Below the pieces are notes generated by a model that was given only the letters and a program-made list of their open reading frames with translations, was not told the origin of the DNA and made no database searches. From assembly GCA_018675425.1 (NCBI GenBank), contig JABGYD010000063.1, positions 1 through 61,360 on the forward strand: DNA of 61,360 nt. The letters run 5' to 3'. The translations under genes and the position numbers were made by a program. Below, piece after piece: positions 1-61,360 of this stretch (position 1 is the stretch's first letter; the number at the start of each line of letters is the position of its first letter). The DNA comes from Kordiimonadaceae bacterium (lineage in GTDB: Bacteria; Pseudomonadota; Alphaproteobacteria; Sphingomonadales; Emcibacteraceae).

Positions 1-1
1 A

Positions 2-1666
2 ATGAAAATGGAATTAAGTTTGATGGTTACAATAAGAATATACTTTATCGCCGTGATGATGGTTTTATTATTACCTATAACAGTAATTGCAGATGAAAAA
101 GTTATCTTGAACGGTAAAATATGGACTGGTAATGCTGACCAACCTTGGGTCGAAGCTATCGCAATAAATAACGATCGGATTGTAGGTGTTGGCTCATCAA
201 CTGCTATTTCTGCCAAATACTCTACTGCTAACGTGATAGATGTGAAAGGGAAGCTGGTATTACCGGGTTTTATTGATAATCATGTTCATTTCATGGATGG
301 GGCATTGTCGCTAGTTAGTGTTAATTCTTATGACACCAAAAGTGCAAGTGAGTTTTCACAGGTAATTAAAGATTATGCGTCTAAAATGCCTAAAGGTGAA
401 TGGATGCTTGGTGGTGTTTGGGATCATGAAAACTGGGGCGGAGACCTCCCCCATAAGAATTGGGTCGACGATTATACTAATGATAATCCAATTTATCTCC
501 TGAGAACAGACGGACACATCGCGTTTGTAAATTCAAAAGCATTAGAGTTTGCAGGTATAACGAAGGAAACACCTGATCCTGATGGTGGAGTGATCGTCCG
601 AGATAAAGATGGTGAACCCACAGGCGTTCTTATAGATAATGCAATGCTATTAGTTTCTAGCTTATATCCTCAGCCAAACGACAGTAAAATTGACGATGTT
701 TTTGATGTTGGAATAAAAGAGACACTTGAAAATGGTGTTACTCAAATTCACAGTATGGACATGGCTGTCTGGAATAACTTGGCTATTTTCAAACGGGCAA
801 AAGCAGATGGCCGACTAAAGGTTCGTACTAATTATTATTCACACATTACAAAGCGCCACGAATTAGCTGCAATGATTAAGGAAGACGGGCATGGCGATAA
901 CTTGTTGCGGTTTGGTGGCATCAAAGTGATGGTTGATGGTGCGCTGGGTAGTGGAACTGCATGGCTTCATGAACCTTATAGTGATGAACCTAACAATAGT
1001 GGGTTTCCCATTAGACCAATGGACGAGTTAAAAATAATGCTTCAGGAATCTCACGATTATGGATTTCAACTCGCCATACATGGAATTGGCGATAAGGCAA
1101 ATGATGAAATTTTTAAAATTATCGATCAAATTGGTGCCAATGGTAATCGCCCAAGAATAGAGCACGCACAGCACTTGTCTCCAGACGCATTTAAAAGATT
1201 TAAGGAATTGGGAGTTGTTGCAGCAGCTCATCCGTATCACGTAGTTGATGATGGAAGGTTTGCCGAGAAACGTTTAGGTAAAACTCGCTTGGCTGGTACA
1301 TATGCTTTTAAATCCCTTATTGATGCTGGTGCGATGGTTTCGTTTGGCTCTGATTGGTTTGTTGCACCGCTTAAGCCCTTGCTCGGTATATATGCGGCTA
1401 CTACACGCCGTACAGCAGATGGAAAAAACCCAGATGGTTGGATACCCAATGAAAAAATTTCAGTAGAGCAAGCAGTTAAAGCATATACAATCAATAATGC
1501 TTATGCTGGTAATCAAGAGAATGACCTAGGTACAATTGAAGTCGGTAAATTAGCTGACATAGTCGTAATAAGTGACGATATTTTTGAAATTTCTCCTAAA
1601 GAAATAATTAACAGCAAAGTTGTTATGACTATGATTGGTGGTCAAGTATTGTTTCAATCTGAATAA
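2..1666 (+). CDS. Exported amidohydrolase, YtcJ-like (amidohydrolase family 3)
   Basis: Metal-dependent hydrolase of the YtcJ/amidohydrolase-3 family, substrate unknown. A hydrophobic N-terminal segment ending near VIADEK looks like a Sec signal peptide, so the enzyme probably acts in the periplasm. Visible family marks are the first strand DNHVHFMDG (HxH metal pair), IHGIGDKAND and RIEHAQHLSPD (further metal histidines), and FGSDWFVAP (catalytic Asp). The C-terminus ends in the usual GKLADIVVIS beta-sandwich strand. The length of about 550 residues is normal. The start lies at the window edge, so its ribosome site cannot be seen; the Met at position 23 would also keep the signal peptide. It precedes the sugar-acid cluster but is separated from it by a repeat, so it is probably a separate unit. 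Confidence 0.85.
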   Translation: MKMELSLMVTIRIYFIAVMMVLLLPITVIADEKVILNGKIWTGNADQPWVEAIAINNDRIVGVGSSTAISAKYSTANVIDVKGKLVLPGFIDNHVHFMDGALSLVSVNSYDTKSASEFSQVIKDYASKMPKGEWMLGGVWDHENWGGDLPHKNWVDDYTNDNPIYLLRTDGHIAFVNSKALEFAGITKETPDPDGGVIVRDKDGEPTGVLIDNAMLLVSSLYPQPNDSKIDDVFDVGIKETLENGVTQIHSMDMAVWNNLAIFKRAKADGRLKVRTNYYSHITKRHELAAMIKEDGHGDNLLRFGGIKVMVDGALGSGTAWLHEPYSDEPNNSGFPIRPMDELKIMLQESHDYGFQLAIHGIGDKANDEIFKIIDQIGANGNRPRIEHAQHLSPDAFKRFKELGVVAAAHPYHVVDDGRFAEKRLGKTRLAGTYAFKSLIDAGAMVSFGSDWFVAPLKPLLGIYAATTRRTADGKNPDGWIPNEKISVEQAVKAYTINNAYAGNQENDLGTIEVGKLADIVVISDDIFEISPKEIINSKVVMTMIGGQVLFQSE

Positions 1667-1749
1667 TAAATTTCACCATACTTGTAGTCTGCAGGCAAAT
1701 TTAATTTAGGCGTTAGTTTAATTGTTTTACACGTTCTACTTATTATTTT

Positions 1750-1783
1750 TGAGTGTCTGCTTTCGGCCAAAAGCGGACATTCA
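1750..1783. repeat. Palindromic intergenic repeat, copy 1
   Basis: Inverted repeat with 14-nt arms: TGAGTGTCTGCTTT at 1750-1763 and AAAGCGGACATTCA at 1770-1783, around a 6-nt loop (CGGCCA). The two arm mismatches would be G-U pairs in RNA. A near-identical element lies at 11697-11732. No T-run follows, so it is not a typical terminator. It resembles REP-like dispersed palindromes. Confidence 0.8.
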
Positions 1784-1864
1784 GACAACACCTCTAAAAC
1801 GGCAATATTTCCCTTTTATGAATTAGTTGTTATTGTGTGAAAAAATAGCGATTAATGAATTTAA

Positions 1865-2791
1865 ATGATGAAAGACGTCTTGATGAAATCAATTTTTCTT
1901 GGAGAATGCATGGTTGAACTAAGTACTTTAGAAGGAGGACTGCTTCAGAAATCTTTTGCTGGGGATATATTTAATAGTGCTGTTTACATGAAACGATCAT
2001 TACAAGGCGAAGGTGAGGTTTCTGTTTTGACGGCTATTGGTGAAGATCAGATTTCTATGGAAATGGAAGCATTTTTTATCAAGCAAGGTCTTGGTGTCGA
2101 TACAGTCTTTAAGTCTTCTGAAGGTACGGTTGGGCTATACATAATATCTACAGATAAAGAAGGGGAACGCAGTTTTAGTTATTGGCGCGAGAGCTCTATG
2201 GCTCGACGTTTGATGCATATTTTAAAAAATGCAAAAACGACGTTGGATAGCTTAAACGCCGATATGATTTTCTTTACGGGCATTACTCTTGCTATTTTGG
2301 ATTTAAAAAGCCGGAAAGACTTGCTGAACCAAATATCTGCTGCTCGCAAAAATGGCGCAAAAATTGCCTTCGATCCCAACTATAGGCATCAACTCTGGGA
2401 AAACAAAGAAACTGCTGCCGATTGGATCGATAAGGCTTATCAAGTAAGCGATACCATTTTTCCAAGTGTCGAAGAAGAAAGTGGCTTGTTTAATACGGCC
2501 TCGACTAAAGATTGTTTAAGCCGATTAGTAAAGTACGGCATTAAGGAAATAGTTTTAAAAGCCGGAACAGAAGGAATGTATGTTCAAAATAATGGTGAAC
2601 TGTTTCACCGCGCGTTTATTCCTGCGGACAAAGTTGTTGATACTACCGCTGCAGGAGATTCGTTTGATGGTTCCTACTTGGCCATGAGGATGCGAGGGAA
2701 GAATGTGCAAGAGAGTTTAGACCATGCGGCTGAGGTCGCAGCTAAAGTCGTTACTTTTCCTGGAGCCATAATGCCAGAAGGCTTGACTTAA
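1865..2791 (+). CDS. kdgK: 2-dehydro-3-deoxygluconate kinase (PfkB family)
   Basis: Cytoplasmic sugar kinase that phosphorylates 2-keto-3-deoxygluconate to KDPG. It opens with the KdgK-like FLGECMVELS. It carries the ribokinase substrate-side glycine region AGDIFNSAVY and the C-terminal PfkB signature DTTAAGDSFDGSYL, whose Asp is the catalytic base. The length of about 308 residues is typical. Three in-frame ATGs (1865, 1868 and 1883) are possible; the family usually starts at the residue equivalent to 1883. A second 2-keto-3-deoxy sugar acid kinase (dgoK, 7988) lies in the same cluster, so gluconate- and galactonate-type intermediates may both be handled. It is the first gene of the cluster, about 70 bp ahead of the putative IclR operator at 2831. 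Confidence 0.88.
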   Translation: MMKDVLMKSIFLGECMVELSTLEGGLLQKSFAGDIFNSAVYMKRSLQGEGEVSVLTAIGEDQISMEMEAFFIKQGLGVDTVFKSSEGTVGLYIISTDKEGERSFSYWRESSMARRLMHILKNAKTTLDSLNADMIFFTGITLAILDLKSRKDLLNQISAARKNGAKIAFDPNYRHQLWENKETAADWIDKAYQVSDTIFPSVEEESGLFNTASTKDCLSRLVKYGIKEIVLKAGTEGMYVQNNGELFHRAFIPADKVVDTTAAGDSFDGSYLAMRMRGKNVQESLDHAAEVAAKVVTFPGAIMPEGLT

Positions 2792-2824
2792 TCCATATTA
2801 TTTTTATAATTATCATTATATAGA

Positions 2825-2847
2825 AATTATTCCACTATGTGATAATT
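2825..2847. promoter_or_regulatory. Putative IclR operator in front of the sugar-acid operon
   Basis: The core TCCACTATGTGAT (2831-2843) sits in an AT-rich inverted repeat (AATTAT...ATAATT) upstream of the cupin gene. An almost identical core, TCCACTATATGGT, lies at 11661-11673 in front of the divergent IclR gene. Shared placement suggests a common operator; binding is inferred. Confidence 0.5.
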
Positions 2848-2876
2848 ATATTTAAATAATGAATGGATATTCTCTC

Positions 2877-3389
2877 ATGCGCACCCTTTTTATCTTAATA
2901 TTATCAATGATCATTGCTGCAGTTTCATTTGCTCAGTCAAGCAGTAATGAAGGAACAGCGGGTGTTTTTAAGTTAACACCAGAAATTATTGAAGACGTCT
3001 CGATGCGCCTAAAAGCTCAAATCGCTGAACAAGGTGATGCAGTAAAGGAATCGCTAGCCTTTGAATTGATCGGCAGTGATGAAGGATATAATTTATTTCT
3101 GGTACTCCGTGGAAACACCGGAACTTCAGAAATTCACACAACTGTATCAGATTTACACACTGCCGTAGCAGGCAAGGCAACGTTAGTTATTGGCGGTAAA
3201 CTTGTTAATGAATTTGAGCTGTCACCAGGTCAGATGCGCGGAACAAGTGTTAAGGGTGGAACGGAATATTCATTAAGAGCCGGCGACGCGGTTAATATCC
3301 CTGCCAACGTAGCACATCATGTGGTTGTCGCCGCGGGTGAGCAGTATATGTATTTCGTTTATCAAGTTGATAGTGAAAAACTAAAATAG
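2877..3389 (+). CDS. Exported cupin-fold protein
   Basis: Small secreted protein with a single cupin domain. The N-terminus from 2877 is a clear signal peptide ending in VSFAQ; an upstream in-frame ATG at 2859 would only add six residues. The cupin marks are SEIHTTVSDLHTAV (first motif), LRAGDAVNIPANVAHHV (second motif, with the His-bearing turn) and a final strand MYFVYQV. The mature domain is about 150 residues. It is the first gene behind the putative IclR operator at 2831 and starts a run of closely spaced genes ending at 10819. Its role is unknown; periplasmic sugar binding or isomerisation is possible. The catalytic type cannot be read from the sequence. Confidence 0.7.
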   Translation: MRTLFILILSMIIAAVSFAQSSSNEGTAGVFKLTPEIIEDVSMRLKAQIAEQGDAVKESLAFELIGSDEGYNLFLVLRGNTGTSEIHTTVSDLHTAVAGKATLVIGGKLVNEFELSPGQMRGTSVKGGTEYSLRAGDAVNIPANVAHHVVVAAGEQYMYFVYQVDSEKLK

Positions 3390-3398
3390 GAAAACAAA

Positions 3399-4046
3399 AT
3401 GAGCAAAGATTATATTGCGCGTTTGCGTAAATTAGCGGTGGCAACACTTTCGGATGGTTGCGACCAAATTGCGGGTCACCGTGGTTTTATGGATTTTAAT
3501 ATCAAGGCACGCGTTAATGCGAGAAAGATTGTTGGTACTGCAGCGACCGTTTTAGAAGTGCCGACAACTGAATCTCATTTGCCAGAGCTGGCGTTTGATG
3601 TGATTGACGAATCTCCTAAAGGCAGTGTGATTGTCATTGCTTGTGGCGGCGACAAAAATATAGCCGTTTGGGGCGAAATTATGAACGCTGGGGCAAACAC
3701 AGCTGGTCATGAAGGAGTTGTTGTTGACGGCGGCACACGCGATGTAGAACTAATTGAGAAGGATACAGATTTCCCCGTTTATGCACGTTCTATTGTTCCG
3801 GCAAGTTCGGTTGGTCGTCTAAAAACATTAGAACGCGATATCCCGGTTATGATAGGCGGCGTCCTTGTAAGCCCCGGTGATTACATTGTCGGCGATGGTG
3901 ATGGCATTGTTTCCATTCCTGCGGATCATGTGGAATCGATCATTGAATTTGCGGAAGAAGCAGAAAACACTGAAGCCGAAATGGTTGAATATATAAAAGA
4001 AAAAGGCTCAATACGTGCCGCGACAGATAAGTTTGGCCGCGCTTAA
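3399..4046 (+). CDS. RraA-family aldolase (HMG/oxaloacetate aldolase-like)
   Basis: Member of the RraA / 4-hydroxy-4-methyl-2-oxoglutarate aldolase family, formerly annotated dimethylmenaquinone methyltransferase. Family marks are the glycine-rich GGDKNIAVWGEIM, then HEGVVVDGGTRDVE, where the Arg and Asp of the G-x-RD motif bind substrate and metal in characterised members, and a closing VGDGDGIVSIP. The length of 215 residues is usual. A strong site AGGAAAA precedes the ATG. In this context it more likely cleaves or decarboxylates a 2-keto acid made from the imported sugar acid than regulates RNase E. The exact substrate is not readable. Confidence 0.85.
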   Translation: MSKDYIARLRKLAVATLSDGCDQIAGHRGFMDFNIKARVNARKIVGTAATVLEVPTTESHLPELAFDVIDESPKGSVIVIACGGDKNIAVWGEIMNAGANTAGHEGVVVDGGTRDVELIEKDTDFPVYARSIVPASSVGRLKTLERDIPVMIGGVLVSPGDYIVGDGDGIVSIPADHVESIIEFAEEAENTEAEMVEYIKEKGSIRAATDKFGRA

Positions 4047-4083
4047 AAACGTATTAAATTGATTTTAAAATTTAAGGATAATT

Positions 4084-4998
4084 ATGAATAGAAATACAGA
4101 TTTTCACGGCGTTTACCCAATTCTTTATAGCTTCTTTGATGATCAAGGTCAGCTTGATAGAAATGCGATGAAACGCCAAGTCGAAGGCTGTATCGCAGCT
4201 GGTGCGCACGGCATTACGATTATGGGGCTGGCGACGGAAGTCGGTAAGTTAGATGTAAACGAGCGTCGTAAAGTAATCGATTGGGTTGGTGAAGATATCG
4301 CGGGTAGAGTACCTTACGCCGTAACCGTTGGTGAAGGTAGTGTGCCGGGACAAATTGAGTTTGTTAAAGCAGCAATAGCAGCAGGAGCCGATTGGGCGAT
4401 TTTGCAACCGCCTGCTATTCTTGGTGTTCCTGAAATTGAATATGTCAGATTTTTAGGTAATGTTGCTGATACAACAGATCTTCCCATAGCTGTTCAAAAT
4501 GCGCCGGGCGTGATGGCGACGAGCCTTTCTAATGGCGGCTTAAAAACGCTTAATAAACAGCATCCAAATGTTTGTTTATTAAAAGCAGAAGGACCCGCAA
4601 CTTATATCCATCAACTGATGCAAGATACGGAAGGTGCGTTCGATATATTTGGCGGCTTTGCCGGAATTCAACTCCCGGATAGTTTGCGTGCGGGTTGCGT
4701 TGGCATGATCCCAGCAGCAGATATATTTGATCCACAACTTAAAATTTATGAACTTATGAAAAAAGGTGATCCTGCTTCCGTTGCCGAAGCCGAAAGACTT
4801 CACAAAGAATTATTACCTTTACTCGTTTTCATGATGAGTTCGGTAGAGAATTTTGTTGCTTACGGAAAAGATTTGATGGCACAGCGATTAGGGCTAGATA
4901 ATGGTAACGCACGCCAACCGTCGGTACCTGTAACAGATTTTGGTCGAGAAATCGTTTCTCGCTGGGCTCGTGATCTTGGACCATTTCCAAGTGTTTGA
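4084..4998 (+). CDS. DapA/NAL-superfamily lyase or dehydratase with altered active site
   Basis: Class I Schiff-base TIM-barrel enzyme of the dihydrodipicolinate synthase / N-acetylneuraminate lyase superfamily, about 304 residues. The Schiff-base lysine is visible in CLLKAEGP. Two usual features differ. The substrate-loop GTTGE is read as GLATEVG, and the proton-relay Tyr of the YNxP motif is Gln (IAVQNAPG). It therefore is probably not DapA but an aldolase or dehydratase for a keto-deoxy sugar acid. AAGGA lies a few bases before the ATG. It sits between the RraA-like gene and the tctC transporter gene. Confidence 0.8.
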   Translation: MNRNTDFHGVYPILYSFFDDQGQLDRNAMKRQVEGCIAAGAHGITIMGLATEVGKLDVNERRKVIDWVGEDIAGRVPYAVTVGEGSVPGQIEFVKAAIAAGADWAILQPPAILGVPEIEYVRFLGNVADTTDLPIAVQNAPGVMATSLSNGGLKTLNKQHPNVCLLKAEGPATYIHQLMQDTEGAFDIFGGFAGIQLPDSLRAGCVGMIPAADIFDPQLKIYELMKKGDPASVAEAERLHKELLPLLVFMMSSVENFVAYGKDLMAQRLGLDNGNARQPSVPVTDFGREIVSRWARDLGPFPSV

Positions 4999-5066
4999 CA
5001 TAACGAATGTGAATGTTAACTTGAGAGCACGGTATTATAGTAATTAAATGTATGCGGGAATTAAAC

Positions 5067-6035
5067 ATGATTAAATCTTTTAAAAAATTAACCTCAATGT
5101 CTTTGATTTTGATCATGATGTCTGCAGCATTTAGTCACGTGCAGGCGGCGGACTTTCCTTCGAAACGATTGACGTTAATCTGTCCATGGGCAGCGGGTGG
5201 TGGAACGGATACAATTTTACGCGGACTAGCCAGAAATACAGAACCATTTCTAGGAGAGACCATAACGATTATAAATAAGACCGGTGGTAGTGGCGCGATA
5301 GGCCATGCAGCAGGTGTTAGAGCGCGTCCTGATGGTTATACCGTGACGATGGTAACGTTTGATATTCTTACCTTACCGCCACAAGGCTTTGTCCCGTTTA
5401 CCTATAAAGATTATGATTTACTGATGCGGGTTAATATGGACCCTGCAGCGATCACTGTTCCAATTGACGCGCCTTATAATACCATCGAAGAATTCGTTGC
5501 TTATTCGAAGGCAAACCCCGGTAAAATTAAAGTAGGTCACGCTGGCCCCGGCACCGCTTGGCATCTGGCTGGAAGTATCTTTGCAGAAAAAGTGGGCATC
5601 GACCTAGCATACGTTCCTTATAATGGTGCCGCCCCTGCGGTTACCGCGCTTGTCGGAAAACATATCCAAGCCGTTTCAGTGAGCCCTGCGGAAGTCCGTG
5701 GTCAAGTTGAAGGTGGAACTGTTAAGATTTTGGCTGTGATGAGCGATGAACGCGTTTCAGGCTTTCCTGAGGTACCGACGATGAAAGAAGCGGGATTTGA
5801 TGTCAGCTTCGGAACGTGGCGCGGTCTAGCGGTTCCAAATTCAACACCAGAAGACGCGAAGAAAATCCTTCATGATGCCTTTAAAAAAGGCATGGAGTCT
5901 GACGCATTTAAAGCATTCGCGGCTGATACTGGATTAGGCGTTTCATATATGAGTGCAGAAGATTGGGAAAAAGACTTATCAACGTCTTCAGTGAGTGTTG
6001 CTAAAACGATGAAAAACCTAGGCTTAGCTAGATAA
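5067..6035 (+). CDS. tctC: Tripartite tricarboxylate transporter substrate-binding protein
   Basis: Periplasmic binding protein of a TTT (TctCBA) secondary importer. It has a Sec signal peptide (MSLILIMMSAAFSHVQA) followed by the TctC opening FPSKRLTLICPWAAGGGTD. The mature protein keeps the family blocks GGSGAIG, ARPDGYT, VGHAGPGTAWH and YVPYNGAAPA. An upstream in-frame ATG at 5052 exists; 5067 is preferred because GGGAA precedes it at a normal distance. Its small-subunit and large-subunit genes follow directly. By context the ligand is probably a sugar acid or keto-deoxy acid rather than citrate. Confidence 0.9.
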   Translation: MIKSFKKLTSMSLILIMMSAAFSHVQAADFPSKRLTLICPWAAGGGTDTILRGLARNTEPFLGETITIINKTGGSGAIGHAAGVRARPDGYTVTMVTFDILTLPPQGFVPFTYKDYDLLMRVNMDPAAITVPIDAPYNTIEEFVAYSKANPGKIKVGHAGPGTAWHLAGSIFAEKVGIDLAYVPYNGAAPAVTALVGKHIQAVSVSPAEVRGQVEGGTVKILAVMSDERVSGFPEVPTMKEAGFDVSFGTWRGLAVPNSTPEDAKKILHDAFKKGMESDAFKAFAADTGLGVSYMSAEDWEKDLSTSSVSVAKTMKNLGLAR

Positions 6036-6061
6036 AAAGTGCGTTGGAGACTTAATTCAGA

Positions 6062-6523
6062 ATGAAACGTGTAGATATTATTTTTGGAATAATCGGCTTA
6101 ATCATATCGGCCTACGTTTTTTCTATGCTGGATAGTTTTCCAGAAGGCCAACCCGGAGAAGTCGGCGCGGACTTTTTTCCCTATATCCTTGCTATTGGTT
6201 TGGGAGTTTCAAGCCTCGTTCTTATTGTCAGCTCAGTTTTTAAGAAAACATCTGAAGATGCAGAGCCCTTTAAATTTTCGGATACTGGCATCCAAAGGGT
6301 GGGAATAGCGTTAGCCTCGACGGTCATTTATTGTTTGGCGCTGGATAGCCTTGGCTTCATTGTTTGCACCTTGGTATATTTGCCCCTAATGATGTTCTTA
6401 TTGAAGGAAAGAAAATATTTCCAAATGGTCCTCGTGAGTGGAGCGATTACGGCAACAGTCTTCCTTATTTTTAGCTCATTCCTCAACATAACTTTACCTT
6501 TGGGGACGCTCTATGGATATTGA
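6062..6523 (+). CDS. tctB: Tripartite tricarboxylate transporter small membrane subunit
   Basis: TctB-family subunit of about 153 residues with four predicted membrane segments. The N-terminal helix with FGIIGLIISAYVFSML is followed by the characteristic loop GADFFPYILAIGLG, then three further helices. GGAGA lies upstream of the ATG. Its last 11 bases overlap the start of tctA, as is usual for these operons and indicates coupled translation. It has no catalytic residues; it completes the membrane complex with TctA. Confidence 0.9.
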   Translation: MKRVDIIFGIIGLIISAYVFSMLDSFPEGQPGEVGADFFPYILAIGLGVSSLVLIVSSVFKKTSEDAEPFKFSDTGIQRVGIALASTVIYCLALDSLGFIVCTLVYLPLMMFLLKERKYFQMVLVSGAITATVFLIFSSFLNITLPLGTLYGY

Positions 6524-7988
6524 ATTATTTATCGATGCTCTCGGCGAGATATTACAGTGGAAACCATTAATAATGATTTTCGCAGGCGTTGCTGGTGGAA
6601 TTCTAATTGGTTCACTGCCCGGACTTACGGCGACTATGGGCGTCGCGTTGCTTGTGCCCTTTACCTTTGGCCTGCCGTTTAACGAATCTATTGGTATGTT
6701 GCTCGGCATCTTCAGTGGGTCCGTTTATGGTGGCTCTATCTCTGCTATTTTAATCAATACGCCCGGCACGCCTGCGGCGGCGGCAACGCTTCTTGATGGT
6801 TACCCGCTTAGTCAAAAAGGTGAAGCAGGACGCGCTTTAAGCATGTCAGTTTTTGCATCATTTGTTGGTGGTTTTACGGGGGCGTTGATTATGACCTTTC
6901 TTTCGCCACAAATATCTCAATTTGCACTCGAATTTAGTGCAGCCGAATATTTCGGTTTGGCAACATTTGGTCTTTCGATCATTATTTCAGTCTCCGGAAA
7001 ATCAATTCTCAAAGGGATCATGGTAGGTTTTCTTGGGCTGCTGATTTCAACCATTGGCATGGACCCTGTTTCTGGTTATCCGCGCTTTACCTTTGGTTCC
7101 ATGAACCTTTTCGAAGGGCCTGCGTTTATTCCAACCCTTATTGGCCTTTTTGCCTTTGCAGAAGTCTTCAAAGGTGTGGAACAGCTGACCTCCACTAAGC
7201 AGGTCGTTAGCAAAATCAATAGCGTCTTTCCCTCTTTTGCCGACATAAAGCGAACATGGAAAGACATGGCGAAGTCTAGTGTACTAGGTACCTTCATTGG
7301 CTCGATCCCCGGTGCAGGTAGCGATATTGCGGCCTTTGTGGGTTATAGCGAAGCTAAAAGAAGGTCCAAAACACCTGAAAAATTTGGCACGGGACAAATC
7401 GAAGGGGTTGCCGCCGCTGAATCTGCGAATAATGCTTGTTCGGGAGGGGCAATGATCCCTATGCTTTCTCTTGGTGTGCCGGGTGATGCGGTAACGGCAA
7501 TTTTGCTTGGCGCCTTTGTTATTCAAGGTATCCAACCGGGGCCTATGCTTTATAAAGAAGACTTGGATGTAGTTTATTCTGTTTTCTCTGCGATGCTTGT
7601 TGCCAATATTGCCATGTTAATCGTCGGATTTCTTGGTGTTCGGTTCTTCGCACGGGCGATCACGGTGAGAAAAAGTATACTGCTTCCTGCCATCTTTATT
7701 ATGTCAATCGTTGGTGCATACTCAATGAGAAATAACATGTTTGATGTTTGGTTGGCTCTAGGCTTTGGCGTACTTGGCTATTTCTTACAACGTTACCGTT
7801 TTCCAGTATCTCCGATCTTGTTGGCCCTTATCCTTGGGCCCATGGCGGAAGCAAACCTTCGCCGTGCGCTCATCATTGCTGATAACTCAATGATAGATGT
7901 GCTCAGCAGACCGATTACGGCAACCTTCCTCATCCTCGGGTTAGCGACCTTGGTCATGTCAATCCTTCGGCAAAGGCGTTCTAAATAA
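6513..7988 (+). CDS. tctA: Tripartite tricarboxylate transporter large membrane subunit
   Basis: Large permease of the TTT importer, about 491 residues with many hydrophobic segments. Highly conserved TctA blocks are visible: GSLPGLTATMGVALLVPFTF near the N-terminus, SAILINTPGTPAAAATLLDGYPL, and the mid-protein GSIPGAGSDIAAFVGYSEAKR with NNACSGGAMIPMLSLGVPGD. It overlaps tctB by 11 bases and its stop codon overlaps the dgoK start (TAATG), so tctCBA-dgoK-dgoA are one transcript. The transport is probably ion-coupled. Confidence 0.95.
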   Translation: MDIELFIDALGEILQWKPLIMIFAGVAGGILIGSLPGLTATMGVALLVPFTFGLPFNESIGMLLGIFSGSVYGGSISAILINTPGTPAAAATLLDGYPLSQKGEAGRALSMSVFASFVGGFTGALIMTFLSPQISQFALEFSAAEYFGLATFGLSIIISVSGKSILKGIMVGFLGLLISTIGMDPVSGYPRFTFGSMNLFEGPAFIPTLIGLFAFAEVFKGVEQLTSTKQVVSKINSVFPSFADIKRTWKDMAKSSVLGTFIGSIPGAGSDIAAFVGYSEAKRRSKTPEKFGTGQIEGVAAAESANNACSGGAMIPMLSLGVPGDAVTAILLGAFVIQGIQPGPMLYKEDLDVVYSVFSAMLVANIAMLIVGFLGVRFFARAITVRKSILLPAIFIMSIVGAYSMRNNMFDVWLALGFGVLGYFLQRYRFPVSPILLALILGPMAEANLRRALIIADNSMIDVLSRPITATFLILGLATLVMSILRQRRSK

Positions 7989-8920
7989 TGGCCATGTTTG
8001 ATAATGCAACACTCATTGGTCTTGATTGGGGAACAACTTCCTTACGAGCGCATCTTATTGGCTCAGATGGAATGTTGCTTGATACTATCCAATCCCAAGA
8101 AGGAATTATGTCTCCAGAAGGTAAGGATTTCGTGAAAACCTTCGAAAGGGTTGTTGGCCCTTGGTTAAGTAAATACCCTAACTTACCCGTCATCGCATCA
8201 GGTATGATTACCAGTCGTAATGGCTGGTTGGAAACACCGTATTTACCCTTACCAGCGGGACCTTCTGGTTTTGCCAATGCCCTTACGTGCTTTAATATAA
8301 ATGACACTCAAAAAATCTATTTTGTTACAGGTGCAAGTTATAAAAGCGACGCGGGTGACCCCGACATCATGCGCGGCGAAGAGGTTCAAATTTTAGGATG
8401 CCTCCAAGAAAACAATGGCCCTAAAGAAATCTTTCTACTGCCCGGCACGCATAGCAAGTGGGCTATTGCCCTTTCAGGAACAATTGAAAGCTTTATGAGC
8501 TTCATGACAGGTGAGATATATGCCCTGCTTAATAACCATTCAATTTTAGGCACATTAGCAACCCCAAATAAAAAGCCATTGTCTGACGGTTTTCTGAATG
8601 GCGTTAAAAGAAGGTTCGGGTCTAATAGCTCGCTTTTACATCAAGTCTTTAGTGCGCGAACATTAGCCCTTTTTGATCAATTGCCTAGCGATGAAATATC
8701 CGATTTTATCTCAGGGCTATTAATTGGTGATGAGGTAAAATCAGCCATAACAGAATTTAATATAGCGGCATCTGAGACAGTGCATATCATTGGTCGTGGT
8801 GATCTGGCAGAGAAATATTCAATGGCCTTAGATGCTGTTAATGTTTCTAATAAAATAGCCTCTGAACATGCCGCAGCAACGGGACTTTATCAAATCGCCA
8901 AGGGCGCAAGGATTATATAA
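7988..8920 (+). CDS. dgoK: 2-dehydro-3-deoxygalactonokinase
   Basis: Kinase of the DgoK family that phosphorylates 2-keto-3-deoxygalactonate. The N-terminal ATP-site strand GLDWGTTSLRAHLI is typical; GMITSRNGW, MRGEEVQILG and LLPGTHSKWA are the other family blocks. The length of 310 residues is usual. Start and stop codons overlap those of tctA and dgoA by one base, so translation is coupled. Together with dgoA it gives the last two steps of the De Ley-Doudoroff branch, yielding pyruvate and glyceraldehyde 3-phosphate. No galactonate dehydratase is present in the window, so the imported substrate may already be a keto-deoxy acid, or the dehydratase lies elsewhere. Confidence 0.92.
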   Translation: MAMFDNATLIGLDWGTTSLRAHLIGSDGMLLDTIQSQEGIMSPEGKDFVKTFERVVGPWLSKYPNLPVIASGMITSRNGWLETPYLPLPAGPSGFANALTCFNINDTQKIYFVTGASYKSDAGDPDIMRGEEVQILGCLQENNGPKEIFLLPGTHSKWAIALSGTIESFMSFMTGEIYALLNNHSILGTLATPNKKPLSDGFLNGVKRRFGSNSSLLHQVFSARTLALFDQLPSDEISDFISGLLIGDEVKSAITEFNIAASETVHIIGRGDLAEKYSMALDAVNVSNKIASEHAAATGLYQIAKGARII

Positions 8921-9555
8921 TGAACTTAATGACATCATGGACACAAAAACTTAGCGATATGCCATTGGTAGCTATCTTGCGTGGCTTACCGCCTGAGCAG
9001 GCAATCGATGTTTCAACGGTACTCGTAGAGGCAGGTTTTAAAATTATTGAAGTCCCCCTTAATTCACCAGAACCTTTTGAGAGTATTTCTAAAATTAAGA
9101 AGCATTTTGGCGATCAAATAATTGTTGGTGCGGGTACAGTATTAACGGGCGAAGACGCACGTAAAGTGCATGATTGCGGCGGTGAATTAATCGTAGCCCC
9201 AAACCTCGACCCTGAAGTTGCAGAAGTGTCACGCGCATTAGGGATGATATATTGCCCAGGAATACTCACTCCAACAGAAGCATTTTTGGCCTTAAAATTG
9301 GGCGCAACAACGATAAAGCTATTTCCTGCTGATGCCCACCCCCCGTCCTATATCAAAGCAATCAGAGCAGTATTGCCACCAGAGACATCAATCATGCCCA
9401 CAGGTGGCATCGTACCGGATAACATGGCTCAATATATTTCTGCGGGTGCAAACGGCTTAGGACTAGGTTCTGCATTATATTCTCCAAATAAAACATTAGA
9501 TGAAATATCCGCTGCCGCCAAAACGTACATCAAGGCAATCAAACCCCTTCTTTAG
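8920..9555 (+). CDS. dgoA: 2-dehydro-3-deoxy-6-phosphogalactonate aldolase
   Basis: Class I aldolase of the KDPG/KDPGal family, about 211 residues. Marks are LVAILRGLPPEQAI (KDPGal type) and the catalytic Glu region IIEVPLNSPEPF. AGTVLTGEDARKV, the Schiff-base lysine in TIKLFPADAHPPSYIKAIRAVLP and the phosphate-binding PTGGIVPDNM follow. The start ATG overlaps the dgoK stop. It splits KDPGal (and probably KDPG made by kdgK) to pyruvate and glyceraldehyde 3-phosphate. Confidence 0.92.
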   Translation: MNLMTSWTQKLSDMPLVAILRGLPPEQAIDVSTVLVEAGFKIIEVPLNSPEPFESISKIKKHFGDQIIVGAGTVLTGEDARKVHDCGGELIVAPNLDPEVAEVSRALGMIYCPGILTPTEAFLALKLGATTIKLFPADAHPPSYIKAIRAVLPPETSIMPTGGIVPDNMAQYISAGANGLGLGSALYSPNKTLDEISAAAKTYIKAIKPLL

Positions 9556-9577
9556 GGTAAATTTTAAAGGAGCATTC

Positions 9578-10819
9578 ATGAATAATCAAAATGACAACAG
9601 CAATAATCATAGGCGCAATTTTTTAAAATTCTTGCTTGCTAGCCCCCTTATTGGTTATGCGGGGACAGCCCTAGCGTCTGATACTGGAAAATTAGATCCT
9701 GATTTACAGTTTATTCTTGATCTAAAAAAAGAATTAATCTCTAGCCCTGAAGAGGCGCTCAATATTTTTGATCTAGAAGCAGTTGCTCGTGAAACACTCC
9801 CTCGAGCCCATTATGGTTATATCGCCACAGGGGTTGCAGATGAACGAAGTCAGATTGCCAATAGACAAGGATATAAAAATATCCGGCTAAAAGCGCGGCG
9901 TATGGTCGATGTAAGAACGATTGACACCTCTGTTACCTTATTTGGACGAAAGTGGGCTTCACCGCTTGCTATCGCGCCAACAGGGCATCAAGGAGCTTAT
10001 CATCCGCAAGGCGAATTAGCCGTTGCGCGTGCCGCAAAAGAAAAAGGCAAGCTGATGATGCTTTCAAATGTTACGTCTAATTCCGTTGAAGATGTCAATG
10101 AAGCCAGAGGGGAGCCTGTTTGGTTCCAATTATATGCAAGTGAGCATTGGTCTTCTAATTTGAAAATGATTGAACGTGCTGAGCGTGCGGGTTGTCCGGT
10201 TCTTATACTGACCGTCGATATGGTAGGCGCAAGTTACAGAGAAACTCAGGACCTTTTCATGAGGCAAGATGATCGTAATTGTTCGGCTTGTCATGGTGAG
10301 GTTAGAAGTCCGTTTAGAGGACGCCCCATGTATGACGGTATTGATTTGAATGCTTATTTGGATGCAGGGGTTCGTTTTGACTGGGATTTGGTGAAGAAAA
10401 TCAAAGACACAACGGATATGAAGCTTATCATTAAAGGAATAACACACCCTCTTGATGCGAAACTATGTGTTGAGCATGGCGTTGATGGCATAATAGTTTC
10501 TAACCACGGTGGTCGCTCGCAGGCGGATTCAAGAGGTACTATCGAGATATTACCTGAAATAGTTAAAGCGGTGGATGGGAGAATTCCTGTCATGGTTGAT
10601 GGTGGCATTCGCCGCGGTTCTGATATCTTCAAAGCTCTAGCGTTAGGTGCTACCGCTGTAGATATCGGCAGACCTTATTTATGGGGATTAGGGGCTTTCG
10701 GTCAGCCGGGGGTTGAGCGTATACTCGACATATTTGATGCAGAATTTAAAGTCGTTATGGAGCAAATGGGAATAACTTCTATAGACCAAATAACCCCGGC
10801 ATCACTTGCATTACCTTAG
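9578..10819 (+). CDS. Tat-exported FMN alpha-hydroxyacid dehydrogenase with a CxxCH motif
   Basis: FMN-dependent alpha-hydroxyacid oxidase/dehydrogenase family (LldD, mandelate dehydrogenase). The start at 9578 is chosen because AAAGGAG precedes it by 7 bases; an open frame upstream overlaps dgoA and is not used. The N-terminus HRRNFLKFLLASPLIGYAG is a twin-arginine type signal. Flavin and active-site marks are APTGHQGAYHPQGE, VSNHGGRSQADS (catalytic His and Arg), MVDGGIRRGSDIFKALALGA and IGRPYLWGL. Unusually, residues 235-239 read CSACH, a potential covalent haem c site, in the loop before the active-site barrel strand. A periplasmic dehydrogenase passing electrons to cytochrome c would fit. 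It is the last gene of the cluster; it would oxidise a hydroxy acid made or met outside the cell membrane. Confidence 0.85.
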   Translation: MNNQNDNSNNHRRNFLKFLLASPLIGYAGTALASDTGKLDPDLQFILDLKKELISSPEEALNIFDLEAVARETLPRAHYGYIATGVADERSQIANRQGYKNIRLKARRMVDVRTIDTSVTLFGRKWASPLAIAPTGHQGAYHPQGELAVARAAKEKGKLMMLSNVTSNSVEDVNEARGEPVWFQLYASEHWSSNLKMIERAERAGCPVLILTVDMVGASYRETQDLFMRQDDRNCSACHGEVRSPFRGRPMYDGIDLNAYLDAGVRFDWDLVKKIKDTTDMKLIIKGITHPLDAKLCVEHGVDGIIVSNHGGRSQADSRGTIEILPEIVKAVDGRIPVMVDGGIRRGSDIFKALALGATAVDIGRPYLWGLGAFGQPGVERILDIFDAEFKVVMEQMGITSIDQITPASLALP

Positions 10820-10833
10820 GGAATCGCGAAGGA

Positions 10834-11592
10834 TTAATAACCAAGCTTATCCGATATGGCTTTTGCGCATATTAGTAATGGATCAATATAATATGTTCTG
10901 GTTTCATTAAGCCTAAAGCTTGGCGTTGATACGCTTACACTTGCCACAGGTTCACCGCGAGCGTTCAAAATTGGTGCGCCGTAACAGACAATCCCGTTTT
11001 CATTTTCTTGATCATCTACAACAAAACCGTCTTTTTGCGCAGTCGCAATTTTCTGCCGTAACTTATCTGGATCAGTTGTTGTGAATGATGTAACCTGTTC
11101 CATGGGTAATCTATTAATAAGGTCAGACAGTTTTTGTGGTTTTAGCCCTGCAAGAAATGCTTTGCCTACACCCGTTGTATGAAAGGGAACAAGCACCCCG
11201 ACAATAGACGCCATACGAACGGCTTCTCGGCTTTCAATTTTGTCAATAATCATCATTTGTGTGCCGCTAGGAATTGCAAGATGAACGGTTTCGCCAGTTT
11301 CATCTCCAAGGCGTTCAAGATCAACACGGGCAATTTGCCTAATATCATTATTGGCAAGTGCGTTTCGGGCAAGTGATATAAGACGTGTACCAAGGCTATA
11401 ACGTTTCTCAGGGCGTTGAACTATTAAGAGTTCAGCTTCAAGAGCTGAGAGCACCCTATAAAGGGTAGGCCGAGTAAGATCACTGGCTTCTAATATATCG
11501 GTTAATGAAGGAGGCCGTGGAGCATCCGCAATAAATTGTAAAATCTCTATATTACGGGAAAAACTTTTTGCTCCCTGAATTACTTTATTCAA
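10834..11592 (-). CDS. IclR-family transcriptional regulator of the sugar-acid cluster
   Basis: IclR/KdgR-type regulator, 252 residues. The N-terminal winged helix-turn-helix contains SLTDILEASDLTRPTLYRVLSALE, and the C-terminal GAF-like effector domain contains the FHTTGVGKAFLAGL block. It starts with TTG; the site AAAGGA lies 8 bases upstream and no suitable ATG exists. It converges on the FMN dehydrogenase gene with only 14 bases between stops. The promoter region holds a palindrome (11655-11676) that matches one before the cupin gene (2825-2847). It is therefore probably autoregulated and controls the operon in response to a keto-deoxy sugar acid, as KdgR does in other bacteria. Confidence 0.88.
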   Translation of the reverse strand: MNKVIQGAKSFSRNIEILQFIADAPRPPSLTDILEASDLTRPTLYRVLSALEAELLIVQRPEKRYSLGTRLISLARNALANNDIRQIARVDLERLGDETGETVHLAIPSGTQMMIIDKIESREAVRMASIVGVLVPFHTTGVGKAFLAGLKPQKLSDLINRLPMEQVTSFTTTDPDKLRQKIATAQKDGFVVDDQENENGIVCYGAPILNARGEPVASVSVSTPSFRLNETRTYYIDPLLICAKAISDKLGY

Positions 11593-11654
11593 TTATTGAT
11601 CCTTTGCAGCCGTTACGAGATATTTCGTCATTATCTATGTACCCATTTTTCACA

Positions 11655-11676
11655 TTACTGTCCACTATATGGTCAA
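11655..11676. promoter_or_regulatory. Putative IclR operator upstream of its own gene
   Basis: TTACTGTCCACTATATGGTCAA contains the palindrome CCA-CTATA-TGG and matches the 2831 core at 11 of 13 positions (TCCACTATRTGRT). It lies about 60-80 bases upstream of the TTG start of the IclR gene. Confidence 0.5.
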
Positions 11677-11696
11677 GCGCATTTTTAATAATAAAT

Positions 11697-11732
11697 CTGA
11701 GTGTCTGCTTTGGGTCGAAAGCAGACTCTCAG
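11697..11732. repeat. Palindromic intergenic repeat, copy 2
   Basis: Arms CTGAGTGTCTGCTTT (11697-11711) and AAAGCAGACTCTCAG (11718-11732) around the loop GGGTCG, with one mismatch. The left arm is identical over 14 bases to copy 1 at 1750. The two copies bracket the 10-kb sugar-acid cluster. Confidence 0.8.
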
Positions 11733-11917
11733 AAAAAGCACAAATAGACCTTTAAATTAGACGTATCGGCGGGATATGACTGTCAACCCCTTAACTCTTT
11801 AACCCCACCCGGGGGGTATGTCACCCTTTTGAAACTTGGAGTCTCTGATGAGCTAGTAGTACTTGTTTGGACGAACGATCAGCTATATTTTGGGAACTGG
11901 TATCGGGCTGTACTTTT

Positions 11918-12280
11918 TTAGTTTTGAGCTATAGATTTTATTTTTTGAAAGATAAAATATACCAAAGCCCCAACCAAAACCCCCAAACTATTTGCTATAA
12001 CATCAAGAAATTCTGGGAATCGGCCCGGAATAAATGATTGTGCAACTTCTAGACAAATGCCTATTAAAATTTGTATTGCCAAAATCGATAATAAAGAATG
12101 TTTTTTGGTAGACGATAAAAGCGCGATAAAGGTGAGGATGAAATAAATTAAAAAATGAGCTACTTTATCATTAAATGATAGTTGAGTAGAAATTTGATCT
12201 TGAGGTAAAAGTGATAAAATCACTACTACCAATACCATTAACCCCCAAATTACTTTTCTTTTATTGTGTGATATTAACAT
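11918..12280 (-). CDS. VanZ-like membrane protein
   Basis: Small integral membrane protein of 120 residues with four predicted helices. Family marks of VanZ-like proteins are KVAHFLIYFILTFIAL (helix 2, with the usual His) and GICLEVAQSFIPGRFPEFLDVIANSLGVLVGAL, which contains the conserved E-x-x-Q...R-x-x-x-x-D-x-x-x-N pattern. The start ATG is preceded by TAGGAC. Function in Gram-negative bacteria is unknown; antibiotic resistance should not be assumed. It stands alone between two poorly coding intervals. Confidence 0.75.
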   Translation of the reverse strand: MLISHNKRKVIWGLMVLVVVILSLLPQDQISTQLSFNDKVAHFLIYFILTFIALLSSTKKHSLLSILAIQILIGICLEVAQSFIPGRFPEFLDVIANSLGVLVGALVYFIFQKIKSIAQN

Positions 12281-12581
12281 ATATATGTCCTAAGAGAATA
12301 TCAAAATTAAAATTTTGGGTACTGTCAAATTAACTAGTATACCAATTCAGTATAGCTGCTACTTTTTATTAAATGGTCATATCATTTGAATATTTTTAAC
12401 ATAATCCTGCACTAAATAGGTAACTTTTAATTTTTCTGATTTATCTGGTTCTAAATATTCTTCGAAAAGCTTAAATAGCTATGTATAACTAGTTCATCTG
12501 CTGCTACTCCAAGGGAAAGTTTCCCGATAACAACAAAACGATCTCGGACCTACCCACTAGGAAACCAATTTCTAACGAAGA
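12281..12581. other. Gene-free interval of 301 bases with a probable gene remnant
   Basis: No intact gene. The right half contains minus-strand protein-like segments at 12382-12546, listed separately. The rest is AT-rich with no clear motif. Confidence 0.55.
12382..12546 (-). pseudogene. Possible decayed gene fragment, family not recognised
   Basis: On the minus strand one frame reads RDRFVVIGKLSLGVAADELV and then IHSYLS before a stop. A second frame, overlapping its end, continues as LFEEYLEPDKSEKLKVTYLV followed by QDYVKNIQMI and a stop. Both look like real protein in composition, with charged helices and no low complexity. They would join through one frameshift near 12460. No start codon or family match is recognised. 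It may be the C-terminal relic of a gene. Confidence 0.35.
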
Positions 12582-13991
12582 TTAATAGATTTCTAATCCT
12601 CTCAGTCCAAGGCGCAAAAGCCGTTCTTCGATGGCATATAAGGGAATGCTTGCTTGTCCTTTCGCGGGATCATCACCGACGCCTGTAATGAAAGCAATAA
12701 TACCTTCTTTATTTATTGGATCAAACCAAAACTGGCCCTGCAAACCGTATGCAGAGCCAAGATGGCCGTAAAAAACTTTACTTGTATTTGATAAACCCCA
12801 GTTTTTTAAATCAATGATATGTGTTGATAGGCCGTAAGTTGTCATCATACCGACCGAACTAGTGTCACCAAGAATGGCTTCACCACCAGTATGACCATTT
12901 TCAAGCCCAGAAGTATACTGCCAAACCGGCTTTATCATTTCAGCGATTGAGGCTTTAGAAATGATTCTCTTATGGTTATAAACACCATCATTAAGAAGCA
13001 TTTGCATAATAACTGATAGATCCCTTGAAGATGCACGAAGGCCACCTTGTGGTGAGAAAAGAGTTGGGTTTTTACCAAGTTCATAAGCTTCAAGTGGCTT
13101 CAAATCAGGTATTTCCTCTCGGCCATAAAGTGTACTTTCATAATAACAGCTGATCTGGTCACCATCGACTTGTTCCACCCACGGTCCATCCAAGTTCCAG
13201 TTCTCACCGCCCTCACCTCGGCGATAAAGAGTGGCAAGTTCTGAGAAGTTGTTTGTGTGCAGTGTACAAACGTTAAAACTTGAATTTAGGCCAAGAGGCT
13301 CCAAAATTTGCTCCTTAACAAACAAGTCCATTCTTTGCCCTGACACCTTTTCGATAATTCCAGAAATAATACCAAAATTCAAATTTGAGTATGTAAAATA
13401 ATCCCCAGGCCCTTGATTTTCAACATTTGCAAAGTGAGCACCATTTTCAAAATGTTCCGAACTTTTTAAATTTGCTCCCAAAATAAAGAAATCTTTAAAA
13501 TTTTGTTCTATTCCCATAAAATAATAGCTTCCGTCACGGATCGAAGACACATGAGCCAAGACCTGCCTAACGGTGATCAATCGCTCCGGAAAATTTGGAT
13601 TTCTAAGTTTAAAACCAAGATAATAAGAAACGTCTCTATCAAGATCAATTTTTCCTTCTTCAACCAAGGTCATTAATGCCGTAGTTAGCACAAATTTAGA
13701 AATAGAGGCAATACGCACCTTATGGTGAGTGGTTAGTGCTACTTCAGCACCTTTTCCTCTTCGCGCTAATCCCTCAGCATGCTCAAAAACAATCTCACCC
13801 TTTTTTATAAGGATCATTTGAACGCCAGATATTTCAGTCGGGGTCACTTCCATATTATAAGTGATGTCATAGAGTTCCTGTTTTAGATCAAAGCTTTTTG
13901 AGGTTCGGGCAATGTGACCGCCCTCGTCACTGCAGCTACCTAGGTTGATGCACAGAACTCCAAGGAGGACGATTTTTATTAGTTTTAACAT
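12582..13991 (-). CDS. Serine beta-lactamase-like hydrolase, lipoprotein
   Basis: Class C beta-lactamase / esterase / D-aminopeptidase superfamily protein of about 469 residues. The N-terminus is a lipoprotein signal with lipobox LGSC, so it is anchored in a membrane facing the periplasm. The catalytic set is visible: SISK (SxxK nucleophile motif, in RIASISKFVLTTALM), YSNLNFG (YxN) and the third-box equivalent YGHLGSAYG (HxG). These proteins hydrolyse esters, amides or peptides; true beta-lactam resistance is unlikely to be their role. It is monocistronic, flanked by intervals of remnant DNA. Confidence 0.85.
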   Translation of the reverse strand: MLKLIKIVLLGVLCINLGSCSDEGGHIARTSKSFDLKQELYDITYNMEVTPTEISGVQMILIKKGEIVFEHAEGLARRGKGAEVALTTHHKVRIASISKFVLTTALMTLVEEGKIDLDRDVSYYLGFKLRNPNFPERLITVRQVLAHVSSIRDGSYYFMGIEQNFKDFFILGANLKSSEHFENGAHFANVENQGPGDYFTYSNLNFGIISGIIEKVSGQRMDLFVKEQILEPLGLNSSFNVCTLHTNNFSELATLYRRGEGGENWNLDGPWVEQVDGDQISCYYESTLYGREEIPDLKPLEAYELGKNPTLFSPQGGLRASSRDLSVIMQMLLNDGVYNHKRIISKASIAEMIKPVWQYTSGLENGHTGGEAILGDTSSVGMMTTYGLSTHIIDLKNWGLSNTSKVFYGHLGSAYGLQGQFWFDPINKEGIIAFITGVGDDPAKGQASIPLYAIEERLLRLGLRGLEIY

Positions 13992-14285
13992 TATTTTTAT
14001 CTTTTATTTCAAATCTAGAGGTTTTTGGGGATTTTAGGACGAAATAACCACTTTCAAAACATCAATCATAACCTTGATTGTTTCCATTACACTAGTTGCA
14101 CTTAACCCCACTTGGTTCTTTTAATGATAGATTTCCTAATATTAAAATTTTTAGCCTATACCCAAACCCCTCACCTGTAAACCTGACCACAGTCCAGTTT
14201 GTCTCACTTACTAGTATCTGGGTAGAGTTAGCTATGAAAAATGGTCATAAAATAACAACAAAAAAAAACTCAAACACAAACATAA
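13992..14285. other. Gene-free interval
   Basis: AT-rich sequence between the serine hydrolase start and the Sel1 remnant. A 66-codon frame (14096-14296) has no recognisable domain, a Pro/Asn/Thr-rich low-complexity content and no ribosome site, so I do not call it a gene. Near 14254-14290 the sequence is an A/C-only run (repeated CAAACA/AACAAC units). Confidence 0.5.
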
Positions 14286-14498
14286 ACAACACCTAGTGTC
14301 AAAGATGCTGTTGCCCAAAATAATCTTGGTCTCATGTATGATAATGGTAATGGAGTTCCTCAGGATTATGTAGAGGCGTATAAGTGTTGGAATTTGGCTG
14401 CTAAGGAATTCAAGGAGATGATTGAAGAGAAAATGACTAGGCAGCAAATAGCTGAAGGTCAGAGACTATCGAGAGAGTGGTTTAAGGAGCATCAATAA
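14286..14498 (+). pseudogene. Truncated Sel1-repeat protein remnant
   Basis: The open frame from 14286 to the TAA at 14496-14498 translates to one Sel1-like repeat: AVAQNNLGLMYDNGNGVPQD followed by YVEAYKCWNLAAKEF. After that comes a C-terminal tail with MTRQQIAEGQRLSREW, the standard ending of short bacterial Sel1 proteins. Upstream repeats and any signal peptide are missing; the frame is closed by TAA at 14283. The first Met is inside the repeat. It is the 3' relic of a secreted Sel1-repeat gene, cut off by A/C-rich DNA. Confidence 0.75.
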
Positions 14499-14517
14499 TG
14501 AAGGTTTTCATAGAAAT

Positions 14518-14994
14518 TTATTTTTTTCTTTTTTCTTCTTCTTTTCTTTTAGCTTTTTCTTCTTCTTTTCTTTTAGCTTTTTCTTTTCTTTTGTCTTTTT
14601 CTTTTTCCAAACTTATCTTATCTTTTAAACTCATAATATAAGCAGATATAGCTAAAATTAATATTGCCCCTGCTTCACCCATCAACAACAAAGCGTCTAT
14701 ATCTTTACTTTGCATAACAATTAATCGGCACAGAGCCGTAATTGCGATAATGATAGGGAGAGTAACAGGAATTCTATTTGTACTATAGAAGGCTCCAACC
14801 ATTCCTATTATTTCAACATATATAAATAGTAAAAAAAGATCTGAAAGAAGGATCTCTCTTGCTTGAAACATTGAATACAAATATTGACCAGCCGCAATAC
14901 AGGTTGCTATTCCAATAATAGCAAGAAGAGCCCTTTCGCTCAAATCTGTTGTCCAGTGCAGACTTTTATTAATTTTTGGTAATTTAAAATCCAT
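14518..14994 (-). CDS. PsiE-family membrane protein with Lys/Glu tail
   Basis: Integral membrane protein of 158 residues with four helices. The block LSDLFLLFIYVEIIGMVGAF, then RIPVTLPIIIAITALCRLIV, matches the phosphate-starvation-inducible PsiE family. The C-terminal 30 residues are almost only Lys, Glu, Arg and Ala and contain an exact tandem unit KAKRKEEE, encoded by a 24-base direct repeat close to the stop codon. This tail is not part of the usual family and would be a charged coiled or disordered cytoplasmic segment. Function is unknown even for E. coli PsiE. A 16-bp perfect palindrome lies about 90 bases upstream of the start. Confidence 0.75.
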   Translation of the reverse strand: MDFKLPKINKSLHWTTDLSERALLAIIGIATCIAAGQYLYSMFQAREILLSDLFLLFIYVEIIGMVGAFYSTNRIPVTLPIIIAITALCRLIVMQSKDIDALLLMGEAGAILILAISAYIMSLKDKISLEKEKDKRKEKAKRKEEEKAKRKEEEKRKK

Positions 14995-15078
14995 TAACCC
15001 ACAAACCTAACCATTAATTGTAAAAAAATATATGATACCATAAAACAACAATAAACAACAATAACCACTATAAATTAT

Positions 15079-15094
15079 TAATTCATATGAATTA
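15079..15094. promoter_or_regulatory. Perfect 16-bp palindrome
   Basis: TAATTCATATGAATTA is fully self-complementary. It lies in the 188-base interval between the psiE-like start (14994) and the end of the M24 gene (15183), where the psiE-like promoter should be. It is a possible operator; no partner site was found. Confidence 0.3.
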
Positions 15095-15182
15095 TTTCTT
15101 ATTAAAATACGATTTAATGCGACAGATGATTAGAATATAGGAAGGTTATTCTTGGCTATTTATCCATCCTAAGTAACTAGTT

Positions 15183-16355
15183 TTAAATAGTATTTAGAGC
15201 GAAATAAGGTTCTTTCCAAGACTTATAATCATTAATTACTTTAACTTCATTTATCTCTAACAAAACAGTATCTCGGGATCGATACAATAGAGACTTATAC
15301 TTCACTAAACCATCAAGGATAAATATCATGTTTTTTTCAAGTATTGTTTGGTCCCCCAAACTTAAAAATGGACCCTCCATCGGAGACACGCCAACATTAA
15401 AACCTAATGCATGACCATCAATAATCTCAATACCTGCATTTGCAGCTTTTTCCACTGCATCCTTATAAACTTCGCAACACCGGCGTCCTACTTTTAATAC
15501 ATCGCATAGTATCTTACGTAATTCCACTAAATGCTTATATGCAATTTCTTGTTCATCACTCATTTCCTCAGACATAATAGCAATCCGTGTTGAGTTACTC
15601 CAATAACCGTTTTCATTATTCATAGCATCGGCAATAATTGTGTCTCCGATCTGCGTAAAGTCGCCTGCTGCAAAACCAAATTTTGGTGCATAAGCCCATA
15701 TATTCGATATGCTATTACCAATAACGCCACGTGAGCATGCGTTATAACCTTCAAGATCGATGTCTCGCTCTAAACTGTGAATACGTAAATTTTCTGAAAT
15801 ACTCATTGACGATTTTGATCTATCTGCAATTAAATGGTGATAAAACCCATTGATTGCATGATCAGTTTTCATAGCAATTGACTTTAAATGTTTAATTTCC
15901 ATTTTTGTTTTTCTTGACCGTGCAGACATAATATCATCCGCACAAGCAACATGTTTGCCCCCCAATTCGGCAATTTCTTTTTTTATTATTTTGCTTATTA
16001 TAATTGGAATTAGTTCATCATCGCAGCCTAAGCGTTTTGCTGAGCTGCACTTTTCAAAAACAATTTTAATGGCGCTTTCCAATGGATCATGTTTTAAAGA
16101 ATATGCAAAAACATCAACATTATGATTAGATTGTTTAACAATATTTTCCCAGCACTTTGGAACAACAACTAAAGGGTTTTTATCTTTCTTTAAAAGCGCG
16201 AACATCCGTAAGTCAGTTTGTGCATGGGAGCACGGTATTTTAATGTTGGTAGCATATTGAATATTATAGATATCAGAAATAATAAGTACATCAAGCTGCT
16301 TAGTATCGATGATTGTTGCTATTTTTTGTGTTATTTCTTGCTCAAGGTTATTCAT
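15183..16355 (-). CDS. M24 pita-bread protein, metal ligands partly lost (paralogue 1)
   Basis: Creatinase/aminopeptidase P (M24) fold protein of 390 residues with the usual N-terminal creatinase domain (about 1-140) and C-terminal pita-bread domain (150-370). In true M24 metallopeptidases five ligands hold two metals. Here the first Asp is kept (D243) and the His is kept (H315, GHALG). The second Asp is Asn (GYWSNSTR, N254), the first Glu is Asp (FILDG, D348) and the last Glu is Arg (R361). This points to creatinase- or ectoine-hydrolase-like chemistry, or to a non-catalytic subunit, rather than peptidase activity. TAAAGGA precedes the ATG. The gene follows a paralogue with 18 bases between them and shares its C-terminal YKSW motif. 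Confidence 0.75.
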   Translation of the reverse strand: MNNLEQEITQKIATIIDTKQLDVLIISDIYNIQYATNIKIPCSHAQTDLRMFALLKKDKNPLVVVPKCWENIVKQSNHNVDVFAYSLKHDPLESAIKIVFEKCSSAKRLGCDDELIPIIISKIIKKEIAELGGKHVACADDIMSARSRKTKMEIKHLKSIAMKTDHAINGFYHHLIADRSKSSMSISENLRIHSLERDIDLEGYNACSRGVIGNSISNIWAYAPKFGFAAGDFTQIGDTIIADAMNNENGYWSNSTRIAIMSEEMSDEQEIAYKHLVELRKILCDVLKVGRRCCEVYKDAVEKAANAGIEIIDGHALGFNVGVSPMEGPFLSLGDQTILEKNMIFILDGLVKYKSLLYRSRDTVLLEINEVKVINDYKSWKEPYFALNTI

Positions 16356-16373
16356 AATATCAATTTTCCTTTA

Positions 16374-17570
16374 TTAACCGTGACGGGCTGATGTGCCATG
16401 AAGAACGTACAGATCATTCCAGCTTTTATACCAATTAAGTAGGCGTGGTTCACCATTTGTGACTAAATACACATCTTTATTACAAATTAATTCATTATCA
16501 TTTCCATAGGTATAAACTCCCAATACTATGACCATACCTTCAGCTATTAAAGTATCATCATATGGGGCTAAAAATGGTCTTTCACGTTCTTTAGTTCCAA
16601 CCCCGTGACCCAAATCAATATCGCCCCAAAATGGAATATTTAAATCTTCACTTGATTGTCTAACAGCATTATAAACTTCGCTTGATTTTATACCTGGACG
16701 AAGATTTTCGAGGGCAATGTTTTTTAAAGTTTGATTATTTTCCCAAACCTTCTCAGCATGTTGGTTACTCTGACCAAGGTAAACAGTTCTTGAGCCTGTA
16801 ACCCAATAACCAGAATTATGCAGAGAATACTCCAATCGAACAAAGCCAGGTTTGTTTAACACAGCGCTTGGTTCACACCTGGCATACAATTCTTTACAAT
16901 CCTCACCTTGAACAACGACCATATTGCCCACACAAGATCCCCCATATTCACCTACATGAACACGAAAACGTTCCGCATATTCCCAAAGTGGATAACTCAG
17001 GGCATCTAATGCCGCTCCTTCGCTATGATTTAAAGCACTGACAAATCCACGGTCACCCATTCGACAGGCAATTTCAAGTAATCTAATTTCTGCATCTGTC
17101 TTAAGAAGCTTTAAATCATCAAATACTTGATCACCGCCTATAGTTACCAAGCCATTTATTGATTTTTTTAATGCTTTAATTTGTGCTGTAGTCATATAGT
17201 TTTCGTCAATAGCCACTTTGCCAGTAATATAGTTTTTAAGGACTTCGGCAATTGATAGTTCAGGCGTTTGCTGATTAAGGTTATAGATAACAACTTCACC
17301 GTTCCAATTTAACTGTTTGGGGATGTCAGCAAGATCATTTGTACACACAATGATACGCTTACCAGTTTTATAACAAATATAAAGCGCCACTGGCTGTACA
17401 ACCTTTTGATCCAAATATGGAAAAACAATTCCACAAGATAGATAGGTAATGTTACTGCTGCCAAAAACAAGTAAAGCGTCAAAGCCATTACTTTTCATTT
17501 TATTTTCGATTTTTTCACCGAGATTTTGTTTTTCAGCAACTGATAGTGAAATATCATTCATTCTAGACAT
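16374..17570 (-). CDS. M24 pita-bread protein, metal ligands lost (paralogue 2)
   Basis: Second M24-fold protein, about 398 residues. The start at 17570 is preferred because AAGGGAA lies 8 bases before it; an ATG at 17591 adds seven residues but lacks a ribosome site. Counting from 17570, the five metal positions read Glu (E247), Thr (T258 in GYWVTGSRT), His (H322 in LGHGVG), Gly (G351) and Lys (K365). Only the His survives, so dinuclear metal binding is very unlikely. Creatinase, which hydrolyses C-N bonds without metal, is the known precedent. It shares with paralogue 1 the spacing, the KT-x-x-EI helix and the terminal YKSW block. It lies directly behind the ABC transporter genes, suggesting the imported solute is its substrate. 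Confidence 0.75.
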   Translation of the reverse strand: MSRMNDISLSVAEKQNLGEKIENKMKSNGFDALLVFGSSNITYLSCGIVFPYLDQKVVQPVALYICYKTGKRIIVCTNDLADIPKQLNWNGEVVIYNLNQQTPELSIAEVLKNYITGKVAIDENYMTTAQIKALKKSINGLVTIGGDQVFDDLKLLKTDAEIRLLEIACRMGDRGFVSALNHSEGAALDALSYPLWEYAERFRVHVGEYGGSCVGNMVVVQGEDCKELYARCEPSAVLNKPGFVRLEYSLHNSGYWVTGSRTVYLGQSNQHAEKVWENNQTLKNIALENLRPGIKSSEVYNAVRQSSEDLNIPFWGDIDLGHGVGTKERERPFLAPYDDTLIAEGMVIVLGVYTYGNDNELICNKDVYLVTNGEPRLLNWYKSWNDLYVLHGTSARHG

Positions 17571-17604
17571 ATTTGGTATTCCCTTACTCATTATAGGATA
17601 TCTA

Positions 17605-18354
17605 TTACAATAAATTCCCTAAAAATTCTTTTGTTCTTTGATGGCTTGGTTTTTCGATTACTTGTTTTGATGGTCCGTCTTCAATGATTTCGCCATTAAC
17701 CAAAACTAAAACTCTTGATGCCGCTTCTTTAATAAAATTTATTTCGTGGCTTACAACAACCATAGTCATTCCCTCTTGGGCAAGTGAAACCATAACATCA
17801 AGAACTTCTCGAACCATCTCAGGGTCAAGAGCCGATGTTGGTTCATCAAAAAGAAGTATTTTTGGATCCATGGCAAGCGACCTTGCAATAGCAACACGTT
17901 GTTGCTGTCCCCCAGAAAGTTGTTCTGGAAAGTTATTGGCCTTCTCTTCAAGTCCTACTCTTTTGAGCAAAGCCATAGCATTTATTTTTGATTTTACCTT
18001 AGATATTTTTTTTATCTTTGTTGGCGCAAGCATGATGTTTTCAAGAGCACTTAAATGAGGAAATAAAGCAAAGTTTTGAAAAACCATTCCAATATCCCGT
18101 CTTATGTCACATATTTTATTTTTTGAACCTGTAACCTCCAGATCACCAAAATATATCTGGCCGGTGGTTGGTTCTTCTATCCTATTGATACAACGGATAA
18201 ATGTACTTTTACCTCCTCCAGATGGCCCCATAATGGCGACAACCTCGCCCTTGCTAATGGTCGTGGATATTGATTTCAAAATATGCTCATCACCAAAATA
18301 TTTATTCAGCCCAATGACACGAAGGATTGCCTCTGAATGAAGTTGCTTACTCAT
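17605..18354 (-). CDS. Amino-acid-type ABC transporter ATP-binding protein (GlnQ-like)
   Basis: ATPase of the polar amino acid uptake (PAAT) type, 249 residues. Walker A is GPSGGGKST, the signature is LSGGQQQR and Walker B is ILLFDEPTSALD, followed by the H-loop VVVSHE. DIRRDIGMVFQNFALFPHL is the usual Q-loop. The start overlaps the stop of the second permease (ATGA). It powers the importer whose two permeases and binding protein lie upstream on the same strand. Confidence 0.93.
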   Translation of the reverse strand: MSKQLHSEAILRVIGLNKYFGDEHILKSISTTISKGEVVAIMGPSGGGKSTFIRCINRIEEPTTGQIYFGDLEVTGSKNKICDIRRDIGMVFQNFALFPHLSALENIMLAPTKIKKISKVKSKINAMALLKRVGLEEKANNFPEQLSGGQQQRVAIARSLAMDPKILLFDEPTSALDPEMVREVLDVMVSLAQEGMTMVVVSHEINFIKEAASRVLVLVNGEIIEDGPSKQVIEKPSHQRTKEFLGNLL

Positions 18355-19040
18355 TTTTTTATTCTCACATTTTTTTCAAGTCTCATTGTAAAGATGGTTA
18401 AGGGAATAAGGATAAGAAGATACATAAAAGTACTCATGACTAAAGGGGTTGGATTTGCTTTCCACGCTGCAATAATTTGTGCTGCCTTGAGAAGTTCAGT
18501 AATGGCCAAGATAGTACAAATCGAGGTATCTTTTATAATGCCAGTCCATTGGTTTGCAAGCGTTGGCAATACAATTCGAAAGGCTTGTGGCACTAAGATA
18601 TATTGGTAGGTTTGTATTTGATTAAGACCAAGTGATTGCGCTGCCTCAGTTTGTGACTTATTAATTGCTAGTATTCCAGATCTAAACGCTTCACCAATAT
18701 AAGCCGTATGGACAAATACAATAACAATAACGGCAGACTGAAAGGGTGAGAAAGTAATATTTAAAAAAGGAAGCCCAAAATAAACAACTATTAATGCAAC
18801 TACAATCGGCGTCGCACGGCAAAACTCTAAGTAAGTTATCAACAATAAATTATAAGCAGAGCTATTTTGTATTCTAACGATAGCTACAAATAATCCAAGT
18901 ATAGTAGAAAAAATTATTGAAACGGCGGCTATCTTTATCGTAACCCATAGTCCGAAAAACAATAACCCCCATTGTCCGTCCATAACTTCCATATTGAAGA
19001 AAATATGTTTGATGTCATTAATACCAAAATCATCCATCAT
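18351..19040 (-). CDS. Amino-acid-type ABC transporter permease 2
   Basis: Inner-membrane permease of the HisMQ/GlnP family, about 229 residues with five predicted helices. The EAA loop that contacts the ATPase reads TEAAQSLGLNQIQTYQYILV, followed by PQAFRIVLPTLANQW. YLEFCRATPIVVALIVVYFG is the typical third-helix block. It starts directly after the stop of permease 1 and overlaps the ATPase start by four bases. Confidence 0.92.
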   Translation of the reverse strand: MMDDFGINDIKHIFFNMEVMDGQWGLLFFGLWVTIKIAAVSIIFSTILGLFVAIVRIQNSSAYNLLLITYLEFCRATPIVVALIVVYFGLPFLNITFSPFQSAVIVIVFVHTAYIGEAFRSGILAINKSQTEAAQSLGLNQIQTYQYILVPQAFRIVLPTLANQWTGIIKDTSICTILAITELLKAAQIIAAWKANPTPLVMSTFMYLLILIPLTIFTMRLEKNVRIKK

Positions 19041-19838
19041 TTAATTTTTACTCCAGCGACGGCTTTGTTTTTCTAATCGACTTGAGAATAAAACCACCGG
19101 TAAAATAATTATAAAATATAGAAAAGAAACAAATATCAAGGGTGTTACCGAACCAATCACCCCTTCCATTTGCCGCGCTCTAGCAATTAATTCTGGCACG
19201 CCAACTACGTAGGCAATGGAAGTCGTTTTAAGAATATCAATTAATACAGAAGTAAGAGGAGGTATAATAACCCTAAACGCTTGAGGTAAAACAACCCATC
19301 TCATTGATTGCAAACTTCCCATCCCTAAAGCATTAGCAGCTTCGAGTTGAAAACGGTCAACTGAATTTATTCCAGAGCGAAAAATCTCTGTAGTGTACGC
19401 ACTAAACAATAATGAAAGTGACGCAATTACAGAATTTGTTGAGACTAGGTTTAAGCCAACATATGGCAAAGCAAAATATACCAAAACCACCAAAACCATA
19501 GCCGGAATAGAGCGAAATAAGACGACATATGCGGTAATTAATCCATTGATAAAAACATTATTAAAACTTCTTATTATCGCCATTATAAGTCCAATGAGGA
19601 TTGCCAAAAAACAACTAAAAAATGATATTTTTAAAATCAAAATTAACGGGGAAATAAAAATATGATAACGCCCCCTCATCTTTTCAAAATTAAAGAACTG
19701 TTCCTGAAATAAAGACCAGTCGGCGTTTGAAAAAAAAATTCCATATACAACAAAAAACATTATCGTCATAAGGATACTTAAATTGGGTAGATATTTATAT
19801 ATTTTTGTAGTGATGGCTTTATTTCTCCATTTTATCAT
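19041..19838 (-). CDS. Amino-acid-type ABC transporter permease 1
   Basis: Second HisMQ/GlnP-family permease, about 265 residues. The EAA loop is LEAANALGMGSLQSMRWVVL followed by PQAFRVIIPPLTSVL; VVLFRSIPAMVLVVLVYFA is the family third-helix block. A longer reading frame extends to 19880, but the ATG at 19838 (MIKWRNK) overlaps the stop of the binding-protein gene by 20 bases and gives a normal N-terminus, so I use it. It forms a heterodimer with permease 2. Confidence 0.88.
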   Translation of the reverse strand: MIKWRNKAITTKIYKYLPNLSILMTIMFFVVYGIFFSNADWSLFQEQFFNFEKMRGRYHIFISPLILILKISFFSCFLAILIGLIMAIIRSFNNVFINGLITAYVVLFRSIPAMVLVVLVYFALPYVGLNLVSTNSVIASLSLLFSAYTTEIFRSGINSVDRFQLEAANALGMGSLQSMRWVVLPQAFRVIIPPLTSVLIDILKTTSIAYVVGVPELIARARQMEGVIGSVTPLIFVSFLYFIIILPVVLFSSRLEKQSRRWSKN

Positions 19839-20673
19839 AGAGCACATAAGCTGAATTATTTTTACCTGGATAAACACCATGATATTTTTTGTATATTTTA
19901 CCTATTGTTCCATCCTTTTTCATCTCCCTAATTGCTTTAGTTACATCTTCGATGAGTGGTGATTTTCTCCTAAAAGCAAATCCTACTTTATAGGGATCAC
20001 CAAGCGTTGAGCCGCGTTTCAAACGCATCTTATGGCTTTCCACATACCAGTCAATAATACTTAGGTCAGAAACACCTGCATCTAAGCGGCCAGTTTGAAC
20101 GTCTAAGAATACGTCGGGAGTACCATTATATGATTGAATTATATAGGGACCATATTGACCAATATTCTCTCGCAACCAAACCTCTGCTCCTGAGCCAATA
20201 TCCACTCCTAATACTTTACCCTTAATATCATCAAGTGATGAAATATTTGATTTAACATTTACAAGCATCCCCATGCCTGTATCAAAATGCGGCTCGGAGA
20301 AATCCATCATTAATTGTCGTTCTTCATTTATGAAAATATTAGATGCAGCAATATCCCACTTTTTTGATAATAATCCAGTAAATAGACCCGTCCAAGCAAC
20401 ATCATAATAGACAATTACTTTATTTAGCCTTTTAGCTATTTCGTTTAAAATATCCGGCTCATAACCTATCAAAGGCTGAGATGGATCGGAATTTCTATAA
20501 TAAGCCCGCGGCGGTGTCGTGATAACTAACCCAACATGAATTTGGTTATCATGCCTATCAAATTTATCATTACTAACGGACACAACATTTTGTGCAATTG
20601 ACAGACTAGAAAGAATACATAGATAGATAAAGGTTAGAATATAAATATGTAATTTGATTTTATTTCCCATCAT
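19819..20673 (-). CDS. ABC transporter substrate-binding protein, PAAT family
   Basis: Periplasmic solute-binding protein of the polar amino acid family (SBP_bac_3), about 284 residues. The start at 20673 overlaps the amidohydrolase stop as ATGA. The signal peptide ends in LSSLSIAQN. Family marks are PLIGYEPDILNEIAKRLN, WTGLFTGLLSKKWDIAASNI, MDFSEPHFDTGMGMLV, GKVLGVDIGSGAEVW and a C-terminal KKYHGVYPG. The ligand is unknown; context points to an amide- or amidine-containing amino compound. Confidence 0.9.
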   Translation of the reverse strand: MMGNKIKLHIYILTFIYLCILSSLSIAQNVVSVSNDKFDRHDNQIHVGLVITTPPRAYYRNSDPSQPLIGYEPDILNEIAKRLNKVIVYYDVAWTGLFTGLLSKKWDIAASNIFINEERQLMMDFSEPHFDTGMGMLVNVKSNISSLDDIKGKVLGVDIGSGAEVWLRENIGQYGPYIIQSYNGTPDVFLDVQTGRLDAGVSDLSIIDWYVESHKMRLKRGSTLGDPYKVGFAFRRKSPLIEDVTKAIREMKKDGTIGKIYKKYHGVYPGKNNSAYVLYDKMEK

Positions 20674-22103
20674 AAATATTTTGTTTTTCCCCAAAACCCA
20701 TCAGGTAATTCAAGAAGTGGCTTGGCATCCATACGTTTTATCATTTTATTTGTTTCATTTTGTGCCTCCCTTAATATTTCTTCTTTATTAACCCGAGTTG
20801 GCAATTTATTTTCCAGCATCACTTTGCCTCCAACAATTACCATATCAACGTCATTACCATTAGCGAAACAAGCCAGTCTATAAGGTTCCATGTTAACAGG
20901 ATGTAGATGAGCAGATTGCATATCAACTAATATAATATCAGCGTATTTTCCTAACTCTAGAGATCCAATTTTATGGTCTAGTCCCAGGGCTATTGCGCCA
21001 TCAATAGTTGCCATTTCAAGAGCTTTGCCGGGTGGCATATATGATGCGTCACGATAATGAGTTCTATGATAATGCATTAATTGTTGAATGTGTCGAAACA
21101 TATCCCCTGACCGGTCTGGTGCTGTAGCGTCAGAACCTAAGCCAACAACTACGCCAGCCTCAATTAAGTCTATCACTGGACAATATCCGTAAATTGATGC
21201 AACAGCAGATGGGTTATGAGCAATACGTGTATTTGTTTTTGCACAGATACCTATTTCTTCCTTAGATAAGTTTGTTGCGTGTGAAAGTAGCACATCTGAT
21301 CCTAATAAACCTAAGTCATCAGCTCGCTTTACAGAACCACCAGTATGGCCATCTTGAGTGAAAATTACATTTGCCTCTTTAGATAGTTCACGGACAAACT
21401 TAACTTGACGGACCGCTTCTTCAAAATCTACCACCGACATATTTTCTTTATGCTCATTCCGAAGAACAGGATAGATCATAGCAATCATTATGCGCTCATT
21501 AATAGATCTATCCCAGCGCGATAATACTTCCTCACAAGTTGCAATTTGTTTCTTAAAGTCAACATCATATTCTATTGATTTATTGCCATCCCACCGCGAA
21601 TATTTTAATGGATGTGGAGCGCGTGTTGGTCCAATCGCAACAACTGATCTTGTGCCTACTTCAGCTACCCCTCTACAGTGAGCATCTGCGTAGATAGGGT
21701 CATCTGTTCGCATGATGGTATCACCTCCACCAAGCAATGATACACCACATGTTACACCAAACCTTAGCCTTTCTAGCGCTGCTAAGCGTGCTTCAGCATA
21801 CCAAAATTCAGGAGTTGAACCAGACGTATAGATTGTGCCGCAATTTCTTTCCCAGTCACTGTTCATAGCCATAGTTTTAACTAAGCCATGACCAGCATGG
21901 GCGTGTACGTCAATCAAGCCGGGCATGATGACTTTACCTGCCGCATTAATTGTGCGTTCTGCGCTGAAGGTACCTTTAGCAGCTTTTGAAGTACCTATAA
22001 AAACTATAAGACCTTTATCAATGACAACCCCGCCATCATTAATTACTCTGCGGTCTTTGTCTATTGTAACAACTGTACCGCCATAAATTATAAGGTCGAC
22101 CAT
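20670..22103 (-). CDS. Deaminase/chlorohydrolase-type amidohydrolase (AtzB/TrzN/SsnA-like)
   Basis: Cytoplasmic metal-dependent hydrolase of the amidohydrolase-1 superfamily, 477 residues. Metal and catalytic marks are MPGLIDVHAHAGHG (HxH), TQDGHTGG (His), LLSHATNLS (His) and GLGSDATAPDRSGD (Asp). The N-terminal IIYGGTVVTIDKDR and the C-terminal GKYADIILVDMQSAHLHPVN form the beta-sandwich shared by guanine/8-oxoguanine deaminases, SAH deaminase and triazine hydrolases. The substrate is probably a cyclic amidine or amino-heterocycle. GGAGAAG precedes the ATG. It is the first gene of a coupled run with the ABC importer, so it probably acts on the imported compound. Confidence 0.85.
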   Translation of the reverse strand: MVDLIIYGGTVVTIDKDRRVINDGGVVIDKGLIVFIGTSKAAKGTFSAERTINAAGKVIMPGLIDVHAHAGHGLVKTMAMNSDWERNCGTIYTSGSTPEFWYAEARLAALERLRFGVTCGVSLLGGGDTIMRTDDPIYADAHCRGVAEVGTRSVVAIGPTRAPHPLKYSRWDGNKSIEYDVDFKKQIATCEEVLSRWDRSINERIMIAMIYPVLRNEHKENMSVVDFEEAVRQVKFVRELSKEANVIFTQDGHTGGSVKRADDLGLLGSDVLLSHATNLSKEEIGICAKTNTRIAHNPSAVASIYGYCPVIDLIEAGVVVGLGSDATAPDRSGDMFRHIQQLMHYHRTHYRDASYMPPGKALEMATIDGAIALGLDHKIGSLELGKYADIILVDMQSAHLHPVNMEPYRLACFANGNDVDMVIVGGKVMLENKLPTRVNKEEILREAQNETNKMIKRMDAKPLLELPDGFWGKTKYL

Positions 22104-22155
22104 TTATATCTTCTCCAACTTTAAATCTACGATGTTAAATATCAAATGTACATAT

Positions 22156-22179
22156 GATCATTTAAATCGATGAATGATC
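22156..22179. repeat. Inverted repeat downstream of the formamidase gene
   Basis: GATCATT (22156-22162) and AATGATC (22173-22179) are perfect inverted arms with a 10-base spacer, ending one base before the formamidase stop codon. No T-run follows in the transcribed direction, so it is a weak terminator candidate or an operator for the amidohydrolase-ABC unit that starts at 22103. Confidence 0.35.
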
Positions 22180-22180
22180 C

Positions 22181-23431
22181 TTATTTATCTTCAAATATAT
22201 CCAATGGTAGTATTGCCGTTACGCCAACATTTGGTGTATCTACAAGTTGGCCTATCCTTAAGTCCACAGCAACACTTGCTATTACATAGGCCTGCAACTT
22301 GTTATAACCGTATGTTGCTACAATATAATCAATAATACCATCAAGGGCGTTGCGGGCAGCTAGATTTATATCATTTGACAAATTGGTCAGGTCAGCAACT
22401 TTAGCAGACTGGAGGTATTTTAGTCTTGGAGGTACACTTCCTGCTACTTTAATTGGAAAGCCCGTTACCGCATAAAATTTTGTAGATGGGATATCCAATA
22501 AACTTGATGCCCCACTGAAGTGGGGCCCTTGCCTAAGGTCAGGACCGTTTTTTATTATATCTGCAACGCCCCAAATATCCGCTGACATCTCTATAGCCGT
22601 ACCACTTACTTCGCCATCACCTTGTGCAAAATGTAAGTCACCGACAGCAAGACCACATCCATCAATATAGCAGGGTAAATATATAGTAACACCAACCTTC
22701 AGATAACGAATATCCATATTTCCACCATGTTCGCGGGGCGGTATCGTGCGCAAGCATTCATCACGTCCACTTCCTAATGGGCCACATATAGATGCAGGTG
22801 AAGCTTTATCGGTCATTGGTACATACACATCTCCTCCAGCCTCAAACAATGCTTGCTCACGGTCTAGCATTTCAACTAATTTTTTTCTATTTGGAAGTGT
22901 TGTTACTACTCCAGGAAAACTAGCATTCGGAATTTTAACTCCTGGAAGATCCTCACTCACTGCATAACTTTCATTTAAATTCCAGGATACAGTTAGTTTT
23001 CCAGGCCCCATTAAGTCTTGAGCAAACCCAGATGTACTAGTATATGCGTAGCGGCCAGGTTTTATTTTACTTATAGTAAAAGCAAGCACGTCGCCTGCTT
23101 TAGCTCCTTCGATATACACAGGGCCAGTAATAGGATGAACCCGACCAAAACTCCAATCATCACCAGGCTTTTTCATCGTATCAGTTTGACTATCTACAAT
23201 GCCTAATACATCTTGAGCATCACGGGTATGAAATAAAATAGTCTGCCCAGGCTTTGCAAAGGCTGTCATAGGGATGTCAGAGTGAATACGGTTAAAGCAC
23301 TGTATATCTTCGAGACATGTATCACCCTCACCCCCGACTTCAATTATATCCTGTGCAAATACAAGCTCCGTACTTATAAAAAATAAAATTAGTATTGATA
23401 AAAAATTAATTAGATGACTATTAACAGACAT
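22181..23431 (-). CDS. Exported acetamidase/formamidase family protein
   Basis: FmdA/AmdA-family amidase of 416 residues. It has a Sec signal peptide (LIILFFISTELVFAQD-type region near residues 12-27), which most cytoplasmic formamidases lack. Family blocks include ILFHTRDAQD, HPITGPVYIEGAKAGDVLAF, PGVVTTLPNRK, the CGLAVGDLHFAQGDGEVSGTA core and GCGLAVGD. The predicted reaction is hydrolysis of a small amide to a carboxylate and ammonia in the periplasm. AAGGGAGAG precedes the ATG. It lies just upstream of the amidohydrolase-ABC importer genes on the same strand, consistent with extracellular processing of the nitrogen compound. Confidence 0.88.
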   Translation of the reverse strand: MSVNSHLINFLSILILFFISTELVFAQDIIEVGGEGDTCLEDIQCFNRIHSDIPMTAFAKPGQTILFHTRDAQDVLGIVDSQTDTMKKPGDDWSFGRVHPITGPVYIEGAKAGDVLAFTISKIKPGRYAYTSTSGFAQDLMGPGKLTVSWNLNESYAVSEDLPGVKIPNASFPGVVTTLPNRKKLVEMLDREQALFEAGGDVYVPMTDKASPASICGPLGSGRDECLRTIPPREHGGNMDIRYLKVGVTIYLPCYIDGCGLAVGDLHFAQGDGEVSGTAIEMSADIWGVADIIKNGPDLRQGPHFSGASSLLDIPSTKFYAVTGFPIKVAGSVPPRLKYLQSAKVADLTNLSNDINLAARNALDGIIDYIVATYGYNKLQAYVIASVAVDLRIGQLVDTPNVGVTAILPLDIFEDK

Positions 23432-23618
23432 TTTTCTCTCCCTTAGTTGGTATTACTGTATATTAGCAATATGCATGGGTCAAAATGTCAATTTGTAAAT
23501 ATCCACTCTGAATAAAAAAGTAAAATTGATAAATAAATAGTTTGCTGCTATCTAACCTTTGTTATTAGGATTATTACTATGGTATATATTGGATAATAAA
23601 ACTAAGTGAGTAGAAAAC

Positions 23619-24206
23619 TTGCACAACACAAAGAATAATAATTATCTAGTTCAAGGAAGAGAATGCGGCGATTGCGAAGTTTGCTGCAGAACTGTCTCAA
23701 TTAATACACCTGAACTTAAAAAAACAGCAAACACAAACTGTCATAATCTTAGGCCCCAGGGGGGATGCTCCCTTTATCCATCTTGGCCACCGGTTTGTCA
23801 AAAATTTTATTGTGCTTGGCGAACCTTAGACGATCTTGATGATAGCTGGAGACCCGATCAAAATAAAATAATGATAGAATTTTCTAGGGAAAATTTTCCT
23901 GACCCATTCGCTGAACGAACTGGCTTTCGATTTACGATTCTTGATAAAAATAAATTATCAAAAAATAGAAAATTTGCTAGGTTTATTATGGAGCAAATTA
24001 ATAATGGGACCCCATGTATTTTAGCATATGGAATAGAAGAAAATACAGAGCCTGCAGCTGCATTTCTGAACTTTGCTCTTAAAAAAGCAGTAAAATCTAA
24101 TAAAGTTAATGCTGTATTACGCGAACTAATAAAGGCACTAGAGGCATGTGACAATAGACCGAAGATAAGTTTTAAGCTCGAAAATGATGAACTCGTTTCA
24201 GTATAA
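23619..24206 (+). CDS. Cysteine-cluster protein (YkgJ-like)
   Basis: Protein of 195 residues with a metal-binding cysteine cluster in its first 60 residues: ECGDCEVCCRTVSI, later NCHNL, GGCSLY, PVCQKFYC. The spacing resembles the YkgJ/CxxCxxCC family. The start is TTG at 23619; AAGTGAG lies upstream and no usable ATG precedes the cluster. The rest is helical with no motif I recognise. It stands alone on the plus strand between two minus-strand catabolic operons and converges on the PhyH gene. The function of this family is unknown; a Zn or Fe-S centre is plausible. Confidence 0.7.
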   Translation: MHNTKNNNYLVQGRECGDCEVCCRTVSINTPELKKTANTNCHNLRPQGGCSLYPSWPPVCQKFYCAWRTLDDLDDSWRPDQNKIMIEFSRENFPDPFAERTGFRFTILDKNKLSKNRKFARFIMEQINNGTPCILAYGIEENTEPAAAFLNFALKKAVKSNKVNAVLRELIKALEACDNRPKISFKLENDELVSV

Positions 24207-24222
24207 AAAAATAGAATATTTA

Positions 24223-25026
24223 TTATTTTCTCCATACAACGGGAAATAATTTACTATCCATGGGATCACCAGGAGAAAGTCCAGGGTCAGAAACAATATC
24301 AGTTGTTCCTGGACGAGGATCCCAAACTACGTCTTCCCCAGTCCAACGAGTGGCGTAGCCACGCCTACGAACTTTTGAATTGGCATTTCCTTTTGCGCCA
24401 TGAATAGTATTAAAATTGTGTACAAGACAATCACCCGGCTGTAAATCGTAACAAATAATTTGATCTTCTGGCACTGTCGCATCAATATCTGGCAAAACTT
24501 TGAGTAAACTATCATCATAATTATCGTTATTTTTACCACTAAAGCTTTGCGGCCGGTATCTATTCCCTGTTGCATGCGAACCTTTTACATAGCGAACGCC
24601 ACCAGTTTCTTCAGTGACATTGTCCATTGCAAACCATATTGAACAAACTTGAGTACCTTTGACTTTCCAGTAAGGGGCATCCTGATGCCAAGGTGTTGGC
24701 TCAACAGATCCCGGCTCCTTAACAAGCAAATGGTCAAAAAACATATTAATTTTACTAGCCGTCATAAGCCGTGCGGCAATTTTTGCCGCTTCACTTTCCA
24801 TGATAAATTTTTTAAATTTATCATTATAAATCCATAAAAATTGATCCCCAAAAAACCTTGTTGATTTCTTTCTATCAGCGTATTCCTCGGCCATTTCACT
24901 AGGATTATTTAAGCATTCTTCAGTCGCTTGACGCAGGAAATCGATCCATTTTTCATCAAACACGCCGCTGAGCTTCACCACGCCATCCCGGTGATAGGTT
25001 GTTTTATCATGGTCGGAAATTTTCAT
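24223..25026 (-). CDS. Phytanoyl-CoA dioxygenase (PhyH) family oxygenase
   Basis: Fe(II)/2-oxoglutarate-dependent oxygenase of the PhyH family, 267 residues. The iron triad is visible: HQDAPYW (H114, D116) and LVHNFNTIHGAKGN (distal His). SKVRRRGYATRWTGED contains the Arg that holds 2-oxoglutarate. VRYVKGSHATG is a further family block. Many marine members hydroxylate or demethylate small metabolites rather than phytanoyl-CoA. It is the last gene of a long minus-strand operon, three bases after the APC permease stop, so it presumably acts on the transported or processed compound. Confidence 0.9.
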   Translation of the reverse strand: MKISDHDKTTYHRDGVVKLSGVFDEKWIDFLRQATEECLNNPSEMAEEYADRKKSTRFFGDQFLWIYNDKFKKFIMESEAAKIAARLMTASKINMFFDHLLVKEPGSVEPTPWHQDAPYWKVKGTQVCSIWFAMDNVTEETGGVRYVKGSHATGNRYRPQSFSGKNNDNYDDSLLKVLPDIDATVPEDQIICYDLQPGDCLVHNFNTIHGAKGNANSKVRRRGYATRWTGEDVVWDPRPGTTDIVSDPGLSPGDPMDSKLFPVVWRK

Positions 25027-25029
25027 AAT

Positions 25030-26346
25030 TCACTCTTTAATTTTGGATATAAAATATTTATTTACGATATAATAATACATACTGCCCGCACTCAAAACAC
25101 CCATGATAAAAACTCCAAAAATCGGCGCATTATTAACCGTCATAGCAATTAAACCTATGGAAATAATAAAAAGTAGGACGGCGACCCCGTACAACAGCGC
25201 CTTGGGTAATTTAAAGTCAGCATTTTCATAATCGTCTCCCATTACCGCTGGTATCCGGTAGAGGCTGACCGCGAGAAATATCTGCTGTAATAATAAGCCA
25301 AGCACGGCGACAAGGGCATATTGTTCGATGCTGCTGCCCATGAGAACGGCGATAACACTGATGGTGGTATAGGCGATAATCGCGTTGGCGGGGGTGGCGT
25401 ATTTCTCCGATCTTTTTGCTAAGAATTTCGGGAATAACCCCGCCTCGGCGATGACGAATATATCACGGGAATAACCCAGTATGAGGCCGTTGACCGTGGT
25501 TGCGGCAGCGGCAATAATTGAAAGCACTAACGCACCAATGATCCAATCGGGCAGGAATATTTTAGCAACTTCAAGCACGGGTGTCATGACAGCATTATAA
25601 TCAATCGGGCTATTCACACCGCTCAAAATAAGCGATATGCCGCCGTAGGCCCCAAGCACGATGACAAAGCTAATTCCAAGTCCAAGAGGGATATTTCGGA
25701 TCGGGTTTTTAATCTCTCCACCAAATTCAAGCAGGGAAATAAATCCAGCAAATGAAAAATAGCCTAGGGTCGCCGCCTGAAAAACCGATGGCAGGCCGCG
25801 GGGCATAAACGGGGATAAATTATCAGCCTCAAAATACGGTACACCTGACAGGATAAAGATACTCAGCATTATGATCAAAATAATCACCATGATTGATTGA
25901 AATTTCACCACGAGGGTGGAACCCAAAACATTGACTAGACCAAAAAATATCAGCACACAAACGGCCACAAGGGTTTTATCCAAACCAGGAATAAAATAAA
26001 CCAAATAATCGGCAAAGCCGTAACTAACAAAGGCATTGACCAACACCACCGCTGCCAGCAAAACCCACACCGCCAGAAAACCCATGAAAGGGGAAAGTAA
26101 TTTACTGAGCGCTATAAAAGTACCGCCCTCCGCGGGCATAAGAGTGCCGATTTGCGCAGTCGCAAAACAGCTCACCACGGCCATCGCACCTGCAACGGCA
26201 TAAGCAAGAATAACCCCAGGGCCCGCAATGATAATCAATTCTGCTGGCAAAATAAAAATTGATATGCCGACGACAAAACCAACGATGGTAAAAACAATAC
26301 CCCAGAGACCAATGGTTTTGATCTGTGCTTCACCGGTCATTTTCAT
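25030..26346 (-). CDS. APC-family amino acid/amine permease
   Basis: Twelve-helix secondary transporter of the amino acid-polyamine-organocation family, about 438 residues. The helix 1 motif is GLWGIVFTIVGFVVGISIFILP, and helix 6 has GYFSFAGFISLLEFGGEIKN, the typical F-GFE-like substrate site. A longer frame to 26592 runs inside the preceding gene, so ATG 26346 is used; it overlaps the Fe-S protein stop by 17 bases. The gene looks clearly richer in G+C than the PhyH gene after it. The substrate is probably an amine or amino acid taken up for this operon. Confidence 0.88.
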   Translation of the reverse strand: MKMTGEAQIKTIGLWGIVFTIVGFVVGISIFILPAELIIIAGPGVILAYAVAGAMAVVSCFATAQIGTLMPAEGGTFIALSKLLSPFMGFLAVWVLLAAVVLVNAFVSYGFADYLVYFIPGLDKTLVAVCVLIFFGLVNVLGSTLVVKFQSIMVIILIIMLSIFILSGVPYFEADNLSPFMPRGLPSVFQAATLGYFSFAGFISLLEFGGEIKNPIRNIPLGLGISFVIVLGAYGGISLILSGVNSPIDYNAVMTPVLEVAKIFLPDWIIGALVLSIIAAAATTVNGLILGYSRDIFVIAEAGLFPKFLAKRSEKYATPANAIIAYTTISVIAVLMGSSIEQYALVAVLGLLLQQIFLAVSLYRIPAVMGDDYENADFKLPKALLYGVAVLLFIISIGLIAMTVNNAPIFGVFIMGVLSAGSMYYYIVNKYFISKIKE

Positions 26347-27322
26347 TGTCAACTTCTTTGTTACGTTTTTTGGCAAGTTTTTTAATAAGGTTTTGAGGCA
26401 CGTCCGGTAGGCTCCACGGGCAAACGGCAAGGCAGATACCACAACCGATATTTTCATTAAAATAAGGCAGACATTTATCAAAATCCACATACCATTTGGT
26501 AACACCGCGTACCATTTTTTTGTCTGACCCGATGGCATCGGGCGGACAGGCGTTTTGACAGGCCTTACAATTAAGGCAGAAATCATCAACACCGAATTGA
26601 TCGTTTATATCCATATTGAGTGGCATATCGCTCACCACCGCACCAAGGCGCAGGGTAGATCCATACTCACGGTTGATGATCGAGCCATGTTTGCCAAGCT
26701 CGCCAAACCCGCATTCAAGCGCAGGGGGAACCAGCAACATCGGTACATTGTTTGAGCCGCCATATGAAATGGCATTCCATCCTTGTTTATGGATCCATGT
26801 GGCAATAGCGTTTGACACCAGATGGGCGCGACCATATTGCTTGATCACCTCAACCGCAGCAGGTACTTTTGGCGCAGTTTTCAGTTGATCAAAATCCATT
26901 TTAACACCAACGATGATGACATTTTCATAAGGCACATTAAACGTATCAATCACCCATTCAGGGCGCATTTTGGTAATGCCAATTATTTCCCCGCTACTTT
27001 CAAGGCCGACTTTCTTGATAAGACTTGACCATTCTTCTGGTGTTTTTTCAATTTTGGTTGATGATTTAGGAGGAATGCTGGCGGCGCGAATGGCGTTTGT
27101 TTTCATTTGTGTTTGATATAATTTTTCATCCCGCGGCGCCATATCCTCGAAAAACTGCATCAGCGGCCCAAAAGGGGTCAGATCCGGCGTTTGCCAATAA
27201 ATTGGCGACGGCGGGCGGATTTTTCCCTCGCCCAATCCATTGATATCATTGCCGGAAACATCGGGCCACAAGGCCATTTGTTCTGCACTTGGTATAAATT
27301 TTTCTTTTGTTTTGTTTGACAA
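26330..27322 (-). CDS. Reductive-dehalogenase-like 4Fe-4S protein
   Basis: 330-residue protein whose layout matches the reductive dehalogenase catalytic family. The corrinoid-fold region contains HLVSNAIATWIHKQGWNAIS (165-186), ALECGFGELGKHGSIINREY (201-220) and GSTLRLGAVVSDMPLNMD. Two ferredoxin-type clusters follow: C249-x2-C252-x2-C255-x3-C259P and C284-x9-C294-x2-C297-x3-C301PWS. Epoxyqueuosine reductase (QueG) is related, but the N-terminal NDINGLGEGKIRPPSP block and the CPWS ending favour the dehalogenase side. It lacks a Tat signal and a membrane anchor, so it is cytoplasmic like catabolic (aerobic) dehalogenases. It starts with TTG, with AAGGA 6-7 bases upstream. The electron donor is not obvious. 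The substrate is unknown. Confidence 0.7.
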   Translation of the reverse strand: MSNKTKEKFIPSAEQMALWPDVSGNDINGLGEGKIRPPSPIYWQTPDLTPFGPLMQFFEDMAPRDEKLYQTQMKTNAIRAASIPPKSSTKIEKTPEEWSSLIKKVGLESSGEIIGITKMRPEWVIDTFNVPYENVIIVGVKMDFDQLKTAPKVPAAVEVIKQYGRAHLVSNAIATWIHKQGWNAISYGGSNNVPMLLVPPALECGFGELGKHGSIINREYGSTLRLGAVVSDMPLNMDINDQFGVDDFCLNCKACQNACPPDAIGSDKKMVRGVTKWYVDFDKCLPYFNENIGCGICLAVCPWSLPDVPQNLIKKLAKKRNKEVDNENDR

Positions 27323-27351
27323 ATTTAATCCTTGTGTTAATTCCCTATATG

Positions 27352-29046
27352 TCAGCCCTCAATAGTCCATGTTTTTGGATCACCAGGTAAAAAAGAACCG
27401 AGATCAACTCCGACTTCCTTTTCAATCAATTTATTTAACCGGTCATTTAAATCAATAATCAACTCCCGTTGCTCCTCAGGATGATAGGCCAAATTATTCA
27501 GTTCCAGCGGGTCGTTATCCAGATCATAAAGCTCCAAATCATTGCGCCCTAAAAGAGTTTGCCAGGTTTTAGGTAAATGGTGATCACCAGGCGTAAACCA
27601 ACGTGAATACTTATACTTAGAGGTAATTATTCCACGACCAAGCGTTCTTTTATCGAACTGGATAAAGTCATCAGGAAAATTAAACTGAACTACCGGGGCA
27701 CCATTTTTTTCTGCTACTTTTTGAACCATTCTTATTTTTTCAAGTCTTGAGTTACCCTGTGTCGTATTACTAAAACAAACAAGAATTTCATCACGTTGGT
27801 CTTTAGCACTTCCACCTTTTACAATGTTTGAATAATCATATCCTTTAAGCCGTGCCTCAACAGATTTATAATCCTCTCCTATGAGGCCAATGAGTGTCGG
27901 TCCAAAATCAATAGCACTCATTAATGCGTTTGACTTGATACCTTTCTCGCCGTCAGGGTGACGAATTACAAGTGGGACATTTATATTTTCACGGTACATA
28001 AATGGACCTTTATGTCGAAGACCGTGAGCCCCACCCATTTCACCGTGATCTGAGGTTAAAATAACAATAGTATCGTCTGACATTCCTAGTGTATCAACTG
28101 ATGTTAACAAATCACCAATAATTTTATCAGAATCCACAAGGCAGGCGGCATAATAATTAATTACATTACGACACGCCTCTTCATCAGAAACCTCCTGCTC
28201 ACCATAAAAATATTGACCTAATTTTACAAATTCCATTTGTGCTTCAGGTTTTTTACTAAGATCATCATAAAAGTTATCAGGAACGTCAAAACCAAAGTCG
28301 AAATTATATGGATATTTATCCTGCGCAGGACGCATTTCACTCACAAGGCCGGGACGCAGTCGAGTTTTTGCCTGCTTACCATTAGCATCTAGCCACATAA
28401 TGTCATGTGGATTTACGAAATTAACGGCAAGAAGCCATGGCTCTTTAGAACCCTGCTGACGTTTTAGATAATCCTTTGCATTATTTAAAATATTTCGATC
28501 TTTTTCCGCCCCTTCGTAAACGCGACCATCCGTATCACCCTCAGTATGCCATTCATCAAAGCCATAATCGACAAGCGCATCTAAATTATCTTCATCAAAT
28601 CCAACGGAAAGATGCCATTTACCTTTGTAGGCAGTTTTATAACCAAGACCCTTAAACATTTGTCCAATAGTTGGCGTATTTTTCACATCAAGTAGTGGAT
28701 CCCCCTCGCCAAGTCCAGGGTTGGTAAAAATTGTGGTTTGTTGCACATGTTGGCCCGTATAGATAACTGACCTTGAAGGTGCGCAGGAAAGACTGGCTAT
28801 ATTAAATTCTTCGAAAGAAACACTCTGTGTAGAAAACTTTTCGCGCATTGGCAGTTTAAGTCCCTTAGGTAAGGTTGCCCAAGCACGCTCCTGATCCATC
28901 ATAATTATAAGAACATTCTTATGTTTTAACGATGATGCTATCTCCTGAGCATTGTCCATATCACACGCAGACACGAAAGTCATACCGGCAGCCGATGCTG
29001 CCACACCTTTTGAAAAATCTCTTCTTGTTATTTTTTTTCCTGACAT
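27352..29046 (-). CDS. Exported sulfatase (type I, formylglycine-dependent)
   Basis: Alkaline-phosphatase-fold sulfatase of 564 residues. The N-terminus has a twin-arginine motif (TRRDFSKGVAA) and a Cys in VSACD that could serve as a lipobox. The active-site sequence SCAPSRSVIYTGQ has the C-x-P-S-R form that is converted to formylglycine. Metal-site regions are LIIMMDQERA (the usual DD reads DQ), KGKWHLS, VILTSDHGEMGG and RHKGP. It hydrolyses a sulfate ester in the periplasm. AGAGGAAAA precedes the ATG. No formylglycine-generating enzyme gene is in the window. Within the operon it sits between the SDR and the Fe-S protein, suggesting that the natural substrate is sulfated. Confidence 0.9.
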   Translation of the reverse strand: MSGKKITRRDFSKGVAASAAGMTFVSACDMDNAQEIASSLKHKNVLIIMMDQERAWATLPKGLKLPMREKFSTQSVSFEEFNIASLSCAPSRSVIYTGQHVQQTTIFTNPGLGEGDPLLDVKNTPTIGQMFKGLGYKTAYKGKWHLSVGFDEDNLDALVDYGFDEWHTEGDTDGRVYEGAEKDRNILNNAKDYLKRQQGSKEPWLLAVNFVNPHDIMWLDANGKQAKTRLRPGLVSEMRPAQDKYPYNFDFGFDVPDNFYDDLSKKPEAQMEFVKLGQYFYGEQEVSDEEACRNVINYYAACLVDSDKIIGDLLTSVDTLGMSDDTIVILTSDHGEMGGAHGLRHKGPFMYRENINVPLVIRHPDGEKGIKSNALMSAIDFGPTLIGLIGEDYKSVEARLKGYDYSNIVKGGSAKDQRDEILVCFSNTTQGNSRLEKIRMVQKVAEKNGAPVVQFNFPDDFIQFDKRTLGRGIITSKYKYSRWFTPGDHHLPKTWQTLLGRNDLELYDLDNDPLELNNLAYHPEEQRELIIDLNDRLNKLIEKEVGVDLGSFLPGDPKTWTIEG

Positions 29047-29068
29047 TTATTTTCCTCTAATTTATATT

Positions 29069-29839
29069 CTAAAATCTACCACAACAAACTTTCATTTTAT
29101 CACCAGTAATTGCGCTTGATGCATCAGATGCATAGAACAGGGCTGCTTTTGCAACCTCTTTAGGGTCAACCCAACGCTTAAGGGCAGCAACATCGGTGTA
29201 GTTTTCCCGCTCTATTTCACTTGCAGGCCTGCCCTCTGCTTCAGCACGATGTTCCAGAATCCGATTCATATTTTTACCTGACACAGCACCTGGAAGCAGA
29301 ACATTTACTCTTACATTGTTGGGCCCAACTTCGCGTGCAACTGCTTCTGTCATGCCAACAAGTGCAAATTTAGTGGCAGTGTAAGCTGAGCGCATCGGAT
29401 ATCCCTCAATGCCCATCAAGGACGACATATTTATAATTGAACCAGATTTTTGTGCACACATTACCCTCGCAGCTTCACGCATACAATACATAGCGCCAAA
29501 GAGATTTATCTCTGCACACTCTTTCCACTGGTCAACATTCACCTCAGCAATTGGTGCGACTGGTCCAGGAATACCAGCATTATTAACCAAAACATCGATA
29601 TTACCATTGATTAATTGTGCTTTAGTAAAAAGCTTTTGAACATCTTCAAATTTTGATACATCACAAACAATAGCTGTCCCATTATTACGTTCGGCCACTG
29701 GCAAAATTGTCTCAAGGCTTCTTCCTGTTATTATTACATAAGCACCGTGATCTGCAAACATATCTGCAACGGCCTCACCTATCCCAGTACCACCGCCCGT
29801 TATGATTGCCACTTTACCCTCGAGTGTGTTTAATTTCAT
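29069..29839 (-). CDS. Short-chain dehydrogenase/reductase
   Basis: Classical SDR of 256 residues with a Rossmann fold. The cofactor motif is TGGGTGIG (TGxxxGIG), then NNAGIPG, active-site Ser in INMSSLMG and YTATK (Tyr and Lys). The acid-free loop after strand 2 (TGRSLE) leaves NAD versus NADP undecided. GGAAGAAGG lies just before the ATG, and the start overlaps the stop of the flavin dehydrogenase gene by four bases. The last residues CCGRF are unusual for the family. It oxidises an alcohol or reduces a ketone of the operon's substrate. Confidence 0.9.
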   Translation of the reverse strand: MKLNTLEGKVAIITGGGTGIGEAVADMFADHGAYVIITGRSLETILPVAERNNGTAIVCDVSKFEDVQKLFTKAQLINGNIDVLVNNAGIPGPVAPIAEVNVDQWKECAEINLFGAMYCMREAARVMCAQKSGSIINMSSLMGIEGYPMRSAYTATKFALVGMTEAVAREVGPNNVRVNVLLPGAVSGKNMNRILEHRAEAEGRPASEIERENYTDVAALKRWVDPKEVAKAALFYASDASSAITGDKMKVCCGRF

Positions 29840-30939
29840 ATTAACTTTCCTTCTTCCATTTTTCGTGATGGATCAAAAAGCGGCAGTTCCAGCTCTTTAT
29901 CCAGTATATAATCGCCCATTAACTTCGAAATATAGGGCCCTATTGTATAACCTCCACGTACGCAGCCAAGAATAAATACATTATCATTATTTGGAAGCTT
30001 CCCGGCAAGAGGGTAAAAGTCAGGAACATTTGATTCAAAACCAGTCCACGATCGTATAATACGAATTTTTGAGAGTTCAGGAACAACAAACTGAGCTAGT
30101 TGAAGATTAGGAATGAGACTATCAATCGAAACATTACCACGTCCATCCTCTGGCTTTCCTTTCCCCTGCCAGCCACCGCCAATAAGTAAAGTGCCATTGT
30201 CCTTCTGCTTCATGGTAAGAAGACCGGTGGCATGACCAATAACAGAATTTATAAATTTTGGGGCACGCTCTGTCACTGAAACCGTATTCACCCTAGCCCT
30301 AATTGGTAAATCTGCTCCCAACATAGCTGCAATGGTTTTCATCCAACCCCCACAAGCTAACAATATGCGCCGCGCTGATATTGTCTCACCGCCTGAATTT
30401 ATTTCATATCCCTCAGATGTACTTCTAATACCGGTAACCTTATACCTCTCAAAAAAATGAATACCTGCTTCTTCAATTCTATTACGATAATACTGTCCCG
30501 TTAAAGACGAATTTGCAAAACCATCATCAGGACAATAGCTTGCTGCCACAATTTTTTTTGTTAAATGTGGTTCAATATTTTCTAATTTACTTGGTTCTAT
30601 GAAAGTTATATTAGCCCCGGCTTCCCTCTTCATATTCATGCGCTCATTGAGCAGTTCCGCTTCACGGTCGTTAAAAGCAAGTGTATATCCTCCAGTTTTT
30701 TTAAAGCCGACAGAAGAACCCATACTTTCCCATTCTGCGTGCCCCTTAATAGCGTAGGGCATCAGTTTCACTCTTTTAATTTGCATGGAAAGAGTGCCCG
30801 CATTAACACCGGAGGCACCACCACCAATATCACCCTGTTCAAGAATAACCGTATTCATCCCACCTCCAGCAAGCTGGAGGGCAGCACCACAGCCCATTAT
30901 GCCACCACCAATAACAGCTATATCAAACGTACATGTCAT
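29836..30939 (-). CDS. FAD-dependent dehydrogenase, DAO family (HcnC/opine oxidase B-like)
   Basis: Flavoprotein of 367 residues with the N-terminal FAD site IAVIGGGIMGCGAALQLAG and EQGDIGGGASGVNAG. The DAO C-terminal block GCVRGGYTIGPYISKLMGD is present. It is the catalytic subunit type found in heterotrimeric hydrogen cyanide synthase, opine oxidases and D-hydroxyproline dehydrogenase. The two matching partners (30936 and 32335) lie directly upstream with overlapping ends. The expected reaction is oxidation of an amine or secondary amino acid to an imine, with electrons leaving through the partner Fe-S centres. Confidence 0.88.
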   Translation of the reverse strand: MTCTFDIAVIGGGIMGCGAALQLAGGGMNTVILEQGDIGGGASGVNAGTLSMQIKRVKLMPYAIKGHAEWESMGSSVGFKKTGGYTLAFNDREAELLNERMNMKREAGANITFIEPSKLENIEPHLTKKIVAASYCPDDGFANSSLTGQYYRNRIEEAGIHFFERYKVTGIRSTSEGYEINSGGETISARRILLACGGWMKTIAAMLGADLPIRARVNTVSVTERAPKFINSVIGHATGLLTMKQKDNGTLLIGGGWQGKGKPEDGRGNVSIDSLIPNLQLAQFVVPELSKIRIIRSWTGFESNVPDFYPLAGKLPNNDNVFILGCVRGGYTIGPYISKLMGDYILDKELELPLFDPSRKMEEGKLI

Positions 30940-32342
30940 AGAGGTGATACCCCTGGGATAGGAAGGTCATTATAATTAAGCTCATTGGATACGCTATCCA
31001 TGCATACAGGTCTCAGCGGGGGTCTCGCGCTTGTAATTCCTATTTCTTTACGATTTTTTCCTGTTAAATATTCAGTAAGAATAGAAACACTTTCATTACA
31101 GAAACGACCACCACATGGCCCCATGCCACAGCGCGTACCTGACTTTATGGCATCAGGAGATAGGGATCCGTTTTTAATTTCATAATCAATCTCGGCACGG
31201 CTAATACCCTCACAACGGCAGACTTCTGTTTCTGCCGAAATAAAGCTCTCATAGCCTGCCCTGGGAATAGAGAGTTTTGTAGCAGCTAAACCAAATTTTA
31301 TTGAAGCGTCGTATGCTTTTTGATTGATATCAACACGATTACTCATTCCAGTATCTTCAAAAATAGCATTCGCCGTGAGCCCTCCGCGATGAGGGGCAGC
31401 ATCTGCACCCAATATTCCTGCATTATCACCACAAGCATAAAGGCCAGATACGGAGGTACGCCCATATTTATCAAGTGTAGGAACCCAACCACCCAGCTTT
31501 TCATCAAAGTGATGATCTGCACCAGCAAGACGAGTTGCCTCAATAGCCGGCATAAGTCCCTGGCCATAACAGACACTTTCACCTTTTATATATTGCTCCC
31601 CCTGGCTTATTAAGCTCCAATTTTTATCGACCGCACAAATATTTGCTCCTTCGACTGAACTCTTTCCTGCTATACTTTTAACAGCATGTTGCCAATAAAT
31701 GGGCACCCGGTTTTTATAAAGTGAAAACATCCAACTTAAGCCCTGAATGATAAGTGAGGGGTTTCTTAGCATCCCAGGCAGTACACCTAACCAATCCTTG
31801 CGACTATTCAGTGAAACAACCGCCGACACCTGCCCACCGAGCCTTAAAACCTCACTAGCAACGTAAAAAAGTAACGGACCATTTCCTGCAACGATAGTTC
31901 GTCGCCCCGGAATTATCATATGTTCCTTGAAAAGGGCAGTTGCGCCAGCTAGCCCAAATACTCCCGGAAGTGTCCAACCTGGAACTGGGATAACTCTTTC
32001 CTGCGCACCGGTAGCGATAACTAATTTTTTTGCCTTTACTTGTTTTTCTTCGCAGCCCTGAATTCCAAGTGTCCAATGATCGTTTGCTTTTTCTATCTGC
32101 CACACACGTACACCAAACAATATATTCACAAGGCCTGCACCAACACGAGACCTTAAATCATCACCAGCTATACTATAGTTATTTTTAGGGGCATTAATTA
32201 TAGATTTTGATCTTGCTCGCCATACTTGCCCTCCAGCCTCTAATTGCTCGTCAATGAGTAAAGTTTTTAAACCTCCGTAAGAAGTTTCAAGGGCCGCAGT
32301 TGCACCAGCAGGACCCGCCCCTATAACGATTACGTCATACAT
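30936..32342 (-). CDS. FAD/NAD-binding subunit with BFD-like [2Fe-2S] domain (HcnB/opine oxidase A-like)
   Basis: Pyridine-nucleotide-disulfide-type flavoprotein of 468 residues. It has FAD motif VIGAGPAGATAALET at the N-terminus, a second nucleotide site (TIVAGNGPLLFYVASEVLRLG) in the middle and GLYACGDNAGILGADAA. The C-terminal 80 residues form a BFD-like domain with four cysteines: CRCEGIS, then CGMGPCGGRFC. This is the alpha subunit layout of HCN synthase, opine oxidase and D-hydroxyproline dehydrogenase. It overlaps its small partner by 8 bases and the DAO subunit by 4. Confidence 0.88.
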   Translation of the reverse strand: MYDVIVIGAGPAGATAALETSYGGLKTLLIDEQLEAGGQVWRARSKSIINAPKNNYSIAGDDLRSRVGAGLVNILFGVRVWQIEKANDHWTLGIQGCEEKQVKAKKLVIATGAQERVIPVPGWTLPGVFGLAGATALFKEHMIIPGRRTIVAGNGPLLFYVASEVLRLGGQVSAVVSLNSRKDWLGVLPGMLRNPSLIIQGLSWMFSLYKNRVPIYWQHAVKSIAGKSSVEGANICAVDKNWSLISQGEQYIKGESVCYGQGLMPAIEATRLAGADHHFDEKLGGWVPTLDKYGRTSVSGLYACGDNAGILGADAAPHRGGLTANAIFEDTGMSNRVDINQKAYDASIKFGLAATKLSIPRAGYESFISAETEVCRCEGISRAEIDYEIKNGSLSPDAIKSGTRCGMGPCGGRFCNESVSILTEYLTGKNRKEIGITSARPPLRPVCMDSVSNELNYNDLPIPGVSPL

Positions 32343-32598
32343 TGGACGCTCGCTTTATTTTTAGTCCATTTGAAACTTTAGTGCGACAGGCCTCTACCCT
32401 GCGTTGATTTATTTCTACTACACACTCCTGGCAAACGCCCATCACGCAAAACATTCCCCTTGGAGTTTGCGAGTTTGGAGCATCACGTAAATGAGTAACA
32501 CCAACCCTAAGTAATGCTGCAGCAATACTTTCACCCGCAAAGCCATTATAGGTCTCTCCATCAAATTCAAATAAAATTTCTTCAGTCCGTACGATCAT
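32335..32598 (-). CDS. [2Fe-2S] small subunit (HcnA/opine oxidase C-like)
   Basis: Small ferredoxin-like protein of 87 residues. After the start, FEFDGETYNGFAGESIAAALLRVG forms the beta-grasp, and the cysteines are in MFCVMGVCQECVVEI with a distal RVEACRTKV, giving C-x4-C-x2-C...C. It is the third subunit of the amine/opine dehydrogenase complex with the two genes downstream. The start overlaps the DapA-like gene stop (ATGA), so all four genes are cotranslated. Confidence 0.88.
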   Translation of the reverse strand: MIVRTEEILFEFDGETYNGFAGESIAAALLRVGVTHLRDAPNSQTPRGMFCVMGVCQECVVEINQRRVEACRTKVSNGLKIKRASNV

Positions 32599-33497
32599 TG
32601 CCCGTATGATATTCCTAATTCATCAAATTTTTTCTTTATTGCGTCAACAACTTCGTCTGTAGCCGCATAAACTGGATCTCTAGGAACACCCGCTGGCTGC
32701 CCTATTAAGTTTAGCGCTGCTTTAAAGGCTGCAGGCCAAGTAGAGTGACCCATAAGAAGTTCATAAAGAACCGTAAGTTTATGATGAACTTCCGCTTGTT
32801 TAGCACCTGGCTTTTCTTTTGCAAGTGCTACAATATTTGCTGTATCAGCACCTAAAAATTCTGGCCCAGTAGCAATGAAACCACTAGCACCCAAAGCAAT
32901 CCCAGGCATTATGTAATGGCATGGCCCTACCATAATGGCCATTTTATCCGCGAAGCGATTTATAAGGTGGGTATGATGAAAGTAATCGCGATTACTTTCT
33001 TTTATTCCAATAATCGGAGCAACATCCATTATAGCGCCAATATCGTCAATTGTTAAATTAAGGCCGGCCCGACGTGGTGAATTATAGGCAACAATCGGCA
33101 TATCAATAGCCGCAGTCAGCTTTTCAAAACGCCCAAGAAGCTCATCACGTGTAGTTTTAAGAACGTATGTTTGTGGCATAGATAAAACTGCAGCAGCACC
33201 ATTTTCCTTTGCAGCTAGAGCAAAATCAATGTTATTTTTAAGTGTCGTTGCAGAACATCCAGTTATCACAGGAACACGCCCAGCAGCCTCATCAACAGCC
33301 AAACGGGTTAAGCGACCTTTTTCCGCTGCTGATAATGCCCAGCTTTCTCCGTTATCGCCAGATACGCAAATAGCTGATGCCCCTTGGCCAATTAACCAAC
33401 TTACAAGAGATTGAAAAGCATCTTCCATAATATCACCCACTTCATTAAAAGGGGTAACTACCGCAGGGACAAAGCCATGCAAATCTTCTTTTTTCAT
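32595..33497 (-). CDS. DapA-superfamily lyase/deaminase (HypD/LhpC-like candidate)
   Basis: Schiff-base aldolase-fold enzyme of 300 residues. Marks are VSGDNGESWALS (the GTTGE equivalent), VAYNSPRRAGL (Tyr of YNxP kept) and IGIKESNRD (Schiff-base Lys). Coupling with a heterotrimeric amine dehydrogenase is the arrangement seen in hydroxyproline catabolism, where such an enzyme deaminates pyrroline-4-hydroxy-2-carboxylate. The epimerase and semialdehyde dehydrogenase of that pathway are missing here, so the assignment is an analogy only. It lies two bases after the SMP-30 stop region on the same strand. Confidence 0.8.
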   Translation of the reverse strand: MKKEDLHGFVPAVVTPFNEVGDIMEDAFQSLVSWLIGQGASAICVSGDNGESWALSAAEKGRLTRLAVDEAAGRVPVITGCSATTLKNNIDFALAAKENGAAAVLSMPQTYVLKTTRDELLGRFEKLTAAIDMPIVAYNSPRRAGLNLTIDDIGAIMDVAPIIGIKESNRDYFHHTHLINRFADKMAIMVGPCHYIMPGIALGASGFIATGPEFLGADTANIVALAKEKPGAKQAEVHHKLTVLYELLMGHSTWPAAFKAALNLIGQPAGVPRDPVYAATDEVVDAIKKKFDELGISYGQ

Positions 33498-33498
33498 T

Positions 33499-34359
33499 TT
33501 ATTCCTCTAGTTCTACCCAATATATCGACCCAGTTTGGGCCTCTATTAAATAAAGGGTGTTTTTTTGATAAATTAAACTAGTGATCCATAGCCCATCCGG
33601 AAGTGTAATAAGTGCTACGGTATCACCAAAAACATTATAAACATAAGCACGGCCGGCCTGAGCGTGAGCTACGGCTAGATTACCATTGGATTGCACCGCT
33701 AGTCCGTCAGGCCCAAGCCCACCTGACATTTGAACGTAAGTACCCACCATTGGCCATTTCGGTTCTGGATAATTTGCCATAAAACGCCAGACAGCATTGG
33801 CTCGGGTTGCAGCTACATAAACAAATTTACCCTCGGGGCATAATGTTATTCCATTTGGATATGGAACGTTAGCAAGCACATGTTCAAGCTCACCGCTTGC
33901 ACGTAAGCAATAAACACCACCCGTTGGATCGGTAAGACTTGTCCTTCCACTATCGGTAAACCAGACATCACCATTTTCGGCAATACTTAAATCCGAAAGT
34001 CCCTTAAATTGATCACTAGGGATCAACGTCTTTAAATTGCCATTACCATCATATTCAAGTAAACCATTTTTATAATCTGTAATTAAAAAGTTACCGTCGG
34101 ATTTCTTTTTAATCGAATGCGGCTCGCCATCATACTCTTTATCAACGTGCCATTCACCATTTTTATTGATACAAAATATGCGCCCATAGGGAACGTCAAC
34201 AAGCCAAAGATTGCCATATCCATCAAAGACTGGCCCCTCAAGAAATGAATGAAGGGTTTGTCCAGGCCTAGTCATTTTTACCCAATCAGTAGGGTCACCT
34301 TTAAAATGAAATTTTTTGGGTAATTTAGACCAAAGCTCTGCGGTTACGTATTTGGTCAT
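33499..34359 (-). CDS. SMP-30/gluconolactonase family protein
   Basis: Six-bladed beta-propeller lactonase-type protein of 286 residues. Family marks are the metal Glu in FLEGPVFDGYGNLWLVD, NGDVWFTDSGR, the Asn in YPNGITLCPEGKFVYVAAT and the Asp in GLGPDGLAVQSNGN. No signal peptide is seen, so it is cytoplasmic. It probably hydrolyses a lactone or enol-lactone in the pathway. Start overlaps the CoA-transferase stop by four bases. Confidence 0.88.
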   Translation of the reverse strand: MTKYVTAELWSKLPKKFHFKGDPTDWVKMTRPGQTLHSFLEGPVFDGYGNLWLVDVPYGRIFCINKNGEWHVDKEYDGEPHSIKKKSDGNFLITDYKNGLLEYDGNGNLKTLIPSDQFKGLSDLSIAENGDVWFTDSGRTSLTDPTGGVYCLRASGELEHVLANVPYPNGITLCPEGKFVYVAATRANAVWRFMANYPEPKWPMVGTYVQMSGGLGPDGLAVQSNGNLAVAHAQAGRAYVYNVFGDTVALITLPDGLWITSLIYQKNTLYLIEAQTGSIYWVELEE

Positions 34360-35507
34360 GCGATTACCCCATTTTTTCTATGTCGTTTAATTTCTGATTT
34401 TGAAATACCTATCCCCATCAGTATTTCATCAGTATGCTCACTAAATTTAGGGGGTGGCGTTGTTATCTCTGCCCCACCCTCGAAATGAAATGCTGCCTTA
34501 GGAAGTGTTACACCCTCCACCTGCTCAAAATAATTTTCTAACTGCGGGTCTAATACCGCTTCACTTAACGTGCGCTCTCGCTCCGCTGGAACACCTACAG
34601 CGTGGAATAATTCCTGCCATTCAGTTGCATTCTTATCAAGCAATATATCACTTAGAGTAATTTTAATCTGTTCTCCAGCTGCCCACAAGCTATCCCAGTC
34701 AGTGGGAGAACACAAATCTTCTGGCACAGTATATCCAAGCTCTATCAAACATCTCCACATTCGACGGTTCTGACTGTGTGTAAAGGCTCCCATCATCAAT
34801 ATTCCATTCTTGGTAGAATAAGAACTTATCCCAGGTTCTTTATCACGCAGGGTTTTTATTGGATGCTGCGCTGCTGCTGCCTCAGGCGCCATAAGGGTCA
34901 TTGCTACTTCAAGCATCGAGCAGCTAATATGTTTACCACGACCTGTCACTTCAAGCTGATGAAGCGCAGCTGATATTGCAAACGCAGCATTATAACCCGC
35001 AGCGTAGTCAACAAATGATACACCGGGCTTATGGCCTCCAGACTGAGTAATAACACCACTAGTTGCCTGTATAACATTATCGTAGGCATTAACTTCTGCT
35101 TTAGGCCCGTTATTGCCAAAGCCTGTTATTGAGCAATAAATCAGTTTTGAGTTAACTTTTTTGAGATCACTATAAGCAAGGCCAAGCTTAGAAAGCGCAC
35201 CTGAACGATAATTTTCTACGAGAATATCTGCATCCTTAACTAACATTTTAAGAATGGATTGACCTTCCTCCGTCTTAAGGTCAAGTGTCATAGCTTTTTT
35301 ATTAGATGCCTGCACCTGAAAATTAAGACCGCGCAGTTCTGCGTTTTGCATTGCGTCCGGACCACGCCCGCGTGCGCAGTCAGGATTGGCAGGGTCTTCA
35401 ATCTTAATTACCTCTGCACCAAGGAGTGCAAACTGATAAGTTGCAAATGGTCCGGCAAGAACATGAGTGAGATCTAGTATTTTTATATTTGCATATGGTT
35501 GCATCAT
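34356..35507 (-). CDS. Class III CoA-transferase (CaiB/BaiF)
   Basis: CaiB/BaiF-type CoA-transferase of 383 residues. The start at 35507 (MMQPYANIKILDLTHVLAGP) is chosen because it gives the canonical N-terminus; a frame to 35564 adds only Lys/Asn-rich sequence. Family marks are GPFATYQFALLGAEVIKIEDP, the SNKKAMTLDLKTEEG block, ENYRSGALSKLGL (with the Asp/Glu region) and SITGFGNNGP. It activates a carboxylic acid as a CoA thioester, probably an early step for the imported substrate. It is the first gene of the 11-kb operon, divergent from the aminotransferase with 97 bases between. Confidence 0.88.
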   Translation of the reverse strand: MMQPYANIKILDLTHVLAGPFATYQFALLGAEVIKIEDPANPDCARGRGPDAMQNAELRGLNFQVQASNKKAMTLDLKTEEGQSILKMLVKDADILVENYRSGALSKLGLAYSDLKKVNSKLIYCSITGFGNNGPKAEVNAYDNVIQATSGVITQSGGHKPGVSFVDYAAGYNAAFAISAALHQLEVTGRGKHISCSMLEVAMTLMAPEAAAAQHPIKTLRDKEPGISSYSTKNGILMMGAFTHSQNRRMWRCLIELGYTVPEDLCSPTDWDSLWAAGEQIKITLSDILLDKNATEWQELFHAVGVPAERERTLSEAVLDPQLENYFEQVEGVTLPKAAFHFEGGAEITTPPPKFSEHTDEILMGIGISKSEIKRHRKNGVIA

Positions 35508-35566
35508 GATTATCTTATATTCTTTATTGTTTTTTATTTCAATATATGTTTTATAATTAAACAATT

Positions 35567-35582
35567 GTTTCTTATATAAAAC
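35567..35582. promoter_or_regulatory. Putative IclR operator in the CoA-transferase/aminotransferase divergent promoter
   Basis: GTTTCTTATATAAAAC, flanked by AATT on both sides, matches GTTTTATATACAAAAC at 38651-38666 in the second divergent promoter of the region (pattern GTTTYWTATAYAAAAC). It lies midway between two divergent start codons. Confidence 0.5.
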
Positions 35583-35604
35583 TAATTATTAATGGATCCT
35601 TAAT

Positions 35605-36945
35605 ATGTCACACGTTCTGCATAGAAATATAAGTATAACTGTGCCCACTGTCAAAAGAGCTGAGGGTAATTATCTTATAGATGATACAGGAAAAAGATAT
35701 CTTGATGCTAGTGGTGGGGCTGCTGTTTCATGCCTCGGTCACACAAATCAACGCGTAATTGAAGCTATAAAGAGCCAGCTGGATAAAGTATCCTTTGCCC
35801 ATACTGGCGTATTTACCAATGAACCGGCCGAGGAACTCGCTACTTATTTAATTGAAAATGCACCCGTTGGGTTTGGAAGCGGGCGCGCCATGTTTCTTGG
35901 ATCTGGTTCTGAAGCAATGGAAGCAGCACTTAAGCTTGCCCGACAATACCACCTAGAACGCGGAGACGAAAAACGAGCTAAAATTATTGCGCGCGACAGA
36001 TCCTATCATGGAAATACTCTTGGTGCATTGGCCACAAGCGGTCATAAACAACGCCAAATGCCATTTGCTCCATTATTGATTGATGTAGCCCATATACCTC
36101 CCTGTTATGCATATCGTTTTAAGAATGATAATGAAAATGACCAAGACTTTGGTTTGCGTATGGCAAATACCCTAGAAGAGGAAATATTAAAACAAGGGCC
36201 AGAGACAGTTGCCGCTTTTGTGGTAGAGCCAGTGTCCGGCGCCTCACTGGGAGCGGAGCCGGCCGTGCCTGGTTATTTTAAGAGAATTAGAGAAATATGT
36301 GATCAATATGGTATACTCTTTATCGCTGATGAGGTTATGTGTGGGATTGGTCGGACAGGATATTTATTCGCCATGGAAGCCGAAGAAGCGTGCCCTGACA
36401 TCATAACAATCGCTAAAGGTCTCGGTGCTGGCTATCAACCCATAGCGTCCCTAATGGCAAACGAAAAAGTAATCACCGCAATCAAAAACGGTACTGGAAA
36501 CCTATGGAATGGGCATACCTACATGAGCCATGCCATTGCCTGTGCTGGAGCCCTTGCAGTTCTTAAGGTGATTGAGGAGGACCAATTACTTAACCGGGTT
36601 CGAGTTCAAGGGGCAAAATTTAAGAAAATGCTCGATAATCGATTTGCTGATCACCCTAACATAGGAGATATTCGAGGTCGTGGTCTTTTTTGGGGACTTG
36701 AGATTGTGAAGAATAAGAAGACCAAAGAACCATTCCCTGCCGCATTTAATTTGGCTGGTAAAATTAAATCAGATATACTTGAGAATGGAATGCTCAGCTA
36801 TCCATCTCAAGGCTGCGTGGATGGAATAAATGGAGACCATATCCTGCTTGCCCCTCCTTATACAGTTAGCGATGAAGAACTCGATTTTATAATAAAAATA
36901 ACATATAAATCCCTTTTAAAACAATTGAATAAAACAATTATCTAA
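35605..36945 (+). CDS. Class III aminotransferase
   Basis: PLP-dependent omega-type aminotransferase of 446 residues. Marks are GGAAVSCLGHTN, FLGSGSEAMEAALKLARQY, SYHGNTLGAL (the Tyr that stacks on PLP), FIADEVMCGIGRTG (Asp for the pyridine nitrogen) and TIAKGLGAGYQPI (Schiff-base Lys). C-terminal blocks RGRGLFWGLE and LAPPYTVSDEELD are normal. It moves an amino group from an amine or amino acid to a keto acid. It is cotranscribed with the beta-keto acid cleavage gene (8 bases apart) and has the putative IclR operator in its promoter. Confidence 0.92.
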   Translation: MSHVLHRNISITVPTVKRAEGNYLIDDTGKRYLDASGGAAVSCLGHTNQRVIEAIKSQLDKVSFAHTGVFTNEPAEELATYLIENAPVGFGSGRAMFLGSGSEAMEAALKLARQYHLERGDEKRAKIIARDRSYHGNTLGALATSGHKQRQMPFAPLLIDVAHIPPCYAYRFKNDNENDQDFGLRMANTLEEEILKQGPETVAAFVVEPVSGASLGAEPAVPGYFKRIREICDQYGILFIADEVMCGIGRTGYLFAMEAEEACPDIITIAKGLGAGYQPIASLMANEKVITAIKNGTGNLWNGHTYMSHAIACAGALAVLKVIEEDQLLNRVRVQGAKFKKMLDNRFADHPNIGDIRGRGLFWGLEIVKNKKTKEPFPAAFNLAGKIKSDILENGMLSYPSQGCVDGINGDHILLAPPYTVSDEELDFIIKITYKSLLKQLNKTII

Positions 36946-36953
36946 GGTATAAC

Positions 36954-37823
36954 ATGAATAAAACAATAATTACATGTGCCGTAACCGGCAACTTAACAAG
37001 CCGGGAAGCGCATCCAGATCTGCCCATCACACCACAAGAAATTTCTGAGGCAGCTCTTGGGGCTGCAGCGGCAGGAGCAGCGATAGTCCATCTTCATGTA
37101 AGGGACCCCAAAACTGGGAAAGGGTCTATGGATTTTTCATTGTATGATGAAATGGTCACTCGAATTCGCGAAAAAAATACTGATGTAATTCTAAACCTTA
37201 CCACAGGTGAAGGAGGACGCTTTGTCCCAAGTAAGGAAAATCCAATGGTCGCAGCTCAAAATTCAACACTTTGTCGACCAGAGCTGCGGGTAAGTCATGT
37301 GGAAAAGTTAAAGCCAGAGATATGTACTCTAGATCTAAATACAATGTGGTCAGGGCAAGCTGCGGTGATAAACACACCAGAAAATCTTAAAATTATGGCC
37401 GAACGCATATATGCTGCTGGTGTTAAACCTGAAATAGAAATATTTAATAGTAGTGACATGCATCTACTTAATCATTTTATCAGTGAAGGTGTAATCAAAT
37501 CTCCCGTGATGGTTCAGATGGTGATGGGCGTACGCTTCGGTGCACCGGCTAACAGTGAGACAATGCTTTACCTTAAGTCTCAGTTACCAGAAAACTCAGT
37601 CTGGGCCGCCTTTGGAATTGGCCGTATGGAGTACCCTATGCTTGTGCAGGCCTTTGTTGCTGGCGGCCATGTTCGCGTTGGCATGGAAGATAATCTTTAT
37701 ATTAAAAAAGGTGAACTTTGTAAGGGTAATGCCCAACTTGTAGAAAAAGCTGTACATATTTTACATGAGCTTGGCGGTAATATAGCAAGTACGAAGGAAG
37801 CAAGAGAGATCTTAGGGCTATAA
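36954..37823 (+). CDS. Beta-keto acid cleavage enzyme (BKACE, DUF849)
   Basis: TIM-barrel enzyme of the 3-keto-5-aminohexanoate cleavage (Kce/BKACE) family, 289 residues. The zinc and substrate region IVHLHVRDPKTGKGSMD (H-x-H and Arg-Asp), ILNLTTGEGG and VRVGMEDNLYIKKGELC are clear. The reaction is a beta-keto acid plus acetyl-CoA giving acetoacetate plus an acyl-CoA. Known family members accept several beta-keto acids, including beta-ketoadipate. Here it follows an aminotransferase and shares an IclR regulon with a ring-cleavage dioxygenase. AAGG precedes the ATG. Confidence 0.92.
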   Translation: MNKTIITCAVTGNLTSREAHPDLPITPQEISEAALGAAAAGAAIVHLHVRDPKTGKGSMDFSLYDEMVTRIREKNTDVILNLTTGEGGRFVPSKENPMVAAQNSTLCRPELRVSHVEKLKPEICTLDLNTMWSGQAAVINTPENLKIMAERIYAAGVKPEIEIFNSSDMHLLNHFISEGVIKSPVMVQMVMGVRFGAPANSETMLYLKSQLPENSVWAAFGIGRMEYPMLVQAFVAGGHVRVGMEDNLYIKKGELCKGNAQLVEKAVHILHELGGNIASTKEAREILGL

Positions 37824-37828
37824 AAATT

Positions 37829-38620
37829 CTACCCTGAAAAACCCAGATCTCTAGATATATTTTGGGCAGCATCAACAACTGCAGGAACATAAAAGTTGTC
37901 AATTTCATCGAAGTTAAAACCGCTATCAGGGCCGGAAATGTCGATAACTGCGGCTACAGCGTTTGTTTCGTCAAAGATTGGTGCGGTGATGGTAGAACCT
38001 CCATGCTGAACGTATCCGCGAGAAACGACATATCCCAAAGTTCGTGCCTCACGGATTCGTGCTATCAAAGCACTTACATTTCCTGGTGTATGGTCAGTCA
38101 TTTTTTGAAAATTCATATTATTAAAAAGCTCAATAATTTTTGGATCAAGCATATCTCCCAATAAAACCCAACCAAGTGGACTAGCATAAATAGGGCGACG
38201 TTCACCCCTAGAAATGTTGCTAACAAAAGGGGACTTAGATACAATATTATCCAAATAAAGAACTTCACTACCCTCACGGATGGCAAGATGACTTGAAATT
38301 TCAGTGATATCTCGCAATTTTTCAAGATGAGGTTTGGCTATTTTAATAATATCTTGCCCATTAAGGTAGGAAAAACCAAGGCTTAAAACTCGAGGACCCA
38401 AATCATAAAGCTTATTGCTACTGTCCGTTATAAGAAAACCAAGGTGACTAAGCGTGTAGGTAATACGGAAGGCAGAGGAGCGCGATACATCAAGTTTTTT
38501 AGCAATTTCAGCTATAGTAAGTGGTCTGTCAGACTTCGCTACTATCTCCAGAACACGAAGTCCTCGATCCAATCCAGGTACAAAATAACGTTCATGGTTC
38601 TTGTGGAGAGTTTCTAACAT
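37829..38620 (-). CDS. IclR-family transcriptional regulator
   Basis: 263-residue IclR/PcaR-type regulator. The N-terminal VPGLDRGLRVLEIVAKSDRP and the winged helix LTIAEIAKKLDVSRSSAFRITYTL bind DNA; the C-terminal effector domain has YASPLGWVLLGDM and the closing AAVIDISGP. It is divergent from the intradiol dioxygenase genes and convergent with the BKACE gene (6 bases between stops). A 16-bp palindrome in its promoter (38651-38666) recurs at 35567. It probably autoregulates and controls both flanking operons. Confidence 0.9.
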   Translation of the reverse strand: MLETLHKNHERYFVPGLDRGLRVLEIVAKSDRPLTIAEIAKKLDVSRSSAFRITYTLSHLGFLITDSSNKLYDLGPRVLSLGFSYLNGQDIIKIAKPHLEKLRDITEISSHLAIREGSEVLYLDNIVSKSPFVSNISRGERRPIYASPLGWVLLGDMLDPKIIELFNNMNFQKMTDHTPGNVSALIARIREARTLGYVVSRGYVQHGGSTITAPIFDETNAVAAVIDISGPDSGFNFDEIDNFYVPAVVDAAQNISRDLGFSG

Positions 38621-38650
38621 CTATAAGGTAACCCTAAATTGTTAATAATT

Positions 38651-38666
38651 GTTTTATATACAAAAC
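38651..38666. promoter_or_regulatory. Putative IclR operator in the IclR/dioxygenase divergent promoter
   Basis: GTTTTATATACAAAAC, inverted arms GTTTT/AAAAC, within AATT...TTAA. It lies 31 bases upstream of the IclR start and 14 bases upstream of the dioxygenase alpha start. Its twin is at 35567-35582. Confidence 0.5.
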
Positions 38667-38679
38667 TTAAGGATAAGGA

Positions 38680-39276
38680 ATGACATATTCCAATAAAGAA
38701 ATCAATCGTTTAACACCTACTAATGAAGATACTGTTGGTCCTTACTACCCTCCATCACTTTGTGAAAATAATAATAGTTTGGATATGACAAATATTCGCA
38801 GTGGTATCGTCTTTAAACCGTTAGGTGAAAAAATAACTATCAAAGGCTGTGTAAAAGACATCGACGGTAAACTTTCTAACGGCTGCCTACTTGAGTTTTG
38901 GCAACCAAATAGTCAAGGATTTTACTACCGGCCGGATACAGAAAGTCATGAGATGGTTGATCCATGGTTTACCGGCTATGCTCGCCATAGGACTAAAGAT
39001 GGTAATTTTAGTCTAACCACCATAAAGCCAGGTGTGGCAGATGGCAGAGCACCTAATATCACAGTTACATTGTTCTCTGATGGGATTATGCGTTTAGTTA
39101 CACAGCTCTTTTTTGCAGATGAAAAGTCTAATAGCGATGACCCCCTGCTACTCTCTATCCCAGAAGAACTGCGCGAAAGACTGATGATCAATAAAGTCGC
39201 TCATAATGAATATGAAATTGAAATCATTATGGCTGGTAACAATGAAACGCCATTTTTTGATGATCTTTTAAGCTAG
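38680..39276 (+). CDS. pcaG: Protocatechuate 3,4-dioxygenase alpha-type subunit
   Basis: Intradiol dioxygenase alpha subunit, 198 residues. PTNEDTVGPYYPPSL near the N-terminus is the PcaG signature, followed by GCLLEFWQPNSQGFY, DGNFSLTTIKPGVADGRAPN and TVTLFSDGIMRLVTQLFFAD. As in other alpha subunits, the beta-subunit iron ligands (Tyr and His-x-His) are not all present, so it is structural with part of the substrate pocket. AAGGATAAGGA gives a strong ribosome site. It forms a complex with the next gene. The substrate could be protocatechuate or a substituted catechol. Confidence 0.85.
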   Translation: MTYSNKEINRLTPTNEDTVGPYYPPSLCENNNSLDMTNIRSGIVFKPLGEKITIKGCVKDIDGKLSNGCLLEFWQPNSQGFYYRPDTESHEMVDPWFTGYARHRTKDGNFSLTTIKPGVADGRAPNITVTLFSDGIMRLVTQLFFADEKSNSDDPLLLSIPEELRERLMINKVAHNEYEIEIIMAGNNETPFFDDLLS

Positions 39277-39286
39277 GAATAGAATT

Positions 39287-39967
39287 ATGACTAAATATGG
39301 AAGACAGCTGGGGATCGGACCAACCGATAACACCTCAAACGAAAGAACCCCTCGCAATAAACTTAATCTCATACCAGAAGCAGCACGCACATCCTTCGTG
39401 CCCTATGCTCCAAGGGCTCATAGCATTAATCTTGCTGAAGCTGATATGACGAGGATTGCGCCAGGAAGGCCGCGCGCATCTGGGGAAGCTATCAAAGTAT
39501 CAGGAAAATTAATGGATGAATATGGACGCCCAATCAGAAATGCTCTTATCGAAATTTGGAATGCTAACCAACATGGGGGGTATACACATGATGAAGATCA
39601 TTCAGGGCTTCCAATTGATCAAAACTTTCTTGGTATTGGACGTACCCTAAGCAGCAGCGATGGTAATTATGAATTCTGGACAATTAAGCCGGGCGCATAC
39701 CTAGCTCGCCCAGATATCGGTCGTTGGCGTCCCCCCCATATCCATGTCTCAATTATCGGAGGTTCTTCGCGGCTTATCTCACAAATGTATTTTCCTAATG
39801 ACCCTCATAATGCTAAGGATCCCATGAGGATCTTAATGGGTGACAGTTTTGAAGCTAATATTGGCAAAAAATATATCGTAACAGATGGTGATTTTGACTG
39901 TGGCTATAATTTTGATATTATAATTGGTGGTAAGAATCCAACTTTTTTTGAAAATAACATCACTTAA
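39287..39967 (+). CDS. pcaH: Protocatechuate 3,4-dioxygenase beta-type subunit
   Basis: Catalytic intradiol dioxygenase subunit of 226 residues. All four Fe(III) ligands align: Y99 (GGYTH), Y138 (KPGAY), H151 and H153 (RPPHIH). Their spacing is identical to the Pseudomonas PcaH ligands Tyr408, Tyr447, His460 and His462. The N-terminal helical lead and the FLGIGRTLSSSDGNYEFWTI block fit PcaH. The enzyme opens an ortho-diphenol ring to a muconate. The pcaB/C/D/I/J/F genes are not in the window; an AhpD-like protein (42786) and the BKACE (36954) might replace later steps. AGGA precedes the ATG. Confidence 0.88.
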   Translation: MTKYGRQLGIGPTDNTSNERTPRNKLNLIPEAARTSFVPYAPRAHSINLAEADMTRIAPGRPRASGEAIKVSGKLMDEYGRPIRNALIEIWNANQHGGYTHDEDHSGLPIDQNFLGIGRTLSSSDGNYEFWTIKPGAYLARPDIGRWRPPHIHVSIIGGSSRLISQMYFPNDPHNAKDPMRILMGDSFEANIGKKYIVTDGDFDCGYNFDIIIGGKNPTFFENNIT

Positions 39968-40010
39968 TATAATTGCTTTTTATTAAATTAGTTGCATACT
40001 GGTAAATCTC

Positions 40011-40028
40011 ATACTATATACAGAGTAT
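40011..40028. promoter_or_regulatory. Putative operator ahead of the 2OG oxygenase operon
   Basis: ATACTATATACAGAGTAT is an inverted repeat (ATACT/AGTAT), with an extra ATACT at 39996-40000. It lies 32-49 bases before the start at 40060. It may be the target of the XRE-cupin regulator encoded by the second gene of the operon. Confidence 0.35.
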
Positions 40029-40059
40029 AATTATTCTTTGTATTCTGGATTTTATTTTT

Positions 40060-41031
40060 ATGGGATTTACAAAAGCCAAGATTACCAAACCATCTGAAAT
40101 TCCTGTTTGTGACATTAGCGCACTCCTTGACGGAAGTAATCCTCTTGGTGTGGCGCAAGAACTAAGGGCAGCAAGTAGTGGACTTGGTTTTATATATATA
40201 AAAGGTCACGACATACCTCAATGCATAATCAACAATGCAAGAGCCGAAGCCTACAAGTTTTTTAGAAGCAATAAAACCCAAAAATTAGCTACATCCATCA
40301 CTAATAACCATCGTGGTTGGATAGATGCAGGGGGCGCTAAGATGGGTGATGTTGGTAAACCTGATCTTAAAGAAAGTTTTCTGTGGGGATTTGACAACTT
40401 AGGTCAATCTAACCATTCTCTCCGTGGGCAAAACACTTGGCCTGCCAAAAATTTAAATATGCAAATTGCCACAATGGAATATTTTAAAAGAGTTCATAAG
40501 ATTGCACAAGCCCTTATGCGTGGATTTGCCCTTGGCCTTGATCTTGACAAAAATTTTTTTCTAAAGACCTCCAATAAACCTCTTAGTCGTGGATCATTTG
40601 TTTATTACCCCGATCAATCAAAAAAGAATGCTGATGAACAGTTTGGTTCTAGTCCTCATACAGACTTTGGAGTCCTCACCGTATTAGCTCAAGATGATGT
40701 TGGCGGTCTTCAAATAAAAAACCGTGATGGACATTGGATAAAAGCTTCTCCTATTCCAGAAACGCTCATTATCAACGTAGCCGACTTGCTCCATCGTTGG
40801 ACTGCCGGCGCATATAAGTCTACACCTCACAGGGTGATTAATATTTCCGGTCGCGAACGACTTTCTATTGTACTCGCATATGACCCTAACCCAGAAACAA
40901 TTATAGATCCCTGTGATATTTTTGGCCAAAATTTTAAAGATGGCGAACCACCTATCACCTGTGGTGACTACCTTGATTGGCGTTTTGACAAAGCTTTTGC
41001 TTATAGAAAGGATCATTCTATTGCCCAATAA
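40060..41031 (+). CDS. 2-oxoglutarate/Fe(II) oxygenase (isopenicillin N synthase-like family)
   Basis: Fe(II) and 2OG-dependent oxygenase of 323 residues with the DIOX_N lead (IPVCDISALLDG) and the C-terminal double-stranded beta-helix. The iron triad is HTDFGVLTVLAQ (His, Asp) and TPHRVINI (distal His); GRERLSIVLAYDPN contains the R-x-S that binds 2-oxoglutarate. It hydroxylates or desaturates a small molecule. It is followed within 5 bases by the regulator gene. No strong ribosome site precedes the ATG. Confidence 0.9.
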   Translation: MGFTKAKITKPSEIPVCDISALLDGSNPLGVAQELRAASSGLGFIYIKGHDIPQCIINNARAEAYKFFRSNKTQKLATSITNNHRGWIDAGGAKMGDVGKPDLKESFLWGFDNLGQSNHSLRGQNTWPAKNLNMQIATMEYFKRVHKIAQALMRGFALGLDLDKNFFLKTSNKPLSRGSFVYYPDQSKKNADEQFGSSPHTDFGVLTVLAQDDVGGLQIKNRDGHWIKASPIPETLIINVADLLHRWTAGAYKSTPHRVINISGRERLSIVLAYDPNPETIIDPCDIFGQNFKDGEPPITCGDYLDWRFDKAFAYRKDHSIAQ

Positions 41032-41035
41032 TCAA

Positions 41036-41596
41036 ATGGATATAGCTATTGGCACCTCCCTCAGAGAGTTGCGAGAAAACCACGGCCTTAACGCGAAAGA
41101 ACTCGCTAAAAATGCTGGTATATCAGCCGCTATGATTAGTAGAATAGAAAATGGTCAAGTATCACCATCTATTTCTACCCTTTCCGCCCTCAGTGAAGCG
41201 CTCGATGTGCCAATGGTCAGTTTTTTTCGTGATACCGCGTCCGCCCATGTTGACTTCACTCACGTTAAAGATGGGCAAGGTATTCACTCTACTCGAATTA
41301 TAGAAAATCACAGCCACAAGTTTATCAATGTAGCATCACACATGCGTCGCGATTTTGGTTTTGAGGCTCATATTGTTTCTATGGAAAAGCAGGATGCCTC
41401 CGCACCAACCTATATTGGATATGGGGTGGTATTTATGCATGTTCAATCTGGGGAAGCTATATTTAATTATGGACAAAATAAAATTTATTTAAAAAAAGGG
41501 GATAGTCTGACGCTTGATAGTGAACTTAGCCACGGTGTCGCTGAGGTTCTGACATCTAAATTCACATTCCTTGCTATAAAAGCAGAAAGAAGATGA
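41036..41596 (+). CDS. XRE-family regulator with C-terminal cupin
   Basis: 186-residue transcription regulator. A helix-turn-helix (LRELRENHGLNAKELAKNAG, ISAAMISRIENGQVSPSI) is followed by a single cupin effector domain (FMHVQSGEAIFNYGQNKIYL, KKGDSLTLDSELSHGVAE). The start at 41036 gives the canonical beginning; the longer upstream frame lies inside the oxygenase gene. Such regulators (PuuR/SutR type) usually control catabolic genes for amines or amino acids. It is between the oxygenase and the NicX-like gene, and overlaps the latter by four bases. Confidence 0.9.
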   Translation: MDIAIGTSLRELRENHGLNAKELAKNAGISAAMISRIENGQVSPSISTLSALSEALDVPMVSFFRDTASAHVDFTHVKDGQGIHSTRIIENHSHKFINVASHMRRDFGFEAHIVSMEKQDASAPTYIGYGVVFMHVQSGEAIFNYGQNKIYLKKGDSLTLDSELSHGVAEVLTSKFTFLAIKAERR

Positions 41597-42669
41597 AGAA
41601 TATTACGGAAAATCATATTAGGGGTGCCAAAAATTTACTAATTAACTGCGCAGATTTAAAGCCAGGCGAGAAACTGTTAATTGTCTCTGAAGAAAGTGAT
41701 TTGGGTTGGTACGACGGTCACTGCGCTGAATTTATTGCCACAGAGGCAAAAAAAATGGGTATAGATCAGATGCTGACTAAAGTAGGAAGTCCAAAAAATT
41801 TTCGTAGTACAGACCTTATTGAATTAATTGAAGAAAATACTGTTACAATATTTTTTAGTCGAATTGGCGATCAGGAGCGCTTTTCTCAACCCAAAGCTGG
41901 CACTCGAATTGTAATGTGTTATATTCGTGATATGGATATGCTTTCTTCACCAATTGGTACCACAAATTATAAAGCTTTTAGAGACTTTAAAAAAGCAGTT
42001 GATAATGTCTTATTCAATGCTGAAAAGATTGAAATAAGCTGCCCACTTGGCTCTAACCTCTCTGGAGCCCTCCCCAAACAACAAAAAAAGGCAAGTGATA
42101 ACGATGACGTCCGGCGTTTCCCCCTTGGAGTGCACGAACCAATAGAGGCTAAAAAATTTTCTGGTCAAGTGGCTCTTGATCGATATCTTGCCCCTACTGG
42201 ATCACGAGTATATGAACCAGATTTCCTTAAGTTAAATGAAACTGTTATTGCTGAAATTGAATTAGGTCGAATTACTGCCTTTACCGGCCCAAAAGACGAA
42301 GTAAAAAAAGTAAAGGAACACTATAATCTAGTAGCTAATAAATTTAATATTGACCCTACCGTGGTTCATTCATGGCATGCTGGTATCCATCCAGGCGGTA
42401 ATTATAAAGTGCCAGAAAGTGATGACCCTGATCGTTGGTCAAACACAGTTTTTAGTCAACCTGAATATATACACTTTCATACCTGTGGTGACTATGCACC
42501 AGGAGAAATAAGCTGCACAAATCATGGACATACAATTAAAGTTAATGGTCTGGCTCTTTGGAATAAGGGTATACTCTTTCCAAACATTTTTGAAGTTACA
42601 AAAAAATGTATCAACACTTGGCCAGAATTAAAGGCACTATTCAATCAAACTCAGCCTAAAAATTTTTAA
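41593..42669 (+). CDS. NicX/M29-like metalloenzyme
   Basis: Protein of 358 residues resembling the M29 aminopeptidase / 2,5-dihydroxypyridine 5,6-dioxygenase (NicX) group. It has the N-terminal CADLKPGEKLLIVSEE block, a middle segment EISCPLGSNLSGALP and a His-rich C-terminal part (SWHAGIHPGGNY, then EYIHFHTCGDYAPGE, then NHGHTIKVNG). NicX uses two His and one Asp for Fe(II), and several candidates are present here; I cannot tell which bind. If it is a NicX-type ring-cleaving dioxygenase it would open a dihydroxypyridine ring. If M29-like, it would be a peptidase. It is coupled to the XRE-cupin gene. Confidence 0.55.
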   Translation: MKNITENHIRGAKNLLINCADLKPGEKLLIVSEESDLGWYDGHCAEFIATEAKKMGIDQMLTKVGSPKNFRSTDLIELIEENTVTIFFSRIGDQERFSQPKAGTRIVMCYIRDMDMLSSPIGTTNYKAFRDFKKAVDNVLFNAEKIEISCPLGSNLSGALPKQQKKASDNDDVRRFPLGVHEPIEAKKFSGQVALDRYLAPTGSRVYEPDFLKLNETVIAEIELGRITAFTGPKDEVKKVKEHYNLVANKFNIDPTVVHSWHAGIHPGGNYKVPESDDPDRWSNTVFSQPEYIHFHTCGDYAPGEISCTNHGHTIKVNGLALWNKGILFPNIFEVTKKCINTWPELKALFNQTQPKNF

Positions 42670-42785
42670 TTAGAAAAATACAAATAAACTAAAATAGTAA
42701 CTATAGTCTAAAATTTGTTGATTTTTATACTAATTACTTAAACTTTTAATTTATAATTTTAAAATCTTAACATTAAGAGAAGAAT

Positions 42786-43367
42786 ATGACTGCTTGGATA
42801 AAAATGATAGAAGATGATAAAGCTACTGGTATTGTAAAAGATATGTACAACAAAGCTCGCTCACCTCATGGTACAGTCGATAATGTAATGCGCTGTCAAT
42901 CATTAAGACCTCATTCTATCGGCGGTCATATGGCAATATACAAATCCGTACTTCATAATCCAGACAATACACTTCCATTCTGGTTTTTAGAGGTTGTAGC
43001 CTCCTACACCAGCATTATAAATAAATGTAAATATAGTCTTACCCATCATTTTATGAATGCAAGGCGTTTAATTAACAATAAACAAAGATCAGATCAAATA
43101 TATGCAGCACTAGAAAGTCGCAAACCAGAATATTACTTTAAGGGTAAGGAGCTGGCATTGCTTAACTATACAGAAAAACTCACTGGCGATGTGGCTAAAA
43201 TGGTAATAGGAGACATGCTTCCACTTCGAAAAACCGGCTGCACCGACGGTGAAATCCTTGAGGTTAATCAAGTTGTTGCATATTTTAATTATTCAAACCG
43301 CGTTTTAAACGGGCTGGGCGTTACTACTGAAGGTGACGTAATAGGGTACTATAGTGAAGATGACTAA
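42786..43367 (+). CDS. AhpD/carboxymuconolactone decarboxylase-like protein
   Basis: 193-residue all-alpha protein of the AhpD-like / CMD superfamily. The core helix EVVASYTSIINKCKYSLTHH corresponds to the E-x(n)-C-x2-C-x3-H active site, but the second Cys is Ser (CKYSLTHH), so the peroxidase disulfide cannot form. A decarboxylase or lactonase-type role is possible, as in PcaC, which also lacks that pair. The 116 bases upstream are AT-rich with GAGAAGA before the ATG. It follows a ring-cleavage operon on the same strand. Confidence 0.7.
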   Translation: MTAWIKMIEDDKATGIVKDMYNKARSPHGTVDNVMRCQSLRPHSIGGHMAIYKSVLHNPDNTLPFWFLEVVASYTSIINKCKYSLTHHFMNARRLINNKQRSDQIYAALESRKPEYYFKGKELALLNYTEKLTGDVAKMVIGDMLPLRKTGCTDGEILEVNQVVAYFNYSNRVLNGLGVTTEGDVIGYYSEDD

Positions 43368-43388
43368 AATCTTGCCAACTTTCTTGAA

Positions 43389-43985
43389 TTAAATAGACCA
43401 TGTCTTTCCAACATCCGAAAAAGCAACACAGCCTTTATAGTTTCCAGGCATTGGATCATATAAAAGTTCTTCGCTCGCACCAACTTCGGATGTATAATAA
43501 CTAAAAATTATTAACTCACGCAATTCAAGATAAATATGCTTAGGTCTGTTTTTATTAGTGTTGTCAGAGGAGATTTTAGTAATTTCCAACCCGAGACTAT
43601 CAAGTATAGCAATCTTTTTATCCCTGCTCAGGAAAGAAAAGGTATTCCCATGTTTAGTTTTTATGGACCGGTCAAGGGAATTAATTCGTTCGATAAAGCA
43701 ATCCCGTTCAACCTTTGTCATCCAGTTAGCTGCAAGTTCATCAATAAAATAATGAACATTAACAGATTTAGCGCCTAATGTGTCTGTATCAGGAATAATT
43801 ATATCTGCAAAATCCGCTATTAGATCAAGATTTTCCCTACTCAATACTTTAAGTTTGATATTTTTAGTATCTTTAGGCACTGATGCACCACCCTCACATG
43901 CTGATAGAACTGTGAGTGATATAGCACCGCCAGAAACCACGGCCATTCGCTCTAATATCTCCCGCCTATTAAGTGACTTTACCAA
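43389..43985 (-). CDS. Orphan gluconate 2-dehydrogenase subunit 3-like protein
   Basis: 198-residue exported protein of the gluconate 2-dehydrogenase subunit 3 family (small partner of periplasmic GMC flavoenzymes). The N-terminus NRREILERMAVVSGG is a twin-arginine signal, with a lipobox-like LSAC. The mature part contains DLIADFADIIIPDTDTLGA and the closing VGASEELLYDPMPGNYKGC block. The start is TTG at 43985 with AAAGGAG at a good distance. The GMC catalytic subunit and cytochrome normally encoded next to it are absent, so either it has a distant partner or it is a leftover. Confidence 0.8.
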   Translation of the reverse strand: MVKSLNRREILERMAVVSGGAISLTVLSACEGGASVPKDTKNIKLKVLSRENLDLIADFADIIIPDTDTLGAKSVNVHYFIDELAANWMTKVERDCFIERINSLDRSIKTKHGNTFSFLSRDKKIAILDSLGLEITKISSDNTNKNRPKHIYLELRELIIFSYYTSEVGASEELLYDPMPGNYKGCVAFSDVGKTWSI

Positions 43986-44039
43986 TTAGGGCTCCTTTAT
44001 TTTTTTTAAAAAAATTATTGAATAACATAGTAAATATTA

Positions 44040-45350
44040 TTAATTTTTATTAAACCGTTCTCTAAAGTCCAGAAGTTCAATTGAGAAGTGGTCCATAGCA
44101 TTAAACTCTTCATCAGTAAGTTCAGGGTGCTCCCACTTTTTATACCAGAGTGCATATTCCGGAATTTCATAAGAAAATTTTTTATAATATGTAGAATATG
44201 TTCGAACGTTTATCAGCGGAATATCTTTCTCCATATTAAATTCCATTAACCTCAACCAGCCGTCACTAAGAGGTATTGGAAATTTATCAGGGTCGGATCT
44301 AAGCGATTGGCCTCGGTCCTGATAATCTGCCATAATTTGATAAACTTTATGACCAAAACTATTATCATCTGTTCTTCGCGACTGTGCATGATTATGGCCA
44401 CTTAAAACCATAAATATTTGATCATTAATAGCGATAAACTCTTCCCATATTTCTTCGGTCGCTTTATGGTACCCAGGATCAACGCGCGAATAGTCGGCAT
44501 TAATCCTTTGTTTTCGTTCACCGTCTGTCGTTAAAAAATCATGCGTCGATATAATAGTAGGAATACCAATATTAGCATCAATAACTTCTTGAGCCCAATT
44601 CAAAACATCATCACCAGACTGCATTTCAAGTCCTAAATGCAGAAATTTATAGCCTCCAGCTTGAAATACTTGCGCACTATTAGCTCCCCCATTATAGCTC
44701 GAAATGTACCAATTTTTATTTTTAAAATAAGGCCCTATGTTACTGAAAACACTTCTAAAGTTATCAAGTCCACCAACATGTGTCATTCCTATGATAGTGG
44801 GGTCAAAACGAACAATACGTCCTCTTTCATCGCGTAACTCATCAAACCTATCGCGTTGGCGAGGGAACCTACTATCACGCCAGTACCAATCATAATCGTG
44901 GTTTCCAGGAACTACTGAAAAAGGGATGCCTGTTTCAGCTAATATATTATACCCACGTTTGGCTAGTGGGATTTCAAAGTCATGAATACCATTTTTATTT
45001 TTGGAATTTTTTTTTGGGCTATCATCAGCCGCAGTTAGTCCCCGGTTTGCATGAGCGGGATCAACGCCATTTTCACGATGCTGCCAAACATCCCCTACTG
45101 ATGTAACAAATTCAATATCACCACCCCGTACATTTGTATTATCCGCTAGATACTGCATCTGCTGAATAAACATACCCGCGCTATCGATAGGATAATTTTC
45201 CGAATTTTGATGGCTAAAATCAACCATATTCTGGGTATCAGGAATAACGGCAATAGTAAATATTTGGTCATCTACACCGTCTTTCTTACATGCAGTTAAA
45301 AAGGTAGAAAAAACAAGAATACTTATAACTTGAGCTATACTTATTTTCAT
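44040..45350 (-). CDS. Calcineurin-like metallophosphoesterase, lipoprotein
   Basis: 436-residue exported phosphoesterase with lipoprotein signal (lipobox LTAC). The metallophosphatase motifs are read in order: IAVIPDTQNMV (first motif D-x-Q instead of D-x-H), SVGDVWQH (GD), VPGNHDYDWYW (GNHD) and LSGHNHAQSRR (GHxH-type). An Asp-x-Gln first motif is known in some secreted family members. Substrate unknown. Its start codon follows directly on the M24 peptidase stop, so the two are cotranscribed. Confidence 0.85.
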   Translation of the reverse strand: MKISIAQVISILVFSTFLTACKKDGVDDQIFTIAVIPDTQNMVDFSHQNSENYPIDSAGMFIQQMQYLADNTNVRGGDIEFVTSVGDVWQHRENGVDPAHANRGLTAADDSPKKNSKNKNGIHDFEIPLAKRGYNILAETGIPFSVVPGNHDYDWYWRDSRFPRQRDRFDELRDERGRIVRFDPTIIGMTHVGGLDNFRSVFSNIGPYFKNKNWYISSYNGGANSAQVFQAGGYKFLHLGLEMQSGDDVLNWAQEVIDANIGIPTIISTHDFLTTDGERKQRINADYSRVDPGYHKATEEIWEEFIAINDQIFMVLSGHNHAQSRRTDDNSFGHKVYQIMADYQDRGQSLRSDPDKFPIPLSDGWLRLMEFNMEKDIPLINVRTYSTYYKKFSYEIPEYALWYKKWEHPELTDEEFNAMDHFSIELLDFRERFNKN

Positions 45351-46631
45351 CTAATTATCACCGAATGGATCATCAATAGCAACTGATGGATTTGTAAACC
45401 ATACTGGTCCCTCTGCGCTCATGTAGCAGCAATCTTCCAGTCTCACTCCAAATTTTCCAGGGATCGATACAGTCGGCTCAATGGAAAAACACATACCCGG
45501 CTCAAGCGGACGTTTGTTACCAAGTACCGCGTTTCCCCACTCATGCATATCAAGTCCAATGCCGTGTCCAGTTCTATGCGGAAGGCCGGGAGTTTTATAA
45601 CCCGGACCGTATCCAGCATCAGTTATTACCTTACGGGCAGCTATATCAACATTTTCTTGCGGAGCCCCAAGCTGCGCCGCAGCAAAACCAGCAGCCTGCG
45701 CCGCCTTTTCGAGGTTCCAAACCTCTTCTTGCTCAGCCGTGTGATTTCCAAATACAAATGTGCGACTAATATCAGATGCATAATTATGAACATTACACCC
45801 ACCATCCATCAGCACTATCATGCCTTCTTCCAGTAACGGCTCAACAATGGATCCATGGGGTGATGAAGAAACCACACCTAGCATCGTCCCTAGTGATCCA
45901 GACACCCCCAGTGCAGCGTGTGCCTGCCTGGAAAGATCATTAATATCAGAGCCCCGCATCCCAAGCTCAATATGCTTAACAGTTTCTTTATAAGCAGCCA
46001 TAGTTATATCACTCGCATGCTGCATTAACTCGAGCTCCCTTAAAGATTTTATAATTCGACATTCTGCAGTAATCGGATCAGCACTAACCAAGTCTATATG
46101 AGGTGCTGCTTTACGAATTCCATCCACAAGGAAAAATCTTGTTTCTTCCCCAATTCCAAGTTGACCTTTTTCAATCCCCATATCTTTAAGCATTGCTACT
46201 ACTAAATCATAAGGGCTTTCATGTTCTTCCCAACCTCGGACGGTTTTGCCCACAATAATACGTTCCTGCAACCTTCCAACTTCGAACATTGGACAAATAT
46301 AAGCCACCTCTCCTTTCCTTGGAATTATGGCCGCCGCCATACGTTCACTTTGTCCCCAGCGCATACCTGTATAATACCAGAGATTAGAGGTTGCTTCTAA
46401 GTATATAGCTTCAAAACCATTCTGTGTCATAAGCTCTTGAGCCAATGCTATGCGCTCATTGTGTTCATCTACACTTATTGCAGCAATCCCATCCATCATA
46501 TTAGGGAGATGATCAAATTTTCTGGGTTTTAATTCATTTGTTTTAACATTAAAATTATCGCTACAAGCAGTTACTAAGCCTCCTGCGCCAAACAGAGTAG
46601 ATAATTTTAAAAATTTTCTTCTACTATTCAT
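45351..46631 (-). CDS. Exported M24 metallopeptidase (Xaa-Pro type)
   Basis: 426-residue M24 peptidase. The N-terminus NSRRKFLKLSTLFGAGG is twin-arginine type, and VTACS is a lipobox, so it is exported and possibly lipid-anchored. Unlike the two M24 proteins at 15-17.6 kb it keeps all five metal ligands: the two Asp in LMDGGCNVHNYASDISRTF, His in RTGHGIGLDMHE, Glu in FSIEPTV and Glu-Asp in VRLEDCCYM. It cleaves peptide or amide bonds, probably at proline. GGGAGCGG precedes the ATG. Confidence 0.9.
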   Translation of the reverse strand: MNSRRKFLKLSTLFGAGGLVTACSDNFNVKTNELKPRKFDHLPNMMDGIAAISVDEHNERIALAQELMTQNGFEAIYLEATSNLWYYTGMRWGQSERMAAAIIPRKGEVAYICPMFEVGRLQERIIVGKTVRGWEEHESPYDLVVAMLKDMGIEKGQLGIGEETRFFLVDGIRKAAPHIDLVSADPITAECRIIKSLRELELMQHASDITMAAYKETVKHIELGMRGSDINDLSRQAHAALGVSGSLGTMLGVVSSSPHGSIVEPLLEEGMIVLMDGGCNVHNYASDISRTFVFGNHTAEQEEVWNLEKAAQAAGFAAAQLGAPQENVDIAARKVITDAGYGPGYKTPGLPHRTGHGIGLDMHEWGNAVLGNKRPLEPGMCFSIEPTVSIPGKFGVRLEDCCYMSAEGPVWFTNPSVAIDDPFGDN

Positions 46632-46765
46632 GTAACCGCTCCCAAAAAAATTATTACATATATAAATTTTTAAGGCGTATATTAGTACTTGGCAAGGGGA
46701 TTAATTTTAAACTTTAGTAATTAATCTATATCATTTATACAGTTGGGCCTTGAATGGAGCTGCCA

Positions 46766-46876
46766 ATGTCCCCAGGTATAATTCAAATATTAATCATTGT
46801 AGTAATAGTTTGTGCTATTATTACGCCAGTGGTCATTGATATTTATAAAAAAAACCAAAAAAATAAAAAACCCTAA
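46766..46876 (+). CDS. Tiny membrane protein, TatA-like N-terminus
   Basis: 36-residue protein: MSPGIIQILIIVVIVCAIIT, then a short stretch to a Lys/Asn-rich tail ending NKKP. GGAG lies 6 bases before the ATG (46766); an in-frame ATG at 46754 is less well placed. The single helix preceded by a short G-x-x-Q segment resembles the start of TatA/E translocase subunits, but there is no FG hinge or amphipathic helix, so function is unknown. A terminator-like hairpin overlaps its stop codon, supporting that it is a real gene. Confidence 0.55.
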   Translation: MSPGIIQILIIVVIVCAIITPVVIDIYKKNQKNKKP

Positions 46877-47058
46877 AGGGCTTTTGCATCAGATCAACAT
46901 TTATCCAACGTCCAAACTTGAAATCTACCTCACGTAAAATTCCAAATTTTAGAAACCCAAGTTTTTTTATGAAGATTAATTGAATTCTTATTATCACTAT
47001 CACCAATTACAGCAATAATATCTTTAAGACCTAGCTTCTGAAACGAAATAAGACCCAT
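46833..47058 (-). pseudogene. Frameshifted remnant of a GNAT (phosphinothricin-type) acetyltransferase
   Basis: From 47058 leftwards the minus strand reads LGLKDIIAVIGDSDNKNSIN then LHKK. After one frame change it continues LGFLKFGILREVDFKFGRWI and NVDLMQKPF. This is the C-terminal half of a phosphinothricin-type N-acetyltransferase (acetyl-CoA loop and the GFKFGRW ending). The frame breaks in a run of seven A (minus strand, near 46967); six A would restore it. The N-terminal 90 or so residues are missing, so it is a relic rather than only a sequencing slip. The corrected frame runs to the stop at 46833. Confidence 0.75.
46866..46885 (+). terminator. Probable rho-independent terminator of the tiny membrane protein gene
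   Basis: AAAAACCCTAAAGGGCTTTT: stem CCC/GGG with flanking A and T runs, overlapping the stop codon at 46874-46876. The stem is short, but the A...T flanks could extend it; it could act in both directions. Confidence 0.5.
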
Positions 47059-47175
47059 TTACTTACCCGTACTTGAAGTACAAGTAATTAAATTTTAAAG
47101 TATCTAAATAAAATGAGCTATCTAAAATATTCAATAAACTTATCGCAATAAATTTAAACTTAAAAGTTGAGCATC

Positions 47176-47964
47176 ATGGACAATGTTAAAGAACTCCTAA
47201 AAATCATGAAAACTCTACGTGACCCTCAGGATGGCTGTGCTTGGGATGTAGAACAAACATTTAATACATTGGCACCCCACACCATTGAAGAAGCCTACGA
47301 GGTTGCTGAAGCGATAGAACAAGGTGATATGGTAAGCCTTAAGGATGAACTTGGTGATTTACTATTTCAAGTAATTTTTCATTCTCAATTAGCAGAAGAA
47401 GCAGGTCACTTTAACTTTTCCGATGTTGTTGATGCAAATTCTGAGAAAATGCGGCGTCGTCATCCCCATGTTTTTGCGGATGAAAATTTTCGCTCCTCTG
47501 ATGAACAAGTAACTGCCTGGGAAAAACAGAAAGAAACTGAACGCAAAGCTAAAAATCAAAATGGTATCTTAGATGGTATCACCAAAGGGCTCCCCGCTCT
47601 TACCCGGGCTATTAAAATACAGAAACGTGCTGCACGCGTAGGATTTGATTGGCCAAAAACTTCACAAGTAATAGATAAACTTAATGAAGAAATGCTTGAG
47701 CTTTCAGAAGAGTTAGTAAAAAACATAGCTGACCAAACTAAAATAAAAGAAGAGTTTGGTGATATGATGTTTGTTTATGCCAATCTGGCAAGGCATCTTA
47801 AAATAGACCCTGAAGAAGCTCTTCGTGCTGCCAATAATAAATTTATCAATCGCTTTAATAAAATTGAGGAAATTATTGATAATAAAGAAAAAAAAATTTC
47901 CTCATACTCCTTAGATGAACTTGAAAAACTTTGGAATGAAGTAAAGAAAGAAGAGCGGTCATAG
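47176..47964 (+). CDS. mazG: Nucleoside triphosphate pyrophosphohydrolase MazG
   Basis: All-alpha NTP pyrophosphohydrolase of about 262 residues, double-domain type. MKTLRDPQDGCAWDVEQTF is the MazG opening. The first domain has the metal Glu residues in TIEEAYEVAEAIE and LKDELGDLLFQVIFHS, followed by VTAWEKQKETER. The second domain has EEMLELSEEL and KEEFGDMMFVYANLARHL. It removes non-canonical NTPs and lowers ppGpp in E. coli. ATG 47176 is used; a TTG at 47167 adds three residues. It converges on hflX (14 bases between), the usual alphaproteobacterial neighbourhood. Confidence 0.93.
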   Translation: MDNVKELLKIMKTLRDPQDGCAWDVEQTFNTLAPHTIEEAYEVAEAIEQGDMVSLKDELGDLLFQVIFHSQLAEEAGHFNFSDVVDANSEKMRRRHPHVFADENFRSSDEQVTAWEKQKETERKAKNQNGILDGITKGLPALTRAIKIQKRAARVGFDWPKTSQVIDKLNEEMLELSEELVKNIADQTKIKEEFGDMMFVYANLARHLKIDPEEALRAANNKFINRFNKIEEIIDNKEKKISSYSLDELEKLWNEVKKEERS

Positions 47965-47978
47965 GCTAAATATAATTA

Positions 47979-49379
47979 TTAAAGTGAGCTAACTTTATTA
48001 AATTTTCCCATTTTAGAAAGTTGACCGATTGAAGCTTTATCAAGTCGTACTGTGATTGTACTACCTTCTTCATTATCAGAATGTTCAAGCACCTCTCCAT
48101 ATTTATAAAAAAGTGCCTTATCAGATCCTTCTGCATGGGTAAAATTTAGAGTAAATATTTTTTTATTCTTAGCCAATGCTTGGTCAATTTTTTCAAGAAG
48201 TGCTGAGCATCCATCCCCTGAGACTGCAGAAACGATTGCTACTTTTTCCTGCCGGAAAGCTGCAGCTTCTGCGGCTTCAAATTGCAATACATCAAGTCGA
48301 TCAATTTTATTCCAAACTTCAAAAATATTATGATTTTCACAGTCAAATACATCAAGTGTTTTTAAAATACCTTCTACGTCTTTTTTTTGTGCCTCTGTTT
48401 CTGGATGTGATATGTCACGTATATGTAAAATAATATCTGCCTCAGTTACCTCTTCTAGAGTAGCCCTGAATGAAGCAATCAAGTGGGTAGGAAGGTCGGA
48501 AATAAACCCAACCGTATCCGAAAATATTGCTTTATTTCCATTAGGCATCACAACATTACGCATAGTTGGATCAAGCGTAGCAAATAATAAGTCCTCCGCC
48601 ATAACATTTGCATGAGTAAGATTATTAAAAAGAGTGGACTTTCCTGCATTTGTATACCCAACCATAGCGATAACAGGCAACCCTACCTTTCGACGACTAA
48701 TTCGGTGAAGTTCACGGGTCCGTATAACTGATGCAAGCTGCTTTTTAATTTTACCTATACGTTCATCTATTTGACGACGATCACTCTCAATTTGACTTTC
48801 ACCAGGACCACCTAAAAAACCAAAACCACCACGTTGACGTTCTAAATGTGTCCAAGATCGGACAAGTCGACTTTTTTGATAACTAAGATGAGCAAGCTCT
48901 ACCTGCATTACACCTTCTTTAGTTTGGGCGCGTTCTCCAAAAATTTCTAAAATCAGACCTGTTCGATCAATAACCTTGGCCTTTAGGTCACGCTCAAGGT
49001 TTCTTTGTTGGCCCGGACTGAGTTCACAATCCGCTACTACAAGTTCAATATCTTGTTCTTGAATATAGTCTGCAAGTTCTTCTACCTTACCTTTACCAAG
49101 GTAAGTAGCTGGACGAACTTTACCAAGAGATATAACTTCAGCCATGATAATATTAAGTTCGAGTGCTGCAGAAAGGGAAACTGCTTCAGTTAAACGGTCT
49201 TCTGGGCTTCTGAAGTAGCTCGAAGTATGAGTATTGTGAGAAATGTTAGGATGAAACACAACTGTGCGTGCGCCAGTTGTGTATACTGCATGCTCATCAT
49301 CCCCATCAGTATCATTCCATACACTACTAAATCTTTTTTTGGGTAATTCTAAGGACTTCTTTAAATAAATATCAGTCAT
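47979..49379 (-). CDS. hflX: GTPase HflX
   Basis: Ribosome-associated GTPase of 466 residues. The N-terminal HflX domain contains VRPATYLGKGKVEELADYI, QRNLERDLKAKVIDRTGLIL and the GGFGFLGGPGESQIESDRR linker. The G domain has G1 GYTNAGKST, G3 DTVGFISDLP and G4 WNKIDRLD. It splits stalled or hibernating ribosomes. The first 50 residues are longer than in E. coli. The neighbouring hfq gene is 12 bases upstream, the classical hfq-hflX pair. Confidence 0.95.
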   Translation of the reverse strand: MTDIYLKKSLELPKKRFSSVWNDTDGDDEHAVYTTGARTVVFHPNISHNTHTSSYFRSPEDRLTEAVSLSAALELNIIMAEVISLGKVRPATYLGKGKVEELADYIQEQDIELVVADCELSPGQQRNLERDLKAKVIDRTGLILEIFGERAQTKEGVMQVELAHLSYQKSRLVRSWTHLERQRGGFGFLGGPGESQIESDRRQIDERIGKIKKQLASVIRTRELHRISRRKVGLPVIAMVGYTNAGKSTLFNNLTHANVMAEDLLFATLDPTMRNVVMPNGNKAIFSDTVGFISDLPTHLIASFRATLEEVTEADIILHIRDISHPETEAQKKDVEGILKTLDVFDCENHNIFEVWNKIDRLDVLQFEAAEAAAFRQEKVAIVSAVSGDGCSALLEKIDQALAKNKKIFTLNFTHAEGSDKALFYKYGEVLEHSDNEEGSTITVRLDKASIGQLSKMGKFNKVSSL

Positions 49380-49391
49380 GAGTATGTAATA

Positions 49392-49640
49392 TTAGTCCTC
49401 TTCAGTATCTTCATCTTCAACAAATAAACTAATTTCTTCACCTGGCATGATTGTAGATACTGCATGCTTGTAGACAAGCTGCACATTAGAATCACGACGC
49501 AACAATATACAAAAATTATCGAAAAAATTAATAATACCTTGTAATTTCACACCATTAATTAAAAAAACTGTGATGGGTATTTTATTTCTTCTGACGTGGT
49601 TCAGAAAAGCATCTTGGAGGTTATTTACTTTTTCAGACAT
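49392..49640 (-). CDS. hfq: RNA chaperone Hfq
   Basis: 82-residue Sm-like hexameric RNA chaperone. The N-terminal [20 protein letters not shown] gives the proximal site, Sm1 is [18 protein letters not shown] and Sm2 is [11 protein letters not shown], where the usual YKHA-S motif is kept. A short acidic tail follows, as in other Alphaproteobacteria. GGAAAAAA precedes the ATG. It matches small RNAs to mRNAs; it also supports nif and ntr control in this class. Confidence 0.97.
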
Positions 49641-49779
49641 TTTTTTCCATTTTTTATAATATTTTAGCTTTAAGTACTATAAAACCAAACATCATATAAA
49701 TTAATTTCTTACGCATATATCACAGTAATCATAAGTAATAAACATCCAAGGTTAATTAGCCTATAAGAAATTTAAGAGA

Positions 49780-51240
49780 TTATTTTTTTCTATAAGATGG
49801 TGACAAAAATATTAATAACGCAATAATTTCAAGTCGTCCAAGTATCATTATCCCTGATGTAAGCCATTTAGCAGCATAACTCATCCCCCCATATCCAAGA
49901 AAATCCTGCGCTATAAGACCGGTCATGGATCCGGCACTAAATAGGTTGGCAAAGGTAAGGCCAATGCTAACTTCCATATCATACCCAAGCATACCGTATA
50001 AAATTGAAAATAAGCCAATAGAAGATAAATATAAAAATAACAATGTCCATATACTCACTAAGATAGAACTGCTAACAATAAAATCATTTACTCGCATAGG
50101 AACAACGCCGTGAGGGTAAGCAAGTCGACTAATTTCATTCACAGCTTGTCTAAATAAAACTCTAAAGCGTATAATTTTAAATCCTCCAGCACTGGAGCCC
50201 ATCGACCCACCAAAACAAAGCAATATCGCACATATAATAACTACGCCTAATGGCATTGAGTTAGCCCCATCAGGTAAAAAACCAGTGGTGCTCATGGCTG
50301 AAGCTGCCGTAAAGATTGATACACCCACTTTTTTCAATATAGACGCATTTCCCAGACCCTCTGACCCGCTGATTATTACAAAAATAATCAGTGCACTAAT
50401 AAGAACCAAAGATATTAAATATTTTAATTCTCTATCATTTTTATAAACTTTAAATTTACCTCTAGTAAGAAACAACCAATGGTAGGTCAGGTTTGTCGCA
50501 CCAATAAGCATAAAAGGTACTAAAATAAATTCACTAATATTATTGAAGCTATTTACACCAAAATTAGAATGATTTGTGAAACCACCACTAGAGAGGCTTG
50601 CCATGGAAGTCACCATCGCATCAAAAAAACTTAAGCCGCTAAGTCGAAGTAATATCAAACATAATAGTGTAAAACCTACATAAATTAAAGAAAGTGGTTT
50701 TAAGGCAGCCTTGATTCTTGATAAAAATCCTTCCCGTTCGCCGTGGGGAAATGCACCCCTATATAACTCCGCACCACCAATAGCACTTAAGGGAACTATA
50801 GAAACAGCAAGTACAAATATATAAATTCCTCCAAACCACTGAAGCAATGCGCGCCAAAATAATAAAGTTTTTGGCGCCAGAGATGAATTAGCAAGCAAGG
50901 TTGATCCAGAGGTAGTAAATGCCGAGGTTGCCTCAAAATATGCATCTGTAAATTTTGTTAACTCGCCAGAAACCATAAATGGGATTGAGCCAAATATGGG
51001 AATAATTATCCAAGAAATAACTAAAAATGAAATTATATCGTAACGGTTTGGTTTTTCTTGCCTATCAGGAAAGGCGAAATAAAAACCTAGGCCTATAAAA
51101 ATAGTCAATAAAGAACAAATCAAAAAAGGTAAAATCAAATAGTATTCATCGAAATTCAGTGATGCTAGTATTGGTATAAGTTCACTAATTCCCAAAAATA
51201 TTAGGATATATCCAATGATATGTCCGATTTTTATTATCAT
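49780..51240 (-). CDS. trkH: Trk potassium uptake system membrane protein TrkH
   Basis: Potassium channel-like transporter subunit of 486 residues with about ten membrane segments in four pore-loop repeats. The selectivity-filter-like loops are ATSAFTTSGSTLL, ASLSSGGFTNHSN, SAMSTTGFLPDGAN and ANLFSAGSMTGLI. The glycine-rich gating loop reads CFGGSMGSSAGGFKIIR. It works with TrkA, encoded 39 bases upstream. K+ uptake is driven by the membrane potential and gated by NAD(H)/ATP through TrkA. Confidence 0.94.
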   Translation of the reverse strand: MIIKIGHIIGYILIFLGISELIPILASLNFDEYYLILPFLICSLLTIFIGLGFYFAFPDRQEKPNRYDIISFLVISWIIIPIFGSIPFMVSGELTKFTDAYFEATSAFTTSGSTLLANSSLAPKTLLFWRALLQWFGGIYIFVLAVSIVPLSAIGGAELYRGAFPHGEREGFLSRIKAALKPLSLIYVGFTLLCLILLRLSGLSFFDAMVTSMASLSSGGFTNHSNFGVNSFNNISEFILVPFMLIGATNLTYHWLFLTRGKFKVYKNDRELKYLISLVLISALIIFVIISGSEGLGNASILKKVGVSIFTAASAMSTTGFLPDGANSMPLGVVIICAILLCFGGSMGSSAGGFKIIRFRVLFRQAVNEISRLAYPHGVVPMRVNDFIVSSSILVSIWTLLFLYLSSIGLFSILYGMLGYDMEVSIGLTFANLFSAGSMTGLIAQDFLGYGGMSYAAKWLTSGIMILGRLEIIALLIFLSPSYRKK

Positions 51241-51279
51241 TTTTAATTCAACTTAATTGTATTATTCATGAAACCAGTC

Positions 51280-52656
51280 TTAAAAATACTCTAGACCAAC
51301 AGAAAATAATTCTTCAACCTTTTTGAACATGTCCGCTGCTGTAAAAACAATAACTATATCACCTGATTTAATGATAGTACCTCCATTTGGAACAATAATA
51401 TCATCACCTTGAATTACCGATCCTATTATTATACCTACCGGAAGTTTAATTTCACGCAGTGGCTTACCAACAAGTGGCGATGAATCAACGGCAACAGCTT
51501 CGATAACTTCTGCTTCAGCACCAGCCAAGCTTTGAAGAGAGCGAATACTCCCTCGCCTCATATGCTGAAGGATACTAGAAACAGTTGTTTGGCGGGGATC
51601 AACAAAAGCATCAATACCCACGGAACCTGTCAAGTCACCAAAGGAGGGATCATTAATAAGAGTAATTGCCCTCTTACAACCCATCTCTTTGGCTAACAGC
51701 GCAGACAAAATATTTACTTTGTCATCATTCGTTACCGAAATAATCGTCTCAGTATCCTTTATATTTGCTTCCTTAAGAATTTCTATATCAAGCGCATCAC
51801 CATGCAAAACTACAACTTCAGATACTTTTTCAGCCACTTTGACTGCACGTAATTCATCGCGCTCTATGATTTTAACATTAAACTTATTCCCAGCTTTAAC
51901 CAACTGTTCACTAAGGAATAGACCTACGTTGCCACCACCAATAATAGCAACGTTCTTAACCTCTTCTTCTTCGTGCCCAAAAACACTTAAGGCCCTGCTA
52001 ACATGTGATTTTTCAGAGGCTATATAAATATTATCACCAACAAGAAGGTGATCATTTCCGGAAGGAACAATTAGTTTTCCATTTCGAAGAATACCGCAGA
52101 CTACAATATTTAAGTCAGGGAATAATTCAGTTAACTGGCGTAATGGTGTGTCAACTACAGGACAATCGTGCTCTAATTTGACCCCAACTAACCACACCCG
52201 ATCATCTGCAAAACGGATCATGTCTGTTGCCCCAGGAACCTGTAGTCTGTTAATTGCTGCCTTGGCAACCTCTATTTCAGGAGAAATAATAACATCAATT
52301 GGCATATGATCACGACTGAACAATGCACGCCATTGAGGGTTAAGGTAATTTTGCGCTCTAATACGAGCAATTTTTTTTGGCACATTAAAAAGTGAGTGAG
52401 CAACCTGACAAGCAACAATATTAACCTCATCAAAAAGAGTTACAGCGATGATCATATCAGCATCTTCTGCCCCGGCAGATTCTAATAAATCTGGGTAGGA
52501 GGCATAGCCAACAATAGCATGGACATCAAGAGAATTTCTTACTTTATTAATAAGCTCTTCAGAGCGGTCAATAACAGTCACATCATTTTTCTCATGGGCT
52601 AAATGTCGAGCTATATTAAATCCAACCTGTCCGGCACCGCAAATGATAACTTTCAT
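51280..52656 (-). CDS. trkA: Trk potassium uptake regulatory protein TrkA
   Basis: 458-residue cytoplasmic NAD-binding subunit with two RCK (TrkA-N plus TrkA-C) units. The first nucleotide site is VIICGAGQVGFNIARHLA with VIDRSEEL; the second is VAIIGGGNVGLFLSEQLV with IIERDELRA. AGGGAA precedes the ATG. It gates TrkH. It follows ntrX by 35 bases, as in many Alphaproteobacteria, so it may be cotranscribed with the ntr genes. Confidence 0.95.
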   Translation of the reverse strand: MKVIICGAGQVGFNIARHLAHEKNDVTVIDRSEELINKVRNSLDVHAIVGYASYPDLLESAGAEDADMIIAVTLFDEVNIVACQVAHSLFNVPKKIARIRAQNYLNPQWRALFSRDHMPIDVIISPEIEVAKAAINRLQVPGATDMIRFADDRVWLVGVKLEHDCPVVDTPLRQLTELFPDLNIVVCGILRNGKLIVPSGNDHLLVGDNIYIASEKSHVSRALSVFGHEEEEVKNVAIIGGGNVGLFLSEQLVKAGNKFNVKIIERDELRAVKVAEKVSEVVVLHGDALDIEILKEANIKDTETIISVTNDDKVNILSALLAKEMGCKRAITLINDPSFGDLTGSVGIDAFVDPRQTTVSSILQHMRRGSIRSLQSLAGAEAEVIEAVAVDSSPLVGKPLREIKLPVGIIIGSVIQGDDIIVPNGGTIIKSGDIVIVFTAADMFKKVEELFSVGLEYF

Positions 52657-52691
52657 TTATAAATTCCCTCGTCGTCATTATTATTAAGCAT

Positions 52692-54062
52692 TCAATTATC
52701 TTCCAAACTATGAATTTTTAATCCCTTTAGCTTACGGTGAAGCGCTGAGCGCTCCATTCCAACAAATTTTGCTGTTTTAGAAATATTTCCCTGAAATCGT
52801 TGAATTTGTATATCAAGGTATTCTCTTTCGAAAGTCTCTCTAGCCTCACGAAGCGTTAAGGTCATAATTTCTGTATTTGGATTTGGACGAATTATTTTAC
52901 TGTCCCCCCTAACTTCAGCCGGGAGCATATCAACAGCAATCACATCCTCTTCACCAAACAAAATCATAATCCTCTCAACAGTATTTCTAAGTTGTCTTAC
53001 ATTACCAGGCCAATCGTGGGCTTGAAGAGCGGATAAAGACGCTTCATTTATATCCATTGGCGAACATCCTGTCGTATTTGTAAAACTAATCATCATTTGC
53101 TTAATCAAAACTGGTATATCCTCCCTGCGTTGAGTAAGCGATGGTACACGCACTGGCACTACATTCAGTCGATGATATAAGTCTTCACGAAATTTTCCAG
53201 CATCTATTTCTTCACGCAGATTTCTACTCGTTGCACTGACTACTCGGACATTAACCTGAACCTTTAAATCACCGCCAACCCGCTCAAACGTTTGGTCAGT
53301 GAGAATGCGCAATATTTTAGCCTGTGTTGTTTGTGGCATATCAGCTACTTCATCAAAAAATAACGTTCCACCATGAGCTTTTTCAAATACACCTGTTTTT
53401 ATGATGATACCATCTTCTTCAACACCGAAGAGTTCTCTTTCCATATTATCAGGTGACATACTAGCCGCATTGACAACGATGAAAGCTGCATTGGCTCGTT
53501 TAGATTGACGATGAATAAGTCTTGCCACTAGCTCCTTACCAGTACCCGATGCCCCTGAAATAAGTACCCTACTTCCGCTTGGAGCTACTTTACTAATTGT
53601 ATTTTTAATTAAATTAATGGCAGGCGAAGTCCCTGTAAGTTCAGATCCATGTCCGACCTGTTCTTTTAACTCAATATTTTCCCTTCTTAAGCGATTAACC
53701 TCTGTTGCGCGTTCAACCAGAATAAGTAGTTTTTCTGTTTCAAATGGCTTGCTGATATAATCATAAGCACCATTTTTAATGGCTGTCACTGCCGTCTCAA
53801 TATTTCCGTGCCCACTAATAATAATAACTGGTAAATTATTATGTTTTTTCTTGACTTCAGCAAGTATTTCTAGCCCATCAAGTTTACTTCCTTTAAGCCA
53901 AATATCAAGAATTAGAAGCGATGGACGTCTTGCGTCAATCTCAGCAAGTGCACTATCACTATCCCCAGCTACACGAGTGTCATAACCCTCGTCGTTTAAA
54001 ATTCCGGAGATCAGTTCCCTAATATCAGCTTCATCATCAACAACCAAAATATCAAGCGCCAT
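52692..54062 (-). CDS. ntrX: Nitrogen regulation response regulator NtrX
   Basis: Response regulator of 456 residues: receiver domain (DILVVDDEADIRELI, phosphoacceptor in LLILDIWLKGS), AAA+ domain (Walker [13 protein letters not shown], Walker B GTLFFDEVADM) and a C-terminal Fis helix-turn-helix (NISKTAKFVGMERSALHRKL). The sigma-54 contact loop GAFTGA is absent: the segment reads ERELFGVEEDGIIIKTGVFE. This is a known trait of alphaproteobacterial NtrX, which need not act with sigma-54. The ATG at 54062 overlaps ntrY by 11 bases; a TTG six bases earlier is less likely. Confidence 0.94.
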   Translation of the reverse strand: MALDILVVDDEADIRELISGILNDEGYDTRVAGDSDSALAEIDARRPSLLILDIWLKGSKLDGLEILAEVKKKHNNLPVIIISGHGNIETAVTAIKNGAYDYISKPFETEKLLILVERATEVNRLRRENIELKEQVGHGSELTGTSPAINLIKNTISKVAPSGSRVLISGASGTGKELVARLIHRQSKRANAAFIVVNAASMSPDNMERELFGVEEDGIIIKTGVFEKAHGGTLFFDEVADMPQTTQAKILRILTDQTFERVGGDLKVQVNVRVVSATSRNLREEIDAGKFREDLYHRLNVVPVRVPSLTQRREDIPVLIKQMMISFTNTTGCSPMDINEASLSALQAHDWPGNVRQLRNTVERIMILFGEEDVIAVDMLPAEVRGDSKIIRPNPNTEIMTLTLREARETFEREYLDIQIQRFQGNISKTAKFVGMERSALHRKLKGLKIHSLEDN

Positions 54063-56313
54063 TAACAATCCTTAGTTTATTTTCAATTGTTGGTTTTTTA
54101 TGATGTTCGTCATTATTCATATCTTTCAGATCAAGCCCTTTAAAAAATAGCGTAACAGTTGCACCTTCATCGATATTATTTTCAAGACTCAAATCACCAC
54201 CGTGATCCTTCATTATTTTTTTAACAATTGCTAAACCAAGTCCAGTACCCTTGGTGCGGGTTGTCACATATGGTTCAGTTAGAGTATGTATCATATTTTC
54301 TGGCAAGCCTTTACCATTATCAGAAACGGTAATCAAAACCTTAGCATTCTCGCTACTAAGTTTTATATTAATAAGAGCATTCGGTTGATTAGTCAGGGCT
54401 TCTGAAGCATTTTTAATAACATTAGTAAGGGCTTGACCAATTTGTCCGCTGTCGCATTCAATTTCAACAGGAAAAGAGGGGAAGTCAGCAGTTATCTTAA
54501 TATTATGACTACTAAGATCCATCATAAATATTGCTCGTTTGGAAAGTTCGATTAAATCTTCTGATTGCATGACTGGACCGGGCATTCTTGCAAATAAAGA
54601 AAACTCATCAACCATCTGCCTTAGATCATTCACCTGTCTTACAATAGTATCTGTACATTGAGTAAATACTTCAGGCTCACTCTTAATTTCTTTCAAATAT
54701 TTTCTTTTTAGACGCTCTGCCGAGAGTTGGATAGGCGTCAATGGATTTTTAATTTCATGGGCTATACGACGAGCAACATCTGCCCACGCCGCGGTTCGTT
54801 CTGCAGCAACCTGCTCCGTAATATCATCAAAGCTTAAAACAAACCCTTCCCTGTGGAGGCCTTTAAGCTCAGTTGTAATACGAACTAATAAATTTAAATT
54901 TTTCTCTCCACGCGTTAAAACCATTTGCGCTTCCAGGCTTTGGCTCTTTGCCTTCTGTGCTTTTTTAAATAGCTCTAGAGCTTCAGGCATTACCTCACTA
55001 ATATTACGGCCCTTAAGTTTTTTCTCACTAATATCAAGCATTGTCGATGCGGATCTATTTGGAAGTGTGATTATACCCTTGGGATCTAATCCCATAATTC
55101 CAGGAGAAACACCCGAAAGTACGGTTTCGGTAAAACGTCTTCTTTCATCGAGCTTTACATTAACGGAAAGCAAATCTTTTTGCTGCCTCTGCAATTGCCG
55201 CATCATAGTATTAAAAGATTTTGTTAATCCACCAAGGTCATCATAACCTTCTTTAACCTGCAGACGATCGGAAAAATCACCTTTACCTACCCTATCCGTT
55301 GCACCAACAAGAATATTAATAGGTTTCATTAATTTGTTTGCAAGACCAAATCCTAGCCATGCGGCCAGAAACAAAACAATTAATGCAATTACTAAAAATG
55401 ACATATTAAACAAAAGCCTATATTCAGAAAGTTCTGATTGCGATTTTTCAAAATCATTTTTAGCATTTTCAGTTCGCCTAACAAGGGCAACTGCTTGAGC
55501 ATCAATGAGGCGGCTAATATAAAGATATTGATCAATGAAACCATCTAGTCTCAAAATAACACGAATTTGACCATCATTTTCACGAGCAGGGAAAAATTTA
55601 ACACCTCCCTCGGCCGCAGCATCAATGATGTTTTTACTTAAACGGCCATCAAATGCGCTAAAAGTAGCGGTGGCTCTCGATGTGATAACGCCCTCACGGT
55701 TTAAAATAATCGCATCCGATAGCTTCAGCGCTCTTGCTTGAATATTTAGGGCCTGATCAAGTAGCCCTCGTTGCGCTATAAATACGTATGCTTGCCGATT
55801 AAGTTCATTAGCCATACCAAGTACATCGGCATTAATAATACGTGCATGTTCCTCAATATATGTTTCTGCAACACTTTCTGCGCTGTCAAGGACAGTCTGT
55901 ACTTTATCGCTAAACCATGCCTGAAGACCAAATTCAAAAAACATAACAGAAAAAATTGCGACAATAATTGTTGGCGTAACCGCCACAAAACTAAACAGGG
56001 TTACTATCCGTTTATGAAGTCGCGTTGCAGCTCCACCCTTATGTCCAGTGGCCCACAGCTGAATAACTTGCCTAACAACAAGCGTCACCAAAAGTAGCAG
56101 TAATATGGTAATAAGTAGAACAAATATATATAAATTATTTCGAACTGTAGAAAGTGGCTCCGCATTAGTAAAAAGAATAAAAGCGGTAGCCCCAGACACT
56201 AAAAGTGCTAAAAAAAGTACGTAAACAGCCTTATTTTCTAGATTAATCTTTCTAGCCCAAAGTCTAATATCACCCCAAAAGCGATTTTTTTTTCTTGATA
56301 AATGATCATCCAT
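54052..56313 (-). CDS. ntrY: Nitrogen regulation sensor kinase NtrY
   Basis: Membrane sensor histidine kinase of about 753 residues. Two N-terminal helices and a further one (AVYVLFLALLVSGATAFIL, FVLLITILLLLLVTLVV, LFSFVAVTPTIIVAIFSVMF) lead to a periplasmic domain. A helix (LVIALIVLFLAAWLGFGLA), HAMP, PAS, then HisKA ([20 protein letters not shown]) and HATPase follow, with N-box NVIKNASEAL, DNGKGLPENM and GTGLGLAIVKKI. The ATG at 56313 is used; a GTG at 56331 is less likely. It phosphorylates NtrX in response to nitrogen or redox state. Confidence 0.94.
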   Translation of the reverse strand: MDDHLSRKKNRFWGDIRLWARKINLENKAVYVLFLALLVSGATAFILFTNAEPLSTVRNNLYIFVLLITILLLLLVTLVVRQVIQLWATGHKGGAATRLHKRIVTLFSFVAVTPTIIVAIFSVMFFEFGLQAWFSDKVQTVLDSAESVAETYIEEHARIINADVLGMANELNRQAYVFIAQRGLLDQALNIQARALKLSDAIILNREGVITSRATATFSAFDGRLSKNIIDAAAEGGVKFFPARENDGQIRVILRLDGFIDQYLYISRLIDAQAVALVRRTENAKNDFEKSQSELSEYRLLFNMSFLVIALIVLFLAAWLGFGLANKLMKPINILVGATDRVGKGDFSDRLQVKEGYDDLGGLTKSFNTMMRQLQRQQKDLLSVNVKLDERRRFTETVLSGVSPGIMGLDPKGIITLPNRSASTMLDISEKKLKGRNISEVMPEALELFKKAQKAKSQSLEAQMVLTRGEKNLNLLVRITTELKGLHREGFVLSFDDITEQVAAERTAAWADVARRIAHEIKNPLTPIQLSAERLKRKYLKEIKSEPEVFTQCTDTIVRQVNDLRQMVDEFSLFARMPGPVMQSEDLIELSKRAIFMMDLSSHNIKITADFPSFPVEIECDSGQIGQALTNVIKNASEALTNQPNALINIKLSSENAKVLITVSDNGKGLPENMIHTLTEPYVTTRTKGTGLGLAIVKKIMKDHGGDLSLENNIDEGATVTLFFKGLDLKDMNNDEHHKKPTIENKLRIVNGA

Positions 56314-56387
56314 AACGTCTAAGAATACCACTTTGTTGTATTATTGCAACATATTAGCATGATTTTAATATATACTGAATAAAACGA

Positions 56388-57863
56388 TTAAAAATCACCT
56401 TTAATAATTGAAATTTCAAGATCTTTTAACTTTTTACGCAAAGTGTTTCGGTTCAGCCCTAGAAGTTCTGCAGCTTTAATTTGGTTTCCCCTGGTTGCAG
56501 AAAGACAAAGTTCAATAAGTGGTCTTTCTAGCTCACTTAAGAGCCGAGAATAAAGGCCCGTTGGTGGCAATTCACCATTAGGGTGGGCATCAAAGTAATT
56601 TTTTAGATGACGACGAATAGATTCCTGTAAAGTTTCATCAGAATATTTAACAATGTTTTTTTGACTATAAATTTTATCTTTAATAATATCACGAGCAACA
56701 ATTTCACTAGATAAGTTTTCTAAACTAATTACATCCTCAATACAAAGCGCAGCGAGCCTTTGAATTAAGTTTTCAAGCTCCCTTATGTTTCCAGGCCAAT
56801 TATACTCTTTAAGATAATCAAGTGCTTTTTGCTCCATCAGTTTAGGTGGTAAATTATATTCTTGCGAATACTTCGAAAAAAAATGACGAACTAAATCCGC
56901 GATGTCATCTTTTCTATCCCGAAGTGGAGGTAAAATTATAGGCACAACATTAAGTCGATAGTATAAATCCTCTCTAAACAAACCTTGCTCAATTAGTTTC
57001 TCTAAATTGCGATGGGTAGCAGCAATGATACGAATATTAATTTTTATTAGTTCAGTACCCCCAACGGAAGTATATTCTCCTTGTTGCATAACTCTAAGCA
57101 GTCTCGTTTGTGCCTCAAGGGGCATGTCCCCAATTTCATCCAGGAAAAGGGTTCCCCCTCTAGCTTGTTCAAAGCGTCCTATATTTTTTGAAATAGCACC
57201 AGTAAATGATCCTTTTTCATGCCCAAAAAGTTCACTTTCTATCAACTCCTTCGGAATTGCAGCCATATTTATGGCAACAAACGCAGAATTTCGTCGCATT
57301 CCAAAATCATGAAGCGCTTTAGCCACCAACTCTTTACCAGTGCCAGTTTCTCCAGAAATCATTACTGTAAGGTCATTACTCATTAGCCGCGCCATAACGC
57401 GGTAGACATTCTGCATGGCAGGAGAACGTCCAATGAGTGACATCTCATCTTGGATCTCATATATGTCAGCAGTAGGAGACGTTTTATTCGTACTTAGACC
57501 TTTTTTGATGACTGTTTTAAGCTCTTCAAGATCAAATGGCTTAGGCAGATATTCATATGCCCCGTTCTCAGTTGCCTTAACGGCTGTCATCAATGTATTT
57601 TGCGCACTCATAATAATAACAGGAAGATCCGGTCTTATTTTTTTAATTCTGATCAGCATATCAAGACCATTTTCATCCGGCATCATTACATCTGAAATTA
57701 CTATATCACCTTCGCCATTAGCCACCCACTGCCAGAGAGTTGCTGCATTACTGGCTAGGAGAACATCGTATCCATCACGACTGAGCGCACGCAATAAAAC
57801 GGTTCGAATAGCTTTATCGTCGTCTGCTATAAGAATAGTTTTTTTTCTCATGCTGTTAACCAT
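56388..57863 (-). CDS. ntrC: Nitrogen regulation response regulator NtrC
   Basis: Sigma-54 activator. The receiver domain has the phosphoacceptor in [14 protein letters not shown]. The AAA+ domain has Walker [13 protein letters not shown], the intact sigma-54 loop [14 protein letters not shown] and Walker [12 protein letters not shown]; the Fis-type helix-turn-helix is [20 protein letters not shown]. Start: ATG 57863 overlaps the ntrB stop (ATGGTTAA), and ATG 57851 is the alternative. The longer frame to 57923 begins with GTG inside ntrB and is rejected. It activates nitrogen assimilation genes when phosphorylated by NtrB. Confidence 0.95.
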
Positions 57864-58983
57864 TTCTTTTCGTTGCTGCTGGCAGTAAAATACGGAATGT
57901 TGTATTCCCCGTTCCGCTTTCACATTCTATGATACCACCGTGTTCACCTAAAGTTTTAGCCACCAATGCTAGACCAAGTCCCTTACCATTAGACTTTGTA
58001 GTAACGAATGGATCAAAAATATTTTCTTTAATATCATTTGCTACACCATCACCGTTGTCAATGATGCAAATTTCAAGCGGCAAGTGTAAAGGTTTTTCTC
58101 CATAGTCGGAAGCAACACGAACTCCTTGACGGAATGCGGTAGTAATACTTACCTGACCATCTTTGACTGGGACAGCCTCACATGCATTTTTAATTAAATT
58201 AAGAAAAGTTTGAATGAGCCCACCCTTATCACCAATGGTATTAGGCAAAGATGGATCATAAAGTTCAATAAATTTAACATGTTTTCCAAATCCTGTTTCC
58301 GCTAATTTTTTTACATGCTTTAGAACACTATGAATATTAATTTCACTTTTTTTAATTTGACGATGGTCAGAAAAAACTTCCATCCGATCAACCAATGAAC
58401 AAATCCTATCAACTTCTTCACAAATAAGATCTGTGAGTGATCTGTCCTCGTTGCTTATATCCTCTGATAATATTTGCGCCGATCCTTTAATGCTTGAGAG
58501 TGGGTTTTTAATTTCGTGTGCTAGCATAGCAGCCATACCAGATACCGAACGAGTTGCACTTCTATGTGTCTGCCGTTGATTAATCTTTTTTAGAGTGGTC
58601 CTCTTTTGCATCTGAATAAGTACATTACTAGATTGCGATAAACTTGAAACGTTTATAAGGGGAGAAACATAAATATCAACTCTAAGCTCCCCGATAATCG
58701 GATTGCCTATATTGACATCGTATTCTGTAATGTTGGAATTTATTTTACGGGCTTGAGAAATAAGACCGAGCAATTGGCTATCATAAGGAATAATATCTTC
58801 AATTTTTTTCCGTTTCAAGACCTGCAAACTACTTCCTAGAAAATGTTCCGCAGGGACGTTTGCATATGTGATATTATTTTTATAATCAAGCGTAAGAATC
58901 GCATCAGCAATGTGATTTAAAATAACATCCGCAGGATCATCCAGAGTTTCTTTAAGTTCAAGCTTTTCATTATTCTTGCTCAT
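57856..58983 (-). CDS. ntrB: Nitrogen regulation sensor kinase NtrB
   Basis: Cytoplasmic histidine kinase of 375 residues without membrane segments. PAS domain ([21 protein letters not shown]), HisKA ([20 protein letters not shown]) and HATPase with N-box [29 protein letters not shown] and [18 protein letters not shown]. It controls NtrC phosphorylation under GlnB/PII control. The stop overlaps the ntrC start. It follows dusB by three bases, the standard nifR3-ntrB-ntrC order. Confidence 0.95.
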
Positions 58984-58986
58984 TAA

Positions 58987-59988
58987 TCAAGCTACACAGG
59001 AAACTAAAAGAGGTTCAAAAAACTCTTCTATCATTTCCAATACTTCATTAGTTTCTGTTAATCTATTGACCTTTTGACGAAACGCAGCGCTATCATGAAG
59101 ACCTTTTGTATACCAACTAATATGTTTTCTCGCAATTTTTTTGCCTGCATCTTCACCATAGTAATCTAACATTGACAAATAATGATCAGTCATAATATTT
59201 TTAATCATCGGAAGATCAGGGTCAGGCAATTTTTCTCCCGTTTTAAGATAGTGGATTACCTGCGACAAAAACCAAGGCTTTCCATAAGCGCCCCGACCAA
59301 TCATGATACCGTCTGCACCAGACTGATCAAGTGCTTCAAGGGCATTTTCAAATGTCACAATATCTCCATTGGCTATAACTGGTATTGAAACAGCATCCTT
59401 GACTTCTCGAATGAAGCTCCAGTCAGATAAACCTTTATACATTTGATTGCGGGTACGGCCATGAACAACTACCATCTTAATCCCAAGGCTTTCCGCAATT
59501 TTTGCAAGCTCTGGTGCATTACGATTTGTAATATCCCACCCAGTTCGCATTTTTAAAGTCACCGGAATATCCACTGATTCAACAGTTGCCTTTATAATAC
59601 TAGCAGCAATATCCAAATCCTGCATAAGGGCTGACCCAGCATAACCATTAACTATTTTTTTAGCTGGACACCCCATATTTATATCGATGATTTGAGCACC
59701 TTTTTCTTCATTCATGCGCGCAGCTTGGGCCATCATCCTTGGATCGTAGCCAGCAAGCTGCACAGACATTAGATATTCATCAGATTCGGCCTTAGCCATT
59801 TTATGGGTCCGCTTATGGTCACGGATCATAGCCTGACTTGCAATCATTTCAGACGTAACAAGACCAGCACCGAAGCTCTTTACTAGCCTACGAAATGGTA
59901 AGTCAGTAACACCGGCCATTGGGGAAAGAAGTACTGGATCATCGATTACAATCGACCCAATATTTATAGGTTTTAAGATATTATTCAT
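58987..59988 (-). CDS. dusB: tRNA-dihydrouridine synthase (DusB/NifR3)
   Basis: FMN-dependent tRNA-dihydrouridine synthase of 333 residues. [20 protein letters not shown] opens the barrel; the catalytic Cys is in [54 protein letters not shown] and [16 protein letters not shown] complete the FMN site. It reduces uridine in the tRNA D loop. It is the first gene of the dus-ntrBCYX-trk run and is divergent from ispDF. Confidence 0.95.
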
Positions 59989-60102
59989 GATTAAAAAATA
60001 AGCAGTTTTTTGAAATGTCTAAAAATTAAGCAATTGAGTTAATAACATAACTAAAAAAACTTCAAAAGTCAAAGTTGAAAAATCATGAAATTTTTGAGGA
60101 CA

Positions 60103-60117
60103 ATTCTTATTAAGAAT
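60103..60117. promoter_or_regulatory. Inverted repeat in the dusB-ispDF divergent promoter
   Basis: ATTCTTA-T-TAAGAAT is a perfect 7-bp inverted repeat, 15-29 bases before the ispDF start. Its position overlaps where the -10 or transcript start should lie, so it could be an operator; no second copy was found. Confidence 0.3.
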
Positions 60118-60131
60118 GATAGCATCCTTTT

Positions 60132-61289
60132 ATGATTATAAAAAATATAGCCCTCATCTTGGCAGCAGGCCGCGGCCATCGAATGAGCAGGGGAACACCC
60201 AAACAATACCTTGATGTCGGTGGCATAACCATATTAAGACGCACAGTTAATGTTTTTCTTAAAAACCCTACAATTGATCTTATTCAAGTAATTATTCATC
60301 CTGATGATAGAGAGCTATATGATACTGCAGTTGGTGATATAGGACTTCCAGAGCCAGTACTTGGTGGAAAAACACGTCAAAATTCTGTTTTAAATGGCCT
60401 TGAGGCTATCGGAAAACATTTTCCCGAATATGTTTATATCCATGATGCCGCAAGGCCTTTTCTGGAACAGAAAACACTTAATTCATTAATCTGCGAGGTT
60501 GATAAGTCTGGAGCTGTAATCCCTGCCCTTCGTATTAGAGATACAATTAAATGTATAACCGAAGAAACTATTCACAGCACCCTTGATAGAGATTACCTTT
60601 ACTGCGCACAAACTCCACAGGCCTTTCGCTATAAAGCGATATTTATGGCCCACCGTCGCTTTGAAAATATTAATTTTACTGATGATAGTGCCATTGCTGA
60701 AAAAGCAGGCCTAAAAGTCCGGATAATTGAAGGCCTTGAAAATAATTTTAAAATAACCACAAAAGAAGATTTAAATAAAGCAAATATAATGACTAAAAAA
60801 TATTATACAGATGTTCGAATTGGTTATGGGGTAGATGTTCACGCCTTCGATAAAGGAGATCACGTTATACTTGGCGGTGTCAAAATTCCCCATACCATGT
60901 CTCTTAAAGGCCACTCTGATGCCGACGTTGCAATTCATGCAATCACGGATGCAGTTCTAGGTGCAATTGCAGCCGGTGATATTGGTGAACATTTTCCACC
61001 AAGTGATCCAGAATGGAAAAATGTTAGCTCAGATGTTTTTTTAAAACATGCCGTTAATCTTGTAGCCAAAAAAAAAGGAATTATTAACTCTATCGATATC
61101 ACTATCGTTTGTGAAGAACCAAAAATTGGCCCCCACCGTGATTTAATACGCTCTAATATATCTAAAATAATGGATTTTGATATTGATAGAATTAGTATAA
61201 AAGCAACCACCACAGAAAAGCTTGGGTTCACTGGAAAAGGTCAAGGTATCATGGTTCATGCAGTTGCTACAATTAAGCTACTGGAATAA
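60132..61289 (+). CDS. ispDF: Bifunctional IspD-IspF enzyme of the MEP isoprenoid pathway
   Basis: 385-residue fusion. The N-terminal IspD (about 1-225) has LILAAGRGHRMSRGTPKQYL, VLGGKTRQNSVLNGL, IHDAARPFL and QTPQAFRYKAI. The C-terminal IspF (about 228-385) has RIGYGVDVHAFDKGDHVILG, LKGHSDADVAIHAITDAVLG (metal D-x-H and His), AGDIGEHFPPSDPEWK and TTEKLGFTGKGQGI. It makes CDP-methylerythritol and then the cyclic diphosphate. The fusion is typical of Alpha- and Epsilonproteobacteria. No strong ribosome site is seen before the ATG. Confidence 0.96.
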   Translation: MIIKNIALILAAGRGHRMSRGTPKQYLDVGGITILRRTVNVFLKNPTIDLIQVIIHPDDRELYDTAVGDIGLPEPVLGGKTRQNSVLNGLEAIGKHFPEYVYIHDAARPFLEQKTLNSLICEVDKSGAVIPALRIRDTIKCITEETIHSTLDRDYLYCAQTPQAFRYKAIFMAHRRFENINFTDDSAIAEKAGLKVRIIEGLENNFKITTKEDLNKANIMTKKYYTDVRIGYGVDVHAFDKGDHVILGGVKIPHTMSLKGHSDADVAIHAITDAVLGAIAAGDIGEHFPPSDPEWKNVSSDVFLKHAVNLVAKKKGIINSIDITIVCEEPKIGPHRDLIRSNISKIMDFDIDRISIKATTTEKLGFTGKGQGIMVHAVATIKLLE

Positions 61290-61291
61290 GA

Positions 61292-61360
61292 ATGAAAAAA
61301 ATAAAATGGAATAAATCATTATTTCACCCTTCATTTCTGCTTTCAACTTGGTTTTATACT
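61292..61360 (+). CDS. pgpA: 5' end of a probable phosphatidylglycerophosphatase A gene (partial)
   Basis: The frame opens with ATG two bases after the ispDF stop and stays open for 23 codons to the window edge. The end, HPSFLLSTWFYT, resembles the first membrane helix of PgpA, which follows ispDF in many Alphaproteobacteria. Too little is visible for certainty. Confidence 0.45.
   Translation, partial: MKKIKWNKSLFHPSFLLSTWFYT

Follow-up and report, generated by a model that had tools for sequence, protein, structure and literature searches.

The M24 or pita-bread fold is the textbook scaffold of metallopeptidases, its members are usually dimers, and in prolidases the last metal ligand, a Glu, bridges two metals. 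Creatinase is a homodimer, and Spt16 and Ebp1 use the fold non-catalytically. Solved C-N hydrolases of this fold include creatinase (PDB 1chm, 1kp0, 7yto) and the ectoine hydrolase DoeA/EutD (PDB 6twj, 6twk, 6yo9), and both show lost ligand columns. The available parts of PMC5924519 and PMC8739950 do not state the catalytic residue of EutD, and the available part of PMC7568399 yielded no active-site residues. In C. elegans, the ligand-poor M24 domain of PID-5 has been proposed to heterodimerise, according to the accessible portion of PMC10377022. Among the literature matches listed, none described a heteromeric metal-free M24 enzyme. Here we describe a conserved gene unit with two tandem M24 genes, M24-1 and M24-2. 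The reading that we favour, rating it a little short of an even chance, is a catabolic operon in which these two proteins form a heteromeric, metal-free C-N hydrolase that is coupled in series to an amidohydrolase, M24-1 being the likelier catalytic member.

The unit lies on the minus strand of the window, that is, the whole stretch of 61,360 nucleotides of Kordiimonadaceae DNA that was analysed, and runs from 22103 to 15183. It consists of seven closely spaced genes in the order AtzA/TrzN-type amidohydrolase, amino-acid-type binding protein, two permeases, ATPase, M24-1 and M24-2 (Table 1), with intergenic gaps of -62 to +34 bp for the ORF starts as listed and 18 bp between the two M24 genes. 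A preliminary description of this DNA had reported two adjacent M24 proteins next to an ABC importer, and the Pfam matches (M24/Creatinase_N) and the PAAT-type importer upstream bear this out. The end that it gave, 17570, agrees with the start codon of most orthologues, an ATG; the M24-1 ORF itself opens at 17591, from which the residue numbers of this protein (E254/T265/H329/G358/K372) are counted. The amidohydrolase, in which HAH, SHA and GSD motifs were found, had been missed, and it is the part of the unit that best hints at the chemistry. The true start of the binding protein is probably a few codons inside its ORF.

Table 1. Genes of the conserved unit and the gene preceding it, with positions in the window.
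Feature	Coordinates	Strand	Basis or remark
Amidohydrolase, AtzA/TrzN/SAH-deaminase branch, opens the conserved unit	20670..22103	-	family models, motifs
SBP_bac_3 binding protein	19819..20694	-	family models, alignment
ABC permease 1, HEQRo type	19041..19880	-	family models
ABC permease 2, HEQRo type	18351..19040	-	family models
PAAT-type ABC ATPase, GlnQ/TcyN/EhuA-like	17605..18354	-	family models; same place in orthologous loci
M24-1, full-length pita-bread protein, 398 aa	16374..17570	-	Pfam, orthologue alignment, model
M24-2, full-length pita-bread protein, 390 aa	15183..16355	-	Pfam, orthologue alignment, model
Acetamidase/formamidase (FmdA-type) family protein	22181..23431	-	77 bp upstream of the unit

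Four loci share all seven genes and their order: the window, L021 (genome G011), L022 (G004) and L024 (G001). In a further genome (G003), the binding-protein gene is truncated by a contig end, and a different contig carries the amidohydrolase. We take these seven genes as the unit because their order is kept while the flanks vary. The 3' neighbours of M24-2 vary among all five loci in which this end was read; on the other side, PhyH-like, sulfatase-like and SDR-like ORFs precede the amidohydrolase both in the window and in L021, a close relative, and the genes at that place differ in L022 and L024. An FmdA-type gene precedes the amidohydrolase only in the window among the four loci with a complete unit, and as no such ORF has a counterpart there in L021, L022 and L024, it was placed outside the conserved unit. 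Its product has a signal-peptide-like start (read by eye), suggesting an exported form. The GC minimum among the listed 2-kb blocks (0.332, at 14001-16000) spans most of M24-2 and a PsiE-family gene, and a promoter and terminator scan returned counts lower than the shuffle means. Elsewhere in the window, two adjacent FAD-oxidoreductase-like ORFs (29836-32342) are followed by DapA-like, SMP-30-like and CoA-transferase-like ORFs (all by eye), a region that looks like another imino- or opine-acid pathway.

Among the genomes searched, the seven-gene unit was confined to part of a single genus. M24-1 is present in five of its 13 genomes, the same five that carry the amidohydrolase at E<=1e-60, and M24-2 in six, in five of which the two genes are adjacent and together. 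The sixth, G009, has M24-2 alone at a contig end (L026), on which two transposase/integrase-like ORFs (7-1176 and 8230-9210) were also read by eye; M24-1 and the amidohydrolase were not found in this genome. M24-2 had no match at E<=0.001 in the 19 other genomes of the family searched, and at E<=1e-8 its profile matched four of 385 genomes of the class, its own and three weak ones at 40-44 bits. The M24-1 profile at 1e-18 matched one of 299 genomes of the phylum, its own. A scan of genome contigs from wider taxa with two narrow patterns gave five loci, all in genus genomes already found, and two peptide patterns detected no virus-borne copies. The plasmid search gave no near DNA match to 15183-22103; relatives of M24-1 occurred in 113 plasmid records, the 40 listed ones at 20-25% identity.

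Ligand columns were read against a canonical M24 protein of the same window (45351-46631, D/D/H/E/E). The corresponding columns of M24-1 are E254/T265/H329/G358/K372, and E/(T or S)/H/G/(K or R) is retained in all five copies, the fourth column being, according to the alignment used, Gly or a deletion of one residue, with no acid either way. Those of M24-2 are D243/N254/F319/D348/R361, with D/N/F/D/R in all six copies. The canonical set thus occurs in no copy of either protein, in line with the earlier claim that both lack it, and the pattern E/T/H/G/K proposed for one of the two was recovered in M24-1. The pattern D/N/H/D/R proposed for the other stands except for its third letter, since that His is H315, which occupies the substrate-His column; the metal-His column holds a Phe (F319) in six of six copies. 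A shared terminal YKSW motif is present in both window proteins as described, and across copies only YK is invariant (YKSW, YKNW or YKTY in M24-1; YKSW or YKDW in M24-2). In addition, the last Glu is replaced by Lys or Arg in all 11 copies of the two proteins. A further His, in the PH column, which we take to be creatinase His232 with its active-site role, is absent from the same 11 copies and present in two creatinase rows (L076, L077), in the DoeA rows and in the canonical rows. The loop carrying this column was modelled at low confidence, yet there is no His in that stretch of either window protein.

An atypical metalloenzyme, with one metal on the remaining E/H or D/D residues, was considered from these columns. 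E254 and H329 of M24-1 and D243 and D348 of M24-2 could hold one ion, and DddP is a non-peptidase M24 member that is a metalloenzyme, as given in the available part of PMC4108388. In contrast, the cationic residue present in place of the last Glu in 11 of 11 copies disfavours a metal cation at that position, and we consider this alternative improbable.

The loss of ligands was not accompanied by signs of decay. Copies diverge to 58% (M24-1) and 55% (M24-2) identity with their ligand patterns unchanged, and dN/dS, calculated with a Nei-Gojobori script for a single genome pair (against L027), was 0.137 for M24-1 and 0.145 for M24-2, within the range of 0.06-0.18 of the other five genes of the unit. 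These values indicate purifying selection, and therefore that neither gene is decaying. Moreover, as the ligand patterns are fixed over this divergence, with low dN/dS and conserved gene order, they reflect more than chance. The main rival of our reading is a pair of pseudoenzymes in which both proteins have lost catalysis and form a complex that binds metabolites, or acts as a scaffold or regulator, for the importer or the amidohydrolase; this is a real alternative, although we regard it as rather doubtful. Four of the five ligands are changed in each protein and the PH-column His is lost as well, the M24-2 profile scores Spt16 chains at 39 bits against 42 bits for the best prolidase, and a non-peptidase M24 pseudoenzyme has been described (PMC3888471, in the part available). 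Against it, polar residues of the former metal site are conserved (E, H and K/R in M24-1; D, N, D and R in M24-2), and the genes sit in a catabolic operon.

Both proteins matched Pfam Peptidase_M24 (E 1.1e-13 for M24-1 and 1.2e-15 for M24-2), which places them in the pita-bread fold, and models built for both from 12-row alignments were of moderate confidence (mean pLDDT 76.2 and 78.6, respectively). Prolidases, creatinases and DoeA headed the structural matches of both models, aligning along almost their entire length. For M24-1, VIA Z scores were tied between an Xaa-Pro dipeptidase (35.5; rmsd 3.1, 360 aligned residues), creatinase (34.9) and DoeA (34.8); for M24-2 they were 37.1 for creatinase (rmsd 2.9, 365 aligned), 35.8 for an Xaa-Pro dipeptidase and 35.3 for DoeA. 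The predicted fold alone does not decide the function of either protein. Orthology to a known peptidase, raised earlier as a possible objection, was not supported, no peptidase family model coming near its cut-off (the best, PepQ, at 55 bits versus 630). The NCBIfam DoeA model NF038259 gave 23.8 bits with M24-2 against a cut-off of 575, and no match with M24-1 at E<=0.001. Ectoine use was rejected, as the preliminary description had anticipated, there being no DoeA (TIGR02993) match in the own genome at E<=1e-80.

In a 32-row tree, M24-1 and M24-2 form a clade with support of 99/97, on long branches. The two window proteins are 23% identical, and the M24-2 profile scores M24-1 at 61-75 bits, compared with 43.8 bits for the best match outside the genus (385 class genomes), which independently supports the sister relation. 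Most probably, a single tandem duplication took place long ago and the copies then diverged strongly. AU tests, for groups that were named after the tree had been seen, rejected M24-2 with creatinase (p 0.002), M24-1 with the DoeA branch (L051, L052 and L024:2051-3190; p 0.004) and M24-2 with the K-group described below (p 0.016), and barely rejected M24-1 with the K-group (p 0.034); in the best tree, the pair and the K-group are joined at 79/61, which is not firm. Long branches meet in this tree, including at the join of the pair with the K-group, and several rows have an odd letter make-up. Rows L009, L010, L014-L019, L051, L052 and L079 are match stretches, L031 is truncated where its contig stops, and seven rows (L009, L010, L015-L019) have gaps in the last one or two ligand columns. 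As rows were hand-picked, partly for lacking ligands, they give no rate of ligand loss.

A true creatinase or ectoine hydrolase of unusual sequence is, on these data, very improbable. Creatinase is the top fold match of M24-2, but the groupings of M24-2 with creatinase and of M24-1 with DoeA were rejected by the AU test, and the patterns and kept His of creatinase (N/A/H/E/H in the two plasmid creatinases, L076 and L077) and of DoeA (all five ligand columns changed, E/P/Y/M or I/T) differ from the pair. Creatinase orthology has both the tree test on M24-2 and the residues against it, and identity to creatinase over the structural alignments is 12-15%. Two other ligand-poor M24 proteins that keep the PH-column His were seen on long branches. 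One, with E/R/Y/Y/S, is a third M24 protein without metal ligands in L024 (G001; 2051-3190, minus strand), just downstream of the M24-1/M24-2 unit; it falls in the DoeA branch (98/97), is flanked by permease-like and binding-protein-like ORFs and adjoins a glutamine-amidotransferase-like ORF (by eye). The other, with G/E/H/E/S, is encoded at 4932-6161 of L080, a plasmid of Deinococcus sp. D7000, and lies near creatinase (87/89).

The K-group is an uncharacterised 'Xaa-Pro peptidase family' (L025, L046, L047, L056, L057, L078) with the columns E/G/H/E/K. It resembles M24-1 in the Glu of the first column, the kept His, the Lys in place of the last Glu and the loss of the PH-column His, and differs from it in being a single gene with the fourth Glu kept and another gene context, at 22-24% identity. 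Its columns differ from those of M24-1 at positions 2 and 4 and from those of M24-2 at all five. The M24-1 profile at 1e-20 matched four of 385 class genomes, its own and three K-group carriers (two loci read), and the K-group profile at 1e-80 matched two of 367, one being a profile row. In four of the six loci read (L025, L056, L057, L078; three of these clusters are near copies), the K-group M24 gene lies directly beside another amidohydrolase, which was not the case in L046 and L047. These amidohydrolases are only 24-26% identical to that of the window, so the arrangement is a parallel and not orthology.

This parallel bears on the alternative that there is no heteromer: M24-1 would form a homodimer and act by itself, as the single-gene K-group would, and the role of M24-2 would be a separate one. 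M24-1 keeps E/H/K as the K-group does, M24-2 is without the His of the metal column, and G009 has M24-2 with no M24-1 found (at a contig end); the amidohydrolase was not found there either, and this genome counts against a paired enzyme. On the other side, the pair is adjacent and together in five of the six genomes with M24-2, and M24-2 is under as much constraint as M24-1. We hold this alternative, though a real one, to be unlikely.

Other contexts of M24 genes were recorded as well. The clusters with the K-group M24 genes of L056 (11965-13137), L057 (12019-13191), L078 (7965-9137) and L025 (3495-4637) contain octopine-dehydrogenase-like and DpsA genes. An isochorismatase-like gene and a further amidohydrolase are present in three of them, L056, L057 and, by eye, L025. 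The clusters represent an uncharacterised pathway for an N compound. In L046 (7557-8678) and L047 (7049-8164), the K-group gene comes right after ORFs resembling a gene set for a molybdenum hydroxylase of the xanthine dehydrogenase type (by eye). In L083, a plasmid of Natronorubrum aibiense, a PotD-type ABC operon has an M24 gene (4929-6128) between its ATPase and permease genes, with a creatininase family gene and an ArgE/DapE deacylase as neighbours.

Hints to the substrate came from the importer and the amidohydrolase. The binding protein most resembles binders of glutamine and of cationic amino acids. Its EERQ motif (from residue 124) has kept the Arg, and its GRLDAGVSD motif (from 202) the second Asp; both align with the residues by which amino-acid binding proteins hold the alpha-carboxylate and alpha-amino groups. 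These two residues suggest an amino-acid-like zwitterion as a candidate ligand. The amidohydrolase had 370 matching records; among the 30 listed, relatives at 54-58% identity are on plasmids of rhizobial, stappial and roseobacter genera. Six regions with relatives were read (five at 54-58% identity and one at 42%), with incomplete gene tables. An ABC importer was found in all six, an Asp/Glu racemase family gene in five, a DapA-like gene in four and an annotated hydantoinase (hydA) in three; the Asp/Glu racemase family includes hydantoin racemases. From this context, the amidohydrolase would be expected to act on cyclic ureides or amidines. None of the six regions had an annotated M24 gene in these incomplete tables, suggesting that the amidohydrolase can work without the M24 pair. 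We also considered that the pair might stand in for a hydantoinase. This was rejected: elsewhere in the genome of the window there are two D-hydantoinase matches and one carbamoylase match over the cut-off, so the pair is not needed to complete a hydantoin route.

Urease-alpha (PF00449) was matched in nine of the 13 genus genomes at E<=0.001 and in six over the Pfam cut-off. These matches are pieces of 35-45 residues of the 121-position model, scoring 20-28 bits within frames of 418-523 aa, and in G000 the piece (C1:11900-12022) overlaps a hydantoinase (C1:10631-11992); they are probably other amidohydrolases. None of the five genomes with M24-1 passed the cut-off (G000 20.4 bits, G001 21.2 bits, no match in G003, G004 and G011), and six of the other eight, including G009, passed it with short pieces. 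This pattern argues mildly against nitrogen being obtained by a reaction of the creatinase type that releases urea, and urea as a usable product was set aside. The creatinase-like activity proposed in the preliminary description was not supported, given the rejected clades, the lost PH-column His and the lack of urease-alpha over the cut-off in these five genomes.

Our preferred reading, the metal-free heteromeric C-N hydrolase, draws on the operon context, on the polar residues conserved where the metal site used to be and on the two solved precedents. It is also favoured by the amidohydrolase next to four of the six K-group genes read, by the gene neighbourhoods of the amidohydrolase relatives and by the heterodimer proposed for PID-5. 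The importer would take up a small zwitterionic, amino-acid-like nitrogen compound, on which the amidohydrolase would perform one hydrolytic step, either a deamination or the opening of an amidine or cyclic amide group. The two M24 proteins, sisters from an old tandem duplication, would, we infer, be the unlike halves of the fold's usual dimer, and this dimer would carry out a second, metal-free C-N hydrolysis. M24-1 would be the likelier catalytic half, with E254, H329 and K/R372 in the former metal site, and M24-2 (D243, N254, H315, D348, R361) may either complete the pocket across the interface or be a non-catalytic partner in the complex. A stronger form, an obligate heteromer with one active site split over the two copies, a conserved Lys or Arg instead of the last metal ligand in each half and a new C-N substrate, appears to us no likelier than the loss of catalysis discussed above. 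Because the pair has lost the His kept by creatinase, DoeA and canonical members, no known mechanism transfers to it, and the metal-free heteromeric reading is weakened by this loss. The operon also makes the substrate readily approachable, by way of its binding protein.

Two C-N hydrolases of the M24 fold with few metal ligands came up in this analysis, creatinase and ectoine hydrolase. Creatinase is like the pair in its pita-bread fold, its changed ligand columns and, on our reading, its small C-N substrate, and unlike it in keeping the PH-column His and in the rejection of its clade with M24-2. DoeA shares with M24-1 the Glu in the first ligand column and, as proposed for the unit, acts in the catabolism of an imported compound, but it also keeps the PH-column His, and its clade with M24-1 was rejected. 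If our reading is correct, the pair, lacking both the metal site and the His of these precedents, would represent a different catalytic solution; alternatively, it would reveal a bacterial metabolic role for M24 pseudoenzymes. In the latter respect, Spt16 and Ebp1 likewise have the fold without peptidase function, but they are eukaryotic and belong to no catabolic operon. PID-5 has a ligand-poor M24-like domain proposed to pair with a paralogue, as the unlike halves would do here; according to the available part of its description, its partner is an active aminopeptidase P and its context is eukaryotic silencing.
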